Assembly: GCF_027484505.1 (NCBI RefSeq) | Contig: NZ_JAIXSV010000306.1 | Span: 1-64,000, forward strand | DNA length: 64,000 bases | Origin: Asticcacaulis sp. | GTDB taxonomy: Bacteria; Pseudomonadota; Alphaproteobacteria; Caulobacterales; Caulobacteraceae | Direction of reading: 5' to 3' | In this document: piece by piece, positions 1 to 64,000 of the stretch | Layout: each line of letters begins with the position of its first letter | Position numbering within the stretch: the first letter of the stretch is position 1 | Notes under the pieces: generated by a model | Database searches by the model: none | Seen by the model: only the letters and a program-made list of their open reading frames with translations | Told to the model about the DNA's origin: nothing | Translations under genes and position numbers: made by a program

Positions 1-452
1 ACCGTCAACATAGCGATCCGATTCGTCTGGTTGGTAGCCAGAAAGTACCAGAGCGGGTCATGCGCCTGGATCAGCACGGCTGCCAGCGCCCAGGCCAGCA
101 ACTGCGGGTCATTGCCAACATGCTCGATCAGGCCGGCCGCCAGCAGGATAAAGGGCAGGCCGGCTGCCGCGACGATCAGCTTGGCCATGGTGACGGCCCC
201 AAACAGCGCCGCCAGGGCCCTGCTGTCTCCAGCACGCCGTGCAGCCGCCTGGGTTGCCGACAGATGCAGCCCATAATCCAGCAGGATCAGGACGAGCTGT
301 CCAAAGGTGATCAGCAGGGCCACCTGCCCCCAGCGATCCAGCCCCAGCACACGCATCAGGAAGGGGATGGTGAGCAGCGGTATCAGATATTGCAGCCCCT
401 GAATGGCAAACAGGGCTGGGACCGCCTTCAGAATCGTTGCCGCCGCCTTCAT
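1..452 (-). CDS. Wzx/O-antigen flippase-like polytopic membrane protein, N-terminal part (runs off the left edge)
   Basis: Minus-strand reading from ATG at 452 gives MKAAATILKAVPALFAIQGLQYLIPLLTIPFLMRVLGLDRWGQVALLITFGQLVLILLDYGLHLSATQAARRAGD..., typical of a flippase N-terminus. Not in the ORF track because no stop lies inside the window. Confidence 0.75.
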   Translation of the reverse strand, partial: MKAAATILKAVPALFAIQGLQYLIPLLTIPFLMRVLGLDRWGQVALLITFGQLVLILLDYGLHLSATQAAARRAGDSRALAALFGAVTMAKLIVAAAGLPFILLAAGLIEHVGNDPQLLAWALAAVLIQAHDPLWYFLATNQTNRIAMLT

Positions 453-1183
453 TGGCTTGTCAGGCGGCTGAACAACAGGTCAGTTTGAACGATCAGGCCC
501 TGCGCGTCACGTGCCGTACCGCCGATCCCGGCCAAGCGGCAGCCCCGTCTGCGCAGATGATCGATGGTCTCGTCGGCCAGGGGCTGCCCCTGATAGAACT
601 GCCTGAATGACAACTCGACATAGACATGATCCAGCCAGGGTGACAGACGCTCCGCCCCCTCCAACAGGGCCAGTTCACCGCCCTGCACATCGATCTTCAG
701 CAGGGATGGGCGGGGCAGGCTGTTCAGCACTTCATCAAGGCGCCGTACTGGCACCGCAACCACTCCCGCCTCCTCCGTGCCGGGGGCGAAAACCGTCTGG
801 TTCTCGCCAATCGGCAGAAGCGAGGAACTGTCGGGACGGCGCGATACATGCAGATCGGCTGTTCCAGATACCGCGCCCAGGGCATGGCGATAAAGATGGG
901 TGGACGCATCGGCGGCGAACAGCCGGGAAAAGACAGCGGCAGCGGATGGGAACGGTTGGAAGGCATGAATGACGGCGTCGGGATGCAGATGCCGCATCAG
1001 CAGGGAGAACTGTCCGATATTCGCGCCCGCATCAATCACCGCGCGCACCTGAAGTGAACGCATGACCGGCATGTTCTCCAGGGATGCCGCCACCCTATGG
1101 CACAGGCCGGCCCGAAAGGTGCCGTAGCGCAGCAATCTGGCCAGTTTTGCGGCTCGCCGGCAGAAAGCCATGAATAGACCCAT
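449..1183 (-). CDS. FkbM-family methyltransferase
   Basis: VIDAGANIGQFSLLMRHLHPDAVIHAFQPFP ... LLKIDVQGGELALLEGAERL pattern of FkbM methyltransferases; overlaps the flippase start by 4 nt. Confidence 0.85.
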   Translation of the reverse strand: MGLFMAFCRRAAKLARLLRYGTFRAGLCHRVAASLENMPVMRSLQVRAVIDAGANIGQFSLLMRHLHPDAVIHAFQPFPSAAAVFSRLFAADASTHLYRHALGAVSGTADLHVSRRPDSSSLLPIGENQTVFAPGTEEAGVVAVPVRRLDEVLNSLPRPSLLKIDVQGGELALLEGAERLSPWLDHVYVELSFRQFYQGQPLADETIDHLRRRGCRLAGIGGTARDAQGLIVQTDLLFSRLTSQ

Positions 1184-1346
1184 CGCTAGCCGCCTGTGCC
1201 CGCACGATAAAATGATAGCGCCAGCCTTGGTTATCTGGTGCCCATGGTTGCATAGGGTGGCGATTATAACTAAGGTAGAAAAATAGCAACTGTTTCATCA
1301 TTTGGCCGGCTTTTGTACTGCTGGCCTGCACTAGACGAGGGTATCC

Positions 1347-2441
1347 ATGTATCCGATGACCCGGTCCATTCGCGCCGCTCTGTTCGCCGGTGCCGCCATG
1401 ACCCTCGGCATGGCCTTTACGCCGGTTCAGCAGGCTATGGCCCAGCAGAGCACCCAGGCGGTCAGCAGTTTGCCCCCGGCCCTTCGTGCCGCTGTCCAGA
1501 CGGGTAACACACCTGCCATCCAGCAGGCCATCCAGACACTTTCGGCGGGTAATGCCCAGCAGGCCGGCGTTCTGTCCGGTGCCGTTATCCGCGCCGCAGA
1601 GCAGTTGCTGGCGACCAATCCGCAGGCTGCGATTGCCGCTGCCGCTGCCGCCGTGGAGGTTGTGCGCAATACGGGTGTACAGACCAGCGCGCCACAGCAG
1701 ACGGAAGCTGTCGTGACGACGGCGGCCCGTATCTTCGTCAATCCGACGGCGATCGCCGCCAATTCCACCGCTGCCAGTTCGCTGGCAACCGCGACGCTTT
1801 CTGTGGCCCAGGCCTCCCAGAACGCCACGGTTCTGGCGACAGTGGCCACAGCCGCCGTCAGCACGGCGGAGCGCATTGTGCAGACCAATCCCGCCGCTGC
1901 TGTACAGCTGGCCGCACAGGCTGTGCAGTCCGTATCATCCACGTCTACCGCCCAGGCAGCCCCTTCGCAGGTTTCCCAGGTTGCCACCACAGCGGCGCGC
2001 ATCATTGTGCAGCCGGAAGCCGCCCGTGTGGCTCCTCAGACAGTTGCCAGTGTTGCGGTCAACGTCACCCAGATCGTCAGCAATCCCGCAGTCTATCAGG
2101 CCGCGCCGAGTGCCGCGATCCAAGTCATGGCCTCTGCCTATACCGCCGTTTCGCAGCCCACAGTCCAGGCCGCAGCGCCCCAGGCAACCACAACGGTTGT
2201 CTCAACATTGACGGCTGCCAGCAATAACACGACCCTTACCCAGTCGAATTCCAGCAATCCGGCCCAGATCAACCAGATTCTGGCCAGGCCTGCGACGACG
2301 ACGACCACCACGCCCCAGGCAACCCAGACCGCCCAGCAGCCGCAGGCCACAACGCAGCAGCAGACCACCCCCACCACCCCCACCGCGCCCACGAACCAAC
2401 CGGTGGAAGAGACGCCGATCCTGACAGGCAGCCCGACCTGA
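1347..2441 (+). CDS. Secreted Ala/Gln/Thr-rich low-complexity repeat protein, unknown function
   Basis: N-terminal signal peptide (AALFAGAAMTLGMAFTPVQQAMAQQ), recurring A-R-I-x-x-x-P / ANP-type helical repeats, Thr/Gln/Pro-rich C-terminal tail. Confidence 0.7.
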   Translation: MYPMTRSIRAALFAGAAMTLGMAFTPVQQAMAQQSTQAVSSLPPALRAAVQTGNTPAIQQAIQTLSAGNAQQAGVLSGAVIRAAEQLLATNPQAAIAAAAAAVEVVRNTGVQTSAPQQTEAVVTTAARIFVNPTAIAANSTAASSLATATLSVAQASQNATVLATVATAAVSTAERIVQTNPAAAVQLAAQAVQSVSSTSTAQAAPSQVSQVATTAARIIVQPEAARVAPQTVASVAVNVTQIVSNPAVYQAAPSAAIQVMASAYTAVSQPTVQAAAPQATTTVVSTLTAASNNTTLTQSNSSNPAQINQILARPATTTTTTPQATQTAQQPQATTQQQTTPTTPTAPTNQPVEETPILTGSPT

Positions 2442-2540
2442 GATTGACGGTACGGGTCTGTTTGGGTTGATCCCAGACAGCGTTGGCGTTTGGTAAACTG
2501 AAAGCAGAGCGGGCGTGCGGTCAGGTGGAATAAGCCCCAA

Positions 2541-2586
2541 TCAATGAAAAGCCCCGGAAGCATCTGCTTCCGGGGCTTTTCATTGA
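2541..2586. terminator. Bidirectional Rho-independent terminator
   Basis: Perfect 22-bp inverted repeat TCAATGAAAAGCCCCGGAAGCA / TGCTTCCGGGGCTTTTCATTGA, 2-nt spacer, A/T tracts on both sides, between convergent genes. Confidence 0.9.
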
Positions 2587-2674
2587 TGCTGTCAGCGAAG
2601 GGCAACAGGCTGGGCAGCAAGGTTTGATGAGCAGACGGCCATGAAGCATATTCCCTCCATGGCCGTCGAGCGCA

Positions 2675-3259
2675 TCAGAAACGGCGCTCCCGGACACGGA
2701 CAATGTCACCCGGCAGGATCGGGGTCAGTTCATCGGCACGCAATTCCTGCTGCTGACCATTGATCACACGGACCAGGACGACATCATTTTCAAGGGCCCG
2801 GTAATCATACCCACCGGCCCGGGCAATCGCACTCAGGACGGTCAGCCCGATCGTGTAAGGAAATTCCCCTGGTTGGCGAACTTCGCCCAGCACGTAGAAA
2901 GGCCTGAAGGTCTGGACCTCGACCGATACGCTAGGTGATTGCAGAAGATTCTTCTCAATCAGGCTTTTCTCGATTCGCTGTGCCAGCTCATTGGCTGTAA
3001 GGCCGGCCGCACGGACATTGCCGATCAGCGGCAGGGTCAGATTTCCGGTTGGATCGACAGTGACGTCACCAGAAAGGTTTTCCTGGCTGAAAACTTGCAC
3101 ACGCACGGTGTTACCTGCTTCCAGCCGATAGCCCTCGGCCGGATTGACGATGGTTTTCGGCGCGAATTCCGTGGGTGCCGCACGGTTGCTGCTGCTGCTG
3201 CAGGCCGCAACGGTCAGGCACAGCCCAAATGCCGCAACGAGCTTCAGGAATTTCTGCAT
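2675..3259 (-). CDS. Polysaccharide export (OPX/Wza-type) outer-membrane lipoprotein
   Basis: Likely start MQKFLKLVAAFGLCLTVAAC with lipobox; YRLEAGNTVRVQVFSQENLSGDVTVDPTGNLTLPLIGNVRAAGLT is a Poly_export/SLBB pattern. Confidence 0.9.
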   Translation of the reverse strand: MQKFLKLVAAFGLCLTVAACSSSSNRAAPTEFAPKTIVNPAEGYRLEAGNTVRVQVFSQENLSGDVTVDPTGNLTLPLIGNVRAAGLTANELAQRIEKSLIEKNLLQSPSVSVEVQTFRPFYVLGEVRQPGEFPYTIGLTVLSAIARAGGYDYRALENDVVLVRVINGQQQELRADELTPILPGDIVRVRERRF

Positions 3260-3412
3260 CTTGCAATTCCAGAACATCCGTATTTTCTCCTGACCGCGAT
3301 CATTGGATGAAGCCATATATAGCAGATGGCTCCCCTCGGCTTTGCTACTAGCCCGGTAAGATAGCGTATTGCAAGGTGCCAACCGGCATCAGGCACCGCA
3401 AGGAGAGAGCCC

Positions 3413-4228
3413 ATGGCGGCAAGAAAGATCTGGAACGCCCTGGCGGCAAGGTTCCGTCAGCATTCGCCCATGGCAGACGGGGTGGAGAGGACATTCCTGA
3501 TACCGGAGGGTCAGCTTGTCTATGCCATCGGCGATATCCATGGGGAAGCGGACCTGCTACGGAAATTGCTGGTCAAATTGCGGATCGATGCCGACAATCA
3601 CGCCCAAAGGGCAGCCGTCTCGCTCATTTTCCTGGGGGATTATCTGGATCGTGGGCCGGACAGCCGACAGGTACTGGATATCCTGACCAGCGATCCCTTC
3701 CCGGAAGCGTCCGTCCATTTCCTGCGCGGTAATCATGAGCAGGCTTTGCTGGATTTCCTGATCACGCCGGTTGAAGCCCAGGCATGGCTACGCTTCGGGG
3801 GGATCGAGACCCTGTCAAGCTATGGGGTTCGGGCTTCTCCAGGGCTCTCGGACCCGGCGCGGCTGATGGGGTTGGCGCAGGAACTGGCGGAGCGGCTGCC
3901 GACAACCCATCTGGCCTTCCTTCGCCATACCAAACTGATGAGCATTATCGGGGATTATGTCTTTGTCCATGCGGGCATCCGGCCCGGCATATCGCTGGCC
4001 GCGCAACAGCCCGACGATCTGCTCTGGATTCGCGACGGGTTTGTGGATCGGCCCTTCAGTTCGGATTATGCCATCGTGCATGGACATACGATCGTTGATG
4101 TCCCGGTTGTGACGGGCAACCGCATTGCGATTGATACCGGCGCCTATGCCACAGGCGTGCTGACCGCTCTGGCCTTATCCGGAAAAGACCGGCGCTTGCT
4201 GCAGGTTGGCCAGCGGGGGAGCAGCTAA
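3413..4228 (+). CDS. Metallophosphoesterase (PPP-type serine/threonine phosphatase-like)
   Basis: Motifs GDIHGEADLL, GDYLDRGPDSRQV, LRGNHEQ and a late GHTI. Confidence 0.9.
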   Translation: MAARKIWNALAARFRQHSPMADGVERTFLIPEGQLVYAIGDIHGEADLLRKLLVKLRIDADNHAQRAAVSLIFLGDYLDRGPDSRQVLDILTSDPFPEASVHFLRGNHEQALLDFLITPVEAQAWLRFGGIETLSSYGVRASPGLSDPARLMGLAQELAERLPTTHLAFLRHTKLMSIIGDYVFVHAGIRPGISLAAQQPDDLLWIRDGFVDRPFSSDYAIVHGHTIVDVPVVTGNRIAIDTGAYATGVLTALALSGKDRRLLQVGQRGSS

Positions 4229-4308
4229 CAGGCCTGAGCCTTAATATTTTACGCTTCCGGGGCCGTTGAGATTCAAAGGCATCTTTGGACAACCCATTGA
4301 AATGAATC

Positions 4309-4689
4309 TCAACAGACCCTGGATGCTGCCAATTCCCGCTCCAGCGCGGCCACGGCATTTTCCAGCACCTCACCCAGGACCCAGCCTTCACGGTCGGCAA
4401 TGGCCAGGAAGCTATCGATGGTTTCCTGTCGGGCACGGATATTGAACTGCACATTCCGGCCCGTGCGGTGCCGACGCTGTTCGCGTCGTGCGGGCGGTGG
4501 CGGGGCGGTGGGGGCCGGAGCGGGCTTTGCCTCCCGGCTGGGAAAGCGGGCTGCTTCCGATACGGCGCGGATGGCGTCGGCGGGTGGGGCCTGGATATCA
4601 CGGGCGGCCTTGGGCGCGAAGCCGGACAGGTCCAGCCCCTCCTCCCCTTCCCCGAAAATGCTGGCGCGGGCTTTGGTCATCTTTGTCAC
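4309..4689 (-). CDS. Small basic RHH-like partition/DNA-binding protein downstream of ParA
   Basis: 126 aa with disordered Pro/Ala N-terminus and C-terminal NVQFNIRARQETIDSFLAIADREGWVLGEVLENAVAALERELA, ribbon-helix-helix-like; adjacent to and co-oriented with parA. Confidence 0.55.
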   Translation of the reverse strand: MTKMTKARASIFGEGEEGLDLSGFAPKAARDIQAPPADAIRAVSEAARFPSREAKPAPAPTAPPPPARREQRRHRTGRNVQFNIRARQETIDSFLAIADREGWVLGEVLENAVAALERELAASRVC

Positions 4690-4694
4690 TCCTG

Positions 4695-5402
4695 TCAGTG
4701 CCGGGGTCCGTCCACGGTCGCCTTCATGCCGCCCTTCAGCACGGCCACCACTTCAGCCGCGAAGGCCAGGGCATTGGCACTGGCGGCCTTGATATTGGTG
4801 ACCTGGGCCGGGTCCAGGTCGGCCAGCGTGCCGCCAAAGGCAAAGATGGCGCGGAAGGCGTCGCGCTCATGCAGCTGCGTCTCGAAAACAGGGACCTCGT
4901 TATCGGCGAACTCTGCCGCGATGCTTTGCAGGGAGCGTGGGCGGATGGCCGCACTGGTCCGGGTGAACAGCACGGCAAACGGGATGTCCCGGCGGAAAGC
5001 GCGTTCCTGGCTGCGCACCAGCCGGATGGCCTTCACCGCCTCGCCAGCATCCAGTTGCGATCCCTGGCTGGGGATGACCACCAGATCGGCCCGGCTCATG
5101 GCGTAACCGACCATCATGGAGGCTGTACCTTCCAGATCGACGATGACGAAGGCGGTACGCTGCGCCGCCTCATCAATGGCGTCGGTCACCGTTTCTTCGG
5201 TGACATCGGCCAGCACCGTCAGATTGGCGGGCTTGCCGGGCAGCCGCGCCCAGCGGGAAACCGGCTTGTTCGGGTCGGCATCAATGATGGTGACGCTGGC
5301 CCCCTGCCCAGCCAGGGCCGTGGCCAGCAGAACCGCGGAGGTGGATTTACCGGCCCCACCCTTGGGGCTGGCGAAGACGATGGTGGGCATGGGCCGGTCC
5401 AT
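4695..5402 (-). CDS. parA: ParA-family partition ATPase
   Basis: Deviant Walker [42 protein letters not shown]; small ParA/VirC1-type. Confidence 0.9.
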
Positions 5403-5411
5403 TAACTCAGG

Positions 5412-5430
5412 TGCTATCTATATGATAGCA
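5412..5430. repeat. Palindrome TGCTATC-TATAT-GATAGCA upstream of parA
   Basis: Seven-bp arms, located 10 nt upstream of the parA start codon. Confidence 0.8.
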
Positions 5431-5484
5431 ATTGGCTACTAACAGGGGAATATCAAGCATCCTGCCTGATAGGTGATGCATGAT

Positions 5485-5539
5485 AAATCAGAATGCTATC
5501 TAAATGCTATTTGATAGCATTTAGATAGCATTCTGATTT
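5485..5539. repeat. 26-bp perfect inverted repeat with GATAGC motifs
   Basis: AAATCAGAATGCTATCTAAATGCTAT-TTG-ATAGCATTTAGATAGCATTCTGATTT. Confidence 0.9.
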
Positions 5540-5893
5540 CCATCAGGGTAGGTGGCTTTTGTGATGCAGAGTGGTCAGGATCGGGAACCACCACCTTGGT
5601 CGCGATCAGATTGCTGATCACCCTCTCCACATGGACGTTCCCAAGCGGCTCCTTGCGGAACAGCTTAGGACCGGCGGCATCCTGATAAATCCGCAGCAGA
5701 CCCTTCAGGATGGCGTAACGGGTGACGAGCGCCTGCTGTGGGGCGATGATCACGTCCAGGACGGACGTCGCCAGTCTGGTTCGGCTGATCGTACGGATCG
5801 AGTGAAGCTTTGCCCCGCCTCTCAGGCCCGTACCCGTCGGACCGCTCCCAACCAAATCATGGCAATCAATTTAGAAGCAAAAAGATATCATAT

Positions 5894-5916
5894 AGCTATC
5901 ATGATAGCAGATAGCC
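5894..5916. repeat. GATAGC cluster (AGCTATCATGATAGCAGATAGCC)
   Basis: Three GATAGC/GCTATC motifs within 23 bp, same motif as upstream of parA. Confidence 0.75.
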
Positions 5917-5917
5917 C

Positions 5918-6640
5918 CTAAGCTACCCCGCGATAGGCCTTGAACCAGTCGATGAAGCGGGGAATGCCCTCATCCAGGCTGGTGCGGGGGTGATAGTTCA
6001 GGTCCTGGCTGCTGGCTGCGATATCGGCGCAGGTCGCGGCGACATCGCCCGGCTGGATCGGTTCCAGCACCATCTCGGCCTTGCGGCCCAGGGCCTGTTC
6101 GATCGGACCGATGAAACGCAGCAGCGGTTCGGGTCGGTGATTGCCCAGATTATAGACGCGGTGCGGCACCACATCCTGGCCGGGCGTGGCCAGCACGCCC
6201 GGCCAGGATGTTATCGACAAAGGTGAAGTCGCGGGCCATGTCGCCATGGTTGAACACCCGGATGGGCCTTCCTTCCAGAATGGCTTCGGCGAACAGCATC
6301 GGCACCATAGACGGAGGATGAGCTGGCATAGACGAAATGCTGGAGGCCCGGCAGCAGACGCGCCGCCTCTAGCATCACCACCTGCCCCATCAGGTTGGTC
6401 TGGATATAGGTGTAGGGATCGATCAGCGAATGGCGCACCCCGGCCTGGGCCGCCAGATGGATGACGCCCGTGATTTCCGGATGTGCCCTGACCAGTTCCG
6501 TCATGCCGTCGCGGTCGGCAATGTCCAGGTTCTGGAAGCGGAAGCCGGGATGGGGCGTGAGAAGGTCCAGCAGCGCCTGACAGGTATGGTGTCCGATGAA
6601 GCCGACAGCGCCGGTGACCAGGATCGGTATGGCATGTTCC
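5918..6640 (-). pseudogene. Decayed NAD-dependent sugar epimerase (UDP-glucuronate 4-epimerase-like)
   Basis: Collinear with the intact 28144-29136 protein, split over frames: ILVTGAVGFIGHHTCQALLD..., ITGVIHLAAQAGVRHSLIDPYTYIQTNLMGQVVMLEAARLLPGLQHFVYASSSSVYGA, then LFAEAILEGRPIRVFNHGDMARDFTFVDNILAG, then VVPHRVYNLGNHRPEPLLRFIGPIEQALGRKAEM...; internal segments are missing and the frame shifts. Confidence 0.85.
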
Positions 6641-6695
6641 TACATCGCCGGGTGCATTGGAATGGAGGCTATGAGCGATCCGGCGGGGGATGGCA

Positions 6696-6755
6696 AGGAG
6701 TTGGCGTCAATATGATATCTGAAAGCTATCTGATATCATATTGACGCCAACTCCT
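6696..6755. repeat. 24-bp perfect inverted repeat, 12-nt loop
   Basis: AGGAGTTGGCGTCAATATGATATC-TGAAAGCTATCT-GATATCATATTGACGCCAACTCCT. Confidence 0.9.
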
Positions 6756-6845
6756 GCGCCGCCATTCGTGCCCCTCAGTCGCCGGCGGGCGCATCCGCGC
6801 CCTTGGCTACGCCGCATGGACGGCGCGGCGGTCGTCACCGCCGTA

Positions 6846-6872
6846 CCAACGGTCATAAATTATGACCGTTGG
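6846..6872. repeat. 27-bp near-perfect palindrome
   Basis: CCAACGGTCATAA-A-TTATGACCGTTGG just downstream of the cysC remnant stop. Confidence 0.85.
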
Positions 6873-6874
6873 CA

Positions 6875-8251
6875 TTACTCCATGGATGGAATGATGCCGG
6901 TTTGGGCCAGATGACGCACAACCGCATCAGCCAGGGATGCCGCAGCCCCGGCACCGGTGTCGAGGCGCAGATCAGGTTCCGTCGGGGGCTCGTAAGGGCT
7001 GCCGATACCTGTGAAGTTGGGCAGGGTGCCGGAGCGCGCCTTTTGCGGTACAGCCCCTTCACGTCGCGTGCCTCGCAGATATCCAGCGGGGTATCGACAA
7101 AGATCTCCAGGAACTCACCGGGCGGCCACAGGGACCGCGCCATCTCGGGGGCGGCACGGAAGGGGCTGATCAGGCTGACCAGCACGATCAGGCCGGCTTC
7201 GGCCATCAGTTGCGCGACATGGGCGACGCGTCGGATATTCTCCACCCGGTCGGCAGGTGTGAACCCCAGATCCCGGCACAGGCCATGGTGGACATTCTCG
7301 CCATCCAGGCTCATCGTCCCGCAGCCTGTTGCATGCAGCCTTTGTTCGACCAGATTCGCGATGGTGGATTTCCCGGCCCCTGGCAGGCCGTTAACCAGCA
7401 GCGCCAGCTCCAGGTTGCCCCGCCCTGTCGTGCCATGGCGTTCGCTATCCCGCGTCAGCTTGTCGATGATGGCCTCCAGCGTGTCGTCCTGGCTGTCGAT
7501 GGCGCCGGTCAGCGGATAGCAGCCAAGGGTGCGGAACCGCACCTTCCTCATCTCCGGCACTTCCCCCGGCAGCAGGGGCAGGCGGTGATCATCCACCATG
7601 ATCTAGGTACCGTCCCGCCACACGACGGGACGCGGCTTGGCGAAATAGAGCGGCACGATGGGAATGGCCTCACGCGCGATATAGGCCCAGACATCCTGCT
7701 CGGTCCCGTTAGACAGGGGGAAAGCCCGGATGCTTTCGCCCTTGCCGATGCGCCCATTATACAGATTCCAGAGTGCCAGGCGCTGGTTGCAGGGGGGCAC
7801 TATGATTTCGATACCGGAATGAAAGCACCTGCTCCTTGGTGCGGCTACGTTCCTCGTCACGCCGCACGCCGCCAAAGGCTATACCGAAACCGAAATGATC
7901 GAGTGTTTACTTCAATCCTTGTGTTCTCATGATGTCGGTATGCACAGCCGATCCATGGCTGATCGGCCCCCCCCTGGGCGACGCCATTGGGATTGGTATG
8001 GACCAGTCGTTCCAGCCCCAGGTCAGCCGCGATCTTGTCGCGGAAGCCGATCATCTCCCGGAACTTCCAGCCCGTATCGACGTGTAGCAGGAGCAAGGGC
8101 AGGCGGCCTGGATAAAAGGTTTTCAGTGTCAGATGCAGCATCACGGCGCTGTCCTTCCCGATGGAATAGAGCATCACCGGCTTGCGGAACTGGGCCACCA
8201 CCTCTCGGATGATGGGATCCCCTCCGCTTCCAGCTGATCAAGATGGGTCAT
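6875..8251 (-). pseudogene. Decayed sulfate-activation locus: cysD remnant fused to cysC remnant
   Basis: CysD pieces ([127 protein letters not shown]) in several frames with stops. CysC ([21 protein letters not shown]...[19 protein letters not shown]) then a frameshift after DVKGLYRK. No CysN between them. Confidence 0.9.
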
Positions 8252-8428
8252 GCTGCTCATTCTGTCCCAGACACAGGTATGAGCGATCTTGGAGCACGGC
8301 AGTCATTCGTCTGAAGACAAACACAACGGCAATGCCCGAATGGTACAGGGGCCGGCAGCTAGGCCCGCCCCTCTCACAAGTCTTACAAACGCAGCAATCC
8401 GCTGCCTGTTACAGGCATCAGCGCCTGA

Positions 8429-9793
8429 TCAGGGCTCACGCAGCCCTTCCATCGTGTTGCTCAGGACCCGATCTGCCAGATTGGCGATGATGGGGCGGCT
8501 GCCAACGACAATGTCCGCCTGCAACGGCATGCCAGGGACCAGACGGATATCGCCCGGTACATTTTTCAAGTCGACAGACTTGATTTCTGCCCGTACCCGG
8601 TAGAAGCGTTCCGTCGCAGCGGAACCGTCATCGCGTGTCGTGAAACTGTTTTCGCTGATGGCCCTGACTTCTGCCTTCACAGTGCCGAAGCGGGTGAATT
8701 CATAGGCGTTGAGCTTGACCTGAACCTCATCCCCGACCTTGACGAAGCCTTGATCCATGCCGGCAACCTCCGCCTCCACCTCAAGTGTGGCATTGGTCGG
8801 CATCAGGCTGACCAGCACCTCACCCGAAGGTACAACGGAACCAGTACCGACATCGGCGACACTGACCACCGTTGCATCGGCCGCCGCGCGCAGTTCCACC
8901 AGATCACGCCGGAACTGCGCCTTGGACAGTTCCTCCTCGACCGCATTCAACTCGGTCTGTTTCGTGGCCAGTTCCTTGGTCAGGAGGGATTGCCATTCCT
9001 GGATATAGGCCTCGCGCTCCGCCGTGATGCTCTGCAGCTCATGACGCGAGGTGATGACCTGTTGCTCGCTGTTGGACAGGTTGCGGGAAATCTCGGCTTT
9101 GCTGTCCTGGGCGATCAGGACGTTGAGCCGGCTGCCGACTTCCTTGCGGGCCAAGTCTGAGCGCATCTGTTCAATTTCGCTGCTGACTTTCAGGCGGGAC
9201 CGGTAATGCTCGGCGTCGCGCAGGCCGCTGGCGATCTGACCATTGACGGCCTGCATACGCTGGTCGAATACAGCAATCCGGGATTCCCGCTCCGCCTGCC
9301 GGGCCTTCCAGATGGCATATTCGGTCTGCCCCGCCTTGTCGCCGTCCGCAGGCTTGGCAAATGGTGTGCCCGTCTGTTCGGCCTGCAAGCGGGCGACCTG
9401 GGCCTTCAGCGCTTCACGCGAAGAGCTGAGCTGGGAGACATCGGCGCTTGAAATGGTCGGGTCCAGGATGACCAGCAGGTCGTCCTTGGCGACCGTCTGT
9501 CCGGGCCGTACCAGCACTTCCCGCAGCACCGAGGATTCCAGGGGCTGAACCAGCAGGGTCGGCGTTCTCGATACCAGCCGGCCAGGGGCCGACACGACGC
9601 GATCGATCTCCACGACACAGGAAAGAGTAATCGCCAGGACGATCATGGCGAACAACGTATGCACCGTCATCCGGACGCGGGCAGGGTACGGAGCGCCCGT
9701 GATTTCCGCCATATGGGACTGGAAATCATTGATCGACTGGTCGGCGTTGTCGTAGCGGCTACTCGGCCGCAGGACCAGGGATCGACCGTTCAT
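8429..9793 (-). CDS. HlyD-family type I secretion membrane fusion protein
   Basis: Start MNGRSLVLRPSSRYDNA at 9793; single N-terminal TM segment, APGRLVSRTPTLLVQPLESSVLREVLVRPGQTV biotinyl-lipoyl-like motif, long coiled-coil, overlaps the upstream ABC gene. Confidence 0.9.
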   Translation of the reverse strand: MNGRSLVLRPSSRYDNADQSINDFQSHMAEITGAPYPARVRMTVHTLFAMIVLAITLSCVVEIDRVVSAPGRLVSRTPTLLVQPLESSVLREVLVRPGQTVAKDDLLVILDPTISSADVSQLSSSREALKAQVARLQAEQTGTPFAKPADGDKAGQTEYAIWKARQAERESRIAVFDQRMQAVNGQIASGLRDAEHYRSRLKVSSEIEQMRSDLARKEVGSRLNVLIAQDSKAEISRNLSNSEQQVITSRHELQSITAEREAYIQEWQSLLTKELATKQTELNAVEEELSKAQFRRDLVELRAAADATVVSVADVGTGSVVPSGEVLVSLMPTNATLEVEAEVAGMDQGFVKVGDEVQVKLNAYEFTRFGTVKAEVRAISENSFTTRDDGSAATERFYRVRAEIKSVDLKNVPGDIRLVPGMPLQADIVVGSRPIIANLADRVLSNTMEGLREP

Positions 9794-12023
9794 TGCTGGT
9801 TGCTCCGGGGGGCGGCGGGGACTGGTGACGGTTCTGCTGGAACCAGAGATGGCGGTAGATCGGGCAGCGCACGACCAACTCGTCATGGGTGCCGATATCG
9901 TAGACCTGACCGCGCTCCATGACGATGATCTGGTCGCAATCGACCAACGAGGCAAGCCGGTGGGAAATCACCACCATTGTTCTGCCTTCGGCAATGTAGC
10001 GAAGGTTGTTGTTGACGATGCTTTCGCTTTCCGGGTCAAGGGCGCTGGTGGCTTCGTCCAGGATCAGGATGGGGGGATCCACCAGCAGGGCGCGGGCGAT
10101 TGCCAGCCGCTGGCGCTGCCCGCCCGACAGGTTGCTGGCACCTTCCGACAGGACCGTGTCATAGCCGGCAGGCAGGCGCTCAATGAACTCCTCTGCACCA
10201 GCCATCCGTGCGGCCTGGATGATTTCCTCGAAAGTCGCGTCGGGCCGTGCGATGCCGATATTCTCGCGGATGGTGCCGGAGAACAGGAAATTATCCTGCA
10301 GCACGACCCCCAGATTGGCCCGCAGATGCGTCAGGTCCATCTGACGCAGATCGGTGCCATCGATCTTGATCAGGCCATCATAATCCTGATGCAGACCCTG
10401 CAACATGCGGGTAACCGTGGTCTTGCCCGACCCGCTGCGTCCCATGATGCCGGTGACGCTGCCTGCCGGCAATGCGAAGCTGACACGGTCCAGGGCATAG
10501 GATTGAGCGCCGGGATAACGGAAACGCACCTCATCAAAGAGCACGGCCCCCGCAAAGCGCGGGCGCAATCCATGGGTTGAGCGTGTATCTTCGGCTGGGA
10601 TATTGACCAGCGACGATACCTGGCTCAAGGCGCCACGTATCTCCTGAACGCTCTGAAGCAGACCGGCGATCTGTACGATGGGCTGTGTCACACGACCCGC
10701 CAGCATGGTGAAGGCGATCAAAGCGCCGACAGCCACCGCCCCATCCTGGCTACTGAGCGCCAGATAGCAGCCAAGTAGCAGCGAACCGGAATAGATCAGC
10801 TTTTCCAGGGGCTGCAATAAGGTCTGGGGCATGTTCACCAGGAACTGCATGTCCCGGTGGGCCTTCACAGCCTCTGACGCGGCGTCGTCCCATTGCTGAC
10901 GGCGCCGACCCTCCAGAGCCAGTGTCTTGATCGTACGCATGCCATGCACGGTCTCGATCAGTAGCGATCCCTTCATCTGCTCGGCCCTGACCATACGGCC
11001 ATAGGCCCGGCCCACGGCCGGCAGGAATACCAGGATGACCAGGAACATGATCAGCGCCACGCCCAGGACGAAGAAGGTCAGGGGCGCGTGCATGTAGAAC
11101 ATCACCGGCAGCAGCACGACCAGTACTGCGCTGTCCAGCAAAGTAGAAAATACCTGACCGGTCAGGAAGGCACGGATGCGGTTGGCTTCCCCGATCTTGA
11201 AGCTGATCATGCCCGTGGGCTGCCGTTCGAATACCTCAATGGGAAGGCCGACCAGCCTATCGAAAATATAGGTACCGAGGCGGGCATCGATGCGCGCCGT
11301 GCCCTCGGCGACCAACCAGCGCCGCAGATAGCCGAAGATCGCATCGAAGATCACGACAAAGCCGACCCCGACCGCCAATACGAACAGGGTCGACATGCGC
11401 TGATGGACCAGCACGCGGTTAACGACCAGAAAATAAAGCAAGGGCGGCACAAGGGCGAAGAACGACATGGCCAACGCGGAGAATCCGACATCGCGGAAAA
11501 TCCGCTTGTCCTTGGCCAGTTGCCGGATCAGCCACCCGATGCTGAAATCCTCGTCGGCTTGGCTGGTGCCGTGTTTGCGCTTGAACAGAACCGCTTCGCC
11601 AGCCCAGATTTCCGAAAGACTGACGAGATCATACGGTTGCGGCTGTGAACCATCGGTCGGGTGGCGCAGCAAGACAACGGGCGGGGACGATTGCACATGT
11701 GTATTTATGAGAACCTGCGCCGTACCGTCTTTCATGCGCAGCAAAGCCGGGACGGCCCGGCCTAGGCGCAGCAGATGTTCGAAGCGCAGGTGGGTCCGCT
11801 GTGCTTTCAGCCCGTTTTGATCCGCAGCCGCTACGATGCTGGCTGCTGATACTTCGCCGTTGCTACGGGCGAATTGCCGGATCAACTGTTCTTGAGACAG
11901 ATGCAGGCCGTGGTGGCGGGCGATGAAACACAGAGCCTCAAGCATCGTGTGTGACGGAGGGCCAGCATTCTCCTCCGTATTCACCTCCGCGTGTACCATG
12001 CTGTCCCTTCTAAGAAGCCGCAA
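9759..12023 (-). CDS. HlyB-type type I secretion ABC transporter with C39-like domain
   Basis: N-terminal TMLEALCFIARHHGLHLSQEQLIRQFA without the C39 catalytic DCG motif; ABC signatures GRSGSGKTT, LSGGQRQRLAIARALL, LILDEATSALD. Confidence 0.9.
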   Translation of the reverse strand: MRLLRRDSMVHAEVNTEENAGPPSHTMLEALCFIARHHGLHLSQEQLIRQFARSNGEVSAASIVAAADQNGLKAQRTHLRFEHLLRLGRAVPALLRMKDGTAQVLINTHVQSSPPVVLLRHPTDGSQPQPYDLVSLSEIWAGEAVLFKRKHGTSQADEDFSIGWLIRQLAKDKRIFRDVGFSALAMSFFALVPPLLYFLVVNRVLVHQRMSTLFVLAVGVGFVVIFDAIFGYLRRWLVAEGTARIDARLGTYIFDRLVGLPIEVFERQPTGMISFKIGEANRIRAFLTGQVFSTLLDSAVLVVLLPVMFYMHAPLTFFVLGVALIMFLVILVFLPAVGRAYGRMVRAEQMKGSLLIETVHGMRTIKTLALEGRRRQQWDDAASEAVKAHRDMQFLVNMPQTLLQPLEKLIYSGSLLLGCYLALSSQDGAVAVGALIAFTMLAGRVTQPIVQIAGLLQSVQEIRGALSQVSSLVNIPAEDTRSTHGLRPRFAGAVLFDEVRFRYPGAQSYALDRVSFALPAGSVTGIMGRSGSGKTTVTRMLQGLHQDYDGLIKIDGTDLRQMDLTHLRANLGVVLQDNFLFSGTIRENIGIARPDATFEEIIQAARMAGAEEFIERLPAGYDTVLSEGASNLSGGQRQRLAIARALLVDPPILILDEATSALDPESESIVNNNLRYIAEGRTMVVISHRLASLVDCDQIIVMERGQVYDIGTHDELVVRCPIYRHLWFQQNRHQSPPPPGATSNERSIPGPAAE

Positions 12024-12140
12024 CTCATCCTGATGAGGTTTTGAGTGCAGCGCGAAATTGGCCGTTCCGGTAAGAGTAAGTCAAGCCTGACGATGCTCGC
12101 CTCTATCCAAAGAGGAATGCCTGAGCCGCTAGCGACTTTC

Positions 12141-13319
12141 CTACAGTAGAGCCTGCAACCGTTCCATCTCTTCTCGGATGGCCGCAGCGCGGCTAGCAAG
12201 GCCAAGGTCCTCAATATCATTGACATCATGTGCGGCAAAATGATCGTCCGGTCGCCGCCATGCTGTTGATCCAACCTGTTCGGTCGCTTGTCCCCGGTTA
12301 CGCTTATGATGCCATTCCGCTCTGGATTTTGTGAAATAATGGTTGAGGACCAAACGCTTGGCACCTGGTACGGCGTGATTGTCCGGATGGCCTTGGCTAC
12401 CCCCCAACTGCCAGAACTCATCCACAAGACAACCTTGTGCAAGCTGGGTCGTGTGGATATCAGGACGAAGGACGGCGCGCGCTTGGACAATCGTCTTGAC
12501 CAGATTGTTGCGGGAATCCGGGGCATGCGCGCGGCGGGTGAAGCGGCTTACCACCAATTCGTCGGCTCTGTCCTGATGGCCGTTGGAGCCGAACAGCCGC
12601 CAAGGCACCATGAGCCCTGCTGCCGCTTCATAATCCTTCAAGATTTCCGGAACCGTCTCACCCCGCAGCGGGTTCAGGAATTCATCGGCGTCAATGAAGG
12701 CAACCCAGTGGCTGCGCTCAGCTAGGCGGGCCAAGCCCGCGATGTAGGCCGGCCTTTGGACGGCCACACCCGGTATGTCCGGCCAGGGGACATAATCCAC
12801 AATGCCCGCCCTTGCCAGTTTGGCCAGCAATTCACTGCTTCCGTCCGTGCTGCCATTGTCGAAGATCACAAAATGCTCGACCCCGACAAGCCGGTGATAT
12901 GCCAGCCATTCCAGCAGATAAGGCCCTTCATTCTTGACGATCGCACAGACCGACAGTGTGATCGCTGGAGCCGCTTCCAGCGGCTCCAGTGGACGGAAAC
13001 GGAGATTAGGTAATGTCAAGCGGGCCGGAGTACCTGCCAGCGGGGTGCCGTCAGGGACCTGTACGATCAGCTCCCCTGCACGACCATCCAAATGGCTGTC
13101 GGGCAGGGAGACAAAAAAGGCATGGTTCCCTGAACCGATGCCGGCAGCCTGGAGGTCAGGGCGGTGCGTCGCTGCTAGGCCGCTGGCTATGGGTTCTCCA
13201 TTGAACAGGACACGAACCTCAACCCGTTCATCCGGATTAGACGGATTCCAGGCCCAGCCACAGATGGCCCGGCCACCAATACAGTCGAAATGTCCTTGTA
13301 CAGACATCATCGCCCCCAC
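12141..13319 (-). CDS. Glycosyltransferase (GT2/GT92-like) with N-terminal GW-type module
   Basis: LSVCAIVKNEGPYLLEWLAYHRLVGVEHFVIFDNGSTDGS ... WVAFIDADEFLNP; N-terminus GHFDCIGGRAICGWAWNPSNPDERVEVRVLFNGEPIA. Confidence 0.85.
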   Translation of the reverse strand: MGAMMSVQGHFDCIGGRAICGWAWNPSNPDERVEVRVLFNGEPIASGLAATHRPDLQAAGIGSGNHAFFVSLPDSHLDGRAGELIVQVPDGTPLAGTPARLTLPNLRFRPLEPLEAAPAITLSVCAIVKNEGPYLLEWLAYHRLVGVEHFVIFDNGSTDGSSELLAKLARAGIVDYVPWPDIPGVAVQRPAYIAGLARLAERSHWVAFIDADEFLNPLRGETVPEILKDYEAAAGLMVPWRLFGSNGHQDRADELVVSRFTRRAHAPDSRNNLVKTIVQARAVLRPDIHTTQLAQGCLVDEFWQLGGSQGHPDNHAVPGAKRLVLNHYFTKSRAEWHHKRNRGQATEQVGSTAWRRPDDHFAAHDVNDIEDLGLASRAAAIREEMERLQALL

Positions 13320-15553
13320 GCCTGACGGGGCGGCAGAGCCAAACCGGTAAAGGGAACACCATCAAGGTTTAGGTTGGGGCTGTAATACGGATCGGCCAGG
13401 GCGACATGTGACCAGCGGCGGCGCATATACAATTCCTCTTTCATGGCCCTGGCCCGTTTGTCAGGCGTATCGTCGCGGCCCCGGCTGACGCTCTCATAAT
13501 GGTACAGGTCTATATGGGGGGTCCAGACGATGTTATGTCCGCGTTCGCGCAGGCGCAGGCAGAGATCGACATCGTTGAAGGCGACGGGCAGATTGTCCGC
13601 GTCGAAGCCGCCCAATGCCTGGAAATCAGCTTGGCGGATGAACAGGCAGGCGGCTGTGACGGCACTGTAATTGCCGGCCACCTGCGTGCGGTAGAAATAG
13701 CCCTCATCCGCCACGCCGACATGCTGGAAGGCGTTTTCGGCCAGTCCGCCCGTCCCGACGATGACGCCACCATGCTGAAGCATGCCATTGCCAAAGCGCA
13801 GACGCGCGCCGACGGCCCCAACCTCGGGCCGCGAGAGCAGGCCGATGGCGGTTTCCAGCCAATCCGGCGTGATCAGTTCCACATCATTATTGATGAAGCC
13901 CAAAATGTCCCCGTCGGCCTGGGCCGCCGCAAGGTTGTTCATGTCGGCATAATTGAAGGGCGCGTCATAGGGGAGGACACGGAAATGTCCCTGCTGCTTT
14001 CCAGCCTCCAGCCAAGCTAGCGTCTCTGACTGTTCGCTCTGATTGTCGATGATCAGGATTTCATAGTTCGGGTACTGGGTACGCTGCCGGATACTGTCCA
14101 CGGCTGTACGCAATAGTTCCAGCCGGTCGCGGGTGGGGATGATCAGGCTGATGCGGGGGGGATTGGCAGGCAGCCGCCAACGGATACGCCGCAGCCCCTG
14201 TCGTGGATTAATGATCTCCACCTCTGCCCTGCCGGACAGGCATGCCGCGATCAGTTGGGCGATATCGTTGCTGACGGCCTCCGCCGGCGGGCGTTCCAGG
14301 CTGCCCAGAACCTCTGGCAACCGCACGATGCGGGCCGAATCGGTCGACAGCATGGCCCCATAGCGCATGCCCGCCAGGGTCCGCCGCTGGCCCTGGCGGG
14401 CCAGGACCTCTTCCCGGATCAGCGTGACGCCCCGTATGTAATCCTGTGCCAACGCCAGGTCAGGACTCCAGGTCGGCCGGAACCAGGGAAAGGGTTTGCC
14501 GTCACGCGTCACCTGCATGTCGGCATAGACGATGTCCGCCCCCGTCTCCACAGCCAGGGACAGCAGCCGCTGTGCGGCATTGGCGAAGGGGATGGCGCCT
14601 TCATCGACGCACAGAAGATAGGAACCGCCATCAGGCGCCTTCAGGCGCAGGGCCCGTTCAGGCAGGTCCGCCGGCCAATCAGCCAGTGAAACCTCTCCCG
14701 CCTGCGCCCGGTACCAGTCGGCGTAATAGGCAAACCCGACGGAGCGGGGCAGCAGGGTTTCGACATGGCGCAGATAGCAGTCGAGCAGCAACCCCACCCC
14801 TTGCCGCGACGTCTCATCCCCCTCCGGGATGGCCAACAGCCTGCTCAACAAGGGCCGCGCCCCCTCGGTGAGGCCAACGAAGCTGACAGGGCTGCCGGGC
14901 AGGGGGCCGTAATCCCCTGCGACCACGGTCACCTCACGGGTGACGCCATCCAGCATCCAGAAGGGCATAGGCAGGGAAAAAGCATGGTTTCCATTGCCGA
15001 TGCCGGCATTGATGAGATCGCCGCGCCTTTCATCCGCATCCGTGGCAGAGACTTCCTGTCCATCGACCAGCGCACGTACGCGCACGGCCCGGTCGGGGGC
15101 ATGCGGGTGCCAACACCAGCCTTTGATGTTCGTCCCCAGTACCGTATCGACATTGCCCCGGATCAGGGAGGCATCACTGGCCAGTGCCGTCTCGTCCGGT
15201 GCGGGCAGGTCGTCTTGTGTGAACAGGATGCTGCCGCTGGATGCTTCACGCACCAGGAAGGGCTGACCGACCTCAAGATGGAGGGGGATGCGGAAGCCGC
15301 ACCGACCGTCGCCATGCCCGCCTTGGGCCACATCTTGCCTGTCCAGATTGGCCACACCAGCCGCCACTGGCTGGCCTTGTACTTCTACGCTCAACAGAAG
15401 GCGGCGCCCCGGCTCCGCGGAATTATAGGCCCATCCGACAAGCACATTGTCGGTGTATGTTTCCAGATAGCCGATCACCCGCATCTTTCCGACGCCCCTG
15501 TCCGGATGATTGCTGAGAAGGTGCCTATACACGGCCATGGCCGCAATGGGCAA
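13307..15553 (-). CDS. Family 2 glycosyltransferase with two N-terminal GW-type modules
   Basis: ISLIIPTRDRLELLRTAVDSIRQRTQYPNYEILIIDNQS...GFINNDVELI; N-terminal GWAYNSAEPGRRL and GWCWHPHAPDRAVRVRALVDG segments. Confidence 0.85.
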   Translation of the reverse strand: MPIAAMAVYRHLLSNHPDRGVGKMRVIGYLETYTDNVLVGWAYNSAEPGRRLLLSVEVQGQPVAAGVANLDRQDVAQGGHGDGRCGFRIPLHLEVGQPFLVREASSGSILFTQDDLPAPDETALASDASLIRGNVDTVLGTNIKGWCWHPHAPDRAVRVRALVDGQEVSATDADERRGDLINAGIGNGNHAFSLPMPFWMLDGVTREVTVVAGDYGPLPGSPVSFVGLTEGARPLLSRLLAIPEGDETSRQGVGLLLDCYLRHVETLLPRSVGFAYYADWYRAQAGEVSLADWPADLPERALRLKAPDGGSYLLCVDEGAIPFANAAQRLLSLAVETGADIVYADMQVTRDGKPFPWFRPTWSPDLALAQDYIRGVTLIREEVLARQGQRRTLAGMRYGAMLSTDSARIVRLPEVLGSLERPPAEAVSNDIAQLIAACLSGRAEVEIINPRQGLRRIRWRLPANPPRISLIIPTRDRLELLRTAVDSIRQRTQYPNYEILIIDNQSEQSETLAWLEAGKQQGHFRVLPYDAPFNYADMNNLAAAQADGDILGFINNDVELITPDWLETAIGLLSRPEVGAVGARLRFGNGMLQHGGVIVGTGGLAENAFQHVGVADEGYFYRTQVAGNYSAVTAACLFIRQADFQALGGFDADNLPVAFNDVDLCLRLRERGHNIVWTPHIDLYHYESVSRGRDDTPDKRARAMKEELYMRRRWSHVALADPYYSPNLNLDGVPFTGLALPPRQAWGR

Positions 15554-15587
15554 ACCATACCCATATCTGCGTTGATGCAGGCAGCGA

Positions 15588-16337
15588 TCATGCCGCCATG
15601 GCGCGGTCCAGCAGGTGGGGCGTCAGGGGGCCGAAATCCACGACGCGGCCCTGCTCCAGCACAGCCACCTTGTTGCACAATCTCTCCACCAGGACCCGGT
15701 TATGGGTGGCGATCACCATGAGGGCGGAACGGTCGATCAGGCCGTTGACCCGCTGTTCGGCCCGCTCCATGAAGGCGCTGTCCCCCGCCGTGATCCATTC
15801 ATCCAGCAGCAGGATCTGCGGGGAGATGGCCGTCGTCACCGCGAACATCAACCGCAGCAGCATGCCCGAGGAATAGATTTTCACCGGCAGGTCCAGATAG
15901 CTGCCCAGACCGGAGAAAGCGCTGATCTCTCCTGCATAGGCATCGACCTCTGCCGCACTCATGCCCAGCAGCAGGCCGCGCAGCCGCACATTCTCGCGTC
16001 CCGTCGCCTCAGGATTGATGCCGACCATCAGGTCGAACATGGGGGAAACCCGGCCCCGGACATGGACCCGGCCCCCCGTCGGTTCGTAGATGCCGGCCAT
16101 GGTGCGCAGCAAGGTGCTTTTCCCGGCCCCATTATGCCCGACCAGGGCGACGCGGTCGCCTTCCTGCAGGTGCAGATTGACGCCCGCCAGCGCATCGATA
16201 TGGACCCGCGCCCCCGGCTCGCGCCCGATGCGCCCGCCCGTCGACAGGTTGAGAGCTGTCTTCTTCAGGGACCGTCCATGCAGCCCGAAAATCTGGAAAC
16301 GGACACTGACATCCTCAAGGCGGATTTCGACACTCAT
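15588..16337 (-). CDS. Polysaccharide ABC transporter ATP-binding protein (Wzt/KpsT-type)
   Basis: VALVGHNGAGKSTLLRTMAGIYEPTGGRVHVRGRVSPMFDLMVGINPEATGREN and LLLDEWITAGD. Confidence 0.92.
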   Translation of the reverse strand: MSVEIRLEDVSVRFQIFGLHGRSLKKTALNLSTGGRIGREPGARVHIDALAGVNLHLQEGDRVALVGHNGAGKSTLLRTMAGIYEPTGGRVHVRGRVSPMFDLMVGINPEATGRENVRLRGLLLGMSAAEVDAYAGEISAFSGLGSYLDLPVKIYSSGMLLRLMFAVTTAISPQILLLDEWITAGDSAFMERAEQRVNGLIDRSALMVIATHNRVLVERLCNKVAVLEQGRVVDFGPLTPHLLDRAMAA

Positions 16338-16341
16338 CGGG

Positions 16342-17220
16342 TCACGTCCAGTAGGTGATGCGCGGGCGGGCCGCCCGGAAGGTCAGCAGGCCTGCCAGCA
16401 GGCCGGAGAGCGCGATCAGCCCCGATACCAGCCAGTGCATGGGATCGCTGTGGCCGGTGGTCAGCGGCTGGCGCAGGATTTCCAGCAGATAATAGAACGG
16501 GTTCAACAGCAGGGCCGGATGCCCTTCCGCCAGGAAGCTGCCCTTCCACAGGACCGGCGTGATGAAGAAGGCGCCCGTGATGATGGTGGCCACGATCTGG
16601 GACACATCGCGGAACCGCATGCAGATGCAGGCCAGTGCCAGGCCCCAGCCATAGCCGGACAGGGCCAGCAGCGCCAGAGCCAGCAAGGCCAGCCCCACAT
16701 CCAGCAGCGAGACCGGCACGCCAAACCACAGCAGGACCGCCACGACGATCAGGGCATGGTGCAGCAGCACCAGCAGATTGCGGGCAACGACCCGGCAGAC
16801 GAACAGGGTCAGGGGCAGGCGGATCTGTTTCAGATAGCCCTCGGCCTCTGTCAGGGCTGTGCAGTTTTCGTTGATCAGGCCCGTGATCAGGGTCCAGGCC
16901 ACCATGCCGACGGCGACATGCGGCAGGAAGGCATGGACATCGACATTGAAAAGATTGGCGTAAACGACACCGATGCCCACGGTGAAGGCCAGCATGCTGA
17001 TCGTCACCCAGAGCGGACCCAGCAGTGAACCCCGGTATTTCTGGCGGATATCGCTGGCGGCCAGGGTCAGCCAGATCCGCCAGCAGGCCAGCCCGCGTCC
17101 AATATCGGCGAATGCCAGGGCGAAGGAGGGCGATCCATCCGCCCGGAATTCTTCAAGCCGGTCGGTACGGGCCGCAGCCGTCTCCGGTTGGCGATCTGAC
17201 ATGACGAACATACTTCTCAT
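16342..17220 (-). CDS. Polysaccharide ABC transporter permease (Wzm/KpsM-type)
   Basis: DIRQKYRGSLLGPLWVTISMLAFTVGIGVVYANLFN and multiple TM helices; adjacent to the ATP-binding gene. Confidence 0.92.
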   Translation of the reverse strand: MRSMFVMSDRQPETAAARTDRLEEFRADGSPSFALAFADIGRGLACWRIWLTLAASDIRQKYRGSLLGPLWVTISMLAFTVGIGVVYANLFNVDVHAFLPHVAVGMVAWTLITGLINENCTALTEAEGYLKQIRLPLTLFVCRVVARNLLVLLHHALIVVAVLLWFGVPVSLLDVGLALLALALLALSGYGWGLALACICMRFRDVSQIVATIITGAFFITPVLWKGSFLAEGHPALLLNPFYYLLEILRQPLTTGHSDPMHWLVSGLIALSGLLAGLLTFRAARPRITYWT

Positions 17221-17432
17221 TTCCGAGGTTCGGGCCGCAGATATATCGTAACGGGTGCCAGCCTCAAATGTTGATCGAAACCCTGTCTGCCATGTTCCGC
17301 ACCGGCAAGGTTGGTTTTGTTTGGTCAGTCCTTCCGAAACCCGTATACTAAATCAATTCCTTATGTGGTAACCCATCTTCGGTTATCAGAAGCCAAAGTA
17401 ATGGCGATCAGCCTAATCCAGATAGAATAGCC

Positions 17433-18455
17433 ATGAGACTGCGAAATAAGATAAGATGGCTTTACGAGGAGATGGTCGATTTATTCGATTTTATCCGCGC
17501 CTACATGTTGTACATCTTTAAGCCGAATTACATTCGCCGCAAGTGGGATGGAGAGAGCACTCTATCCGGCGCAAGGCGAGTGGCGGTTTTCAATCACTTC
17601 GACAAGCGCGGCGTGGTCCATGATTATGTCCTGCATTATCTAAGTGAGTTGCAGCGCGCTGGTTTTACCATCGTCTTTACCAGCAATTCCCCCCGTTTCC
17701 CCAAGGCCAGTGTGGAGCGTTTGTCGCCCCTGGTGGCGCGGATATTGTGGCGCGCCAATGTCGGCTATGATTTTGGGGCCTTCAAGGATGGCATCGCCCA
17801 GATCCCCGATGTGAACGGCCTGGAGATGCTGCTGGTCACCAATGACAGCATCTATGGTCCTGTGCAGGATCTGGGCGAGATCATCGGCAATGCCGATCCC
17901 GCCGCGGCAGATGTCTGGGGCATCACCGACTGCTGGTCGCGCCTTTTCCATCTGCAGAGCTATTTCGTGCTGTTCCATCCCCGGGCTCTCCAGGATCCGG
18001 CCTTCCGCCGATTCTGGCGCTGGCTGCCCTATTTCCGGCGCAAGGAATGGGTCATCCGGTATGGGGAGATCGGGCTGACGCAGTACTTGATGAAATACGG
18101 TCTGCGGTGTCAGGCGCTTTATCCCTATCGTGCCATGGTTGCCCGCGTCTCTGGCCCGATTGAGACCTATCTGGACAAGACCGACCCCAAGGATGATCCC
18201 ATCCGCTATCGCTATCTGGAGATGATCGGCCGTTTCCTGCGCGAGGGTGTGGCCCTGAACCAGACGCATTTCTTCTGGGATGAACTGCTGGTGACAAGCC
18301 GCTGTCCCTTCATCAAACGCGATCTCCTCCAGCGCAATCCCGTGGGCATCCCCTACCTCCAGTACTGGGAAACCTTGCTGAAGGATGTGTCATCCTATGA
18401 TGCGCGCCTGATCGTGAAGCATCTGGAATATTCAATGCGCAACCGCGTTTACTGA
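17433..18455 (+). CDS. RgpF-like rhamnan synthesis/LPS biosynthesis protein
   Basis: RRVAVFNHFDKRGVVHDYVLHYLSELQRAGFTIVFTSNS...RANVGYDFGAFKDGI...LLVTNDSIYGPV. Confidence 0.85.
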   Translation: MRLRNKIRWLYEEMVDLFDFIRAYMLYIFKPNYIRRKWDGESTLSGARRVAVFNHFDKRGVVHDYVLHYLSELQRAGFTIVFTSNSPRFPKASVERLSPLVARILWRANVGYDFGAFKDGIAQIPDVNGLEMLLVTNDSIYGPVQDLGEIIGNADPAAADVWGITDCWSRLFHLQSYFVLFHPRALQDPAFRRFWRWLPYFRRKEWVIRYGEIGLTQYLMKYGLRCQALYPYRAMVARVSGPIETYLDKTDPKDDPIRYRYLEMIGRFLREGVALNQTHFFWDELLVTSRCPFIKRDLLQRNPVGIPYLQYWETLLKDVSSYDARLIVKHLEYSMRNRVY

Positions 18456-21298
18456 GGCGGGAAGGCTGCCAGCAGGGCGTCATTCAGGACTTTCGCTGGC
18501 AGGCCTGCCGGCAGCAGCAGGCCGCCACCGGCCATGCGCAGCCTTTCCGCCTGGGCCCCCAGGTCGAAGGCCGCCACGGGCAAGCCGGCCGCCATCACAT
18601 GGCTCAGCGCATAGCACCAGGTCTCTGGCCAGACAGAGGGCAGCAGGGCCGCATGCGGGCGCAGCTCCGCGAGAAGTGCGGGAACCTCGTCCTCCTTGTA
18701 ACGGCCTGTGATGAAGGCCCGGCCGGTATCCGCCAGCGCGTCGTCATCCACGCTGTAGCCCAGAATCAGGAACCGCAGCGGCAGATCCCGTTCCGCCGCA
18801 TCGCGTGCGCAATCCAGCAGCAGCCCATAGCCCTTGGGCGGCCCGATGGCGCCGGGAACCACGATACGCAGCGCCTCCCCCGGCCGCCGGACCGGCAAGG
18901 CGGGGGACGGGGGGATGGGGAGGGACGGTTCGGCAGGGGCGATCTGGAAGTGGGCTGCGGGCACATAGCGCCGCATGCGGTTGGCCGTATCGTGGCTGGA
19001 GCAGCCGACGGCTACGGCCCCTTGCAATATCTGTTGTGTCAGGTCGCGCCAAGCGGTCACCGACCGGTCGATACCCAGCAGATCGCCATGTGTTGCGACA
19101 CAGGTCTCACACATGGCCGTCTCCGGCTCCCCACAATAGTTCCAATCGCCATCCAGCAGGTTGATGCGAGGGCATATCCAGCCAAAATCATGGATATGGG
19201 CCCGGTAGGGGAACCAGCCGGCCAGCCGCGACAATAAATCGCCCGACAATTGTGCGGGATGATGCAGTTCAGCACCGGTCACGCCCAGGTGCCGCAGATC
19301 AGCCCGCAAAGCGTCCAGTTCCGTCCCGGCGTCATAAATCAGATTGGTCAGATGCGGCGCATCCGGGGCCTCCAGTCGCAGCGTCGGACGCCCGGCCTCC
19401 GGCTGCTCAGGGCGCAGGATCAGCACATCCTGTCCGCCATTGCCCCTGTCCTCAACCAGCCGGTCGATAAAGCGATCCGTTCCCCCGCCCAACCGCGCAC
19501 AGATGATCAGGGCCGGGCGCGGGGACCCTTGGCCCTCCAGCTGCGCCAAATCCAGCCGCCGGCGCGCCAGACGCAGGGGATCGGCAGCAATAAAGGCGTG
19601 GATATCAGCCTGATATCCTGGGTAGCGCTGTTCCAGGACAGCCAGGGCGGCATCGATCCGGGCCTGCTTGGCCGTGCTGAAGGAGGCGCTGCCCACATGG
19701 CCGACGAACACGTCCAGGGCCATACGGTGCATCCAGCCGGTGGCGGCGGCCCGTAAGCAGAAATCATTCTCTTCGCCATAGCCGGTGCCGAAGGCGTCGG
19801 CGTCGAACCAGCCGACCTGTGCCAGACAGTCCCGCCTTATATACATGCAGAAGCCGACCGCCGTCGGAATGTCCAGCGTCTGCCCGGCCAGACATTCGCC
19901 TGCCAGCCGGTTCAGCGCATCGATATCGACGCCCGCCAGGGCGGTTGGCGCATTGGCAGCCGGATAGGAACAGATGGTGGCATCGTTCGACCAGGGCGTG
20001 ACGGTGCCGGTGTCCGCCGCCTGGTATGCGGCGGCCCGTAGCCGACCCAGCCAGCCGTCACTGACCACAGTATCTGCATTCAGCAGCACGACATCGCGCC
20101 CCGGATGTCGGGCCATGCCGATATTGACCGACCGCACGAAGCCCAGATTGCCGGGATTACGGATCAGGACAAGTTTTCCGGCGGCGGCCAGCCCATCCAG
20201 AAGCCTGCTGATCCGCTCGTCAGGGCTGGCATCATCAATGGCCACGACCCGCATGGCTGTTCCGGGGGAACGGGTCAGCAGGGCGTTGAAACAGGCCTTT
20301 GTCGCCTCAAGGTCGCCATAGACCGGCACCACAACATCGACAATGCCATCATCGGGGCCGGCGACCCTGCTAACCGTGACTGGTTCCCCCGTCAGTTCAA
20401 AGAACAGGCCAGGGCAAACGGCATCCGCGGGCGGATCAATGGCAAGGGCAGGCACATCCGCGACCTTGGTCGCCACAGCGCCCAGCGCGGGACCACCCGT
20501 GGGGCGAGGGGAGATGATATGCCGCGACAGCACCCGGTCCCCGTCCCGCAACAGCAGGGCGACAGGCCGGGACGGACAGGCAAGGTCCATCGCCTGCACC
20601 ATCCAGCGGGCCTTATCACCGGGTTCGACAAGGGCGGTCAGACGCGGGGCCGACAACCATGACGCATCAATCGGGCCCGATGCCAAGTCTACACCGTTTG
20701 CCGACACGACCGGATCGACAATCCCGCGCAAGCCATCCGGGATCGGCAGCGCGACCAGCCGGGCCTGATCAGACGCCGCCATCCGGGATTGCACCAGCAC
20801 TATTTGTCGCCAGCGCACGCTCAGTTCCCAGGTGCCGGGCGGTACCACGCAGTGGATGCACCTGCCCGTCACATAGGCCAAGGGTTGGCCAGCCGACAGC
20901 GCATGCTTAATCAGGGCCTGTGCTGCATCCGGATCGGTTTCAGCATGCCATAACAAGGCCCGCATGATGTCGGCGGACAGGGGCGGGCCTTGCGCCGCCA
21001 ACCCCTTTGCCGCCACGCCATGCAACGGATCCAGACGCAACGCCTCTAACAGCAGGGCCATTGTTTGTTGACGGTCACCACGCAGATGCCAGGCCGTGGC
21101 CGCAACGGCCAGGTCATCGGGATGCACCGGTTCCAGCCGTGCCAGACGGATGGCCAGCAATATGGCCCGTTCATGATCCCGATCTGCCAGCGCCTTGAAA
21201 AACTGGGACCGCAACAAAAGCCGACCCGATAGCGCGGAAGCCGGATCGGGAGAGGGTTGAGAATCGTCAGTGCGGGGCTCAGCGCGGGACAATGGCAA
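18449..21298 (-). CDS. Large bifunctional glycosyltransferase (TPR-like N-term, GT2 middle, GT4-like C-term)
   Basis: VDVVVPVYGDLEATKACFNALL...NPGNLGFVRSVNIGM...VLLNADTVV; C-term IVVPGAIGPPKGYGLLLDCARDA...LLPSVWPETWCYALSHVMAAGLPVAAFDLG. Confidence 0.85.
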   Translation of the reverse strand: MPLSRAEPRTDDSQPSPDPASALSGRLLLRSQFFKALADRDHERAILLAIRLARLEPVHPDDLAVAATAWHLRGDRQQTMALLLEALRLDPLHGVAAKGLAAQGPPLSADIMRALLWHAETDPDAAQALIKHALSAGQPLAYVTGRCIHCVVPPGTWELSVRWRQIVLVQSRMAASDQARLVALPIPDGLRGIVDPVVSANGVDLASGPIDASWLSAPRLTALVEPGDKARWMVQAMDLACPSRPVALLLRDGDRVLSRHIISPRPTGGPALGAVATKVADVPALAIDPPADAVCPGLFFELTGEPVTVSRVAGPDDGIVDVVVPVYGDLEATKACFNALLTRSPGTAMRVVAIDDASPDERISRLLDGLAAAGKLVLIRNPGNLGFVRSVNIGMARHPGRDVVLLNADTVVSDGWLGRLRAAAYQAADTGTVTPWSNDATICSYPAANAPTALAGVDIDALNRLAGECLAGQTLDIPTAVGFCMYIRRDCLAQVGWFDADAFGTGYGEENDFCLRAAATGWMHRMALDVFVGHVGSASFSTAKQARIDAALAVLEQRYPGYQADIHAFIAADPLRLARRRLDLAQLEGQGSPRPALIICARLGGGTDRFIDRLVEDRGNGGQDVLILRPEQPEAGRPTLRLEAPDAPHLTNLIYDAGTELDALRADLRHLGVTGAELHHPAQLSGDLLSRLAGWFPYRAHIHDFGWICPRINLLDGDWNYCGEPETAMCETCVATHGDLLGIDRSVTAWRDLTQQILQGAVAVGCSSHDTANRMRRYVPAAHFQIAPAEPSLPIPPSPALPVRRPGEALRIVVPGAIGPPKGYGLLLDCARDAAERDLPLRFLILGYSVDDDALADTGRAFITGRYKEDEVPALLAELRPHAALLPSVWPETWCYALSHVMAAGLPVAAFDLGAQAERLRMAGGGLLLPAGLPAKVLNDALLAAFPPQ

Positions 21299-22109
21299 CC
21301 CGGACAGCGATCATCGGATCCTGTGCCTGCGGCGACCGGCAGGGTTCACCATCGGTCCCCGTGATTTCGCCATGGCGCAGGAACCGCGCCGCATAGACGA
21401 CACGGTGGCTGTTCGCCAGGGGGGACAGCAGCCGGAAGGCGATCCCGGCCAGCGGAGGTCCACCAGGGGTACCCAGACGGCCGGGTACGGGGGTCCAATG
21501 TCCATCAGAGGAGCTGGCGCCAGGAACATGATATTGCAGAAGCTGGCCCACGGTCGGGGTAGCCTCCACCCGCAGCGCCTCGATCCAGAAAGGCTCGTCC
21601 GAGGCGGCCCATTCGCCGGCGTTGAAGGCCCGTTCGCCCAATTGCTGGATATGGACATGGATATTCAGCCCCACCGCCGGAACGGTGGAAACACGGTTCA
21701 GCCGCTTGATCTCCAGGTCCGGGCATTTCTGCAATTCCGACCCATAGAGATAATTGGTGATCAGCAGGGGGGAGGCGCCGGCCGGGACGGTGATCACAGC
21801 CTCTTCCACACCGCTCAGCCAGACGACAGGGGCCAGTTCCCCCTTAGTCAGGAAGGCAGGCGCCAGGGTGCCCGGCTGCGGAATTGAGGAAATCTGCACG
21901 GCCGGAAAGCCGACACCATTCACGATGCGGAGCGGCTGTCCCGAAGGTTTTACGGAGGCCAGATAAAGCCCCTCGGGCAGAGGAAGAACCTGTGCCGATG
22001 ACCGGAACCGGTCCGACCCTGAAGCACGGTCCTGAACCGGTGCCAGACTGTTTGTCATCGACATGTCCATCATGGCCTGGGCCTGATCAAAGAGAAGTGA
22101 ACGTAACAA
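21279..22109 (-). CDS. Conserved-looking hypothetical protein next to the RTX-like gene
   Basis: 276-aa ORF with coding-like composition, co-oriented and tightly packed with neighbours; no family recognised. Confidence 0.65.
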   Translation of the reverse strand: MLRSLLFDQAQAMMDMSMTNSLAPVQDRASGSDRFRSSAQVLPLPEGLYLASVKPSGQPLRIVNGVGFPAVQISSIPQPGTLAPAFLTKGELAPVVWLSGVEEAVITVPAGASPLLITNYLYGSELQKCPDLEIKRLNRVSTVPAVGLNIHVHIQQLGERAFNAGEWAASDEPFWIEALRVEATPTVGQLLQYHVPGASSSDGHWTPVPGRLGTPGGPPLAGIAFRLLSPLANSHRVVYAARFLRHGEITGTDGEPCRSPQAQDPMIAVRVAIVPR

Positions 22110-22163
22110 AAAGAAATGGCGGACAAAAGTCCGCCATCTCCATCATCCGATCATCAAGCGCAC

Positions 22164-23078
22164 TTACTTGATGGTGAACCAGTTGACATTGATCCCCGTG
22201 ACGCCGGCCAGCGTGATGGTCGAACCGTCCGGCATGGTGATGATGGTGTTGCCACCCGACACGGTTGCGTTGCTGATGATGCTGGTGAGATCAACGCCAG
22301 AGATGGCGAGGGCCAGCGTATCGGCAGCCGGGTTGAAGCCAGTGATGGCGTCGTTACCGTCACCTGTGCGATAGATGAACACATCCTTGCCAGCACCGGC
22401 GACCAAGCTGTCGTTGCCGACCTCACCGATGATAACGCCGCCGCCCGTGGCGGCCACGATGCTGTCGGCGCCCAAGCCACCGCCCAGGGTCGCCGTGCCC
22501 GTGCCGCCAATCAGCGTATCCGCACCGCCACCGCCGTTGGCGATGCCATCACCACCAATTTTGATTGAGTCACTGCCGCTGCCAGTAACGACCGTGTCAT
22601 TACCGGTACCGGTGAAGATGCTTGTATTCACCGTTGACCGGCTGCCGTCAACGATCTGAGAACCGGCATTGCCGACGATCAGGCTGGTCGTGCCGCCCGT
22701 CGGAAGGACCATGCCCGTCACCGTGTTGGCATTGCCGGAGCCGGAGAAGATAACGGCACCCGCATTACTATCGACAATCAAATTGGTGAGGCTGTTACCG
22801 CTGCTTGAACCGCTTTTATCTGTATTGACAACAGCCACGCCACCGGCGGACGACGCGGAAACCGCCTGAGTGACAATGCTGGTAGCCTCGAAGGTACCAA
22901 GCAGGGTGGGTGTGGGGAGGGTGACGGTGTTGGCGCTCGTCGGGACGACTTCCGTGCTCGTGATAGAGGTCACGTTGGAGAAGGTCGTCTGCAGCAGATT
23001 GCTAAGCTGATTATTCTCTTCTGCGGTCGTACCCACTGTCGCAATCGTTTGACCGCCAGATATCGTTGCCATCACCAA
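22164..23078 (-). CDS. RTX-like calcium-binding repeat protein, candidate type I secretion substrate
   Basis: GGGGADTLIGGTGTATLGGGLGADSIVAATGGGVIIGEVGNDSLVAGAGKDVFIYRTGDGNDAITGFNPAADTLAL, RTX nonapeptide-like repeats plus C-terminal secretion-signal-like end. Confidence 0.8.
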   Translation of the reverse strand: MVMATISGGQTIATVGTTAEENNQLSNLLQTTFSNVTSITSTEVVPTSANTVTLPTPTLLGTFEATSIVTQAVSASSAGGVAVVNTDKSGSSSGNSLTNLIVDSNAGAVIFSGSGNANTVTGMVLPTGGTTSLIVGNAGSQIVDGSRSTVNTSIFTGTGNDTVVTGSGSDSIKIGGDGIANGGGGADTLIGGTGTATLGGGLGADSIVAATGGGVIIGEVGNDSLVAGAGKDVFIYRTGDGNDAITGFNPAADTLALAISGVDLTSIISNATVSGGNTIITMPDGSTITLAGVTGINVNWFTIK

Positions 23079-23262
23079 CCCCCGTGCTTATCTCTTAAAT
23101 CCGGCTACCCGGAACAGAACTTCAGGGCAGAGTGCCCAGCCATTTAGGATACAAACTCTTTCAAGTTGTAGCATTCTCGGCCTGAATGGGCAATGCGCTT
23201 AGCAGGCGCAGCACATATGTCGTATGGACTATGACCTTGACGGGCCATGGTAAAACCGGCGC

Positions 23263-25008
23263 TCAGGCTTGGGTTGCTGCGGCAACGATGGACAGCGCGG
23301 TTGCCACGGAGGCATCCTCAGCGAGGGATGGATCTCCCCAGGCAGTGAATAACAGCCCTGCCTCGCCATGCGCGCCAAGCAGAACAAGCCGAATCAGTGT
23401 CAACTTTCGGGCATGGCTGATCGTCGCCGGTGCCTCATCCGCGCGCGGGGTGGTCCAGATCGACCAGAAGGCAGCGCGCACTGTAGCCGTATCCTCTGCC
23501 GCTTCGATTGCGGCGAAGGCGGGGGGGATGGAAGGCGGGATGCCCTCCTGAATGATGCGGCGCAGCAAGGTCAGTTCGTCCAGCGTCTCCGGTTCCTGGG
23601 GCAGCAGACCCTGCCACAGGATGTTGGGATGCCGTGTCGCCCGCAGATCGTCAATGACCGCCTGGCGCAACTGCCTTCTGAACGAGAGGGGCAACAGCAA
23701 ACCGTCGTCGCCTCCCCGTTCGATCATTGTCAGCAGCGGTGCGGCATTGCCCCCGATGCCAATGGATGCCGCGAGATGCAGCCGGATGGCCGCCATGGAC
23801 AGCAGCTCCGTCTCGCCATCCTCGATACCCTGGGGACGGATCGCACGCCGCAGCGAGGCCCCGATCAAGGCAGCCTGTCCCGCATAAAGGGCGGCAGCCC
23901 GTGCATCAGCCTCTGCATTATTGGCCAGGACGGCACGGAAATACAGCAGGCCCGTGATGTTTCCCGGCAGCAGGGCCAACCATCCCCGTCCATCAATCCC
24001 GGCATCCGGAACCTGTAACCCTTCCGGCTTTTCGATATCGATGCCGAAGCGCAGACGCATGGAAACCGCTATTTCTGCATAAAGCGCCAGGGCCTCATCA
24101 TTACGCCCGGCATTTACCAGCTCCTTCAAAAGCCGGTACCGCAGGCCCGACAGCAGGGGCGCCACCATGTCCGATGTCGCGATGCGCCGGCGCAGATAGT
24201 CTATATAGCGTTCATCATCCAGATTGCGCAGCGGCGGCAGGGAGGTGTTGGCGGCCAGGGCGCGCAGGGTGGTGCCGTGCACCTCCACCCGTACATTGGC
24301 GAACCCTGCTTCATTCAGCGCCATCTCCAGCCCCTTGGCGCTGAACAGGGTCAGATGCAGGCCCGGACTGGCAATGGGGATCAGCATGCCCGGCGTCGTG
24401 CCGGGATTAAGGGCGGCGCCATTGGGGGTGGTCAGGGCGACGATACCCTTGTCCCCCACGGCATGACGCATGGCGGCCAGGAAGGGGGCCGGTTCGGGAA
24501 TATGCTCGATCACCTCCGACGCATAGGCAACGTCGAACGGCTCTGTCAGGGGGGTGTCGGTGGTCCAGTAATCGCGGGTGATATCCAGGCCCAGATAGTC
24601 CCGGCCCAGCACGGCCATGCCCGACGGATCATAGCCCTTGGCGGTCCAGCCCAGCACGGTCTGGACATAATCGCTGGGAAAGCCGAAGCCACCCCCGATC
24701 TCCAGCATCCGGCCCTGGCCCGGCTCCATGAAACCCAGCGGTTCCAGCATGGAACGCAGGCCCGCCCCCTGTTCCATATAGTAATGGACGAAGGTGGTAT
24801 CGGGTGCCTCGTCCCCCCGGTAATCGGCACCGGCGCGGTCGGTGGAGAAGCGGGAGGCGCAGTTCGGGCATTCCACGATCTGCCAATCTGCCCCGCCGGG
24901 CCCGACCGCGGGCAGCAGCAGGACCGGCGCATGCGGGCCGGCATCGGCGCAGACCGGGCAGGTTCCGGCGATGGCTTCGCTGGTCTTATCAGGCCAGATG
25001 AACTGCAA
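23263..25008 (-). CDS. Class I SAM methyltransferase with Zn-ribbon-like N-term and long C-terminal extension
   Basis: CPVC...CPNC cysteine pairs, MLEIGGGFGFPSDYVQ, VAYASEVIEHIPEPAPFLAAMRHAVGDKGIVALTTPN. Confidence 0.8.
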   Translation of the reverse strand: MQFIWPDKTSEAIAGTCPVCADAGPHAPVLLLPAVGPGGADWQIVECPNCASRFSTDRAGADYRGDEAPDTTFVHYYMEQGAGLRSMLEPLGFMEPGQGRMLEIGGGFGFPSDYVQTVLGWTAKGYDPSGMAVLGRDYLGLDITRDYWTTDTPLTEPFDVAYASEVIEHIPEPAPFLAAMRHAVGDKGIVALTTPNGAALNPGTTPGMLIPIASPGLHLTLFSAKGLEMALNEAGFANVRVEVHGTTLRALAANTSLPPLRNLDDERYIDYLRRRIATSDMVAPLLSGLRYRLLKELVNAGRNDEALALYAEIAVSMRLRFGIDIEKPEGLQVPDAGIDGRGWLALLPGNITGLLYFRAVLANNAEADARAAALYAGQAALIGASLRRAIRPQGIEDGETELLSMAAIRLHLAASIGIGGNAAPLLTMIERGGDDGLLLPLSFRRQLRQAVIDDLRATRHPNILWQGLLPQEPETLDELTLLRRIIQEGIPPSIPPAFAAIEAAEDTATVRAAFWSIWTTPRADEAPATISHARKLTLIRLVLLGAHGEAGLLFTAWGDPSLAEDASVATALSIVAAATQA

Positions 25009-25154
25009 GGGTCTACTCCCGCTTCACATAAAGGCAGTCATAAATGGGATGGGCAGCATATGGGCATAGTCTGACGGTGCAAACCAATTGTGTCTTGTGG
25101 CCTCCCCTTATGTGCGCCACCTTGCGCGCCAGCGCCGGATGTGAATGGACACAC

Positions 25155-26402
25155 ATGTACAAGGTACTGTTTCTACACAACCAGTTCCCCGGGCAGTTCC
25201 TGCATTTGGCCCCGTATCTGGCCCGTCTGCCGGGGGTTCAGGTCGATGCGATGGCCAGCGATCCCGTGCGCGAGCTGGCGGGTGTGACCCTGCATCGCTA
25301 TAGCGTGGATGTCTCTGCTGATAACCGCCCGCACCCCTATCTGATCAAGTCGGATCAGGCCATCTGGCGGGGCCAGGCTGTGCTGGCCGCCTGTGTGCGG
25401 CTGTCCCAAACCGGCTACAGGCCCAATCTGGTGATCGGCCATAATGGCTGGGGCGAGCTGCTCTATCTGAAGGATCTGTGGCCGGACGTACCCATCATCG
25501 GCTATTGCGAGTTTTATTATCACGGGGTCGGGGTGGATGTCGGGTTCGATCCGCCGGGGCCGGTCAATCTGGATATGCTGGCCCGGGTCCGCAGCCTGAA
25601 TGCCCATCATCTGTTGGGTATGGCAGCCATTGACCGGGGGGTCAGCCCCACCCGCTGGCAGCACGACCTGCATCCATCGTTCCTGCACCCCAAACTGTCT
25701 GTGATCCATGATGGGATTGATACGCAAACCGCCAGCCCCGGTCCCTCCCAGCCCCTGATCCTGCCGGATGGGCGGCGTCTGGAACCGGGCATGCCGCTGG
25801 TCACCTATATCGCCCGCGATCTGGAACCCTATCGCGGCTTTCCCATCATGATGCGGGCCGCCGTCCATCTGTTACGCAGCCGCCCCGATCTGCGGCTGGT
25901 GATTGCCGGCGGCGATGGGGTTTCTTACGGCACCCCCCCGCCGGATGGAGGCACCTGGCGGGCGAAGATGCTGGCCGAACTGGGCGATCAACTGCCGTTG
26001 GACCGCGTCCATTTCCTTGGCACCATCCCGCATGCGGATTTCATCAATCTGATGCGCCTGTCATCGGCCCATGTTTATCTGACCTATCCGTTCGTCCTCA
26101 GTTGGTCGATGCTGGAGGCCATGGCCTGCGGGGTCAGCCTTGTTGCGTCCGATACGGCCCCCGTCAGGGAAGTGGTGGAACAGGGCCGCAACGGCATCCT
26201 GGTCCCGTTCCATGACCCGGTTGCGGTCGCAGCGGGCCTGGGGATGGCGTTGGATATGCCGCCCGGTCAGCGTCAGGCGATGCGTCATAATGCCCGGCAG
26301 ACCGTCATCGACCATTATGACTTTAACCGGGCGGTATTGCCGGCCTGGCTTACCATGCTGCAGCGGGAGTTCGGGCTTCCGTATGCTTCGCCGACAGGAT
26401 AG
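25155..26402 (+). CDS. GT4-family glycosyltransferase
   Basis: Start MYKVLFLHNQFPGQFLHLAPYLARLPGVQV; C-term VHFLGTIPHADFINLMRLSSAHVYLTYPFVLSWSMLEAMACGVSLVASDTAPVREVVEQGRNGILV. Confidence 0.9.
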   Translation: MYKVLFLHNQFPGQFLHLAPYLARLPGVQVDAMASDPVRELAGVTLHRYSVDVSADNRPHPYLIKSDQAIWRGQAVLAACVRLSQTGYRPNLVIGHNGWGELLYLKDLWPDVPIIGYCEFYYHGVGVDVGFDPPGPVNLDMLARVRSLNAHHLLGMAAIDRGVSPTRWQHDLHPSFLHPKLSVIHDGIDTQTASPGPSQPLILPDGRRLEPGMPLVTYIARDLEPYRGFPIMMRAAVHLLRSRPDLRLVIAGGDGVSYGTPPPDGGTWRAKMLAELGDQLPLDRVHFLGTIPHADFINLMRLSSAHVYLTYPFVLSWSMLEAMACGVSLVASDTAPVREVVEQGRNGILVPFHDPVAVAAGLGMALDMPPGQRQAMRHNARQTVIDHYDFNRAVLPAWLTMLQREFGLPYASPTG

Positions 26403-26437
26403 ATCAGAAGCTGGCCCTGCTGCCTGGAACCCTATCA

Positions 26438-28156
26438 ATGACACCCTCTTCTGTATCGCCTCCTGTCTGGCCTCGGTTGCTCAACCAAGTGTTCGGCACC
26501 CCGCATCAGCAGGGTTGTCGGGCGGCTACCCGCGGAAAGCTGTCCAAGGCCGTGGCAATCTGGCACGAAGCGGCCCGGGCGGGCGATGCGGATTGCCAAT
26601 TGGCGCTGGCGGAGGCCCTTTGGCACGGACAGGGCACGCTACCCGATCCGGCTGCGGCGTTGCGCTGGTATGAGCAGGCCGCCCTTGCGGGACGCCCCCT
26701 GGCACAGGCCCGGCTGGCGGCTGCTTATGCGATGGGCATACCGGAAACGAATTTACGGCAAGGCAAGCCTTCTACCGCCTTCGTCAAGGATAGAAGCAAA
26801 GCCCGCCATTGGGCGAAGATGGCAGCCGAACAGGGGTATGTGGACGCACAAGTTCTTCTGGCCTGGCTTTTGAGCCGTGAAGAGGATGAGGCGGCACGTG
26901 ACGTGGTTGGGGCCATTGATTGGTATGGCCGAGCCCTGGATCAGGGCAGTACTGCCGCCATGATCGGGCTGGCAGGGCTGATCAGTGCTGGTGAAGTGCC
27001 CGGCCAGGGGCCGGAGGATGCCTTCGAGCTTTACCGGAAGGCGGCGGATCAAGGGAACAAGACGGCCTTCTACCATCTTGGTGTGTGTCTCCTGCAGGGA
27101 ACCGGTGTTGTGGCGGACCCGAAGGAGGCGCAACGCTGGCTGCGTCGTGCGGCGGATGGCGGCATCACGGGTGCCATCCGCCTTCTGGGCCTGATCTATC
27201 TGCGTGGCCTGGGGGGAGAGCCTGTGGATATGGGGCAGGCCGAGACCTGGTTGCGCCGCGGTGCCGTCAAGGGCGACACGGAAAGCATGGTGCTGTTGGC
27301 CGATCTTCATGCCACCGGTAAGGCAGTGATCGCCAATCAAGCGGAAGCCATCCTCTGGTACGTGACCGCGTCCGATGCTGGGTATGCGCGGGCCACGACC
27401 GCCTTGGCCAAGGCGCACCAGACCGGTCAGGGCGTGCTGGTCGACCATGACCGGGCCATCACCTTGTTTGAGCAGGTGGCGGATGAGGACCCTGAAGCCC
27501 GATTCCAACTGGGCCTATGCCATCTGCTGGGCAAGGGTGTGCCCGTCAACCAGGCCTTGGCGGCGCAGCATCTGCTGAAGGCAGCCGAGCAGCGACATCC
27601 CGACGCCACCTACAATTACGGGGCCTTCCTCTATAACGGTATCGGTGTGCCACAGGACCGGTCGGCCGCGATGGTTTTCTATAATGCCGCTGCCGAGCTG
27701 GGCAGTGCGTCGGGCCAGTACCGCATGGCCCATGCCTATGCAGCGGGCCGGGAAGTGCCCGAAGACCCCGACCGCGCCATCACCCTGTTCACAGCCGCCG
27801 CAGAACAGGAACATCATATCGCGCAGGTCAATCTGGTTCGGATGCTGCTGAAGCATCGACCTGACGACCGTGCAGCAGTCGAAAAGTGGCGTGAGCGCAT
27901 GCAGGCGTCAGGTCATGCCAGAACACCGGAGACAGCGACTGTTCTGGCAGAGTTGAAATGGCGCCTGGATCGCGATGCGGAAGGCGCGCTGGCACTGCTC
28001 AGTGCCTTTGTCCCTGAAGGTGACCCGCTGGGGCAGTATGTCCGCGAAATGATCGCAAAGGATAGCCATTCCTTGTCCGCGGACGGGGGCACACAGGCCC
28101 CTAAAAGCCGATTGCCGGGTTCGCGCAAGTCCCGCCGAAACCCTCAACGGCCGTAA
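26438..28156 (+). CDS. Sel1-like tandem repeat protein
   Basis: Many ~36-aa repeats such as A..WYGRALDQGSTAAMIGLAGLI..G.G, AQRWLRRAADGGITGAIRLLGLIYLRG. Confidence 0.92.
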   Translation: MTPSSVSPPVWPRLLNQVFGTPHQQGCRAATRGKLSKAVAIWHEAARAGDADCQLALAEALWHGQGTLPDPAAALRWYEQAALAGRPLAQARLAAAYAMGIPETNLRQGKPSTAFVKDRSKARHWAKMAAEQGYVDAQVLLAWLLSREEDEAARDVVGAIDWYGRALDQGSTAAMIGLAGLISAGEVPGQGPEDAFELYRKAADQGNKTAFYHLGVCLLQGTGVVADPKEAQRWLRRAADGGITGAIRLLGLIYLRGLGGEPVDMGQAETWLRRGAVKGDTESMVLLADLHATGKAVIANQAEAILWYVTASDAGYARATTALAKAHQTGQGVLVDHDRAITLFEQVADEDPEARFQLGLCHLLGKGVPVNQALAAQHLLKAAEQRHPDATYNYGAFLYNGIGVPQDRSAAMVFYNAAAELGSASGQYRMAHAYAAGREVPEDPDRAITLFTAAAEQEHHIAQVNLVRMLLKHRPDDRAAVEKWRERMQASGHARTPETATVLAELKWRLDRDAEGALALLSAFVPEGDPLGQYVREMIAKDSHSLSADGGTQAPKSRLPGSRKSRRNPQRP

Positions 28157-29136
28157 AAATCTCTGAACCAAGCCACGAACCGGGGTAAGCCATCGGCCAG
28201 GCTGATGGTGGGTTCATATCCCAGGTCGCGCCGGCTGCTGTCGATATCAGCGCAGGTACTGGTCACATCCCCCGGCTGCAAAGGGCGGTAGTTGATCTGT
28301 GCCTTCTGCCCCAGCGCCTGCTCGATGATGGCGATCATGTCCGTCAGCTTTTCAGGGCGGTGATTGCCCAGATTGTAGACCACATGCGGAACCCCGTCCG
28401 TATCGGCCGGTGGGACCCGCCGGCTGGCCGCGCAGATGCCGGCGACGATATCGTCGATGAAGGTGAAGTCGCGCCACATCTGCCCATCATTGAACACGTC
28501 GATGGGACGGCCGGCCAGGATGGCGTCTGTGAAAAGATAAACCGCCATGTCCGGGCGCCCCCAGGGACCATAGACGGTGAAGAAACGCAGACCCACAGCC
28601 GGAATCTTAAACAGATGGCTGTAGGTATATGTCATCAGCTCATCCGCGCGCTTGGTTGCGGCATAAAGCGAGATAGGCCGGTTGACCGCATGGTCGACAG
28701 AGAACGGTGTTTCCTTGTTGGCGCCATAGACGGAGGATGAGCTGGCATAAACAAAATTGCGCAGGCCCGGAAGCGCACGGGCCAGTTCCAGCATCACCAC
28801 CTGGCCTTGCAGGTTGGATTGCACATAGGCATAGGGATTGATCAGCGAATAGCGCACGCCCGCCTGTGCTGCCAGATGGATGATCTCCGTGATATCGGGA
28901 TGCTGGCGGGTGATGAAATCGACAAGCCCGATATCGGCAATATCACGGCGGTAGAAAACGAAGTTCGGACGAGCCTCCAGCCGCCGAAGCCTCGCTTCCT
29001 TCAGCGCAACATCATAATAGTCATTAACGATGTCGATGCCGATGACGGTTTCACCAGCGTCCAGGAGGGCCTGGGCGACGGAAAAGCCGATAAATCCCGC
29101 CACACCCGTCACTAACTTGACCATGTCCATATCCAC
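28144..29136 (-). CDS. NAD-dependent epimerase, UDP-glucuronate 4-epimerase-like
   Basis: LVTGVAGFIG, SSSSVYGANKETPFSVDHAVNRPISLYAATKRADELM (YxxxK), RFFTVYGPWGRPDMA. Confidence 0.88.
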   Translation of the reverse strand: MDMDMVKLVTGVAGFIGFSVAQALLDAGETVIGIDIVNDYYDVALKEARLRRLEARPNFVFYRRDIADIGLVDFITRQHPDITEIIHLAAQAGVRYSLINPYAYVQSNLQGQVVMLELARALPGLRNFVYASSSSVYGANKETPFSVDHAVNRPISLYAATKRADELMTYTYSHLFKIPAVGLRFFTVYGPWGRPDMAVYLFTDAILAGRPIDVFNDGQMWRDFTFIDDIVAGICAASRRVPPADTDGVPHVVYNLGNHRPEKLTDMIAIIEQALGQKAQINYRPLQPGDVTSTCADIDSSRRDLGYEPTISLADGLPRFVAWFRDFYGR

Positions 29137-29157
29137 TTATGCCAGCGGCAACTTCGA

Positions 29158-31374
29158 TCAGGCCGACACCCGGCGCAACCGGTCCAGCAAACGCTGTGTC
29201 TCCACAAGCTGCAGGCGGCAGGTTCGCATTTCGTGTTCGATCACATCATGCAGGGAGGAGCCGGGTTTGTTGGTGAAACTGCCGGATCGGCCTTCGTTAC
29301 GGCCAAACAGGACATAGTGGCAATAGCCATCCGGTACGACCCCGGCCAGGACGGCCTCGCGGACGTCGGGGTAAAGCTCCAGATAAGCCTCTTCGTCGAA
29401 CTGGGGTTCGTGGGCCGTCTCCTTGAACATCTTATGAAAGGACAGAAGCTCCCGCAGGGAGACCGGCGCATCAACCGGCAGTGCCGTCAGGAGAGGCAGT
29501 ATCGCCCGTTGCGCAAGCTGCCCGATCTCGCGTTCCAAGCGGATCGCCACCGGATCGAACCCTTGGACCCCGCCGTCCGCCGCAAGTGTGGTAATCGCCT
29601 CGAACCAGGCATGCTCGTCATTGTCGACAAGGAGACCTGCGGGCAAGCTTCCCAGGACGTGCGCAGGCGACGCGGAATAGACACCAGGATGCCCACAGGC
29701 ACCGAACAGTGCCATATCGGCATCGGTGCCAGCCATGGCATCCAGGGCGGCCAACCCCAGGGGGATCACACGTTCTCCACTCATGGCGAGACGCATGAGA
29801 GCCAAGCCATCGGCATCCGCCTGCTGCCGAACGTTGCCGACATGGGCGAAGAAGTCTGCATCGGGCTGCCCGAACCACAGGAGCGGGATCTTCAGATGCG
29901 ACACGGCGCGGCTGATCGCGGAAAGAACAGGGCCCTTGGCCGCCCCGAGAGCGAGACCATCCCGCGCATTGATGACCAGAGCCGCCGCAGCACCATGGCG
30001 CGCGGACGGCTGCATCGGCAATTGTACGGTCGGCGGCACGGTCCAACTGCGTCCTACGCCAAGCCGCGAAGCCAAGGCGGAACATATCCCCGGATTAGGG
30101 GTACAGAACAGCCCGCCGGAAGCGATCAGCCTTGCCAACGGCGCCTTCAGGAAATCAAGGCTGTCGACATAAACCAGGGGCGACCGCACAGCCAGACGGA
30201 CGGCTTCTACCATGGCCCACCGCGGATCACCGCAGACCAGCACCATGTCGGCATCGGATGGCATGCCACCCAGCCCATGATGGGAGAGAACCGGCGATCC
30301 ATCATCAGCCTGTTCTTCGATCAGGCTGTAACCTGACAGGTCCCCACTGTCGACCAAGCTTGAAAGTAGCGGCAGCAGATGCGCGATATGATCGCGCCCC
30401 TTGGCGGCCCCCACCACGACAGTGACAGAGCGACCAGCTCCGGCCCTGCGGCCATTGACGCCTCGCATAGCTGGTGCCAACGCCGCCTGCAGGCCAGCGG
30501 CCCAATCATGGTCATGCAGCACGGGCACAAAACGTCCCGCATCCGTGGCCAGCGCCGTGACAATGGTTTCAGTGTCGCCAGCCCCCAGCCAGTTCATCAG
30601 CGGGATATGGTTGCGGGCGCAGATGGCGTGACGAAGAGCGGTCGCTAATACCGGCTCGCCCAGCATAGGGAACGGATCAACGACAAGGGTGGCGGATGCC
30701 AGTATCGTGGTCAGGTCCGCAAGGGAGAGAATGGCCGTTACCTCGCCGCCGCAACCCGGCAGATAGGGTGGGGGGGGCTGGTCGGCACTGATGGCCATGT
30801 GCGCCAGCCGCACGGTTGCCCCGATAGCGAGCAGACGGTCAACAAGGCCATTGATGGCATCCTGCGCATGGGTCAGCCGCGACAGATCCCCAAGGATCAG
30901 CACGTCCCGATGTTGCGGTACACGATGCACACGCAATGGGGCAGGACAGTCCGCCGGCAAATTGATGGCGCCGGCGCCGGTCGGCAGGACAATGGGCATG
31001 AGGGCGCCATGCGACAGGTCAAGCGTCAGGCCCGCTGCATGACCTGTCCCCCGGAAGGCTTCGGCCACCCGGTCGGCTTCCTCGCGGTCCCGGATGGAAG
31101 CCAGATCGCCGACACGGAGGAGGTTGGGGAAAATGTAGGGTGGCAATGCCATATGTGCGGGTGACAGCCAGACGGCCGCATCATGTCGGCGCGAACGCAA
31201 CGCCGGCACCTGATGTTCCAGCCCGGGCCCCGTCAGCAGGCTGGTCGTAACATCAAGACCGATGCCAGTGAGATATTCCAGAATCTGGCGCCCACGGCTG
31301 CCCATAACCGTGACACCGGTTCCGGCATCCAACGGGGGTTCGGAGGCGAAGACGTGGATACTGCGCATAGCCAT
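29158..31374 (-). CDS. Large glycosyltransferase-like protein with C-terminal YPDV-type module
   Basis: Likely start MAMRSIHVFASEPPLDAG; C-term FDEEAYLELYPDVREAVLAGVVPDGYCHYVLFGRNEGRSGS. Catalytic family not clearly recognised. Confidence 0.6.
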   Translation of the reverse strand: MAMRSIHVFASEPPLDAGTGVTVMGSRGRQILEYLTGIGLDVTTSLLTGPGLEHQVPALRSRRHDAAVWLSPAHMALPPYIFPNLLRVGDLASIRDREEADRVAEAFRGTGHAAGLTLDLSHGALMPIVLPTGAGAINLPADCPAPLRVHRVPQHRDVLILGDLSRLTHAQDAINGLVDRLLAIGATVRLAHMAISADQPPPPYLPGCGGEVTAILSLADLTTILASATLVVDPFPMLGEPVLATALRHAICARNHIPLMNWLGAGDTETIVTALATDAGRFVPVLHDHDWAAGLQAALAPAMRGVNGRRAGAGRSVTVVVGAAKGRDHIAHLLPLLSSLVDSGDLSGYSLIEEQADDGSPVLSHHGLGGMPSDADMVLVCGDPRWAMVEAVRLAVRSPLVYVDSLDFLKAPLARLIASGGLFCTPNPGICSALASRLGVGRSWTVPPTVQLPMQPSARHGAAAALVINARDGLALGAAKGPVLSAISRAVSHLKIPLLWFGQPDADFFAHVGNVRQQADADGLALMRLAMSGERVIPLGLAALDAMAGTDADMALFGACGHPGVYSASPAHVLGSLPAGLLVDNDEHAWFEAITTLAADGGVQGFDPVAIRLEREIGQLAQRAILPLLTALPVDAPVSLRELLSFHKMFKETAHEPQFDEEAYLELYPDVREAVLAGVVPDGYCHYVLFGRNEGRSGSFTNKPGSSLHDVIEHEMRTCRLQLVETQRLLDRLRRVSA

Positions 31375-31409
31375 TCCTTGTTTCACGGTAACGACGCGGC
31401 AAGCCGATA

Positions 31410-34400
31410 TCAGGAATATTGAGCCAGAAGTGAGGACCATGCCGCCAGATAGCGGTCATGATTGAACAGGTCCAATGCGGTCTGCCGTGCCTTCGTGCCA
31501 ATGCGCGCGGCAGCAGCCCCGTTACGGCACAGGAAGGCAAGATATTCGGCCAGTTCTTCAGGTTGGTCCCCGATGAAACCATTGACGCCATGATGGATGA
31601 ACAGCGACAGATCGTCACTTTCCAGGCCGACCGGTACCACGCCGCTCAACATTGCCTCACCCCGCGACCGCGGCATGGGGGAACGTCGGCTAGTATCCAG
31701 GTAGGCCGTGAACTCAGCAATCCGGGCCGCATAGGAACGGAAACGGGACCAAGCATAGTCGTTGGTACCCCGCGCCCACAGCCCCCCGTCTTCATTCGAC
31801 GCCGTTTCCACGACAATGCCGGGTGGCAGATGCCGTAACACCTGCTCATGTTCGAAGGCACCACGATAATGCGGCCTTTCCCACATGGAGGCGCCAAGAG
31901 CCAGAACATCGCGGCGGCGTGTCGTCTGGCGGTACTCCTGGGGATCGAACCCATGCCATATGACGCGTGAGCGGTGGAAACCCCATTCCCCCTGGGCGGC
32001 ATGGGCATTGACCACCACCTCCACATCATGGGCGCGCATCTTGTCGACCACGGCCTGCCGTTCCGCCTCCATCAGTTCGAACCGGGCAATGGGGCCACGG
32101 GCAACATTATACTGCCCGACAAAGGGAACGGTTCCGTGACAGATGGCGACCTTGGGCAACTTGATATTGTCCAGGAACCAGCGGAAGGACCGCCCCCAAT
32201 CCAGAGGAAGGACACCGGCGCCCAGGGCCGGGTTCAGGCTATTCTCATCGAAATGCAGGATCGCAAGATCATAGCGCGACTCCTTGATGTCGGCCGCATC
32301 GATGAAATTGACGTTGGACCGAAGCGGCCGCTGATCGTAACTCCAGGCGTCGGTCATGCCAGGGCCGAGGCCGCGCACCAGCGTGAATTCATGCGGCAGC
32401 TTGTACAGCTCATACTGGTGGCCGCAATGCCAACGGTAGCTGAGAATGCGCAGCGGGCGGGCCGTATTCTGCGAGATGGCAGGCGCCGCAATGGCAGCGG
32501 CGAAACGCTGGCGCAGGCGGTGATAATCATGGGCGGCATCCTGACGGGCCCGGACGGCGCCGGCCATGATTTCCTTCGCCGTTGCGACCGCCCAGCGGCG
32601 TGCGACCAGCGGCAGATCGGGATGCTTGTCCATCAACAGGTTGAAGTTGCGCATCAGGCCACGCGACTTGGCAGCCTCGTCAATGCTGGACGGGTGCGAC
32701 ATGTGAACCGAGATGGCGGCGGTCGTGAATTTGACCCGCGCCCCGGCCTGATGCAGCCGGTATCCCAGGTCCACATCTTCCCACCCGAACCCCGAACCGG
32801 GGCGGGCACTGTAGCTGAGGTCAAGATCGAAAGGTCCGCTGCCACGATCGACCTGCCGCAGCAAAGTCGCCCGCACCGACATGTTGCGGGTGATGCAGTT
32901 GACGAAGCCGTCCAGTTGCGTGCGGTCCTGCATGGCCATTTCAGCCTTCAGCAACGCCGCATCACCTTGTAACTGTGCGATCAGTTGTTCGGGAGCTCGC
33001 CCGTGGGATTCGATGTTCAGCGGTCCGACAACGACATCCACGTCGGGATGGCTGAGCTCCAGCGCATGGGCGGCCAGGAAGTCGCCATTGAGCAGGCAAT
33101 CGCAGTCGATCACGACATAAGCGTCGGCATGAACAGCCGCGATCCCGATATTGCGGGCTGCACAATTGCCTTGGTTGACCGTCTGCCGGATCAAGGTCAC
33201 GGACAGGCGTGAGCGGCGGTGACGGGCTGCCCAGTTCTCCACCCTGCTGGCACCATCATCCGTGGATGCATCATCGACCAGCACCACACTGATGCGGCCC
33301 CCATAGGATTGGCTGTTCAGACAATCCAGGAACTGCTCAACCGTTGCCGCCTTCTGGTAAAGAACGGTGACGACGGCAATGTGGGGCAGCACCTGCCGCA
33401 GATGATCCTGTCGCAGGCCGGGCAGGCCAGTCGCTGTCAATGGGCTATCCCCACAGGACAGCGTGCCGTTGGGCAGGGGGCGGGCGATCTGGTGGCAGCG
33501 GCGTGCAGTTTGCCGTAGGGCGGAGACGCGGTTGGATAGCGGGCTGTCGGCAATCAACCCATCCGATGGCAGCGATGCCACCTGGTCCTGTGTGTCCAAA
33601 AAGATGGTTGTGACCAGACTGGCATGCAGCAGCCCCATGACCTCATCATGAAGACGGGTGGGTGCCCCGGGCGCCGGCGACACATCCGCCAACAGCACGA
33701 CATCCTTGCGCAGCAATTCGGCCAGCAGCCCGCCCCAGTCGCCTGTAAAGGTCAGGCAACGCAGATCAATACCGGGCAAGGCGCGGCGAACCATTTCCAG
33801 CAGCCGGGCCGGATAAGGATGGTCCTGCGGGACGACCAGGGCCACTGCCAGCCTTATGTCGGCGCCTACCGACGACAGGCTGGCCGACCGCTCAACATAC
33901 CGGGGAAGCAGAGGGTCGATAGCTTCCAGCAGGATTTCCGGTCGCGGCCGGTGTTCCGGCAGAGCCGTGCGGTTGACCACCACGGCATTACAGCTCGTCG
34001 CACTCGTGGTGGGCGAAGTCAGGAGCACCCGGTAGCGGGTGCCGGGCCGGAAGGTGAATCCTTCCAGATCGAACTCGGCATAGCGGGTTTCTGGAACCGG
34101 CAGGGGCCGGATGGCGCGCAGAGCCAGAAGCTCGCCATTCTCGTCAAACAGCTCCATCTGTAACGGCAAGGTGCCACGCCCTATACGCGGGGCGATGCCT
34201 ACCTGCAGCTTTGCCAGACTTGCCGCTGGCGCCTCGAAGCTGAAACTGACTGTGGAGTGGCGGTGGATGGGCAGAACCGCGCGGTCTTCGGGTAACGGAA
34301 AGAACTTCTCCGTCGATTGCCGGAATCGGGCCCCACTCTCGCACCATTCCAGGCCGAAAAGCGGTTCGCGGTGGTGTGCGGCGAGGCGCTCGACCTGTGC

Positions 34401-34907
34401 CACCGGCAAGCCCTGACCGATCAGGCTGCCCCAGACGCGTATATCGGCCGCCATCCCGCCGAGGATCCGCAGCGAAGCGCTGTAAAGGCCGGGTTCGCGC
34501 ACACCGTTGGGGGGAATATTAAACTCGACGACCTGTACGCCGCCATCCGTGCTGGTTTGCGCCTGGCTGGACAGGACTGGGTATTCCACCATGTCCGGAC
34601 CGGACAGATCGAAACGGCTCAGATCCAAGGACAGGTCAAAGCTGACACCAGGCGGCGTTTCCACCTGCAGCGAGAAACCGGTCACGCCTGTCACGCATTG
34701 TACGCTGAAACGCAGCCCTGCCGGCGAAAGCACGCGGAAGACAGGCATTGCCGCCGCTTCCCGACGTTCGCCGAAGCTATACAATACCTGGTGTTCCGCC
34801 GTAGGGCAGGTGATCTGATGCCATGGAACAAACACGGTCTGTTCGCTGTGCGGGGATCGATTTCCCATTTGAACATCGCTCATGACAGACCGAATCCCAC
34901 GAATCAA
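31410..34907 (-). CDS. Very large multidomain glycosyltransferase (GT2 core, C-terminal GT-B-like domain)
   Basis: IAVVTVLYQKAATVEQFLDCLNSQSYGGRISVVLVDDASTDDGASRV...NQGNCAARNIGI...VVIDCDCLL; C-term SPMPRSRGEAMLSGVVPVGLESDDLSLFIHHGVNGFIG. Confidence 0.85.
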   Translation of the reverse strand: MIRGIRSVMSDVQMGNRSPHSEQTVFVPWHQITCPTAEHQVLYSFGERREAAAMPVFRVLSPAGLRFSVQCVTGVTGFSLQVETPPGVSFDLSLDLSRFDLSGPDMVEYPVLSSQAQTSTDGGVQVVEFNIPPNGVREPGLYSASLRILGGMAADIRVWGSLIGQGLPVAQVERLAAHHREPLFGLEWCESGARFRQSTEKFFPLPEDRAVLPIHRHSTVSFSFEAPAASLAKLQVGIAPRIGRGTLPLQMELFDENGELLALRAIRPLPVPETRYAEFDLEGFTFRPGTRYRVLLTSPTTSATSCNAVVVNRTALPEHRPRPEILLEAIDPLLPRYVERSASLSSVGADIRLAVALVVPQDHPYPARLLEMVRRALPGIDLRCLTFTGDWGGLLAELLRKDVVLLADVSPAPGAPTRLHDEVMGLLHASLVTTIFLDTQDQVASLPSDGLIADSPLSNRVSALRQTARRCHQIARPLPNGTLSCGDSPLTATGLPGLRQDHLRQVLPHIAVVTVLYQKAATVEQFLDCLNSQSYGGRISVVLVDDASTDDGASRVENWAARHRRSRLSVTLIRQTVNQGNCAARNIGIAAVHADAYVVIDCDCLLNGDFLAAHALELSHPDVDVVVGPLNIESHGRAPEQLIAQLQGDAALLKAEMAMQDRTQLDGFVNCITRNMSVRATLLRQVDRGSGPFDLDLSYSARPGSGFGWEDVDLGYRLHQAGARVKFTTAAISVHMSHPSSIDEAAKSRGLMRNFNLLMDKHPDLPLVARRWAVATAKEIMAGAVRARQDAAHDYHRLRQRFAAAIAAPAISQNTARPLRILSYRWHCGHQYELYKLPHEFTLVRGLGPGMTDAWSYDQRPLRSNVNFIDAADIKESRYDLAILHFDENSLNPALGAGVLPLDWGRSFRWFLDNIKLPKVAICHGTVPFVGQYNVARGPIARFELMEAERQAVVDKMRAHDVEVVVNAHAAQGEWGFHRSRVIWHGFDPQEYRQTTRRRDVLALGASMWERPHYRGAFEHEQVLRHLPPGIVVETASNEDGGLWARGTNDYAWSRFRSYAARIAEFTAYLDTSRRSPMPRSRGEAMLSGVVPVGLESDDLSLFIHHGVNGFIGDQPEELAEYLAFLCRNGAAAARIGTKARQTALDLFNHDRYLAAWSSLLAQYS

Positions 34908-37165
34908 CGATTAGACAAAGCTTTGGATGCTGCATTCGGGGCCGCCCGCCCGAGGGGGGCTGGCTTCGAGGCCCCCTGTACCGGCAGCATATTCCCTTTC
35001 GGCGGCAGCCCCAGGGCTGACAGGGTGTTACGGACCAGATTTCCCACAGTGAAGCGCTCATGTACTTCGCGTTGGGCACGGCTGGCCAGCGTCAGACGCT
35101 TTGAACTGTCGGCCAGCAATTCGATGCAGGATTTGGTAAGGGCATCGATATCGCCGATTGCATGCATGTAGGGCAGCAGGCAGGGCGCCAGCGCCGACCG
35201 CGTGCCACCAGCATTGGTGCAGACGACCGCAGTACCTTGCCACTGGGCTTCCATGATGACGTTCGGCAACCCTTCTGCCTTGGCCGTGTGTAACAACAGG
35301 TCGGCTGCGCCAAGCAGAACATGCACGTCATTGCAGCGGCCCAGCAACTGGATTGCATCCTCAATCCCATGCATCTGGATGCGGGCAGTCATAGCCCCTT
35401 CCAGGGGACCGATCCCAGCCACCACCGCCTTGAGCTGGGGAAAACGCTGCCGCAGCCGGGCAATGACATCGACAAACAGCAATGGTTCCTTTTCCTGGGC
35501 CAACCGGAAGACACCGGCAATCAAGGGGGAGGAGGAACCAACCCCCAGCCGCAGCCGCGTCTCTACCCGCTGTACCAAGGTCGGCGGCGGTAAATCATCG
35601 ACGGCAATACCATTGACGATAACCTTCACCTGCTTGGTCGGGATGCCCAGCCAACACGCGTAGGATTCGGCACCAGCCTCGGCATTGGCTGTCAGCACCA
35701 CGCGGTCACTGGAAATCAGCCATTGATAGATTTCTCTGAACCAGGGGCGGTGCAGGTTGGGGAAGAAGGTCGGATTGACATTGCGGCCACTGAGCAGGAT
35801 ATGCGGCACCCCTGCCAGCAGTGCCGCCAAACCGCCAACGATATTGATCATGTCGAGATAACAGACCACAGCGATGGGGCGGCTGACCTGCAGGCGCATG
35901 GTTGCCTCCAGCACCCCGACCCTGATCTCCTCCGGCAAGCGTCGCAAGATGCTGGACGCTGCCGCCAAAGTCGGGCTGAGGGGACCCTGCGGCAACTGAA
36001 CCGACTTGCCATCCCCCAGACTGTCGATTGGAATATCGGCACCGGACAGCAGATTATCCGCGTAATGGCGGCCTTCATCCGACAAGGGTGCAATGGTCAG
36101 CAACTCAGGCGCATAGCCCGCTGCCTTCATTCCCCGCGCCAGATTGCAGATCTGCCGTTCAGCGCCCCCCGGACCCAGATAGCCGATCATCAATGTGACC
36201 CGGCGTTGGTCTGCATCGGGCACATAGGTTTGCGTACCATGCTGTTCGCGCCAAGCGGCGAAGCTACGGCCGGCATGGCGAAGCTGGGGCGGGGGCGGTT
36301 TGCTGCCATCCCCTTCCTTCAACAGGGCGAGATCAAGGTCCGCCTGGGCCGTACTAAGTTTGAGCCCGACCATACGGGCCAGACGCCGTTCCATATTGTC
36401 CGGACGGGCCCCGATCTCCAGAAAGGCATACCGGCGTCCATTGGTGTTGGGGCTCGTATTGTCGGAACAGGAGAAGAAAACCTCATGTCGCCAATGGGAA
36501 TAGAGGCCCCGCCCCAGACTACGGATCATCCCGTGATTTGAGTGGGCGACCCCCAGGGGCCGTTTATCCTCAAACAATACCAAGCGCGACCGGCCGCCAT
36601 CGTCGCAATCATCACCCAGCCCGGCGATATCTTGGCACAAAACACGGTAACAATATCCGCTTTCAAAATAGAAAGTGCCGGCTGTACCGAGGCTGGTGCC
36701 CCGCGTGTCCAGCATCTGCTCGCAATAGGCAAGCAATGCCTGCTGAACGCGGGCCTGCCGTGCCGCGCGAGTGGGGTTGCAGGGAACATCGACCAGCGAG
36801 TTGGCGCCAAGAGCGCTGAAAACCGTGTAACCGAACTGCGTGAGATAATTTACGGCCGTCGCCGGAATGGTCGCCGGGCGCGCCAGGAAGACCAGCTCTG
36901 GATGTGCCGCTCCAGAGACCAGGTGCTGAATGGCTTTCGCCTCTTCCCAGGCCTCATCTCGCATCCAGTCGAAAGGGACAATGTCGAAGCCTGTGGCGGG
37001 GGGCATCATGGCACCAGCGCCCATGCCACCAACCACACAGGTCGACAGGTTCGGCAAATCGGTCAGGAATGACAGATCATCGACGTTGCAGAACACCACA
37101 ACCCCGGCCGGGGATTGACAGCCGGCAAGATCCAGATACAGAAAATCTCGAATGTTGAGCGTCAA
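34904..37165 (-). CDS. GT4-like glycosyltransferase containing one SHW module
   Basis: C-term LIAGVFRLAQEKEPLLFVDVIARLRQRFPQLKAVVAGIGPLEGAM...VHVLLGAADLLLHTAKAEGLPNVIMEAQWQGTAVVCTNAGG; internal LVLFEDKRPLGVAHSNHGMIRSLGRGLYSHWRHEVFFSCSDNTSPNTNGRRYAFLE. Confidence 0.85.
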   Translation of the reverse strand: MTLNIRDFLYLDLAGCQSPAGVVVFCNVDDLSFLTDLPNLSTCVVGGMGAGAMMPPATGFDIVPFDWMRDEAWEEAKAIQHLVSGAAHPELVFLARPATIPATAVNYLTQFGYTVFSALGANSLVDVPCNPTRAARQARVQQALLAYCEQMLDTRGTSLGTAGTFYFESGYCYRVLCQDIAGLGDDCDDGGRSRLVLFEDKRPLGVAHSNHGMIRSLGRGLYSHWRHEVFFSCSDNTSPNTNGRRYAFLEIGARPDNMERRLARMVGLKLSTAQADLDLALLKEGDGSKPPPPQLRHAGRSFAAWREQHGTQTYVPDADQRRVTLMIGYLGPGGAERQICNLARGMKAAGYAPELLTIAPLSDEGRHYADNLLSGADIPIDSLGDGKSVQLPQGPLSPTLAAASSILRRLPEEIRVGVLEATMRLQVSRPIAVVCYLDMINIVGGLAALLAGVPHILLSGRNVNPTFFPNLHRPWFREIYQWLISSDRVVLTANAEAGAESYACWLGIPTKQVKVIVNGIAVDDLPPPTLVQRVETRLRLGVGSSSPLIAGVFRLAQEKEPLLFVDVIARLRQRFPQLKAVVAGIGPLEGAMTARIQMHGIEDAIQLLGRCNDVHVLLGAADLLLHTAKAEGLPNVIMEAQWQGTAVVCTNAGGTRSALAPCLLPYMHAIGDIDALTKSCIELLADSSKRLTLASRAQREVHERFTVGNLVRNTLSALGLPPKGNMLPVQGASKPAPLGRAAPNAASKALSNR
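36416..36673 (-). other. SHW module copy E (protein-domain repeat)
   Basis: GYCYRV...LVLFEDKRPLGVAHSNHGMIRSLGRGLYSHWRHEVFFSCSDNTSPNTNGRRYAFLE. Confidence 0.85.
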
Positions 37166-39015
37166 TTGGCAGGCACCGGCACGGGGTTGCGGGATGGGGA
37201 GAGAGCCTTTGCCGGCGGCGGAGAGCGCGCAGGATGGGTGCGCAACCAGCTTTCAAGAATGAACAAGAGCCAGATCTGATAGGCGCTATATGATTGTGTC
37301 TGATGGTCCATGAAGGCGGCGATGCGCTCTACCGGCAGCCAGTTCTGCAACTGGCCGTCTGCGGACAGACAAAGCTTACGGGTGCGGGCCAGCAGCTCAT
37401 CCCGGCCCCAGAGTGACATGGGCAAGCCGAAACCGCGTTTTGGCCGGTCCAGCCAGGCACGGGGCACGAACTGCTCGGCAACACGCTTCAAGATCAGCTT
37501 GCCTTGACCACTGGCGTAGCATTCATCGGGATGAAGACGGGCCGCGAAGCGCGCCACCTCCATGCCCAGCAAGGGCGCCCGCACTTCCAGGCTGTTACGC
37601 ATGCTCATCCGGTCGACCTTGGGCAGAACCGCCCCTGGCATATAGTGGGCTGCATCCATTTCCCGCAGACGGTGGAGCAGTGGCTTATCCGCCAGATTGA
37701 CCGTGTCCCGCAGATGGCGAAGCAAAGCGGCATTACCGGTTGGCATCGGACCTAGCAGACGTTCCACGTCGCGGTCTTCATAAACCAGAATGCGGTTGGA
37801 GAAATAGACATCGCCCGGCTGCCATGCCGGATCGCCTGCCTTCTCCTGTGCCTCGCGCAGGGTGGAGAAATAGCGGCCATAGCCTCCGAACAGCTCGTCC
37901 CCGCCATCACCGGACAGGGCGACGGTGACATGTTCGCGCGCGAACTGTGTGAGAAGATAGGTGGGCAGGCAGGAACTGTCGCCGTTCGGCTCGTCCATCA
38001 TGGCACCGACCTGCTCGCCCAGGGCCAGCATGTCGGGCGCGATGATCTTGTCGCGATGGTCGGTGCCCAGCATCCGGGCCATTTCCCGCGCATCCTCATG
38101 CTCGGACTCCGCTGTATTCTCGAAGCCGATGGAGAAAGTCATGAGGTTGCGGTTCAGGCGCTTTGTTGCGATGGCGGCAACCAGTGTGCTGTCGACTCCG
38201 CCGGACAAAAAAGCCCCAAGAGGCACATCGGAGATCAGCTTGCGCCGTACCGATCGGACAAGAATCTCCTCCAGCTCTTCGGCCAGATCATCAATGGAGC
38301 GGGGGGCAAGGCCAGTCGGTTCCGTTTCGAACGCAAAGTGGCGACCGACCACGATGCTGCCCGTCGGGGACACACGCAGATAGCAACCCGGCGGCAACCG
38401 GCGAACGGAACCATAAATGGACCGTGTACCGGGCACATATTGAAAGCTCAGATAGCCCGCGATGCTTTCATGATCGATGGTCGCATCAAAGCCAGGCAGA
38501 ACAGTCAGTGCCTGCAGCTCTGAAGCGAAGGCAAACAGGCCATTACCTGTCCAGTAATAAAGCGGTTTTTCCCCGAAAGGGTCACGGGCGATGACAAGGC
38601 TGCGATCCTTGTGATCATACAGGGCGAACGCATACATCGCATCGATGCGCGACAGAAGATTAAGCCCTTCTGCCTGCAAACCCTGCAACAGGACCTCTGT
38701 ATCCGACTGTGTGCGGAAAACATGCCCCTTGGCCTCAAGCTCCGCACGTACTTCCTGAAAACTGTAAAGTTCGCCATTGAAGCAGATGGACAGGCGGCCA
38801 TCTGCACTATGCATCGGCTGATGGCCGCCCGAGGAAGTGTCGATGATGCTGAGACGGCGATGGGAAAAGGCGCAATGGCCTGTTTTGTCAACCCAAACAC
38901 CCCCGTCATCCGGGCCGCGATGGATCATCCGATCAGCCATTGCTCCAGCCAGTTGGGCCAACTGCTTGGGGCTCACCTTGTTACCAAAATTGATGATGCC
39001 GGCTATGCCACACAT
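37162..39015 (-). CDS. asnB: Asparagine synthase (glutamine-hydrolyzing)
   Basis: MCGIAGIINFG with Cys2 nucleophile, LSICFNGELYSF, AFLSGGVDSTLVAAIA, LSGDGGDELFGGYGRY. Confidence 0.93.
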   Translation of the reverse strand: MCGIAGIINFGNKVSPKQLAQLAGAMADRMIHRGPDDGGVWVDKTGHCAFSHRRLSIIDTSSGGHQPMHSADGRLSICFNGELYSFQEVRAELEAKGHVFRTQSDTEVLLQGLQAEGLNLLSRIDAMYAFALYDHKDRSLVIARDPFGEKPLYYWTGNGLFAFASELQALTVLPGFDATIDHESIAGYLSFQYVPGTRSIYGSVRRLPPGCYLRVSPTGSIVVGRHFAFETEPTGLAPRSIDDLAEELEEILVRSVRRKLISDVPLGAFLSGGVDSTLVAAIATKRLNRNLMTFSIGFENTAESEHEDAREMARMLGTDHRDKIIAPDMLALGEQVGAMMDEPNGDSSCLPTYLLTQFAREHVTVALSGDGGDELFGGYGRYFSTLREAQEKAGDPAWQPGDVYFSNRILVYEDRDVERLLGPMPTGNAALLRHLRDTVNLADKPLLHRLREMDAAHYMPGAVLPKVDRMSMRNSLEVRAPLLGMEVARFAARLHPDECYASGQGKLILKRVAEQFVPRAWLDRPKRGFGLPMSLWGRDELLARTRKLCLSADGQLQNWLPVERIAAFMDHQTQSYSAYQIWLLFILESWLRTHPARSPPPAKALSPSRNPVPVPAN

Positions 39016-39081
39016 CCCCTAATTCCCCCGCATATGGCGTACCAACCGCCCTGAACGGTCAGTTCCCCGCTGCCTGCACTA

Positions 39082-39741
39082 TCAATTCTGACCGGTCGCC
39101 GTCAGCAGGTCGAGTGCCGCCTTCAACTGACTGATGGTGATGGCCTGTGTACGCAGCAAAGCCAACATCGCGCTGCGGTCCTTGATATCCATCAGCACCG
39201 CATCCTGCTCCTGCAATGCCGGGAAAGTCGCCATCTCGTTGGCTGCCACCGGTTGGCGTGAGAGCAGTGAGAGGGAAATATCGGCCAACCGAGCCGCCAG
39301 ACCATCACGCTGCACACGCAGACCAGAAGCCACCTGTTGCAGATAGGTGGTGGCAGCCGGGTCATTGCCCATTGCGATGGCGAGCTCGGCACAGCCGGTC
39401 AGCACAGATGGATCGCCTGGATTTTCCGTCAACTGCGCCTCGAAAAGCTCCCTCGCCGTCACCAGGTTGCCCGCTAGCATGTGGGCACGCGCCATCTTGG
39501 CACGCACGGCGTTGGGGTTGCGGGCAACGGACACCGCCTGCGCATAGGCGTTAACCGCGAGGTCGAAACGCCCCCCAGCCGCCAAAAAATCCCCTTTTTG
39601 CTCCCAGTCGTCTGGCAATTGCAGCTCAGACCTCTCGGAGGCTTGCGTACTTCCAAAAGACATTTGCACGTGGCCTAGCATGCTACCGACACCTGAGTGA
39701 AGTTCAGCGGCGGAGTGCTGCGCCCCCAGCCGAACAGACAT
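39082..39741 (-). CDS. TPR-like hypothetical protein
   Basis: WEQKGDFLAAGGRFDLAVNAYAQAVSVARNPNAVRAKMARAHMLAGNLVTARELFEAQLTENPGDPSVLTGCAELAIAMGN, a TPR-like pattern. Confidence 0.65.
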   Translation of the reverse strand: MSVRLGAQHSAAELHSGVGSMLGHVQMSFGSTQASERSELQLPDDWEQKGDFLAAGGRFDLAVNAYAQAVSVARNPNAVRAKMARAHMLAGNLVTARELFEAQLTENPGDPSVLTGCAELAIAMGNDPAATTYLQQVASGLRVQRDGLAARLADISLSLLSRQPVAANEMATFPALQEQDAVLMDIKDRSAMLALLRTQAITISQLKAALDLLTATGQN

Positions 39742-39829
39742 AAACTATAATTGATAACCAGATTGTGAATTAGCCCTATGTGACAGGGTCGATTCCGCCT
39801 GGCTACACTCTGCGGGGGAGCCGCTAATG

Positions 39830-39859
39830 TTGACTGACGTTTAACTTAAACGATATTAT
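39830..39859 (+). promoter_or_regulatory. Candidate sigma70-like promoter for the radical SAM gene
   Basis: TTGACT, 18-bp spacer, TATTAT; 28 nt upstream of the ATG at 39888, in an AT-rich divergent intergenic gap. Confidence 0.4.
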
Positions 39860-39887
39860 AACTACAATATGCAGAGGGCTAGACACA

Positions 39888-42356
39888 ATGCGAAATTTTG
39901 AGGCAAATCCCTCCTTTTTGCCCGAAGCCGGTTCGATGGCGGGGTGGGCAGGTGGTGACGTGGAGATCGATGTCCAGGCTGGAGCGCCCGATGGCGGCTA
40001 TGCCTGGCTTGTCTCATTGCCTCATCTTGAGATGTGGGGTGCCTCGCTTGATGCTCCGCTTTCAGGGTCCGTCTTACTTGAAAATGGCGTCGTGATCGGC
40101 CCAGGCAATCAGTCACACGATGACATCCGGAATGCCGGCGGTGGGCGTTTCAGCCATTGGGGCGGGCAATTATGGTTCTCCTCCTCCGATGGTACGGACC
40201 CGCGCACCAACGGTCGCACCTATGTGATCCGGCTCTCTGCGGGCAAAGCCAGTGGTGACGGCGCAAATACCGCGCAGTCTATAACCTTGTCCGGTCCCTA
40301 TGTATTTGACCGCGGCTTCGCCTGGCGGGTTGACTTGAAGGGGCTCGTCGGCGGTCTGCCGATCGACCGTGCATCAATCCGGCTGCTTGAGAATGACAAG
40401 AGTGACGGTTTCATCCTGGCCCCCCCGGAAGAGGTGCGTCGTCTGGGACGTGGCCGGGCATGGCTGGATGAGGATTGCACGCTCTGGTTCTCGACATCGG
40501 ATAGTACCAATCCGAACATGAACCGGCGGCGCTATGTGCTGGAATTCGAGCTGGCGGCGCCGGTCATCGCGCTGCCAGAGCCGGAACAGAGCAAGCCGGA
40601 ACGCCCGCCGGCACCCATTCTGGCCATGGATGTCCCCTATAAGCTTTCGTCGGCGTTCCAGGCGGATGGTGGCAAAGCCTGGGTTATGGACGTCCCCCAG
40701 TTCGAGCCATGGTCGGCGGCACCAGGCCGCAATGGTGTCTTTGCCCGTCTGACGGAGAATGGTCGTCCCCTCGGACCAGGCGACAGCCTGCATGACGATA
40801 TTCGGTCCCAGGGCGGGGGGGCCTTCAGCCTGTGGCAGGGCCGGCTGTGGATTTCCACCTCGGATGGTACGGATCCCAACGATAATGGGCGCAGCTATGT
40901 CCTGACCTTCCCAGACCTGGAGAAGGAACGCATCCCCTACGACAAGCTGTCGTTCGAAAACGGTATCTATGTCGTCGATCTACCTCGACCCTTTTCATCC
41001 GAATCGGGCTTTGCCTGGCAGGCGCAGGTGCCGGCCCTTGCGCATCTCGCCAGCGGCGAGGGCCGGAAATCAGAACTGTTCCTGATCGAGGATGGCCGTT
41101 TCATGAATGGCGCGGAAGCGCTGCACAGTGCGATCCGTGAGCAGGGTGGGGGCCGCTTCAGCCATTGGGGTTCGTCCTTCTGGCTGTCCAGTTCGGATAA
41201 TACCGATCCCAACCGCAATGGCCGGCGTTATCAGATTGGGTACCGGATACATAAGCAGATGTCCGATGGCGGTCTGATCTATCAGCCGGCTGGTCGGCCC
41301 TTCATGTATGTGAAGGATGGTCAGCGTTTTGAGCTGCCCCGCTATTGCAATATCGGTCTCACGAACAAGTGCAACCTTCGATGCGAGATCTGCGGCAGCC
41401 AAAAGTCGCTGGACAATGAGAAGATTTCGCGCCGGTTCATGGATATTGATGCCTTCCGCAAGGTCGCGGAAACCATCATGCCCTTCATGACCGAGGTGGA
41501 GTTGAGCAGCTATGGCGAGCCATCACTTCATCCGGATTTCGAGGAGGTGCTGGCCACGATCCGTGATCATGACTGTGTGTTGAAGCTCCAGACAAACGCA
41601 ACCCTCCTGACCGACCGGGTTATCAACCTGTTGTCGGGCATGGTGGGGACGGTCTGGATGTCCATTGATGCCGTCGGGCCCCTGTTCGACAAGGTCCGCC
41701 TGCGCGGCCGCTGGGAACAGGTTGATCGCGGCGTGCGCGAACTGGCCCGCCGTCGAGACCCCTCGCGCCTCAAGCTCTGCGTGAACCCGACCGTCACCCG
41801 GCGCACCATGCCCGTCATGATCGAGGTTCTGGAATGGGCCTATGAGGTTGGGGTTGAGGCTGTCAATTTCCGTAAATACGACCCGATCATCGGTTCGTTC
41901 GAGGAGCAACCCTCGGCCGACGAACTGAAGCCTTGGATTGAAGCTCTGCACGAATGGGCGGAACGTCATCCCGACGGACCCGATATTCGTTTCGAACCGA
42001 ATTGGGTCCGGCGTCAGTCAACCGTCAACCGCGAAACGGTTGACGCCAATCTCTACAAAATTCCACATGCGGCTCATCCCAACTACCCAATTCCCAGCCA
42101 CAAGCACGGAGCCCATGCGGTCTATAGCTGCATGGCGCCGCTGCAATATGTGGAAATCGGCCTGGATGGCGAGGTTTACGCGTGCTGTCGTACCCAGCGG
42201 ACAGTGCTGGGCTTTGCCACTGACACCGACGAATTCCTGAACACATGGCTGGGTGCCCGCTATCAGCGCCTGAGACAGTCACTGCGTCACGATGAGCTTA
42301 AGCCATTCGTACTGCCCGAATGTGCAGGTTGCGTGAAGAGCTATTACGAAGGTTAG
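39888..42356 (+). CDS. Radical SAM/SPASM-type protein with four N-terminal SHW modules
   Basis: GLTNKCNLRCEICGSQKSL (CxxxCxxC), VELSSYGEPSLHPDFEEVLATIRDHDCVLKLQTNATLL, C-terminal CMAPLQYVEIGLDGEVYACCRTQR...PECAGCVKSYY. Confidence 0.92.
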   Translation: MRNFEANPSFLPEAGSMAGWAGGDVEIDVQAGAPDGGYAWLVSLPHLEMWGASLDAPLSGSVLLENGVVIGPGNQSHDDIRNAGGGRFSHWGGQLWFSSSDGTDPRTNGRTYVIRLSAGKASGDGANTAQSITLSGPYVFDRGFAWRVDLKGLVGGLPIDRASIRLLENDKSDGFILAPPEEVRRLGRGRAWLDEDCTLWFSTSDSTNPNMNRRRYVLEFELAAPVIALPEPEQSKPERPPAPILAMDVPYKLSSAFQADGGKAWVMDVPQFEPWSAAPGRNGVFARLTENGRPLGPGDSLHDDIRSQGGGAFSLWQGRLWISTSDGTDPNDNGRSYVLTFPDLEKERIPYDKLSFENGIYVVDLPRPFSSESGFAWQAQVPALAHLASGEGRKSELFLIEDGRFMNGAEALHSAIREQGGGRFSHWGSSFWLSSSDNTDPNRNGRRYQIGYRIHKQMSDGGLIYQPAGRPFMYVKDGQRFELPRYCNIGLTNKCNLRCEICGSQKSLDNEKISRRFMDIDAFRKVAETIMPFMTEVELSSYGEPSLHPDFEEVLATIRDHDCVLKLQTNATLLTDRVINLLSGMVGTVWMSIDAVGPLFDKVRLRGRWEQVDRGVRELARRRDPSRLKLCVNPTVTRRTMPVMIEVLEWAYEVGVEAVNFRKYDPIIGSFEEQPSADELKPWIEALHEWAERHPDGPDIRFEPNWVRRQSTVNRETVDANLYKIPHAAHPNYPIPSHKHGAHAVYSCMAPLQYVEIGLDGEVYACCRTQRTVLGFATDTDEFLNTWLGARYQRLRQSLRHDELKPFVLPECAGCVKSYYEG
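39996..41251 (+). other. Four tandem SHW modules (copies A1-A4, A2 divergent)
   Basis: GGGRFSHWGGQLWFSSSDGTDPRTNGRTY; RGRAWLDEDCTLWFSTSDSTNPNMNRRRY; GGGAFSLWQGRLWISTSDGTDPNDNGRSY; GGGRFSHWGSSFWLSSSDNTDPNRNGRRY. Confidence 0.9.
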
Positions 42357-42401
42357 GGGGGCTCAATTCGTATGTACTATCAGGTCCCAATGTGAGCTGA
42401 T

Positions 42402-42461
42402 TGACGAGGGCAAGTACAAAGGGATATGCCATTGTATGGTCCAGGTACCTCGCCCTCGTCA
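42402..42461. repeat. Long imperfect hairpin between radical SAM and transglutaminase-like genes
   Basis: TGACGAGGGCAAGTAC paired with GGTACCTCGCCCTCGTCA (10-bp perfect outer stem). Confidence 0.7.
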
Positions 42462-42490
42462 TATATTTGCTTGCAGGCATTGGGGATTAG

Positions 42491-42772
42491 ATGAAGTATT
42501 TCATAATAGAATCAAATAACATAAGGCACGACACAGGCCTTGGCTTTATCGTTGATAATGTTCGCGACATACCTTCTGACGATATAAAGGCGACTAAACG
42601 TAGCGGGTTGCTTCTGCTTGAAGACGGGTTTCCTCTCGGGCCGCCACATAGTGGCCATCAGGATATCCGTGAAAATGGTGGCGGCCAATATTCACATTGG
42701 AAAGGCTATCTGCTTTTCAGCAGCAGCGACGGCAGTGACCCGCGCACGAACGGTCGTCGCTATAGCTATACA
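42491..42772 (+). other. SHW module copy B
   Basis: LLLLEDGFPLGPPHSGHQDIRENGGGQYSHWKGYLLFSSSDGSDPRTNGRRYSYTS. Confidence 0.9.
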
Positions 42773-44566
42773 AGCTTGGAGCATGCCGACAAGGCAGCAT
42801 CCCAGCTTTATGCGACATCAATCCGCTACCTCATTGAAACACATAATTTTCCGCTCGTTCTGGACGATTTTGGAGACACAATTGACGCACAGGGCATCAC
42901 GCGTCTGAGTGTTTTCCTGATGAGCCAGATACTGCGGCGAACCCTTTTCAATATTGAACTGGGCTCCAAGAACAAGACATTCACCTTGGACAAGGAAGCC
43001 GCCAGCATCAGTGGTTTCATAACCAGCAAATACAGGGCGGAGATTGCTATGCTTAGCATCCGCAATAAATCTGCCAGCCCGGCGACGATCACCGGCGTGC
43101 GCTCGCATCTGCATGACACACATTGGAGCTGTGAGGATTTGGTCGCCGCGATCAAGGCGACAGCAGGCGATGATCGTGCAAAGGCCTTTGCGCTTTGGCG
43201 GTATATCAGCATGTTCGGGGTACGGGGAACCGCCGATATTCACCCAAGCCAGCGCCGTGATCCCATGCTGTTTCTTTGGGTTTATGGTGGCGACTGCAAT
43301 GATTTTGCCCATGTCTACTGCCAATTGGCTGAGCGCCTGGGGCTGAAATCAAGAATCATCAAATATGATGGTCACGCTGCTGTAGAGGTCTGGTTTGATG
43401 ACCGTTGGAACCTATTGGACCCGAATCTTTCCTGTTTCTATCGCGATGAACACAATCAAAATCTATTTGATGCAGAATCTGTTGTGGATTCCGTTATAGA
43501 CCGCACAAATTACGGCTATCCGTTTATGGAATCAAAGCAATACGAGGGCGGATACTATAAGTCAACGAAAGATAATTATAGTAGAATTATAAAATCAAAA
43601 TCATACGTCACCCAAGATTCTGAAAAAACAGCGCACTCTCAGGTTTCGATACAATTGAAACCTGACGATGAGATCGTCATTTTTGAAAAAATGCTAGGGA
43701 CAAGTCCTATATTCTTTACAAGAGGGAATTCGATTGTAAGCCCTGGCAATCCGCTGCCCCGTCCTTATCGCTATACTCATACGGCTCATTTTACAGAATC
43801 CACTGTGGAATGGGTCGAGGCGAGCTGTGGTCTACCTGTTCTTGATGCGCGTGTTCGTCTCCACTTACGCGATGATGATACGTTGGGGATGGAGCCGCTG
43901 ACTTTTATCATCGTCTTCGATGACGCGACAGAAATCCCGGTGGAGATATCAACCGTCCATTATATCAATCCGGTCACGATTGAATTTGACCTGGGGCATG
44001 TGCTGTCGCTTCGCGCCACACAGTCACCATCCTTGAAAATCAAGGTTGGGATTCCGGAAAAGCTGACAAGATCGGTGCTGTCGGCCCGGTTCATGCTGAT
44101 CGGCTCTATCCAATCCACCATGCTGCCCTCGCTCAAGCCTGGGGTCTTTGCTTTTCAGCCGCATGGCACTTTCGACAAACTGGAAATGTCAATTAGTGGT
44201 GTTGATTTTATCAAGAGAACAGAGAAGGGGGGGAAATCTCAAACAAAGCTTCCCTACACACCCTTAGTGGCATCAACAAAGGTAGAAGATGTATTCATTG
44301 CCTTTGATTGGAATGGCGAAGAGAATGATTCTTTCCTTGTGGAAATATGCACTGACCCTAATTTTTATGAACCCATCTTGGCCGAGCACATAAATCTTGT
44401 CTCAGGACGCTCATATCGTGTGAGCCGGGATCTGTTTAAAGATCGTCCTGCCCTTCACTATCGCATCACCAAGCTGGATGGTGATGGCCCTGCCTGGGGA
44501 ACGGTGGTCGGTCATATTGACCTGCCGCAGGCCGCGACGGCATCATCGGCAACGGATACGCCATAG
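42491..44566 (+). CDS. Transglutaminase-like (papain-fold) protein with N-terminal SHW module
   Basis: GGDCNDFAHVYCQLAERLGLKSRIIKYDGHAAVEVWFDDRWNLLDPN gives a Cys/His/Asp transglutaminase-like pattern; N-term LLLLEDGFPLGPPHSGHQDIRENGGGQYSHWKGYLLFSSSDGSDPRTNGRRY. Confidence 0.85.
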   Translation: MKYFIIESNNIRHDTGLGFIVDNVRDIPSDDIKATKRSGLLLLEDGFPLGPPHSGHQDIRENGGGQYSHWKGYLLFSSSDGSDPRTNGRRYSYTSLEHADKAASQLYATSIRYLIETHNFPLVLDDFGDTIDAQGITRLSVFLMSQILRRTLFNIELGSKNKTFTLDKEAASISGFITSKYRAEIAMLSIRNKSASPATITGVRSHLHDTHWSCEDLVAAIKATAGDDRAKAFALWRYISMFGVRGTADIHPSQRRDPMLFLWVYGGDCNDFAHVYCQLAERLGLKSRIIKYDGHAAVEVWFDDRWNLLDPNLSCFYRDEHNQNLFDAESVVDSVIDRTNYGYPFMESKQYEGGYYKSTKDNYSRIIKSKSYVTQDSEKTAHSQVSIQLKPDDEIVIFEKMLGTSPIFFTRGNSIVSPGNPLPRPYRYTHTAHFTESTVEWVEASCGLPVLDARVRLHLRDDDTLGMEPLTFIIVFDDATEIPVEISTVHYINPVTIEFDLGHVLSLRATQSPSLKIKVGIPEKLTRSVLSARFMLIGSIQSTMLPSLKPGVFAFQPHGTFDKLEMSISGVDFIKRTEKGGKSQTKLPYTPLVASTKVEDVFIAFDWNGEENDSFLVEICTDPNFYEPILAEHINLVSGRSYRVSRDLFKDRPALHYRITKLDGDGPAWGTVVGHIDLPQAATASSATDTP

Positions 44567-44593
44567 GTGGGCATGTCGGAGAGCGTCCAAGAC

Positions 44594-44670
44594 TGACCCG
44601 GTGAACCGGTTACTGACCTGTTCACCGGGTCAATCGAATGATTGCCGTCAGTCTACATTCCTGACGGCAA
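44594..44670. terminator. Two consecutive hairpins in a convergent gap, candidate terminator region
   Basis: TGACCCGGTGAAC / GTTCACCGGGTCA (13 bp) and TTGCCGTCAG / CTGACGGCAA (10 bp) between convergent 42491+ and 44681-. Confidence 0.55.
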
Positions 44671-44680
44671 AGCCATGGCG

Positions 44681-45790
44681 CTACTTCTGAACAATGAAGG
44701 TCCCACCCAGCACCCTCAAATGATCGACCGGCGCGCTATGGAAGGTGCTGTCCGGTCTGCTTCGAAGACGAGCGAGGAAATCATTGAGATATCCCTCTTC
44801 TATCAGTGTTTCCGGGGTAAACTGCACATGCCTCAAGCCTGTATTGATGAGGATGTCCCGCATCGTTTCGGCTCTCATCCGATTGCCGCGTCCATATTTG
44901 TTGTCGCCGCAGGATTGATCATAAGCCTGTTGGCTCATGAGCAGAAACTCCAAGGGCCGATCAAAGCTGTCATGATCACGGTAATCGACACGGTGAATGC
45001 CCTTGCCATTTGGCTTCATGGTTCTGACCATCGCCGCCATGGCTGACTTGACATCGAAGAGATGTTCAAAAGTCGCGTGGGAGACGGTCAAATCAATCTG
45101 ACCATCCAACTCCACAGCAATAGACTCAAGGGATTGGCGGAATGTCCGTACCCGTTCGCGGTCCAGTTGTCCGGCTGCGACGGACCTGTGCAGCGGCGAT
45201 GGGTCAAAGTCCCAGCCGGCCTTGCGCATCTCCACCTCAAGGCTGGCAGCCATCATGCTATGGATGTCGGGCTTCCAGTCTGGAAGAAAGGGGTCAACAA
45301 CGGTCACTCTGGCGCCTAGACACGCCATGGCCAGGACACTGCCAAGAAACATGCCAGGGCCGACCTCCAGAACCTGCAAATCTCTGAAGCCCTTCATGCC
45401 GTCTGTCAGATATCGCGCATAGAACGCCACGATCTGCATGGCATACTGCGCTCTTTCCCGATAATGCTCTTCTGCCGATTCCCGCACTTCATAAGTGCGG
45501 CCATTCACATTGGGATCGCTGCCATCGCGTGCCGAAAAATAAAGCGTATGCCGCCAGTGCGAGTAGCGCCCGCCACCATGTAGACGTATGTCTCCATGCG
45601 AAGCGTGGGCTGGCCCTAGAAGCTGGTCATCTTCCCTTAACGTCAATGTGGAACGGCTGGTAAAGCCAACATCGTCGGTCAGACTAAACAAGGTAGGGTC
45701 GATTGCTACTCGCCAGCACTGCCCGGCATCATGGGTGAATGGGGGCTTGAGCACGATCGAAGCAGGCTTTTCGGTTGACGGTAATGACAT
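44681..45790 (-). CDS. Class I SAM methyltransferase with N-terminal SHW module
   Basis: VLEVGPGMFLGSVLAMACLGARVTVVDP...DLTVSHATFEHLFDVKSAMAAMVRTMKPNGKGIHRVDYRDHDSFDRPLEFLL. Confidence 0.88.
   Translation of the reverse strand: MSLPSTEKPASIVLKPPFTHDAGQCWRVAIDPTLFSLTDDVGFTSRSTLTLREDDQLLGPAHASHGDIRLHGGGRYSHWRHTLYFSARDGSDPNVNGRTYEVRESAEEHYRERAQYAMQIVAFYARYLTDGMKGFRDLQVLEVGPGMFLGSVLAMACLGARVTVVDPFLPDWKPDIHSMMAASLEVEMRKAGWDFDPSPLHRSVAAGQLDRERVRTFRQSLESIAVELDGQIDLTVSHATFEHLFDVKSAMAAMVRTMKPNGKGIHRVDYRDHDSFDRPLEFLLMSQQAYDQSCGDNKYGRGNRMRAETMRDILINTGLRHVQFTPETLIEEGYLNDFLARLRSRPDSTFHSAPVDHLRVLGGTFIVQK
45479..45727 (-). other. SHW module copy C
   Basis: LTLREDDQLLGPAHASHGDIRLHGGGRYSHWRHTLYFSARDGSDPNVNGRTYEVRE. 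Confidence 0.9.
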
Positions 45791-45981
45791 CTGATCTGAC
45801 CGGTGAATTGCTAATGCCTAATGGATGACACTTCAGGTGGGCAGGGGCAATCCCCAAATATCCCGGCACAATACAGGTGGCCCTATCATGCCGAGCTGAC
45901 CTTGTTGTAACCGGTAGACTAATGGCACGCAGGCCTGTAACAGGGTATGAAATTATTCTGTGCAGTTAACGGTGGGACACA

Positions 45982-47103
45982 ATGGAAGTAAAGCTGACCG
46001 CTCCGTTTCGTCACCATGACGGCCACTGCTTTCAAAAGAATGTGTTCGACCTTGCCCTCTATGCGGACTCACCCGTCGGGAACCGATCAAACACGGTGCT
46101 GCTAGAAGATGGAAAGCCTTTGGGGCCGGCGCACGCCCTTCACCAAGACATCGCTCAGAAAGGCCGCGGCGCCTTCAGCCACTGGCAGCAGGGTCTCTGG
46201 TTCTCTACGAGTGATAATTCAAACCCAAATAATAATGGTCGAGAATACAGTATATTTATCGACGAATCGACCATAAAAGGGGATCATAAATCTGATTTGG
46301 TCGCCAATGCAGTCGCGCAGACCTTATCAGTGACAATTGGTTATTTAAGAGAATTTCGAACGCATTTTAGTATCAGCCATGATCATCAGCCAGAGGTTTT
46401 GGAGATCGGCGCAAGATATCTGGGTGTCGCCGCGATCCTTGCCTCGATGGGTGCCAAGGTCACTGTCGTCGAGCCCGAACCGATTGTTTGGCGCTCTGAT
46501 TTCAGCGCTCAATTCTATGAGACCTTACGTGCGGAAGCGCCATGGCATGGCTTGACCTTGCCTGACCCCTCCATCATCGAAGCTATTCTGCACAGCGAAG
46601 GGGAGATAACCCCGAACATCACGGTGCTGCAAACAACAGGCGAGGAGATGGATGTTCATCGTTTCAAGAGCAAGTTTGACTTCATCTTCTCAAATTCTGT
46701 TCTGGAGCATATTTTCGATCCGCAGCGAGTGATGGAGAATTTAGCCTATTGTGCCAAACCCTGGTCCCATTCCCGCCATGGTGTCGATTACCGGGATCAT
46801 CGGAATTTCGATGACCCTCTGGGATTTATGCTGCTGGACGATATTGAGTACCGGACCAAGCTGGTCAACAAGGACACAGCGCGTGGCAACAGGCTTCGGC
46901 CCTCCGAACTGGAATACTGGATCAATCGGTGCGGTTTCAGCGTGGCCGAACGGAAGGTCCGTGAATACAACATGGAAAGCTATATCAACCGGCATCGTGA
47001 ATTGGTCCTGAATAGCGGCCTGAGCCGTCAGTATGCAAACTGCTCCGCGGTTGACCTGTATGAGAACTCTGTCCTATATACCCTGACGCGCCTTCCGGAT
47101 TAA
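45982..47103 (+). CDS. Class I SAM methyltransferase with N-terminal SHW module (paralogue of 44681-45790)
   Basis: VLEIGARYLGVAAILASMGAKVTVVEP...DFIFSNSVLEHIFDPQRVMENLAYCAKPWSHSRHGVDYRDHRNFDDPLGFMLL. Confidence 0.88.
   Translation: MEVKLTAPFRHHDGHCFQKNVFDLALYADSPVGNRSNTVLLEDGKPLGPAHALHQDIAQKGRGAFSHWQQGLWFSTSDNSNPNNNGREYSIFIDESTIKGDHKSDLVANAVAQTLSVTIGYLREFRTHFSISHDHQPEVLEIGARYLGVAAILASMGAKVTVVEPEPIVWRSDFSAQFYETLRAEAPWHGLTLPDPSIIEAILHSEGEITPNITVLQTTGEEMDVHRFKSKFDFIFSNSVLEHIFDPQRVMENLAYCAKPWSHSRHGVDYRDHRNFDDPLGFMLLDDIEYRTKLVNKDTARGNRLRPSELEYWINRCGFSVAERKVREYNMESYINRHRELVLNSGLSRQYANCSAVDLYENSVLYTLTRLPD
46015..46260 (+). other. SHW module copy D
   Basis: VLLEDGKPLGPAHALHQDIAQKGRGAFSHWQQGLWFSTSDNSNPNNNGREYSIFI. 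Confidence 0.9.
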
Positions 47104-47162
47104 TAGGAATTATATCTTGCAATTGAGTGCATTATCGTTGAAACTGGCCTTGTAGATCCCAG

Positions 47163-47197
47163 GGCCATGTCCGCAGCAAGCGGGCATGGCCTTTTTT
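47163..47197 (+). terminator. Rho-independent terminator
   Basis: GGCCATGTCCGC-AGCAA-GCGGGCATGGCC followed by TTTTTT. Confidence 0.88.
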
Positions 47198-47211
47198 GTT
47201 GCGAGGCCGGA

Positions 47212-47535
47212 ATGAACTCCTTTGTCCTTAAGCGGGATGCCTATGGCACCCCGACCCATCTTCCCAACATATCGCCCTGGCGGTTCGCACGCCCGCTCAA
47301 TGCCAATGAGGCGGTGACGGTGACGGTGCCTTCCTGGGCCCAGACCATGACCATGGCGGCCACGGTCGATTTCTGGGTGCAGTATGGCGGTGCCGCAGCC
47401 GTTATCCCGACGGTGGCCATCATCGATGGCTCTGCCCCGGAACTGAATCCGATCGGGCGGCAGATCACCGGCGGCAGCACGCTGTCCGTCATATCGGCAG
47501 CGGCAGGGCATATCGCAATCTGCTTCTATGGATGA
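47212..47535 (+). CDS. Small phage/tail-fibre-associated-like hypothetical protein
   Basis: MNSFVLKRDAYGTPTHLPNISPWRFARPLNANEAVTVTVPSWAQTMTMAATVDFWVQYGG; immediately upstream of a tail-fibre-like ORF. Confidence 0.55.
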   Translation: MNSFVLKRDAYGTPTHLPNISPWRFARPLNANEAVTVTVPSWAQTMTMAATVDFWVQYGGAAAVIPTVAIIDGSAPELNPIGRQITGGSTLSVISAAAGHIAICFYG

Positions 47536-48278
47536 GGTGGACGATGACTGGATACTCCTATCCCCCTTCCAGGAGCCGGGATGCTGGCCCCCCATCAGGT
47601 CCGCTGCCTCTTCCCGACGGCACGGCGGCCATCCCGGCATTGACCTTCACGGCAGACACCGATACCGGCCTGTTCCGTCCGGGCGCGAACCAGATCGGCA
47701 TAGCGGTCGGGGGGACAAGCCGCCTGACCGCCACCCCCCAGGGAGCCGTGATCGCCGGGACCTTGACGGTTGAAAGCAGCGGCACGCACCGGGTCAAGGC
47801 TGCGGGCCAACTTCCGGAGATCATGCTGGAACGGTATGCCGGCACGCTAGCCGCCCCAACGGCCACACAGGCCAATGACATATTGGGCCGGTTTGTGTTT
47901 GGCGGACATACCGGTGCTGGAGAAACCTTCAACCGGGCAGGGCTCTGGTGCCGGGCGGTGGAAACCTTCACGGCCTCGGCAAACGGCACGCAGTTCGAGA
48001 TGTGGACGACACCGACAGGATCGACCACCACGGCCCGCCGTCTGACGGTGGAGGCGACCGGCGCGGTCAATCTGGAAACCGGCCCACTCAAGATGGCTGG
48101 TGCCGAAGTGCTGAACAGCGCCCGACACCTGGTGCTGAGGGCCTATACGGTAGCCACGTTACCAACGGCCGCTGTGGCAGGCCAACTGGTCCATGTCAGC
48201 AACGGTTCCGCCAACCGGTATCTGGCCATTTCAGATGGCAGCCAATGGCGCTTCCAGGATGGCAGCGTCGTCAGTTGA
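47532..48278 (+). CDS. Phage tail-fibre-like protein
   Basis: ALTFTADTDTGLFRPGANQIGIAVGGTSRLTATPQGAVIAGTLTV...AVNLETGPLKMAG, a beta-helical fibre-like pattern. Confidence 0.6.
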   Translation: MRWTMTGYSYPPSRSRDAGPPSGPLPLPDGTAAIPALTFTADTDTGLFRPGANQIGIAVGGTSRLTATPQGAVIAGTLTVESSGTHRVKAAGQLPEIMLERYAGTLAAPTATQANDILGRFVFGGHTGAGETFNRAGLWCRAVETFTASANGTQFEMWTTPTGSTTTARRLTVEATGAVNLETGPLKMAGAEVLNSARHLVLRAYTVATLPTAAVAGQLVHVSNGSANRYLAISDGSQWRFQDGSVVS

Positions 48279-48319
48279 ACCCACAGGATCAGCAAGCATC
48301 CCGATCGATGGAGAGAAAC

Positions 48320-48538
48320 ATGCAGACACACAAACTGCCTTATGAATTCCTGGTCCGCTGGGGAACCGACGGTACCCTCTCTGGTGCCCATATTCAGTAT
48401 CGTTACATCACGACCGGGCCGGACGGACTGCCCCTGGGCGAATTCATAAGCCCGCCCGAACCCGTTTCGGCGGAGGGCTACCCGCTGGAGACGATCCTGA
48501 CCCCTGAACAGATCGCCGCCTTCAGGTCGCGGGTTTGA
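48320..48538 (+). CDS. Small hypothetical protein of the tail-fibre-like cassette
   Basis: MQTHKLPYEFLVRWGTDGTLSGAHIQYRYITTGPDGLPLGEFISPPEPVSAEGYPLETILTPEQIAAFRSRV. Confidence 0.5.
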   Translation: MQTHKLPYEFLVRWGTDGTLSGAHIQYRYITTGPDGLPLGEFISPPEPVSAEGYPLETILTPEQIAAFRSRV

Positions 48539-48675
48539 TGAACGGGGGAGGAGTGCAGAGCCGGACCCTATCGGTCTGAACCATCTTCCTGCCCGGCTTA
48601 AATGCGTAGGTTTCGCCGGTTGTGCCTGATATGGTGTTGTTCTGTCTCCTCTTTCCCAGATGCCGAATGGTGGTC

Positions 48676-50307
48676 ATGTCATCCTCCTTCGTCGCCGGCT
48701 CCGTTCTTCTTCCGGGTGCCAGCAATGCCGATCGGGCGCGGGCGGTTGTTACTGCTGCTGCTCATCGCGCCCAGTCCCAGAAATTGCCCGGTTTCGACTT
48801 TGAATTGCTGGATCATGGCTCCATTGCCGTCGCCCATCAGGGGGGCCGGCTGGAACGGGTGCAGGCAATCAGCACAGAGGCGAACGCCGGTGCTGTCGTC
48901 TATCGCTTTTCAAGCAACCCGGCAGAGGCGAAGGAGCGCGCCACCACGATCCTGCATCACTACCAGCAGGGGCGGGGACAGACGGAAATCGTGGATACGC
49001 TGCGGGCGGGCGAGCTGCTGCTACTCTGGGATCGGGAGAGTGAGTATACGCTCCTGGCCTATGCGCCAGGTTCACTCTGCCCCATCCATGTCCGTAGCAG
49101 CGATGGCACGCTGGCCTTTGCCAGTCAGCCCGAGTTGCTGTCCAAAACCGGCAGTGCCGCCCATGACTTGTCTGCCATGGGCCTGGTGCAATTCCTGTCG
49201 ACCGGGTTTGTGCCGCCGGCTGGCCGGCTGAAGGGAAGCAATGACGGCACGGCCCCTCTGGAGCCTGGGACCATTCTTGTCCTGCGCAGGGGTGTTGCTT
49301 CTCATTGGCGGGCATCCCCTGTCCACAACCCTGCCAAGGTGGCGAATACCAACGGTCTGGCAGCGCTGTGCGCCGCTTTGCCCAATGCGGCCGACTATGG
49401 CAGCCTTCTGACTGGCGGCGGTTTGCATAGTGCCCTGCTGACTGCGGCAATGGTGCAATCCGGTGCCCGCCCGCAGTTGGTCTGCTTCGGACTGGGAGCC
49501 ATCAACGAATATCCGCAAGCCGGAACCCTGGCAGACCGCCTGGGATTGCCCTTGAAGATTCTGGAGTTGGTACCCGACAATCTGTTCACGTCGGCCGTGC
49601 AGTTCGGCGCCAAGGGTGCCACAAGCCCGATCGACAATCTGGCGGCCACATTGCTGGCCGTATCGATCCATGCCGCAGGTGGCCGCGCCCGGACATGGAT
49701 GACCGGTCTCGGGGGGCGCAGCCTCTGGGGAGAAGGCGTAAATGCCGATCTGATCGATCCCATGGCATTTTCAGGGCTGCTGCGCCACCCTGGCACGCGC
49801 TCTGCTCTTGCTTCTTTCCCTTATGGCAATCAGTCCCTGCATTGGGAACCCGGCACGGCTCTGCCGAAGGCTGATGACCACGCCGCGATCGGGTTAAGTG
49901 TTCTGCCGACGCTAGCACATATACTGGGACTAGCGGACACAAGTCTCTCTGCCCCTTACTGCCAGCGTGAGCTGCTGGAACCCTGGGTCATGGCGTCGAA
50001 GCAGGCGGCAGCGGCGGCCAACCTGTCCTTGCGCGACTATCTGTCCCGGCTGCTACCAGTCGGCTTGAGCGAGCAGTACCGCCTATCCGTGCCAGGGCAG
50101 CCGCTCTTCACCCGCCGCACCCTGATGGCCGGTCGCAAAGATGAGATCATACAGGGGCTGACCTCTGCACGGCAGACGGACATGGCTGGCCATATTGATC
50201 TGGACGCGGCCATCACACTCGCCAACAGCTATTATGATGGCAACCATCAGCAGGAAACCCTGCTCTGGCGGCTATATCTGCTGGGGACATGGTACACGCG
50301 GAGCTGA
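48676..50307 (+). CDS. Asparagine synthase-like protein with degenerate catalytic motifs
   Basis: AsnB-like layout (LDHGSIAVAHQGG...; PLEPGTILVLRRG; SLLTGGGLHSALLTAAMVQSGARPQLVCFGLG) without a Cys2 nucleophile or SGGxDS. Confidence 0.65.
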   Translation: MSSSFVAGSVLLPGASNADRARAVVTAAAHRAQSQKLPGFDFELLDHGSIAVAHQGGRLERVQAISTEANAGAVVYRFSSNPAEAKERATTILHHYQQGRGQTEIVDTLRAGELLLLWDRESEYTLLAYAPGSLCPIHVRSSDGTLAFASQPELLSKTGSAAHDLSAMGLVQFLSTGFVPPAGRLKGSNDGTAPLEPGTILVLRRGVASHWRASPVHNPAKVANTNGLAALCAALPNAADYGSLLTGGGLHSALLTAAMVQSGARPQLVCFGLGAINEYPQAGTLADRLGLPLKILELVPDNLFTSAVQFGAKGATSPIDNLAATLLAVSIHAAGGRARTWMTGLGGRSLWGEGVNADLIDPMAFSGLLRHPGTRSALASFPYGNQSLHWEPGTALPKADDHAAIGLSVLPTLAHILGLADTSLSAPYCQRELLEPWVMASKQAAAAANLSLRDYLSRLLPVGLSEQYRLSVPGQPLFTRRTLMAGRKDEIIQGLTSARQTDMAGHIDLDAAITLANSYYDGNHQQETLLWRLYLLGTWYTRS

Positions 50308-52824
50308 TTACAGCTCCGCGTTCCAGGCGCCAAAGTCCTGACCGGGATAGTAGGGGTCCTGGAAGTCCGGCCAGCGCTGGCGGAGCAGACCGGAATCCGG
50401 CTGCCCCGCCGCTGCCGGGACATAAAGGCATTCCGTACCCGGGTCGGCGATGATGCGATATCCGGCCATGATGGCACGGATGCCAGCATCCTGAACCGCA
50501 TCACGCAGATCCAGGGTGGTGGCAAGTCCCCCGATCCGGTTCAACAGTTCACGCCGGATCAGCACACAGGGATGGGATGGCACCGTCACATTGTGCGGCA
50601 CTTGCATCACTGACAGGGGGCCTGGCGCTAGCCGATGCTCGCCCTGCAGGGGTTCCACCACACCATCCGCCGCCATAAATCCGCCACTGGCGATAATGGA
50701 GCCACGCTCGGACAGGAGTCGCGGCACCACAATGCCGACTTCGTTGCGGAACAACCAGGCTGACAGGCTGGTAAAGATGTCGGGGACTTGCGCCTCGATC
50801 CCTTCATCCATCAGAAGGACGCAGGTTTGCGAGATGTCGGCGACAAACCGATTGATAATGGTTGGCCATGCACTGCGCTCACCAACCAGCAATGTCGGTA
50901 ATGTCGGCAGCATGTAAACTAGCTCCCGCCGTGCATCTGCTGACAGCGCCTCTTCGGTCAGGATACAGATCTGGATCAAGTGGCGCTGAGCCAATGAAAG
51001 AGACCGAATAACACTCGATAGCGCGTTCAGTACCGGATGGTAATCCTCGCCATACAGAGGGCGGGTACGGCCCGTACCGGTCAGCACCAAGCAATAGCCG
51101 GGCCCAGGTTCAGGCAGAACCGTGCTGATCCGCCAATTGCCGGGCGCAAAAGACTGTTCGACCTTGGCCGGGTGGCCGGCCACCGTCAATGCATCCATGA
51201 GCGCAAGCGCCTGACGCTCCAGCGCCAGCGGCTTCGCCGTTAGCCCGGCGGCCGTGGAACCAGCACTTTGCCGCCAATGGTAAAGTGGCTTGCGCAGGTG
51301 ATGGAAACGGGCACCGGCCTGAGCGGCCCGCAGGGCCAGATCATAGTCCTGGGCACCGTCATAATCACCGCGCAAGCCGCCAAGCCGGGACAGCATTGTA
51401 TCGCGATAAACCAGCATGTGGCCCAGATACATGTTGCTGAACAACAGGTCTGGGGACCAGTCAGGCTTTCGCGTGGCAACCGATGCCGGTTGACCATCCT
51501 CGGTGATCTTGTCCTCGTCACTGTAGATCACATCAATGTCGGGATGTGTCAGGATGGTTCGCGCCACCTCGTACAAGGCATCAGTAGTCAGGGTGTCGTC
51601 ATGGTCCAGAAAGGCGATCCATTGACCAGCAACCATCTCAAGCGCCGCATTGGTCGCAGCGGATATGCCGCTATTCTCCGGCAGGCGACGGATGACAATC
51701 CGCGAATCTTCTTTGGCAAAAGCGGACAGGGCTTCCCAGATCACCGGATCATCAGAGGCATCGTCGACGATGCATAACTGCCAATGCGCGTATAATTGCC
51801 GCCGGACCGAGGTCACAGCCTGCTGGAGCAGGGGTAACGGCGTATTGTAGACGGGCATCACAACGCTGATCAGCGGCCGATCTGCAAAATCCCGAACAAC
51901 TTCGGTGATCTCCAGCAAGTCGATGGTCCGCCGTGACAATGCTGGGGCTTGCACGCCCCCCCGGCGGCCTTCCTTCCAACCACACATGAGGTAATGGAAA
52001 TATCCCGAAGGCAGGCGACCGGCAGCAACGCTGTCGGCAATATCTGCATTGGCCGCCAGATAGCGGACTTCCGAGTATCCCGGCAAACGCGGTCTTGTGC
52101 CCTCGATATCCTCCCGCCATCCGCACCGGCACCAATGGTCGCGAGCGTTGCTGAACATATCGGCGGAGAAGGTACTCGCAAGATCGGGGAAAGCCCTCAG
52201 ATAGGGTTCCTCCGCAAAGTCAGCAGCATTGAAACCGTTCCAATCAGGTTCCGACTGGTATAGCGGACGGCTGAACCAGCGTGTCACATGGTAACGGTAC
52301 TCATGATCGACCGCCAGCTTGCGCTCGAACCATGATCGCGGCTCCACCTGTAAATGCGGGCGTGTGAAGGCAGCCGCAGCATTGCGCCCCGATACAGGTC
52401 CTGGTAGACGCCCCTCCCGAGCACCATGCAAGGCATAATGCTGATAAGCGGAGAAGAACATGCCTTGCTTGATGGCAGCTGCGATGTCGGGATAGGTCTG
52501 GCGATACCAAGTCTCGTCGAACAAGGGAACAGGTGCGTACTGGCGTTGCACACCGACGCGCAGATAATGCTGGAATGTATTGTGCAGCCCAAACTTCACC
52601 AGTTCATCAGCGACGCTGGGATAGTTTATCAGGTACCAGTCATTGTTGATGGGCACATGCGGTGACAGGCCATCAGCCCGGCCCGTCTCCTGGAAATGCC
52701 TATATAGGAACTGAGCGTCACCATCGACATCATAGGCCGTCCTATACCATATCGGATCGATAAAAAGACCGTCAGAATAAACATAATGTCCCAACTGGGT
52801 ACTCAACAACTTTCCAAGTCGCAT
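50308..52824 (-). CDS. Family 2 glycosyltransferase with N-terminal YPDV-type repeats
   Basis: LISVVMPVYNTPLPLLQQAVTSVRRQLYAHWQLCIVDDASDDP...FLDHDDTLTTDALYEVARTI...YSDEDKI; repeats such as FDETWYRQTYPDIAAAIKQGMFFSAYQHYALHGAREGRLP. Confidence 0.88.
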   Translation of the reverse strand: MRLGKLLSTQLGHYVYSDGLFIDPIWYRTAYDVDGDAQFLYRHFQETGRADGLSPHVPINNDWYLINYPSVADELVKFGLHNTFQHYLRVGVQRQYAPVPLFDETWYRQTYPDIAAAIKQGMFFSAYQHYALHGAREGRLPGPVSGRNAAAAFTRPHLQVEPRSWFERKLAVDHEYRYHVTRWFSRPLYQSEPDWNGFNAADFAEEPYLRAFPDLASTFSADMFSNARDHWCRCGWREDIEGTRPRLPGYSEVRYLAANADIADSVAAGRLPSGYFHYLMCGWKEGRRGGVQAPALSRRTIDLLEITEVVRDFADRPLISVVMPVYNTPLPLLQQAVTSVRRQLYAHWQLCIVDDASDDPVIWEALSAFAKEDSRIVIRRLPENSGISAATNAALEMVAGQWIAFLDHDDTLTTDALYEVARTILTHPDIDVIYSDEDKITEDGQPASVATRKPDWSPDLLFSNMYLGHMLVYRDTMLSRLGGLRGDYDGAQDYDLALRAAQAGARFHHLRKPLYHWRQSAGSTAAGLTAKPLALERQALALMDALTVAGHPAKVEQSFAPGNWRISTVLPEPGPGYCLVLTGTGRTRPLYGEDYHPVLNALSSVIRSLSLAQRHLIQICILTEEALSADARRELVYMLPTLPTLLVGERSAWPTIINRFVADISQTCVLLMDEGIEAQVPDIFTSLSAWLFRNEVGIVVPRLLSERGSIIASGGFMAADGVVEPLQGEHRLAPGPLSVMQVPHNVTVPSHPCVLIRRELLNRIGGLATTLDLRDAVQDAGIRAIMAGYRIIADPGTECLYVPAAAGQPDSGLLRQRWPDFQDPYYPGQDFGAWNAEL

Positions 52825-53138
52825 TCTTGCCGCTACCTGTTGTCGTGGGTTCAGCCGTTATCTACCAAAGCTTTTCACCGCATAGAATTGACAGAACCAG
52901 CGCAAATTGACAACAGAAGGTTAATGGAGATAATTATTTGAGTTGGGCATTCCCTTATTTTCCCTTTTGCACCACTGCTTGCCAGGGCAAAAGGGGGTGG
53001 AGATGGCTCCGACACTGCTCTTCGCCATTTATAGACAGATGGGCAAGTTCGCCGTTGCACACCCTATGCACGGTCATGGTAGTGAACGGATCGCAGCTAG
53101 CTTGGCTGTCGCTGTATAATGAGTAGAGGGGATTTCCG

Positions 53139-54470
53139 ATGCGCATCGCCGTCATCGGCACCGGCTATGTCGGTCTGGTCTCTGGTGCCTGTTTTTCCGA
53201 ATTCGGGGTGGAGACGATCTGCGTCGACAAGGATCAGGGCAAGATCGACCGGCTGCTGAAGGGGGAGATCCCGATCTATGAGCCGGGGTTGGACGCCCTG
53301 GTGGAGAAGAACGCCAAGGCCGGTCGCCTGTCGTTTACCACCGACCTGCCGACCGCCGTGGCTGGGGCCGATGCGGTGTTCATTGCGGTGGGTACGCCAT
53401 CGCGGCGCGGCGATGGCCATGCCGACCTGTCCTATGTCTATGCGGCGGCGGCGGAGATTGCGTCGGCGCTCGACCCCGATGATTACACGGTGATCGTGAC
53501 CAAGAGCACGGTGCCCGTTGGCACGGGGCGCGAGGTGGCGCGCATCATCCGCAAGACCCGGCCGGAAGCCGATTTCGACGTGGCGTCGAACCCGGAATTC
53601 CTGCGCGAAGGCTCGGCCATTGAGGATTTCATGCGCCCCGACCGCGTGGTGATCGGCACCGACAGCGACCGGGCGCGGCAGGTGATGCGGGCGCTGTACC
53701 GCCCGCTGTTCCTGATCGAGACGCCGATGGTCTTCGCCAGCCTGGAGACGTCGGAGCTGATCAAATATGCCGCCAACACTTTCCTGGCCGCCAAGGGCAC
53801 CTTCATCAACGAGGTGGCCGACCTGTGCGAGAAGGTGGGCGCCGATGTGCATGATGTGGCCAAGGGCATTGGCCTGGATAACCGCATCGGGAAGAAGTTC
53901 CTGCATCCCGGCCCCGGCTATGGCGGCTCCTGCTTCCCCAAGGACACGCTGGCCCTGGTGAAGACGGCGCAGGATTATGGCAGCCCGCTGCGCATCATCG
54001 AAACCGTTGTGGACATCAACGACAAGCGCAAGAAGGCCATGGCGGACCGCGTCATCGCCGCCTGCGGCGGGTCGGTGGCGGGCAAGCGCATCGGCGTGCT
54101 GGGTGTCACCTTCAAGCCGAATACCGACGACATGCGCGACGCCCCGTCGCTGGACATCGTGCCGGCCCTGCAAGAGGCCGGCGCCATCATCGCTGCCTAT
54201 GATCCTGCCGGCCGGCACGAGGCAGAGAAGATGCTGCCCGGCGTGGAATGGGCGGACGATGCCTATGGCGCGCTGAACGGGGCCGATTGCGCCCTGGTCC
54301 TGACGGAATGGAACGAATTCCGCATGCTGAACCTGTCCCGCATCTGCAAGGCGATGAAGGAGCCGATCCTGGTCGACCTGCGCAACATCTTCAATCCCGA
54401 GGATGCGGAAATGGCCGGCTTCGCCTATCACTGCGTCGGGCGGCCCGGGCGGGCGGGACGGAAGCGTTGA
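53139..54470 (+). CDS. ugd: UDP-glucose 6-dehydrogenase
   Basis: MRIAVIGTGYVGLVSGACFSEFGVETICVDKD, NPEFLREGSAIEDFMRPDRVVIG, GPGYGGSCFPKDTLAL. Confidence 0.95.
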   Translation: MRIAVIGTGYVGLVSGACFSEFGVETICVDKDQGKIDRLLKGEIPIYEPGLDALVEKNAKAGRLSFTTDLPTAVAGADAVFIAVGTPSRRGDGHADLSYVYAAAAEIASALDPDDYTVIVTKSTVPVGTGREVARIIRKTRPEADFDVASNPEFLREGSAIEDFMRPDRVVIGTDSDRARQVMRALYRPLFLIETPMVFASLETSELIKYAANTFLAAKGTFINEVADLCEKVGADVHDVAKGIGLDNRIGKKFLHPGPGYGGSCFPKDTLALVKTAQDYGSPLRIIETVVDINDKRKKAMADRVIAACGGSVAGKRIGVLGVTFKPNTDDMRDAPSLDIVPALQEAGAIIAAYDPAGRHEAEKMLPGVEWADDAYGALNGADCALVLTEWNEFRMLNLSRICKAMKEPILVDLRNIFNPEDAEMAGFAYHCVGRPGRAGRKR

Positions 54471-54489
54471 GACCATGAACGATCTCCGG

Positions 54490-54850
54490 CGTCCGGCAGC
54501 TTTTCTGGGTCGAGACGGTGTTCTGAACCTAGATACTAAACATGCTCATCGACCGGAGTAGATTGTCTGGTTACCCAATGTTTCATCTGCGATCCGTCAT
54601 CTCAATGACGCTGGCTATTGGGTGTTCGTTGTCAGCAATCAGGTAGGTATCGCCCACGGTTACTATGATAAAGCCACGGTTCAGGCATTGTATGCCTGGG
54701 TGGGAGAGCAGTTGCGTCAACAAGGGGCCCGGATTGACGAATGGCGCTTTTGTCCGCATCACCCTGAGGGGGACTGTCAAAGCATATTGTTGTGTCTGCG
54801 AGTGCCAGAAGGCTAGTCCTGGCATGATTCTGGACTTGATCCGGACTTAA
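54490..54850 (+). pseudogene. Decayed HAD-family heptose-bisphosphatase-like gene
   Basis: RPAAFLGRDGVLNLDTKHAHRPE(stop)IVWLPNVSSAIRHLNDAGYWVFVVSNQVGIAHGYYDKATVQALYAWVGEQLRQQGARIDEWRFCPHHPEG then a frameshift to PGMILDLIRT; collinear with the C-terminal half of 60548-61828. Confidence 0.85.
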
Positions 54851-55012
54851 CGTGTTGATGTAGGGTACAGCTTTATGATGGAGAAGCAGGACCGGGCCAT
54901 CTGCAATATCCCGTAACAGGACATGTGCAGGAACTGCCCGTCGATCATTAGAACAGAGTTTTTGACTGGAACAGTGAACCCCATCTAGTACATGTCAAAC
55001 TTCATGGGGCCT

Positions 55013-56122
55013 TCAAGCCCCGTTCCAGCCGGCGATCACATCCACGACAACCCGCACCGACGCCAGTGGCATCTGCGGCCAGAAAGGCAGGCTCAGCACA
55101 TCGGATGCCATGGCTTCCGCAATGGGGAAGGTTCCTTCCCCCAGGTCGAGCGAAGCATAGGCTGGCTGCCGATGGGGGGCACAGGGGTAATGCGCCAGGG
55201 TCTGAATGCCCTGCCCCTTCAGATGACGGGCGAGCCCCTCACGCGAACCGCGCACCCGGACCACGTACAGATGCCAGACGCTTTCCATTCCCGGATGCAC
55301 TAGGGGTACCGCAACCGAGGGGCAATCGGCCAGCAGGCGGGTATATTCCGCCGCCAGCGCCTGGCGCTGCCGGTTCCAGGCCGGCAGCCGGGGCAGTTTG
55401 ACCCGCAGGATGGCGGCCTGCATTTCGTCCAGGCGCGAATTCGTGCCCAGGATCTCATGCTGGTATTTGATGGTGGAGCCATAGTTGCGCAGCAGGCGCA
55501 GGCGATGGGCCAGTTGATCATCATTGGTCACGACAGCACCGCCATCGCCCAGGGCGCCCAGATTCTTGGTCGGATAGAAACTGAAGGCCGACAGGGTCCC
55601 CATGCCCCCGACAGGCCGCCCCGCGACCGTGGCGCCATGCGCCTGCGCCGCATCCTCCAGTACTGCCAGCCCATGACGGGCGGCGATGGCGTTGATGGCC
55701 ACCATATCCGCCGGCTGACCGTAAAGATGGACAGGGATGATGCAGCGGGTGCGCGACGTGATGGCCGCCTCGATCCTGGCCGGATCGATATTGAAACTGG
55801 CCGGATCGGGCTCCACCCCCACAGGGATGGCACCGGCGGCGGAAACCGCCAGCCAGGTCGCCACGAATGTATGGCTGGGCACGATCACCTCGTCCCCGCT
55901 GCCGATCCCCAGCGCCTTCAGGCCAAGGGTCAGGGCTGCCAGCCCGTCGGAGACCCCGATGCAATGGCGCACACCACAATAGGCGGCGAACTCTGCCTCG
56001 AACGCCTCCAGCTGCGGACCCAGGATATAATGGCTCGCATCCAGCACAGCCGCCATGGCGGCGTCCAGTTCTGACCGGATTTCCGCATGAGCCGAGGTCA
56101 GATCATAAAAAGGAATGCTCAT
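55013..56122 (-). CDS. DegT/DnrJ/EryC1/StrS-family PLP sugar aminotransferase
   Basis: HCIGVSDGLAALTLGLKALGIGSGDEVIVPSHTFVATWLA, VLEDAAQAHGA, SFYPTKNLGALGDGGAVVTND. Confidence 0.93.
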   Translation of the reverse strand: MSIPFYDLTSAHAEIRSELDAAMAAVLDASHYILGPQLEAFEAEFAAYCGVRHCIGVSDGLAALTLGLKALGIGSGDEVIVPSHTFVATWLAVSAAGAIPVGVEPDPASFNIDPARIEAAITSRTRCIIPVHLYGQPADMVAINAIAARHGLAVLEDAAQAHGATVAGRPVGGMGTLSAFSFYPTKNLGALGDGGAVVTNDDQLAHRLRLLRNYGSTIKYQHEILGTNSRLDEMQAAILRVKLPRLPAWNRQRQALAAEYTRLLADCPSVAVPLVHPGMESVWHLYVVRVRGSREGLARHLKGQGIQTLAHYPCAPHRQPAYASLDLGEGTFPIAEAMASDVLSLPFWPQMPLASVRVVVDVIAGWNGA

Positions 56123-56535
56123 TCAGGTCGTTCGCCAGTTGCCTTGAAAAGAAACTCATCAAAATCGCGGATATAATCCGCCTCGTCATAATGACGGGAG
56201 GCCAGCACCAGACAGCAGGCCCCGGACGAGAAATTATGCAGTTCCCGCCAGACCATGTTGCGCATGTAAAGGCCATAATAGGACCGGTTGAGCGTCACGG
56301 TCTGCTGGCGCCTGCCATCGTTCAGATGGATGTCGAAACTGCCGCTGACGGCAATCACGACCTGATGCAGCTCCTTGTGGGCATGGCCACCGCGGTGCGC
56401 ACCGCCAGGCACATCATAGAGATAATAGACGCGGTTAATATCGAATGGGATCGTGCGGCTGCCTTCGATGAAGGTCAGGTTACCACGCCGATCACTGACG
56501 ATCGGGAAATGTACAAGCTCCCATGACCCTGACAT
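56119..56535 (-). CDS. FdtA/QdtA-type cupin dTDP-4-oxohexose isomerase
   Basis: FPIVSDRRGNLTFIEGSRTIPFDINRVYYLYDVPGGAHRGGHAHKELHQVVIAVSGSFDIHLNDG; overlaps the aminotransferase start. Confidence 0.88.
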   Translation of the reverse strand: MSGSWELVHFPIVSDRRGNLTFIEGSRTIPFDINRVYYLYDVPGGAHRGGHAHKELHQVVIAVSGSFDIHLNDGRRQQTVTLNRSYYGLYMRNMVWRELHNFSSGACCLVLASRHYDEADYIRDFDEFLFKATGERPE

Positions 56536-56724
56536 TTCTTATCTCCGCACGTTGCGCGACGTGCACAGTAATCGGTGCAGTTTTCTTCGCGTCAGGAGAT
56601 CATACCGGCTCTGAGACAGCCATGCCAGGAACTCAATCCCGGCCAGTGCTAAAGGGAAGTGTCCTTGCAAGCCTGGACTTCAGGTCAGGCCTGATGTCGA
56701 TGACAATCGACACCCATACGCCTT

Positions 56725-57720
56725 TCACTGTTCTCTCCAGCTCGCCAAAGCCCGTTGCGCCACATCCACGGCCATTTCGTAATAATCCTGGGAAACGGCG
56801 CGGGCGCCAAAGCCCTCCTTGAACTCAATCAGGCCGACATTCAGATACCGGCCCTGCCGTTCATTGGAATTGCCGAAATCGAACCAGTGCCTGCCGGCAA
56901 AAACACTGCCGAACAGCTCCGTGAACAGCAGGTCCAGTGCGCCGTTGCGCATTCCATCATCGCTGGCCGCGATATACTGAGCATGCAAGACGGGGCCGGT
57001 GTCATAGATCACGGTACCGGCCAGCATCTCGCCGGCGGGACCCTGTGCCGTATAAAGGCGGATCTGTTCGGGAAAACGCCTGGCCAGCATCGTCATCTCC
57101 CCGACGCTGTGCACAGGCCGCAGATCATAGCGGTCGGACAGCCGGCTCTCCAGCAGGTGCCAGAAGCCAGCCCAATCCGTTGACGGACCGGCGCGCAGGC
57201 CGGCATTGGCGGCTTTACGGGCCCCCCGCCGGCGGCGTTCCTGGAACGGCGGATGATCGCCCAGGTCCAGCACGCTCAACACATCACGCCGGACCAGGGC
57301 CGCGCCAGCCCGGAACAGGGCATAACGGTCTTCGTCGGCGGGGTGGCGGTGATAGATGGTGGGCATGCTTTTGTAATGCCAGGACCGGATGCCGGCGGCC
57401 GCCATCCAGCCCAGACAGGCCGCAAAACAATCCAGCATCAGCGGCGTCGTCATGGTGGAACCCACGATCATCCCGCCATAGCTGAGCCCGGCATGAGAGA
57501 CCAGTTGCCCTTCACGCCGGTTGGCCGGCAGCAGAGCCACGATTTCCGCCCCCCGCCGCACCACCAGCGAACAATCCTGGAACCGGTCGGCGTGATAATC
57601 CATGTAGCCGCGGTCGAACTGGAACGTGCCGTTACGGCTGGCCGCCACAAACCTGTCCCATTCCGGTGTCAGGCCGGGATGGAACGGCTGAACATCAAGC
57701 GGAGAGTTCAACAGCTCACT
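56725..57720 (-). CDS. FemAB/GNAT-like acyltransferase
   Basis: WDRFVAASRNGTFQFDRGYMDYHADRFQDCSLVV...LPANRREGQLVSHAGLSYGGMIVG...HWFDFGNSNERQGRYLNVGLIEFKEGFGARAV; start inferred near the preceding stop. Confidence 0.7.
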   Translation of the reverse strand, partial: SELLNSPLDVQPFHPGLTPEWDRFVAASRNGTFQFDRGYMDYHADRFQDCSLVVRRGAEIVALLPANRREGQLVSHAGLSYGGMIVGSTMTTPLMLDCFAACLGWMAAAGIRSWHYKSMPTIYHRHPADEDRYALFRAGAALVRRDVLSVLDLGDHPPFQERRRRGARKAANAGLRAGPSTDWAGFWHLLESRLSDRYDLRPVHSVGEMTMLARRFPEQIRLYTAQGPAGEMLAGTVIYDTGPVLHAQYIAASDDGMRNGALDLLFTELFGSVFAGRHWFDFGNSNERQGRYLNVGLIEFKEGFGARAVSQDYYEMAVDVAQRALASWREQ

Positions 57721-58633
57721 CCTGATCCAGGATGGCGACACCGAAACCCGATGCCCCGTGGGAATTGCCGTTGTAAAACAGATAGCGATGGCCGCCGGCA
57801 TCAACGACGCAGGGATAGCAGACCATCTCCTGATCCCAGCCGCTGTCAGAACGGGGCAGAATCATTCGATTGTCCTGGCGTGTCCAGGTCAGTCCATCGG
57901 GGCTTTCTGCATAGCCCAAACGATAGGGTTCGGTCCGGGAACGGATCGAGTACCACATCTTGTAAAGGCCATTCTCACGGATAACCCACGGGCGGCCAAA
58001 ACCGAATTCGGATGGATCGGCGAATTCGATCGCTTGCGTGCTTTCCCCGGTCCAAGTCAGTCCGTCGTCGGAACGGGTCGTGCGGATGATATATTCAGGA
58101 TACTGTTTTCCGCCGACATGCGTCCAGTGATGGGCGGAAACATACCAGCAGCGGTAGCCGCCATCATCCTCACGCACGATGGTGGTCGCCGACCGGATGA
58201 AGGGCTCGCTGTCGGTCCGGTCCAGAACCGGCGTGCGGCTCAGACGGCGGAACACGCCATCCGGCCCGCGCAGGGCCGAACCGGCGAACAGCATGTAAGG
58301 CACACGTTCGCACCGCTGCCAGCCGATATAATACATCACCGTCCCAAGGCTGGTTTCCACCAGGGCCGAGGGGTTGACGCCGCTATCATCGAAACAGCCC
58401 AGTTCACCGATATCCAGAACGGGATCGGGATGGTCATAAAGGATGCGTGTCGGGTCGCGGGCATCCAGTTCCAGATAGCCGATACGGCCATTATAGCCAC
58501 TGTCGACGGCGGCGTAATAGACGCGCAGGCGGTCATCCCCAACCGCTTCGGCGGTCGGGATGATGGCATAGGACTTGGCCCAGTCCCGGCTGCCGTCGGG
58601 AACGAAGACCCGTCCCAGCTTTCGCCACTTCAT
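57716..58633 (-). CDS. Five-bladed beta-propeller glycosidase-like protein (GH43/GH130-like)
   Basis: Start MKWRKLGRVFVPDG; DDSGVNPSALVE, RSATTIVREDDGGYRCWYVS, RSDDGLTWTGE, GFGRPWVIRENGLYKMWYSIR repeats. Confidence 0.75.
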   Translation of the reverse strand: MKWRKLGRVFVPDGSRDWAKSYAIIPTAEAVGDDRLRVYYAAVDSGYNGRIGYLELDARDPTRILYDHPDPVLDIGELGCFDDSGVNPSALVETSLGTVMYYIGWQRCERVPYMLFAGSALRGPDGVFRRLSRTPVLDRTDSEPFIRSATTIVREDDGGYRCWYVSAHHWTHVGGKQYPEYIIRTTRSDDGLTWTGESTQAIEFADPSEFGFGRPWVIRENGLYKMWYSIRSRTEPYRLGYAESPDGLTWTRQDNRMILPRSDSGWDQEMVCYPCVVDAGGHRYLFYNGNSHGASGFGVAILDQE

Positions 58634-59325
58634 GTTGTTGCCCGCACCTTGAAGAAACGCAGCGCCGATACTTTCGACGGCTCCCCGCCTGTGGCCGGAT
58701 ACAGCGCGCCAGGACTGGTATCGGTCATCAGGGTGACGCCAGGTCCGCACCAGTTATCTTCCGCCACCACCACATTGTTGGCCAATGTGGCGTTGACGCC
58801 CAGAAAGCTGTTGGCGCCGATCCGGCAATAGCCAGAAATCACAACATGGGAAGACAGGAAAACATTGTCGCCGATCGTGGAATGATGCCCGACATGGTTG
58901 CCGGACCACATGACCACATTGTCCCCCACCGTCACGAAGGGCTGAACGACATTATTCTCCATGATGAAACAATGTTCGCCCAGCCTGACATTGCGCCAGA
59001 CAAAGGCCCGGCTGCTGACATAGCTGGCCGGGCGGTAACCCATGGCCTTGACCTTGTCCAGCAGCCGCCGCCGCAGGCGGTTCAACTGACCATAGGTGAT
59101 GGCCACGAACACATCATGCCCGGCCGGATCGTAAAGCTCAGGCAGATTTTCCAGCGCCACGACGGGCAGGTCCAGCAGGGTGTCGCGGTTCAGGAAAGCC
59201 TGTTCCACGGCGAAGGCGACCGGCTGATAGGAGGAATCATGGCTGAAATATTCGAAGGCCACCTCGGCGAAGGCGCTGTCGCCCACAATGATGAGTGGCC
59301 GCTTTTCAGCACTGATAGCCATCAC
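58630..59325 (-). CDS. Left-handed beta-helix acyltransferase (PglD/NeuD-like)
   Basis: LIIVGDSAFAEVAFEYFSHDS N-term; hexapeptide pattern VTVGDNVVMWSGNHVGHHSTIGDNVFLSSHVVISGYCRIGANSFLGVNATLANNVVVAEDNW. Confidence 0.88.
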   Translation of the reverse strand: MMAISAEKRPLIIVGDSAFAEVAFEYFSHDSSYQPVAFAVEQAFLNRDTLLDLPVVALENLPELYDPAGHDVFVAITYGQLNRLRRRLLDKVKAMGYRPASYVSSRAFVWRNVRLGEHCFIMENNVVQPFVTVGDNVVMWSGNHVGHHSTIGDNVFLSSHVVISGYCRIGANSFLGVNATLANNVVVAEDNWCGPGVTLMTDTSPGALYPATGGEPSKVSALRFFKVRATT

Positions 59326-60104
59326 GGCCTCCGGATCAGGATGTCTTCACGGCGGTTGGCCATCGGCAGCTCATCAGGCTGCGGCAGGATGAAGGCATCG
59401 AACCCGGCGGTGCGTGCCCGGTCGACAAGGCCGAGCACGATCGCATCTGTGATACGGCCATGCTCAATCTGATTGATCTTCACCTCGGGAAGGCCATCGG
59501 TGCGCAGATAGGCCTGATGATAGGCGATGCCGGCATCGCTGGACAGGAAGCGGTGACGCTTGGACACATTGGGAACGTCGCCCAGCAGCAGATAGCCGCC
59601 CGGCCGCAGAAGGGCCATCAGGGCGTCCAGAAAAACGAAGGGATTGGCTTCAAGGAACACGTGCTGGAGCACGCTGTAGACGATGATGCCATCCACGCCG
59701 TCGGCCACATGCGGGGTCAGATCCGGACAGGCATCCGGAAACCGCCCGCAGACCTTGGCGATACCCTGGCCGTCCGGCAGCATGTCCAGCATTTCTTGCG
59801 CGTCCAGCAAGATCAGCTCATGCCCCTGTTTCAGGCAATGGTTGATCAGCAGCTGCGGCAGTTCCGAACATCCAGGCCCGACATCCAGAATCCGCTGGCC
59901 GGGCTTGTGCAGCACCCGCATCTTGGAAAGGATATCGGCGAAGATCGCGGCTTCATGCCCCTCCCGGAAACCCTTGGGGAACCCGATCTTTTCATACATG
60001 TTCAGCGACGGGTCGGTCGCCATTCTGCGGAAATCATCAAAACGCAGGCCAGCGAACCGAGCAGCCTCTCTGTTGCCGTCAACGCTGTCGGGGCCTTTGC
60101 TCAT
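59322..60104 (-). CDS. Class I SAM methyltransferase
   Basis: ILDVGPGCSELPQLLINHCLKQGHELILLDAQEML...IIVYSVLQHVFLEANPFVFLDALMALLRPGGYLLLGDVPN. Confidence 0.85.
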   Translation of the reverse strand: MSKGPDSVDGNREAARFAGLRFDDFRRMATDPSLNMYEKIGFPKGFREGHEAAIFADILSKMRVLHKPGQRILDVGPGCSELPQLLINHCLKQGHELILLDAQEMLDMLPDGQGIAKVCGRFPDACPDLTPHVADGVDGIIVYSVLQHVFLEANPFVFLDALMALLRPGGYLLLGDVPNVSKRHRFLSSDAGIAYHQAYLRTDGLPEVKINQIEHGRITDAIVLGLVDRARTAGFDAFILPQPDELPMANRREDILIRRP

Positions 60105-60431
60105 AACCGTGTACGCTCCGAATGAAATGGCAAGCTGTCGGACGCGGAGAGCCTGAAACCAATCTGCACCCGGCAGTTGTTGGTCCGTCAGTGGCCCAAT
60201 TTACGCTGCAGGTGTTCCTGGCGCCACTGAATTACCGAATCCGCCGTCTGCCAACGGTAGCCACGCAGGCCCGACAGGAACGGATCGTCAGCGAAACGAC
60301 CGTTCATCATGAGGGAGCAATTGATCTGCTGCTGGATCAGCGGCACCGTGTGCAGGTTGTTGATGGCCCAGTCCCGTCCACCTTCCTGGTTCAGAATGCG
60401 CTCGCCTTGCGGGCGCAAGGGGACTTATACC

Positions 60432-60465
60432 AATCCCCCTTGATCGTGACCGATCAGGGGGGATT
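60432..60465. repeat. Hairpin upstream of the NTase/HAD gene
   Basis: AATCCCCCTTGATCG-TGAC-CGATCAGGGGGGATT (15-bp stem, one mismatch/GU). Confidence 0.8.
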
Positions 60466-60547
60466 TCATGTTCCCTAGTGAAGCCTGACGGACGCATCCG
60501 CAGCCCTTGGCTTCACTGCATGGGCGGCTGTCTGGCCAAACGGATCG

Positions 60548-61828
60548 TTGGGCATGGCCACCAGTATCCGGCGGCCCCCGAAGGACATGTTGATGCGTTA
60601 CGATGCCTGTCAATCCAAAGACACCGTCATCGCCCAGATCGCTGAGGGGCCGCAGGCAGTCATCCTGGCCCCCGGTCATGGCACGCATTCAGGCGATTGG
60701 GCAGAGACCGCGCCAGAGCCGCTGCTCCTGGACTATCTCATGCTCAATCTGGCCCGCCATGGCTTCCGCCGCATCGTGCTTGTGACCGGCTATCCGGCAG
60801 TGCAGAGGGTGGCGTTAGCCACGCGGGCGCAGGACCTGGCCATCGATCTGACCATCATGGTGGAACCCGAACCGGTCGGCACAGGGGGTATGCTGCTTCA
60901 GGTGCGCCATCTGCTGGATGACCGCTTCCTGATGCTGAACTGGAATGCGCTGCTGGACGTCAATTATCTGGCCCTGGCCACACCAGCTATCTGGCGGGAG
61001 GGTGATCTGGGTATCGTCGCCCTGCGTCCGGTGACGGATGGTCGTCGCCAGGATCTGGTGGAGGAAAAGGACGGTCGCATCACATGCTTCGCCGAACGGC
61101 AGGGCGGGGTGGGACCAGCCCTGACCCATGGCGGTGTCTGCTGGCTGGACCGCGCCATCCTGGATGAGATCGGGACCTTGCCCTGTGCCATCGAACGCGG
61201 GGTGATGCCCCGGCTGGCGCGCGCCGGCCGGTTGGCGGGCCAGATCTGGAATGATGGCTTCACCGATATCGGGGCGCTGGCCGACCGCGAACGCGCACAG
61301 ACGGAGATCGCGGCCCGGCTGCGGCGTCCGGCGGTCTTCCTGGACCGCGACGGGGTCATCAACCATGATATCGGTTATGCCCACCGGCCCGATCAGATCA
61401 CCTGGACCCAGGACGCCGCCGCCGCCATCCGCCACCTGAATGAAGCCGGCTACTATGTCTTTGTCGTCACCAACCAGGCCGGCGTGGCCCGTGGCTATTA
61501 TGACGAGGCTGCTGTCCAGACGCTGCACGCCTGGATGCAGGGGCAGCTAAGACAAGCGGGTGCCCATGTCGATGACTGGCGCTATTGCCCCTGTCATCCT
61601 GACGGAACGGTCGCCGCCTATCGGCGCCATGATGATTGGCGCAAGCCGGGACCCGGTATGATCCTGGATCTGGCCCGGTGCTGGCCGGTGGATATGGAAG
61701 GCAGCTTCCTGATCGGTGATCGCGCCAGCGATCTGGAAGCGGCCGCAGCAGCCGGTATCCGGGGGCATATGGTGGAAGAGGCAGGGTTGCTGAACCAGGT
61801 GCGCCGCCTCACGGATGGCAGGAAATAG
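60548..61828 (+). CDS. Fusion: degenerate sugar-1-P nucleotidyltransferase domain + HAD-IIIA heptose-bisphosphatase-like domain
   Basis: N-term VILAPGHGTHSGDWAETAPEPLLLDYLMLNLARHGFRRIVLVTGY...FLMLNWNALLDVN; C-term AVFLDRDGVINHDIGYAHRPDQITWTQDAAAAIRHLNEAGYYVFVVTNQAGVARG. Confidence 0.88.
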   Translation: MGMATSIRRPPKDMLMRYDACQSKDTVIAQIAEGPQAVILAPGHGTHSGDWAETAPEPLLLDYLMLNLARHGFRRIVLVTGYPAVQRVALATRAQDLAIDLTIMVEPEPVGTGGMLLQVRHLLDDRFLMLNWNALLDVNYLALATPAIWREGDLGIVALRPVTDGRRQDLVEEKDGRITCFAERQGGVGPALTHGGVCWLDRAILDEIGTLPCAIERGVMPRLARAGRLAGQIWNDGFTDIGALADRERAQTEIAARLRRPAVFLDRDGVINHDIGYAHRPDQITWTQDAAAAIRHLNEAGYYVFVVTNQAGVARGYYDEAAVQTLHAWMQGQLRQAGAHVDDWRYCPCHPDGTVAAYRRHDDWRKPGPGMILDLARCWPVDMEGSFLIGDRASDLEAAAAAGIRGHMVEEAGLLNQVRRLTDGRK

Positions 61829-61844
61829 CAGGCCGATAGCTCTG

Positions 61845-61874
61845 AATGATATCAGTTAGCTATCTGATATCATT
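61845..61874. repeat. Inverted repeat AATGATATCAG / CTGATATCATT around GCTAT
   Basis: AATGATATCAG-TTAGCTAT-CTGATATCATT; shares AGCTATCTGATATCAT with 6724-6739. Confidence 0.8.
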
Positions 61875-61965
61875 TCATCCGATAGGATGAGGCCAATTGC
61901 CGGCATCCTTCCCGGCGCGACGCCTGACAGGGCATAGTGGCGATGGAGAAAGTCAGGGATTGGAT

Positions 61966-62988
61966 ATGGATACGGTACTTGTCACGGGTGGTGCAGGCTA
62001 TATCGGCAGCCATGCTGTTCTGGCGCTGCGGGCGGCGGGCCGCGCAGCCGTGGTCCTGGATGATCTGTCAACCGGTGACCGGAAGCTGGTGCCTGCCGAT
62101 GTGCCGCTGATCGTGGGGGATATCGCTGATGGCGAGCAGACAGCCTCTCTGCTGCACGATTACCATATCGGCACCGTCATGCATTTCGCCGGCTCGATCA
62201 TCGTGCCGGAATCCGTGGCCGATCCCCTGAAATATTACCGGAACAACACCGCCGCCAGTCGCAGCCTGATCGAGACCTGTATCAAGGCCGGGGTGGGGCA
62301 CTTCATCTTCTCCTCCACAGCCGCCATCTATGGCAATCCGCCCACCCGGATAGTGACCGAACAGACCCCGACCGCACCGATCAGCCCCTATGGCTGGTCC
62401 AAGCTGATGACGGAGCAGATGCTGGCCGATGTGGCAGCGGCACATCCGGCCTTCCGCTACATCGCCTTGCGCTATTTCAATGTGGCCGGCGCCGATCCGG
62501 ACGGGCGGGCCGGGCAGGTGACCCCGAACGCCACCCATCTGATCAAGCTGGCCTGCGAGACGGCATTGGGCCGGCGCGAGGCGCTGAACATCTTCGGCAG
62601 TGATTATCCCACCCCGGACGGGACCTGCATCCGCGACTATATCCATGTCAGCGATCTGGCCGACGCGCATATCTGCGCCTTGGACCACCTGGAAAAGGGC
62701 GGGGACAGCTTGGTGCTGAATTGCGGCTATGGGCGCGGCTATTCGGTGCGCCAGGTGGCCGAAGCCGTGGACCGTGCCGCAGGGAAGCCCCTGCGGAAGC
62801 TTGAGGCGCCGCGCCGCGCCGGCGATCCGATCGAACTGGTGGCCGACAGCACCCGGCTGCGCGACCTGCTGGGCTGGCACCCGCGCCTGGATGATCTGGA
62901 TCTGATCGTGCGGCACGCGCTGGAATGGGAGGAAAGAAAAGGTGTGCCGGTTCAAATTCCCGCATGTTTCCGGGCACTTGCGATTTAA
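61966..62988 (+). CDS. galE: UDP-glucose 4-epimerase
   Basis: MDTVLVTGGAGYIGSHAVLALRAAGRAAVVLDDLSTG, FSSTAAIYGNP, ISPYGWSKLMTEQML, RYFNVAGADPDGRAGQ. Confidence 0.93.
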   Translation: MDTVLVTGGAGYIGSHAVLALRAAGRAAVVLDDLSTGDRKLVPADVPLIVGDIADGEQTASLLHDYHIGTVMHFAGSIIVPESVADPLKYYRNNTAASRSLIETCIKAGVGHFIFSSTAAIYGNPPTRIVTEQTPTAPISPYGWSKLMTEQMLADVAAAHPAFRYIALRYFNVAGADPDGRAGQVTPNATHLIKLACETALGRREALNIFGSDYPTPDGTCIRDYIHVSDLADAHICALDHLEKGGDSLVLNCGYGRGYSVRQVAEAVDRAAGKPLRKLEAPRRAGDPIELVADSTRLRDLLGWHPRLDDLDLIVRHALEWEERKGVPVQIPACFRALAI

Positions 62989-63081
62989 CCCGTTCTCACG
63001 TCGCCAAGCCTGGGTGTAAGCTTCGCCAGTCCGGGCGCCATCTCTTGGTCGCCGCCCCACCCTTGTTCGGAGCAGGAGAGC

Positions 63082-64000
63082 ATGACCCGTCCGGTTCTCG
63101 TCACCGGTGCCGATGGCTTCATCGGCAGCCATCTGGTCGAGACGCTGGTCCGACAAGGTCGCTCCGTGCGGGCCTTCTGCTGCTACAACAGCTTCAACAG
63201 TTGGGGCTGGCTGGATACGGTTGAAAAGGATGTCCGCGCCGGCCTTGATGTGGTGCTGGGCGATATCCGTGACCGGCATTGCGTGGAAGAAGCCATGCGA
63301 GGTTGCGGATCGGTTCTGCATCTGGCAGCCCTGATCGCCATTCCTTTCAGCTATCGGGCGGCGGAGAGTTTTGTCGATGTCAATGTGAAAGGCACCTTGA
63401 ATGTGCTGGAGGCTGCCCGCCGGCTGTCGGTTGATCGGGTCGTCCAGACATCGACGAGCGAAACCTATGGCAGCGCGCAGTTCGTGCCGATGACGGAAGA
63501 ACATCCGCTTTCGGCCCAGTCCCCCTATGCCGCCACCAAGATCGCGGCCGACCAGATGGCCCTGTCCTATTGGCGCAGCTTCGGCCTGCCCGTAGCCGTG
63601 GTCCGGCCTTTCAACACTTTCGGGCCACGCCAGAGCCTGCGGGCGGTCATTCCTACCATTCTGACCCAGCTTCTGGACGGGGCACCCACCCTGCACCTGG
63701 GGGCGCTGGATCCGCGACGCGACTTTACCTTTGTTGGCGATACGGTGGCAGGCATGATCGCCGTTCATGACCACCCTGCCGCTATCGGCCAGGTGATCAA
63801 TATCGGCAGCGGGCATGAGGTCTCCATCGGCGATCTGGCCCGCCTGTGTATGGCCGTGACGGGCCGCGAAGCAGAACTGAAGCAGGAGACTGCGCGTCTG
63901 CGCCCTGTCGACAGCGAGGTCGACCGGCTGCTGTGTGGCAATGAAAAGGCCCTCAGTCTGTTGGGCTGGCGGCCGACCCTGGTCGGGGAAGCGGGCCTGC
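63082..64000 (+). CDS. legB: NAD-dependent 4,6-dehydratase, LegB-like (runs off the right edge)
   Basis: Reading from ATG 63082: MTRPVLVTGADGFIGSHLVETLVRQGRSVRAFCCYNSFNSWGWLDTVEKDVRAGLDVVLGDIRD...LHLAALIAIPFSYRAAESFVDVNVKGTLNVLEAARRL...TSETYGSAQFVPMTEEHPLSAQSPYAATKIAADQMALSYWRSFGLP. Not in the ORF track because no stop lies in the window. Confidence 0.8.
   Translation, partial: MTRPVLVTGADGFIGSHLVETLVRQGRSVRAFCCYNSFNSWGWLDTVEKDVRAGLDVVLGDIRDRHCVEEAMRGCGSVLHLAALIAIPFSYRAAESFVDVNVKGTLNVLEAARRLSVDRVVQTSTSETYGSAQFVPMTEEHPLSAQSPYAATKIAADQMALSYWRSFGLPVAVVRPFNTFGPRQSLRAVIPTILTQLLDGAPTLHLGALDPRRDFTFVGDTVAGMIAVHDHPAAIGQVINIGSGHEVSIGDLARLCMAVTGREAELKQETARLRPVDSEVDRLLCGNEKALSLLGWRPTLVGEAGL

Follow-up and report, generated by a model that had tools for sequence, protein, structure and literature searches.

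Genes and module copies of the block

Five proteins encoded in the window, the 64,000-nucleotide stretch of Asticcacaulis sp. DNA that we analysed, share a module of about 80 residues (Table 1). An HMM search of the organism's own genome recovered all eight segments (8/8) that an earlier note, made from the sequence alone, had aligned in these proteins, with E values from 4e-28 to 5e-39. HMM and protein searches yielded no further copies elsewhere in the 4.66 Mb genome. The SHW consensus proposed at that time describes most copies; in the alignment, the second copy of the radical SAM protein lacks SHW and the third reads SLW. Across phyla, E42, H54, G61, G63, S66-H67-W68, N85, G86, R87 and Y89 are near-invariant in the module alignment, a conservation that is partly inflated because the genome scan demanded [FL]S[TSA]SDN[ST]DP, and part of the motif's invariance is thus search bias.

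Table 1. Genes and module copies of the block and its surroundings, by position in the window
Feature	Position	Strand	Basis
Nucleotide-sugar epimerase, candidate UDP-glucuronate 4-epimerase	28144..29136	-	PF16363/PF01370
Protein adjoining GT2 gene	29158..31440	-	no Pfam match; conserved in A. lipoferum
GT2 glycosyltransferase adjoining block	31410..34907	-	PF00535
GT4 glycosyltransferase, one module	34904..37165	-	Pfam PF00534 E 3e-21
Module copy, GT4	36419-36676	-	HMM E 9.5e-38
asnB-type glutamine amidotransferase, without module	37162..39015	-	PF00733 E 1e-79
TPR protein	39082..39741	-	TPR matches
Radical SAM/SPASM protein, four N-terminal modules	39888..42356	+	PF04055, PF13186
Module copy 1, radical SAM protein	39984-40235	+	HMM E 1.4e-35
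Module copy 2, radical SAM protein, degenerate	40296-40547	+	HMM E 3.6e-28; alignment
Module copy 3, radical SAM protein	40653-40910	+	HMM E 1.2e-35
Module copy 4, radical SAM protein	40989-41243	+	HMM E 2.6e-35
Transglutaminase-like protein, one N-terminal module	42491..44566	+	PF01841 E 2e-8
Module copy, transglutaminase-like protein	42521-42772	+	HMM E 2.3e-35
Methyltransferase 1, one N-terminal module	44681..45790	-	PF08241/PF13489
Module copy, methyltransferase 1	45479-45742	-	HMM E 1.5e-38
Methyltransferase 2, one N-terminal module, paralogue of 1	45982..47103	+	PF13489
Module copy, methyltransferase 2	46003-46260	+	HMM E 5.2e-39; copy modelled, pLDDT 96.7
Phage-tail-fibre-like protein	47532..48278 (also listed as 47310-48278)	+	conserved beside module methyltransferase in Azospirillum
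Divergent asnB-like protein	48622..50307	+	weak NCBIfam matches
UDP-glucose 6-dehydrogenase (makes UDP-glucuronate)	53139..54470	+	PDB 4a7p E 1.8e-187

The enzyme parts to which the modules had been assigned agree with Pfam (PF00534; PF04055 with PF13186; PF01841; PF13489/PF08241). What had been counted as five different enzymes are five proteins of four enzyme classes, since the two methyltransferases are paralogues with 28% identity. The radical SAM/SPASM protein carries CNLRCEIC, a CxxxCxxC motif, and matches PF04055 (E 2e-13) and PF13186 (E 2e-5). In the transglutaminase-like protein, the Cys-His-Asp catalytic triad of the superfamily (C269, H295, D310) is invariant in an alignment of 16 homologues; the predicted structure of the full protein (pLDDT 58.9) is too low in confidence for a fold search. 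The candidate epimerase matches the PDB entries 5u4q (E 1e-104) and 6zl6/6zla (E 1e-48). A minus-strand ORF at 53097-54476 was rejected as a separate gene, being the antisense shadow of the UDP-glucose dehydrogenase gene.

Predicted fold of the module

The module had not been recognised as a named family, and a scan of 113 members bore this out: neither Pfam, NCBIfam nor PHROG gave a family match that was convincing, and no PDB sequence matched. The same 113 members gave no match to the CBM families of Pfam, which lacks some CAZy CBM families. None matched Wzt_C (PF14524), and in a protein that has both, the module lies outside the PF14524 region. No mention of the motif strings SDNSDP, SDNTDP or SDGSDP was found in the literature searched.

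An AlphaFold model based on the alignment of 113 modules predicts a small alpha+beta fold (pLDDT 96.7, pTM 0.88) made of seven strands and two helices, all of them short. Foldseek against the PDB returned nothing significant (best E 0.11; TM <0.5 among the matches listed) and no resemblance to solved CBM folds. A small beta-rich carbohydrate-binding fold had been suggested earlier; the model contains two helices in addition to its strands and matched no solved carbohydrate-binding fold.

Conservation, clustering and spread

Two Azospirillum genomes, Azospirillum sp. TSO35-2 and A. lipoferum Sp59b, keep the order GT2, GT4 (with module), asnB, TPR, radical SAM, transglutaminase-like (with module); the radical SAM counterpart has three modules, compared with four in the window. 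Identities to TSO35-2 are 61% for GT4 (catalytic part), 75% for asnB, 73% for the radical SAM protein (catalytic domain) and 28% for the transglutaminase. The TPR protein occupies the same position in both genomes at 31-33% identity (31% in TSO35-2), and the syntenic GT2 is 45-46% identical. The asnB and TPR genes, once taken for interruptions, are thus members of the block. Near the Azospirillum block, in rearranged order, lie genes for module methyltransferase 1 (49% identical, likewise with a module), the tail-fibre-like protein (34% identity over 92%, in two clusters), the second asnB-like protein (31-32%) and UDP-glucose dehydrogenase, the last detected through a match to the antisense shadow of the window gene. 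The protein at 29158..31440 has a counterpart beside the GT2 gene of A. lipoferum (37% identity over 96%). Because it is conserved beside a module methyltransferase in both Azospirillum clusters, the tail-fibre-like protein may be a genuine cluster member and not prophage debris. The related block is accordingly larger than the 34904-47103 first proposed, Azospirillum synteny extending, with rearrangement, from about 29158 to 54470.

Vicinamibacterial and planctomycete loci retain the module-bearing radical SAM gene, asnB and module-bearing companions, and Magnetospirillum SS-4 has eight module genes within 27 kb. The observed clustering was reached in 0 of 20,000 random placements for nine genomes, which were selected in part for their clustering; of 14 genomes that have two or more module genes, 2 show none. 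The proposal of the earlier note is partly supported: the module is common to catalytically different enzymes that cluster, these enzymes recur together in other genomes, and their surroundings are glycan biosynthesis genes, glycan being among the settings it had considered, while carbohydrate binding and a single substrate for all five proteins are putative. The outcomes named as contrary to it, a match to a named domain or occurrence solely on isolated unrelated carriers, were not encountered; solitary carriers do occur, however, and are common in Bacteroidota and Armatimonadota.

An asnB gene lies within ~10 kb of 9 of 12 module loci but of only 6 of 40 module-free GT4 loci (Fisher p 2e-4), in a comparison of 12 genomes that took its control loci from the same genomes and in which related species make the data non-independent. 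UDP-glucose dehydrogenase was not enriched near module loci relative to the GT4 control loci, and we rejected it as a marker of them. A UDP-glucuronate 4-epimerase-like gene was present at 18 loci, all in Pedobacter, Mucilaginibacter and relatives (one clade), and at 0/40 controls. No radical SAM homologue lacking the module was found at E <1e-30 among 398 other genomes, making a contrast with the module-bearing ones impossible.

With one narrow pattern, we found 273 module relatives in genome contigs of at least 10 bacterial phyla, as judged from record titles. The module is uncommon in the class, with 7 of 385 genomes (the source genome included, and some matches weak), and was found in 2 of 99 genomes of the family. 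Its partners include GT4, GT61, several methyltransferase families, FkbM and sulfotransferases, together with radical SAM proteins with a SPASM or B12 domain, transglutaminase-like proteins, Gfo/Idh oxidoreductases, SGNH and PMT-like membrane proteins. It is also carried by secreted lyases of three pectic families (PF00544, PF09492, PcRGLX) and, between ATPase and Wzt_C, by Wzt polysaccharide exporters. The module is N-terminal, C-terminal or internal, stands in tandem in up to four copies, and is found on both sides of the membrane. Solo module proteins exist as membrane-anchored forms or lipoproteins, the lipoproteins within exopolysaccharide clusters.

Some individual carriers deserve mention. 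The exporter order was Pfam-checked in L116 (4771-6738) and L081 (9188-10873), with which a further Wzt-type exporter with module, L052 (5660-8053), groups by similarity. Short proteins with an apparent single transmembrane helix followed by one module are seen in L032, L033, L035-L039, L087 and L107, which are Bradyrhizobium genomes and contigs of viral or prophage origin. A Magnetospirillum MAG (L076, 810-2450) encodes a B12-binding radical SAM protein whose module is C-terminal. In L089, asnB, a weak module and GT4 share a single open frame (15745-19647, minus strand), which suggests an asnB-GT4 fusion with the module in between, or two joined genes.

Against a viral-model library, the fold had five strong structural matches, each of them a protein of Hyperionvirus or Harvfovirus (E 2e-11 to 1e-8, TM 0.82-0.93). 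Four bear the annotations galacturonosyltransferase 6-like, glutamine amidotransferase type 2, radical SAM and class I methyltransferase; the fifth is uncharacterised. The same module appears on classes much like those of the window block (glycosyltransferase, asnB-type amidotransferase, radical SAM, methyltransferase), although the viral proteins are known here from predicted structures alone. Fifteen IMG/VR contigs carry the module. One of them, L026, from soil, looks like a true tailed phage in its gene content. There, a module-bearing methyltransferase directly adjoins a tail spike gene (5233-6138 and 6075-7835), and near-identical versions occur in L027 and L029-L031.

A putative glycan tether and its alternatives

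We favour, with a probability of roughly 0.55, the reading that the module is an undescribed, CBM-like accessory recognition domain by which different enzymes are kept on one surface polysaccharide; both the binding and the shared ligand are what we infer from the company the module keeps. At the window locus, the module would keep the GT4, the radical SAM protein, the transglutaminase-like enzyme and the two methyltransferases on the chain as it grows in the cytoplasm. Elsewhere among bacteria, it would bring Wzt exporters and secreted pectic lyases to the glycan that they handle. Enzymes tethered in this way could build, modify, export or cut one polymer. Support comes from a set of partners in which glycan enzymes predominate (GT4, GT61, methyltransferases, FkbM, sulfotransferases, PMT-like, SGNH), from the module inside Wzt adjoining a known glycan-binding domain, from the pectic-lyase carriers, solo anchored forms, presence on both membrane sides and tandem copies as in CBMs, and from the near-invariant residues across phyla and the asnB enrichment. 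Counting against it are the lack of a CBM-like fold or Pfam CBM match and the near-invariant polar residues, an unusual trait among CBMs whose ligands vary. Module similarity tracks the partner enzyme (p about 0.03) and not the locus (p about 0.4), which leaves a locus-specific ligand unsupported; nor did the modules of one locus show concerted evolution, which would have been taken to prove that they share a ligand. This lack of locus covariation implies either one ligand common to all modules or no glycan ligand.

Known systems resemble the module in part. Like CBMs, it is a discrete domain on carbohydrate-active enzymes (GT4, GT61, PF00544, PF09492 and PcRGLX proteins), its isolated fold being a prediction, and it is small, tandem, variable in position and joined to unrelated catalytic domains that include pectic lyases. 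It differs in matching no Pfam CBM or solved structure and in residing mainly on biosynthetic cytoplasmic enzymes (radical SAM, methyltransferase, asnB-like), and its glycan binding is putative. Terminated glycan chains are bound by a known domain of Wzt (PMC3482155). This Wzt_C domain (PF14524) operates in pathways of the same type and can share a protein with the module, but it is a separate domain, side by side with the module in L081 and L116, and no sequence relation was found. The WbdD-type methyltransferase of the E. coli O8/O9a O-antigen acts on the polysaccharide chain and is coupled to exporter recognition (PMC3482155). As a methyltransferase in a polysaccharide setting it offers a candidate parallel to those of the window, but WbdD has a kinase and a coiled coil and lacks the module.

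Alternatively, the module could be a protein-protein docking element, the enzymes being assembled on a shared scaffold (e.g. the TPR protein) or by contacts between modules. It is common to several enzymes of one locus and co-inherited with its partners, its conserved residues hardly vary from host to host, and a TPR gene lies within the alphaproteobacterial block. We nevertheless consider docking unlikely: the module also sits on lone secreted lyases, lipoproteins, membrane-anchored solo forms and phage and giant-virus enzymes, and the TPR homologue was found only at the window and Azospirillum loci. Recognition of the membrane or of a lipid carrier (undecaprenyl-PP-glycan), which would keep enzymes at the lipid-linked intermediate, has the merit that one universal ligand would account for both the near-invariant residues and the missing locus covariation, and cytoplasmic enzymes and Wzt are among the carriers. 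Yet the secreted lyases and lipoproteins of Bacteroidota would not meet such a carrier, and giant-virus proteins would act in eukaryotic hosts, which are not known to have undecaprenyl-PP. We give this idea little chance.

The enzyme classes of the locus also admit a RiPP-like pathway, in which the radical SAM/SPASM, transglutaminase-like and asnB enzymes would act on a module-bound peptide. These classes are typical of peptide maturation, and the NCBIfam neighbours agree with that. No precursor peptide was noticed among the genes examined, however. Beyond this locus the module is joined to glycosyltransferases, pectic lyases, Wzt and sulfotransferases, and the window is rich in nucleotide-sugar and glycosyltransferase genes; peptide recognition seems very improbable. 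A stabilising or metal-binding structural domain without a specific ligand is the explanation to which we assign the least weight. The sequence of the conserved D-N-S-D-P-x-x-N-G-R loop would be compatible with calcium binding, but tandem copies, mobile position and solo anchored forms better suit a recognition module.

If the glycan-tether reading is right, the polysaccharide is possibly uronic-acid-rich, which is the weakest part of the explanation. The idea derives from the pectic lyases, the UDP-glucose dehydrogenase and candidate epimerase of the window, and asnB. It is weakened by the missing dehydrogenase enrichment, by the one-clade epimerase signal and by the published O-polysaccharide of A. 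lipoferum Sp59b, which consists of Gal/Rha/Man without uronic acid (PMC4153317). Sp59b carries the cluster; we rejected the O-antigen as product because that structure does not fit (PMC4153317), and the product is probably another glycan. Flagellin glycosylation was also rejected, flagellin genes not being near the cluster in the source genome, Azospirillum or Magnetospirillum.

More tentatively, the module may serve universally, and hitherto undescribed, in glycan recognition, its fold having no representative in the PDB so far. It would mark the enzymes of transfer, methylation, radical chemistry, amidation, export and trimming in one kind of polysaccharide pathway, and would have travelled as a set among bacteria, phages and giant viruses. 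We regard this wider proposal as possible and short of probable. A single searchable domain would flag the members of an uncharacterised polysaccharide pathway across bacteria and giant viruses, among them radical SAM and transglutaminase-like enzymes without a known substrate, for which the module's ligand would give a handle on the substrate. If the ligand is conserved, the module could also serve as a new glycan probe.

Other genes of the window lie outside the block. An ABC exporter with a C39-like peptidase domain (9759-12023, minus strand), possibly a type I secretion system, is located in the glycan region, and an RgpF-type rhamnan synthesis glycosyltransferase (PF05045) is encoded at 17433-18455 (plus strand). 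Aminotransferase (Pfam DegT), ketoisomerase-like and hexapeptide acyltransferase-like ORFs at 55013-59325 (minus strand) resemble, by eye, a dTDP-acetamido-dideoxy-sugar pathway.
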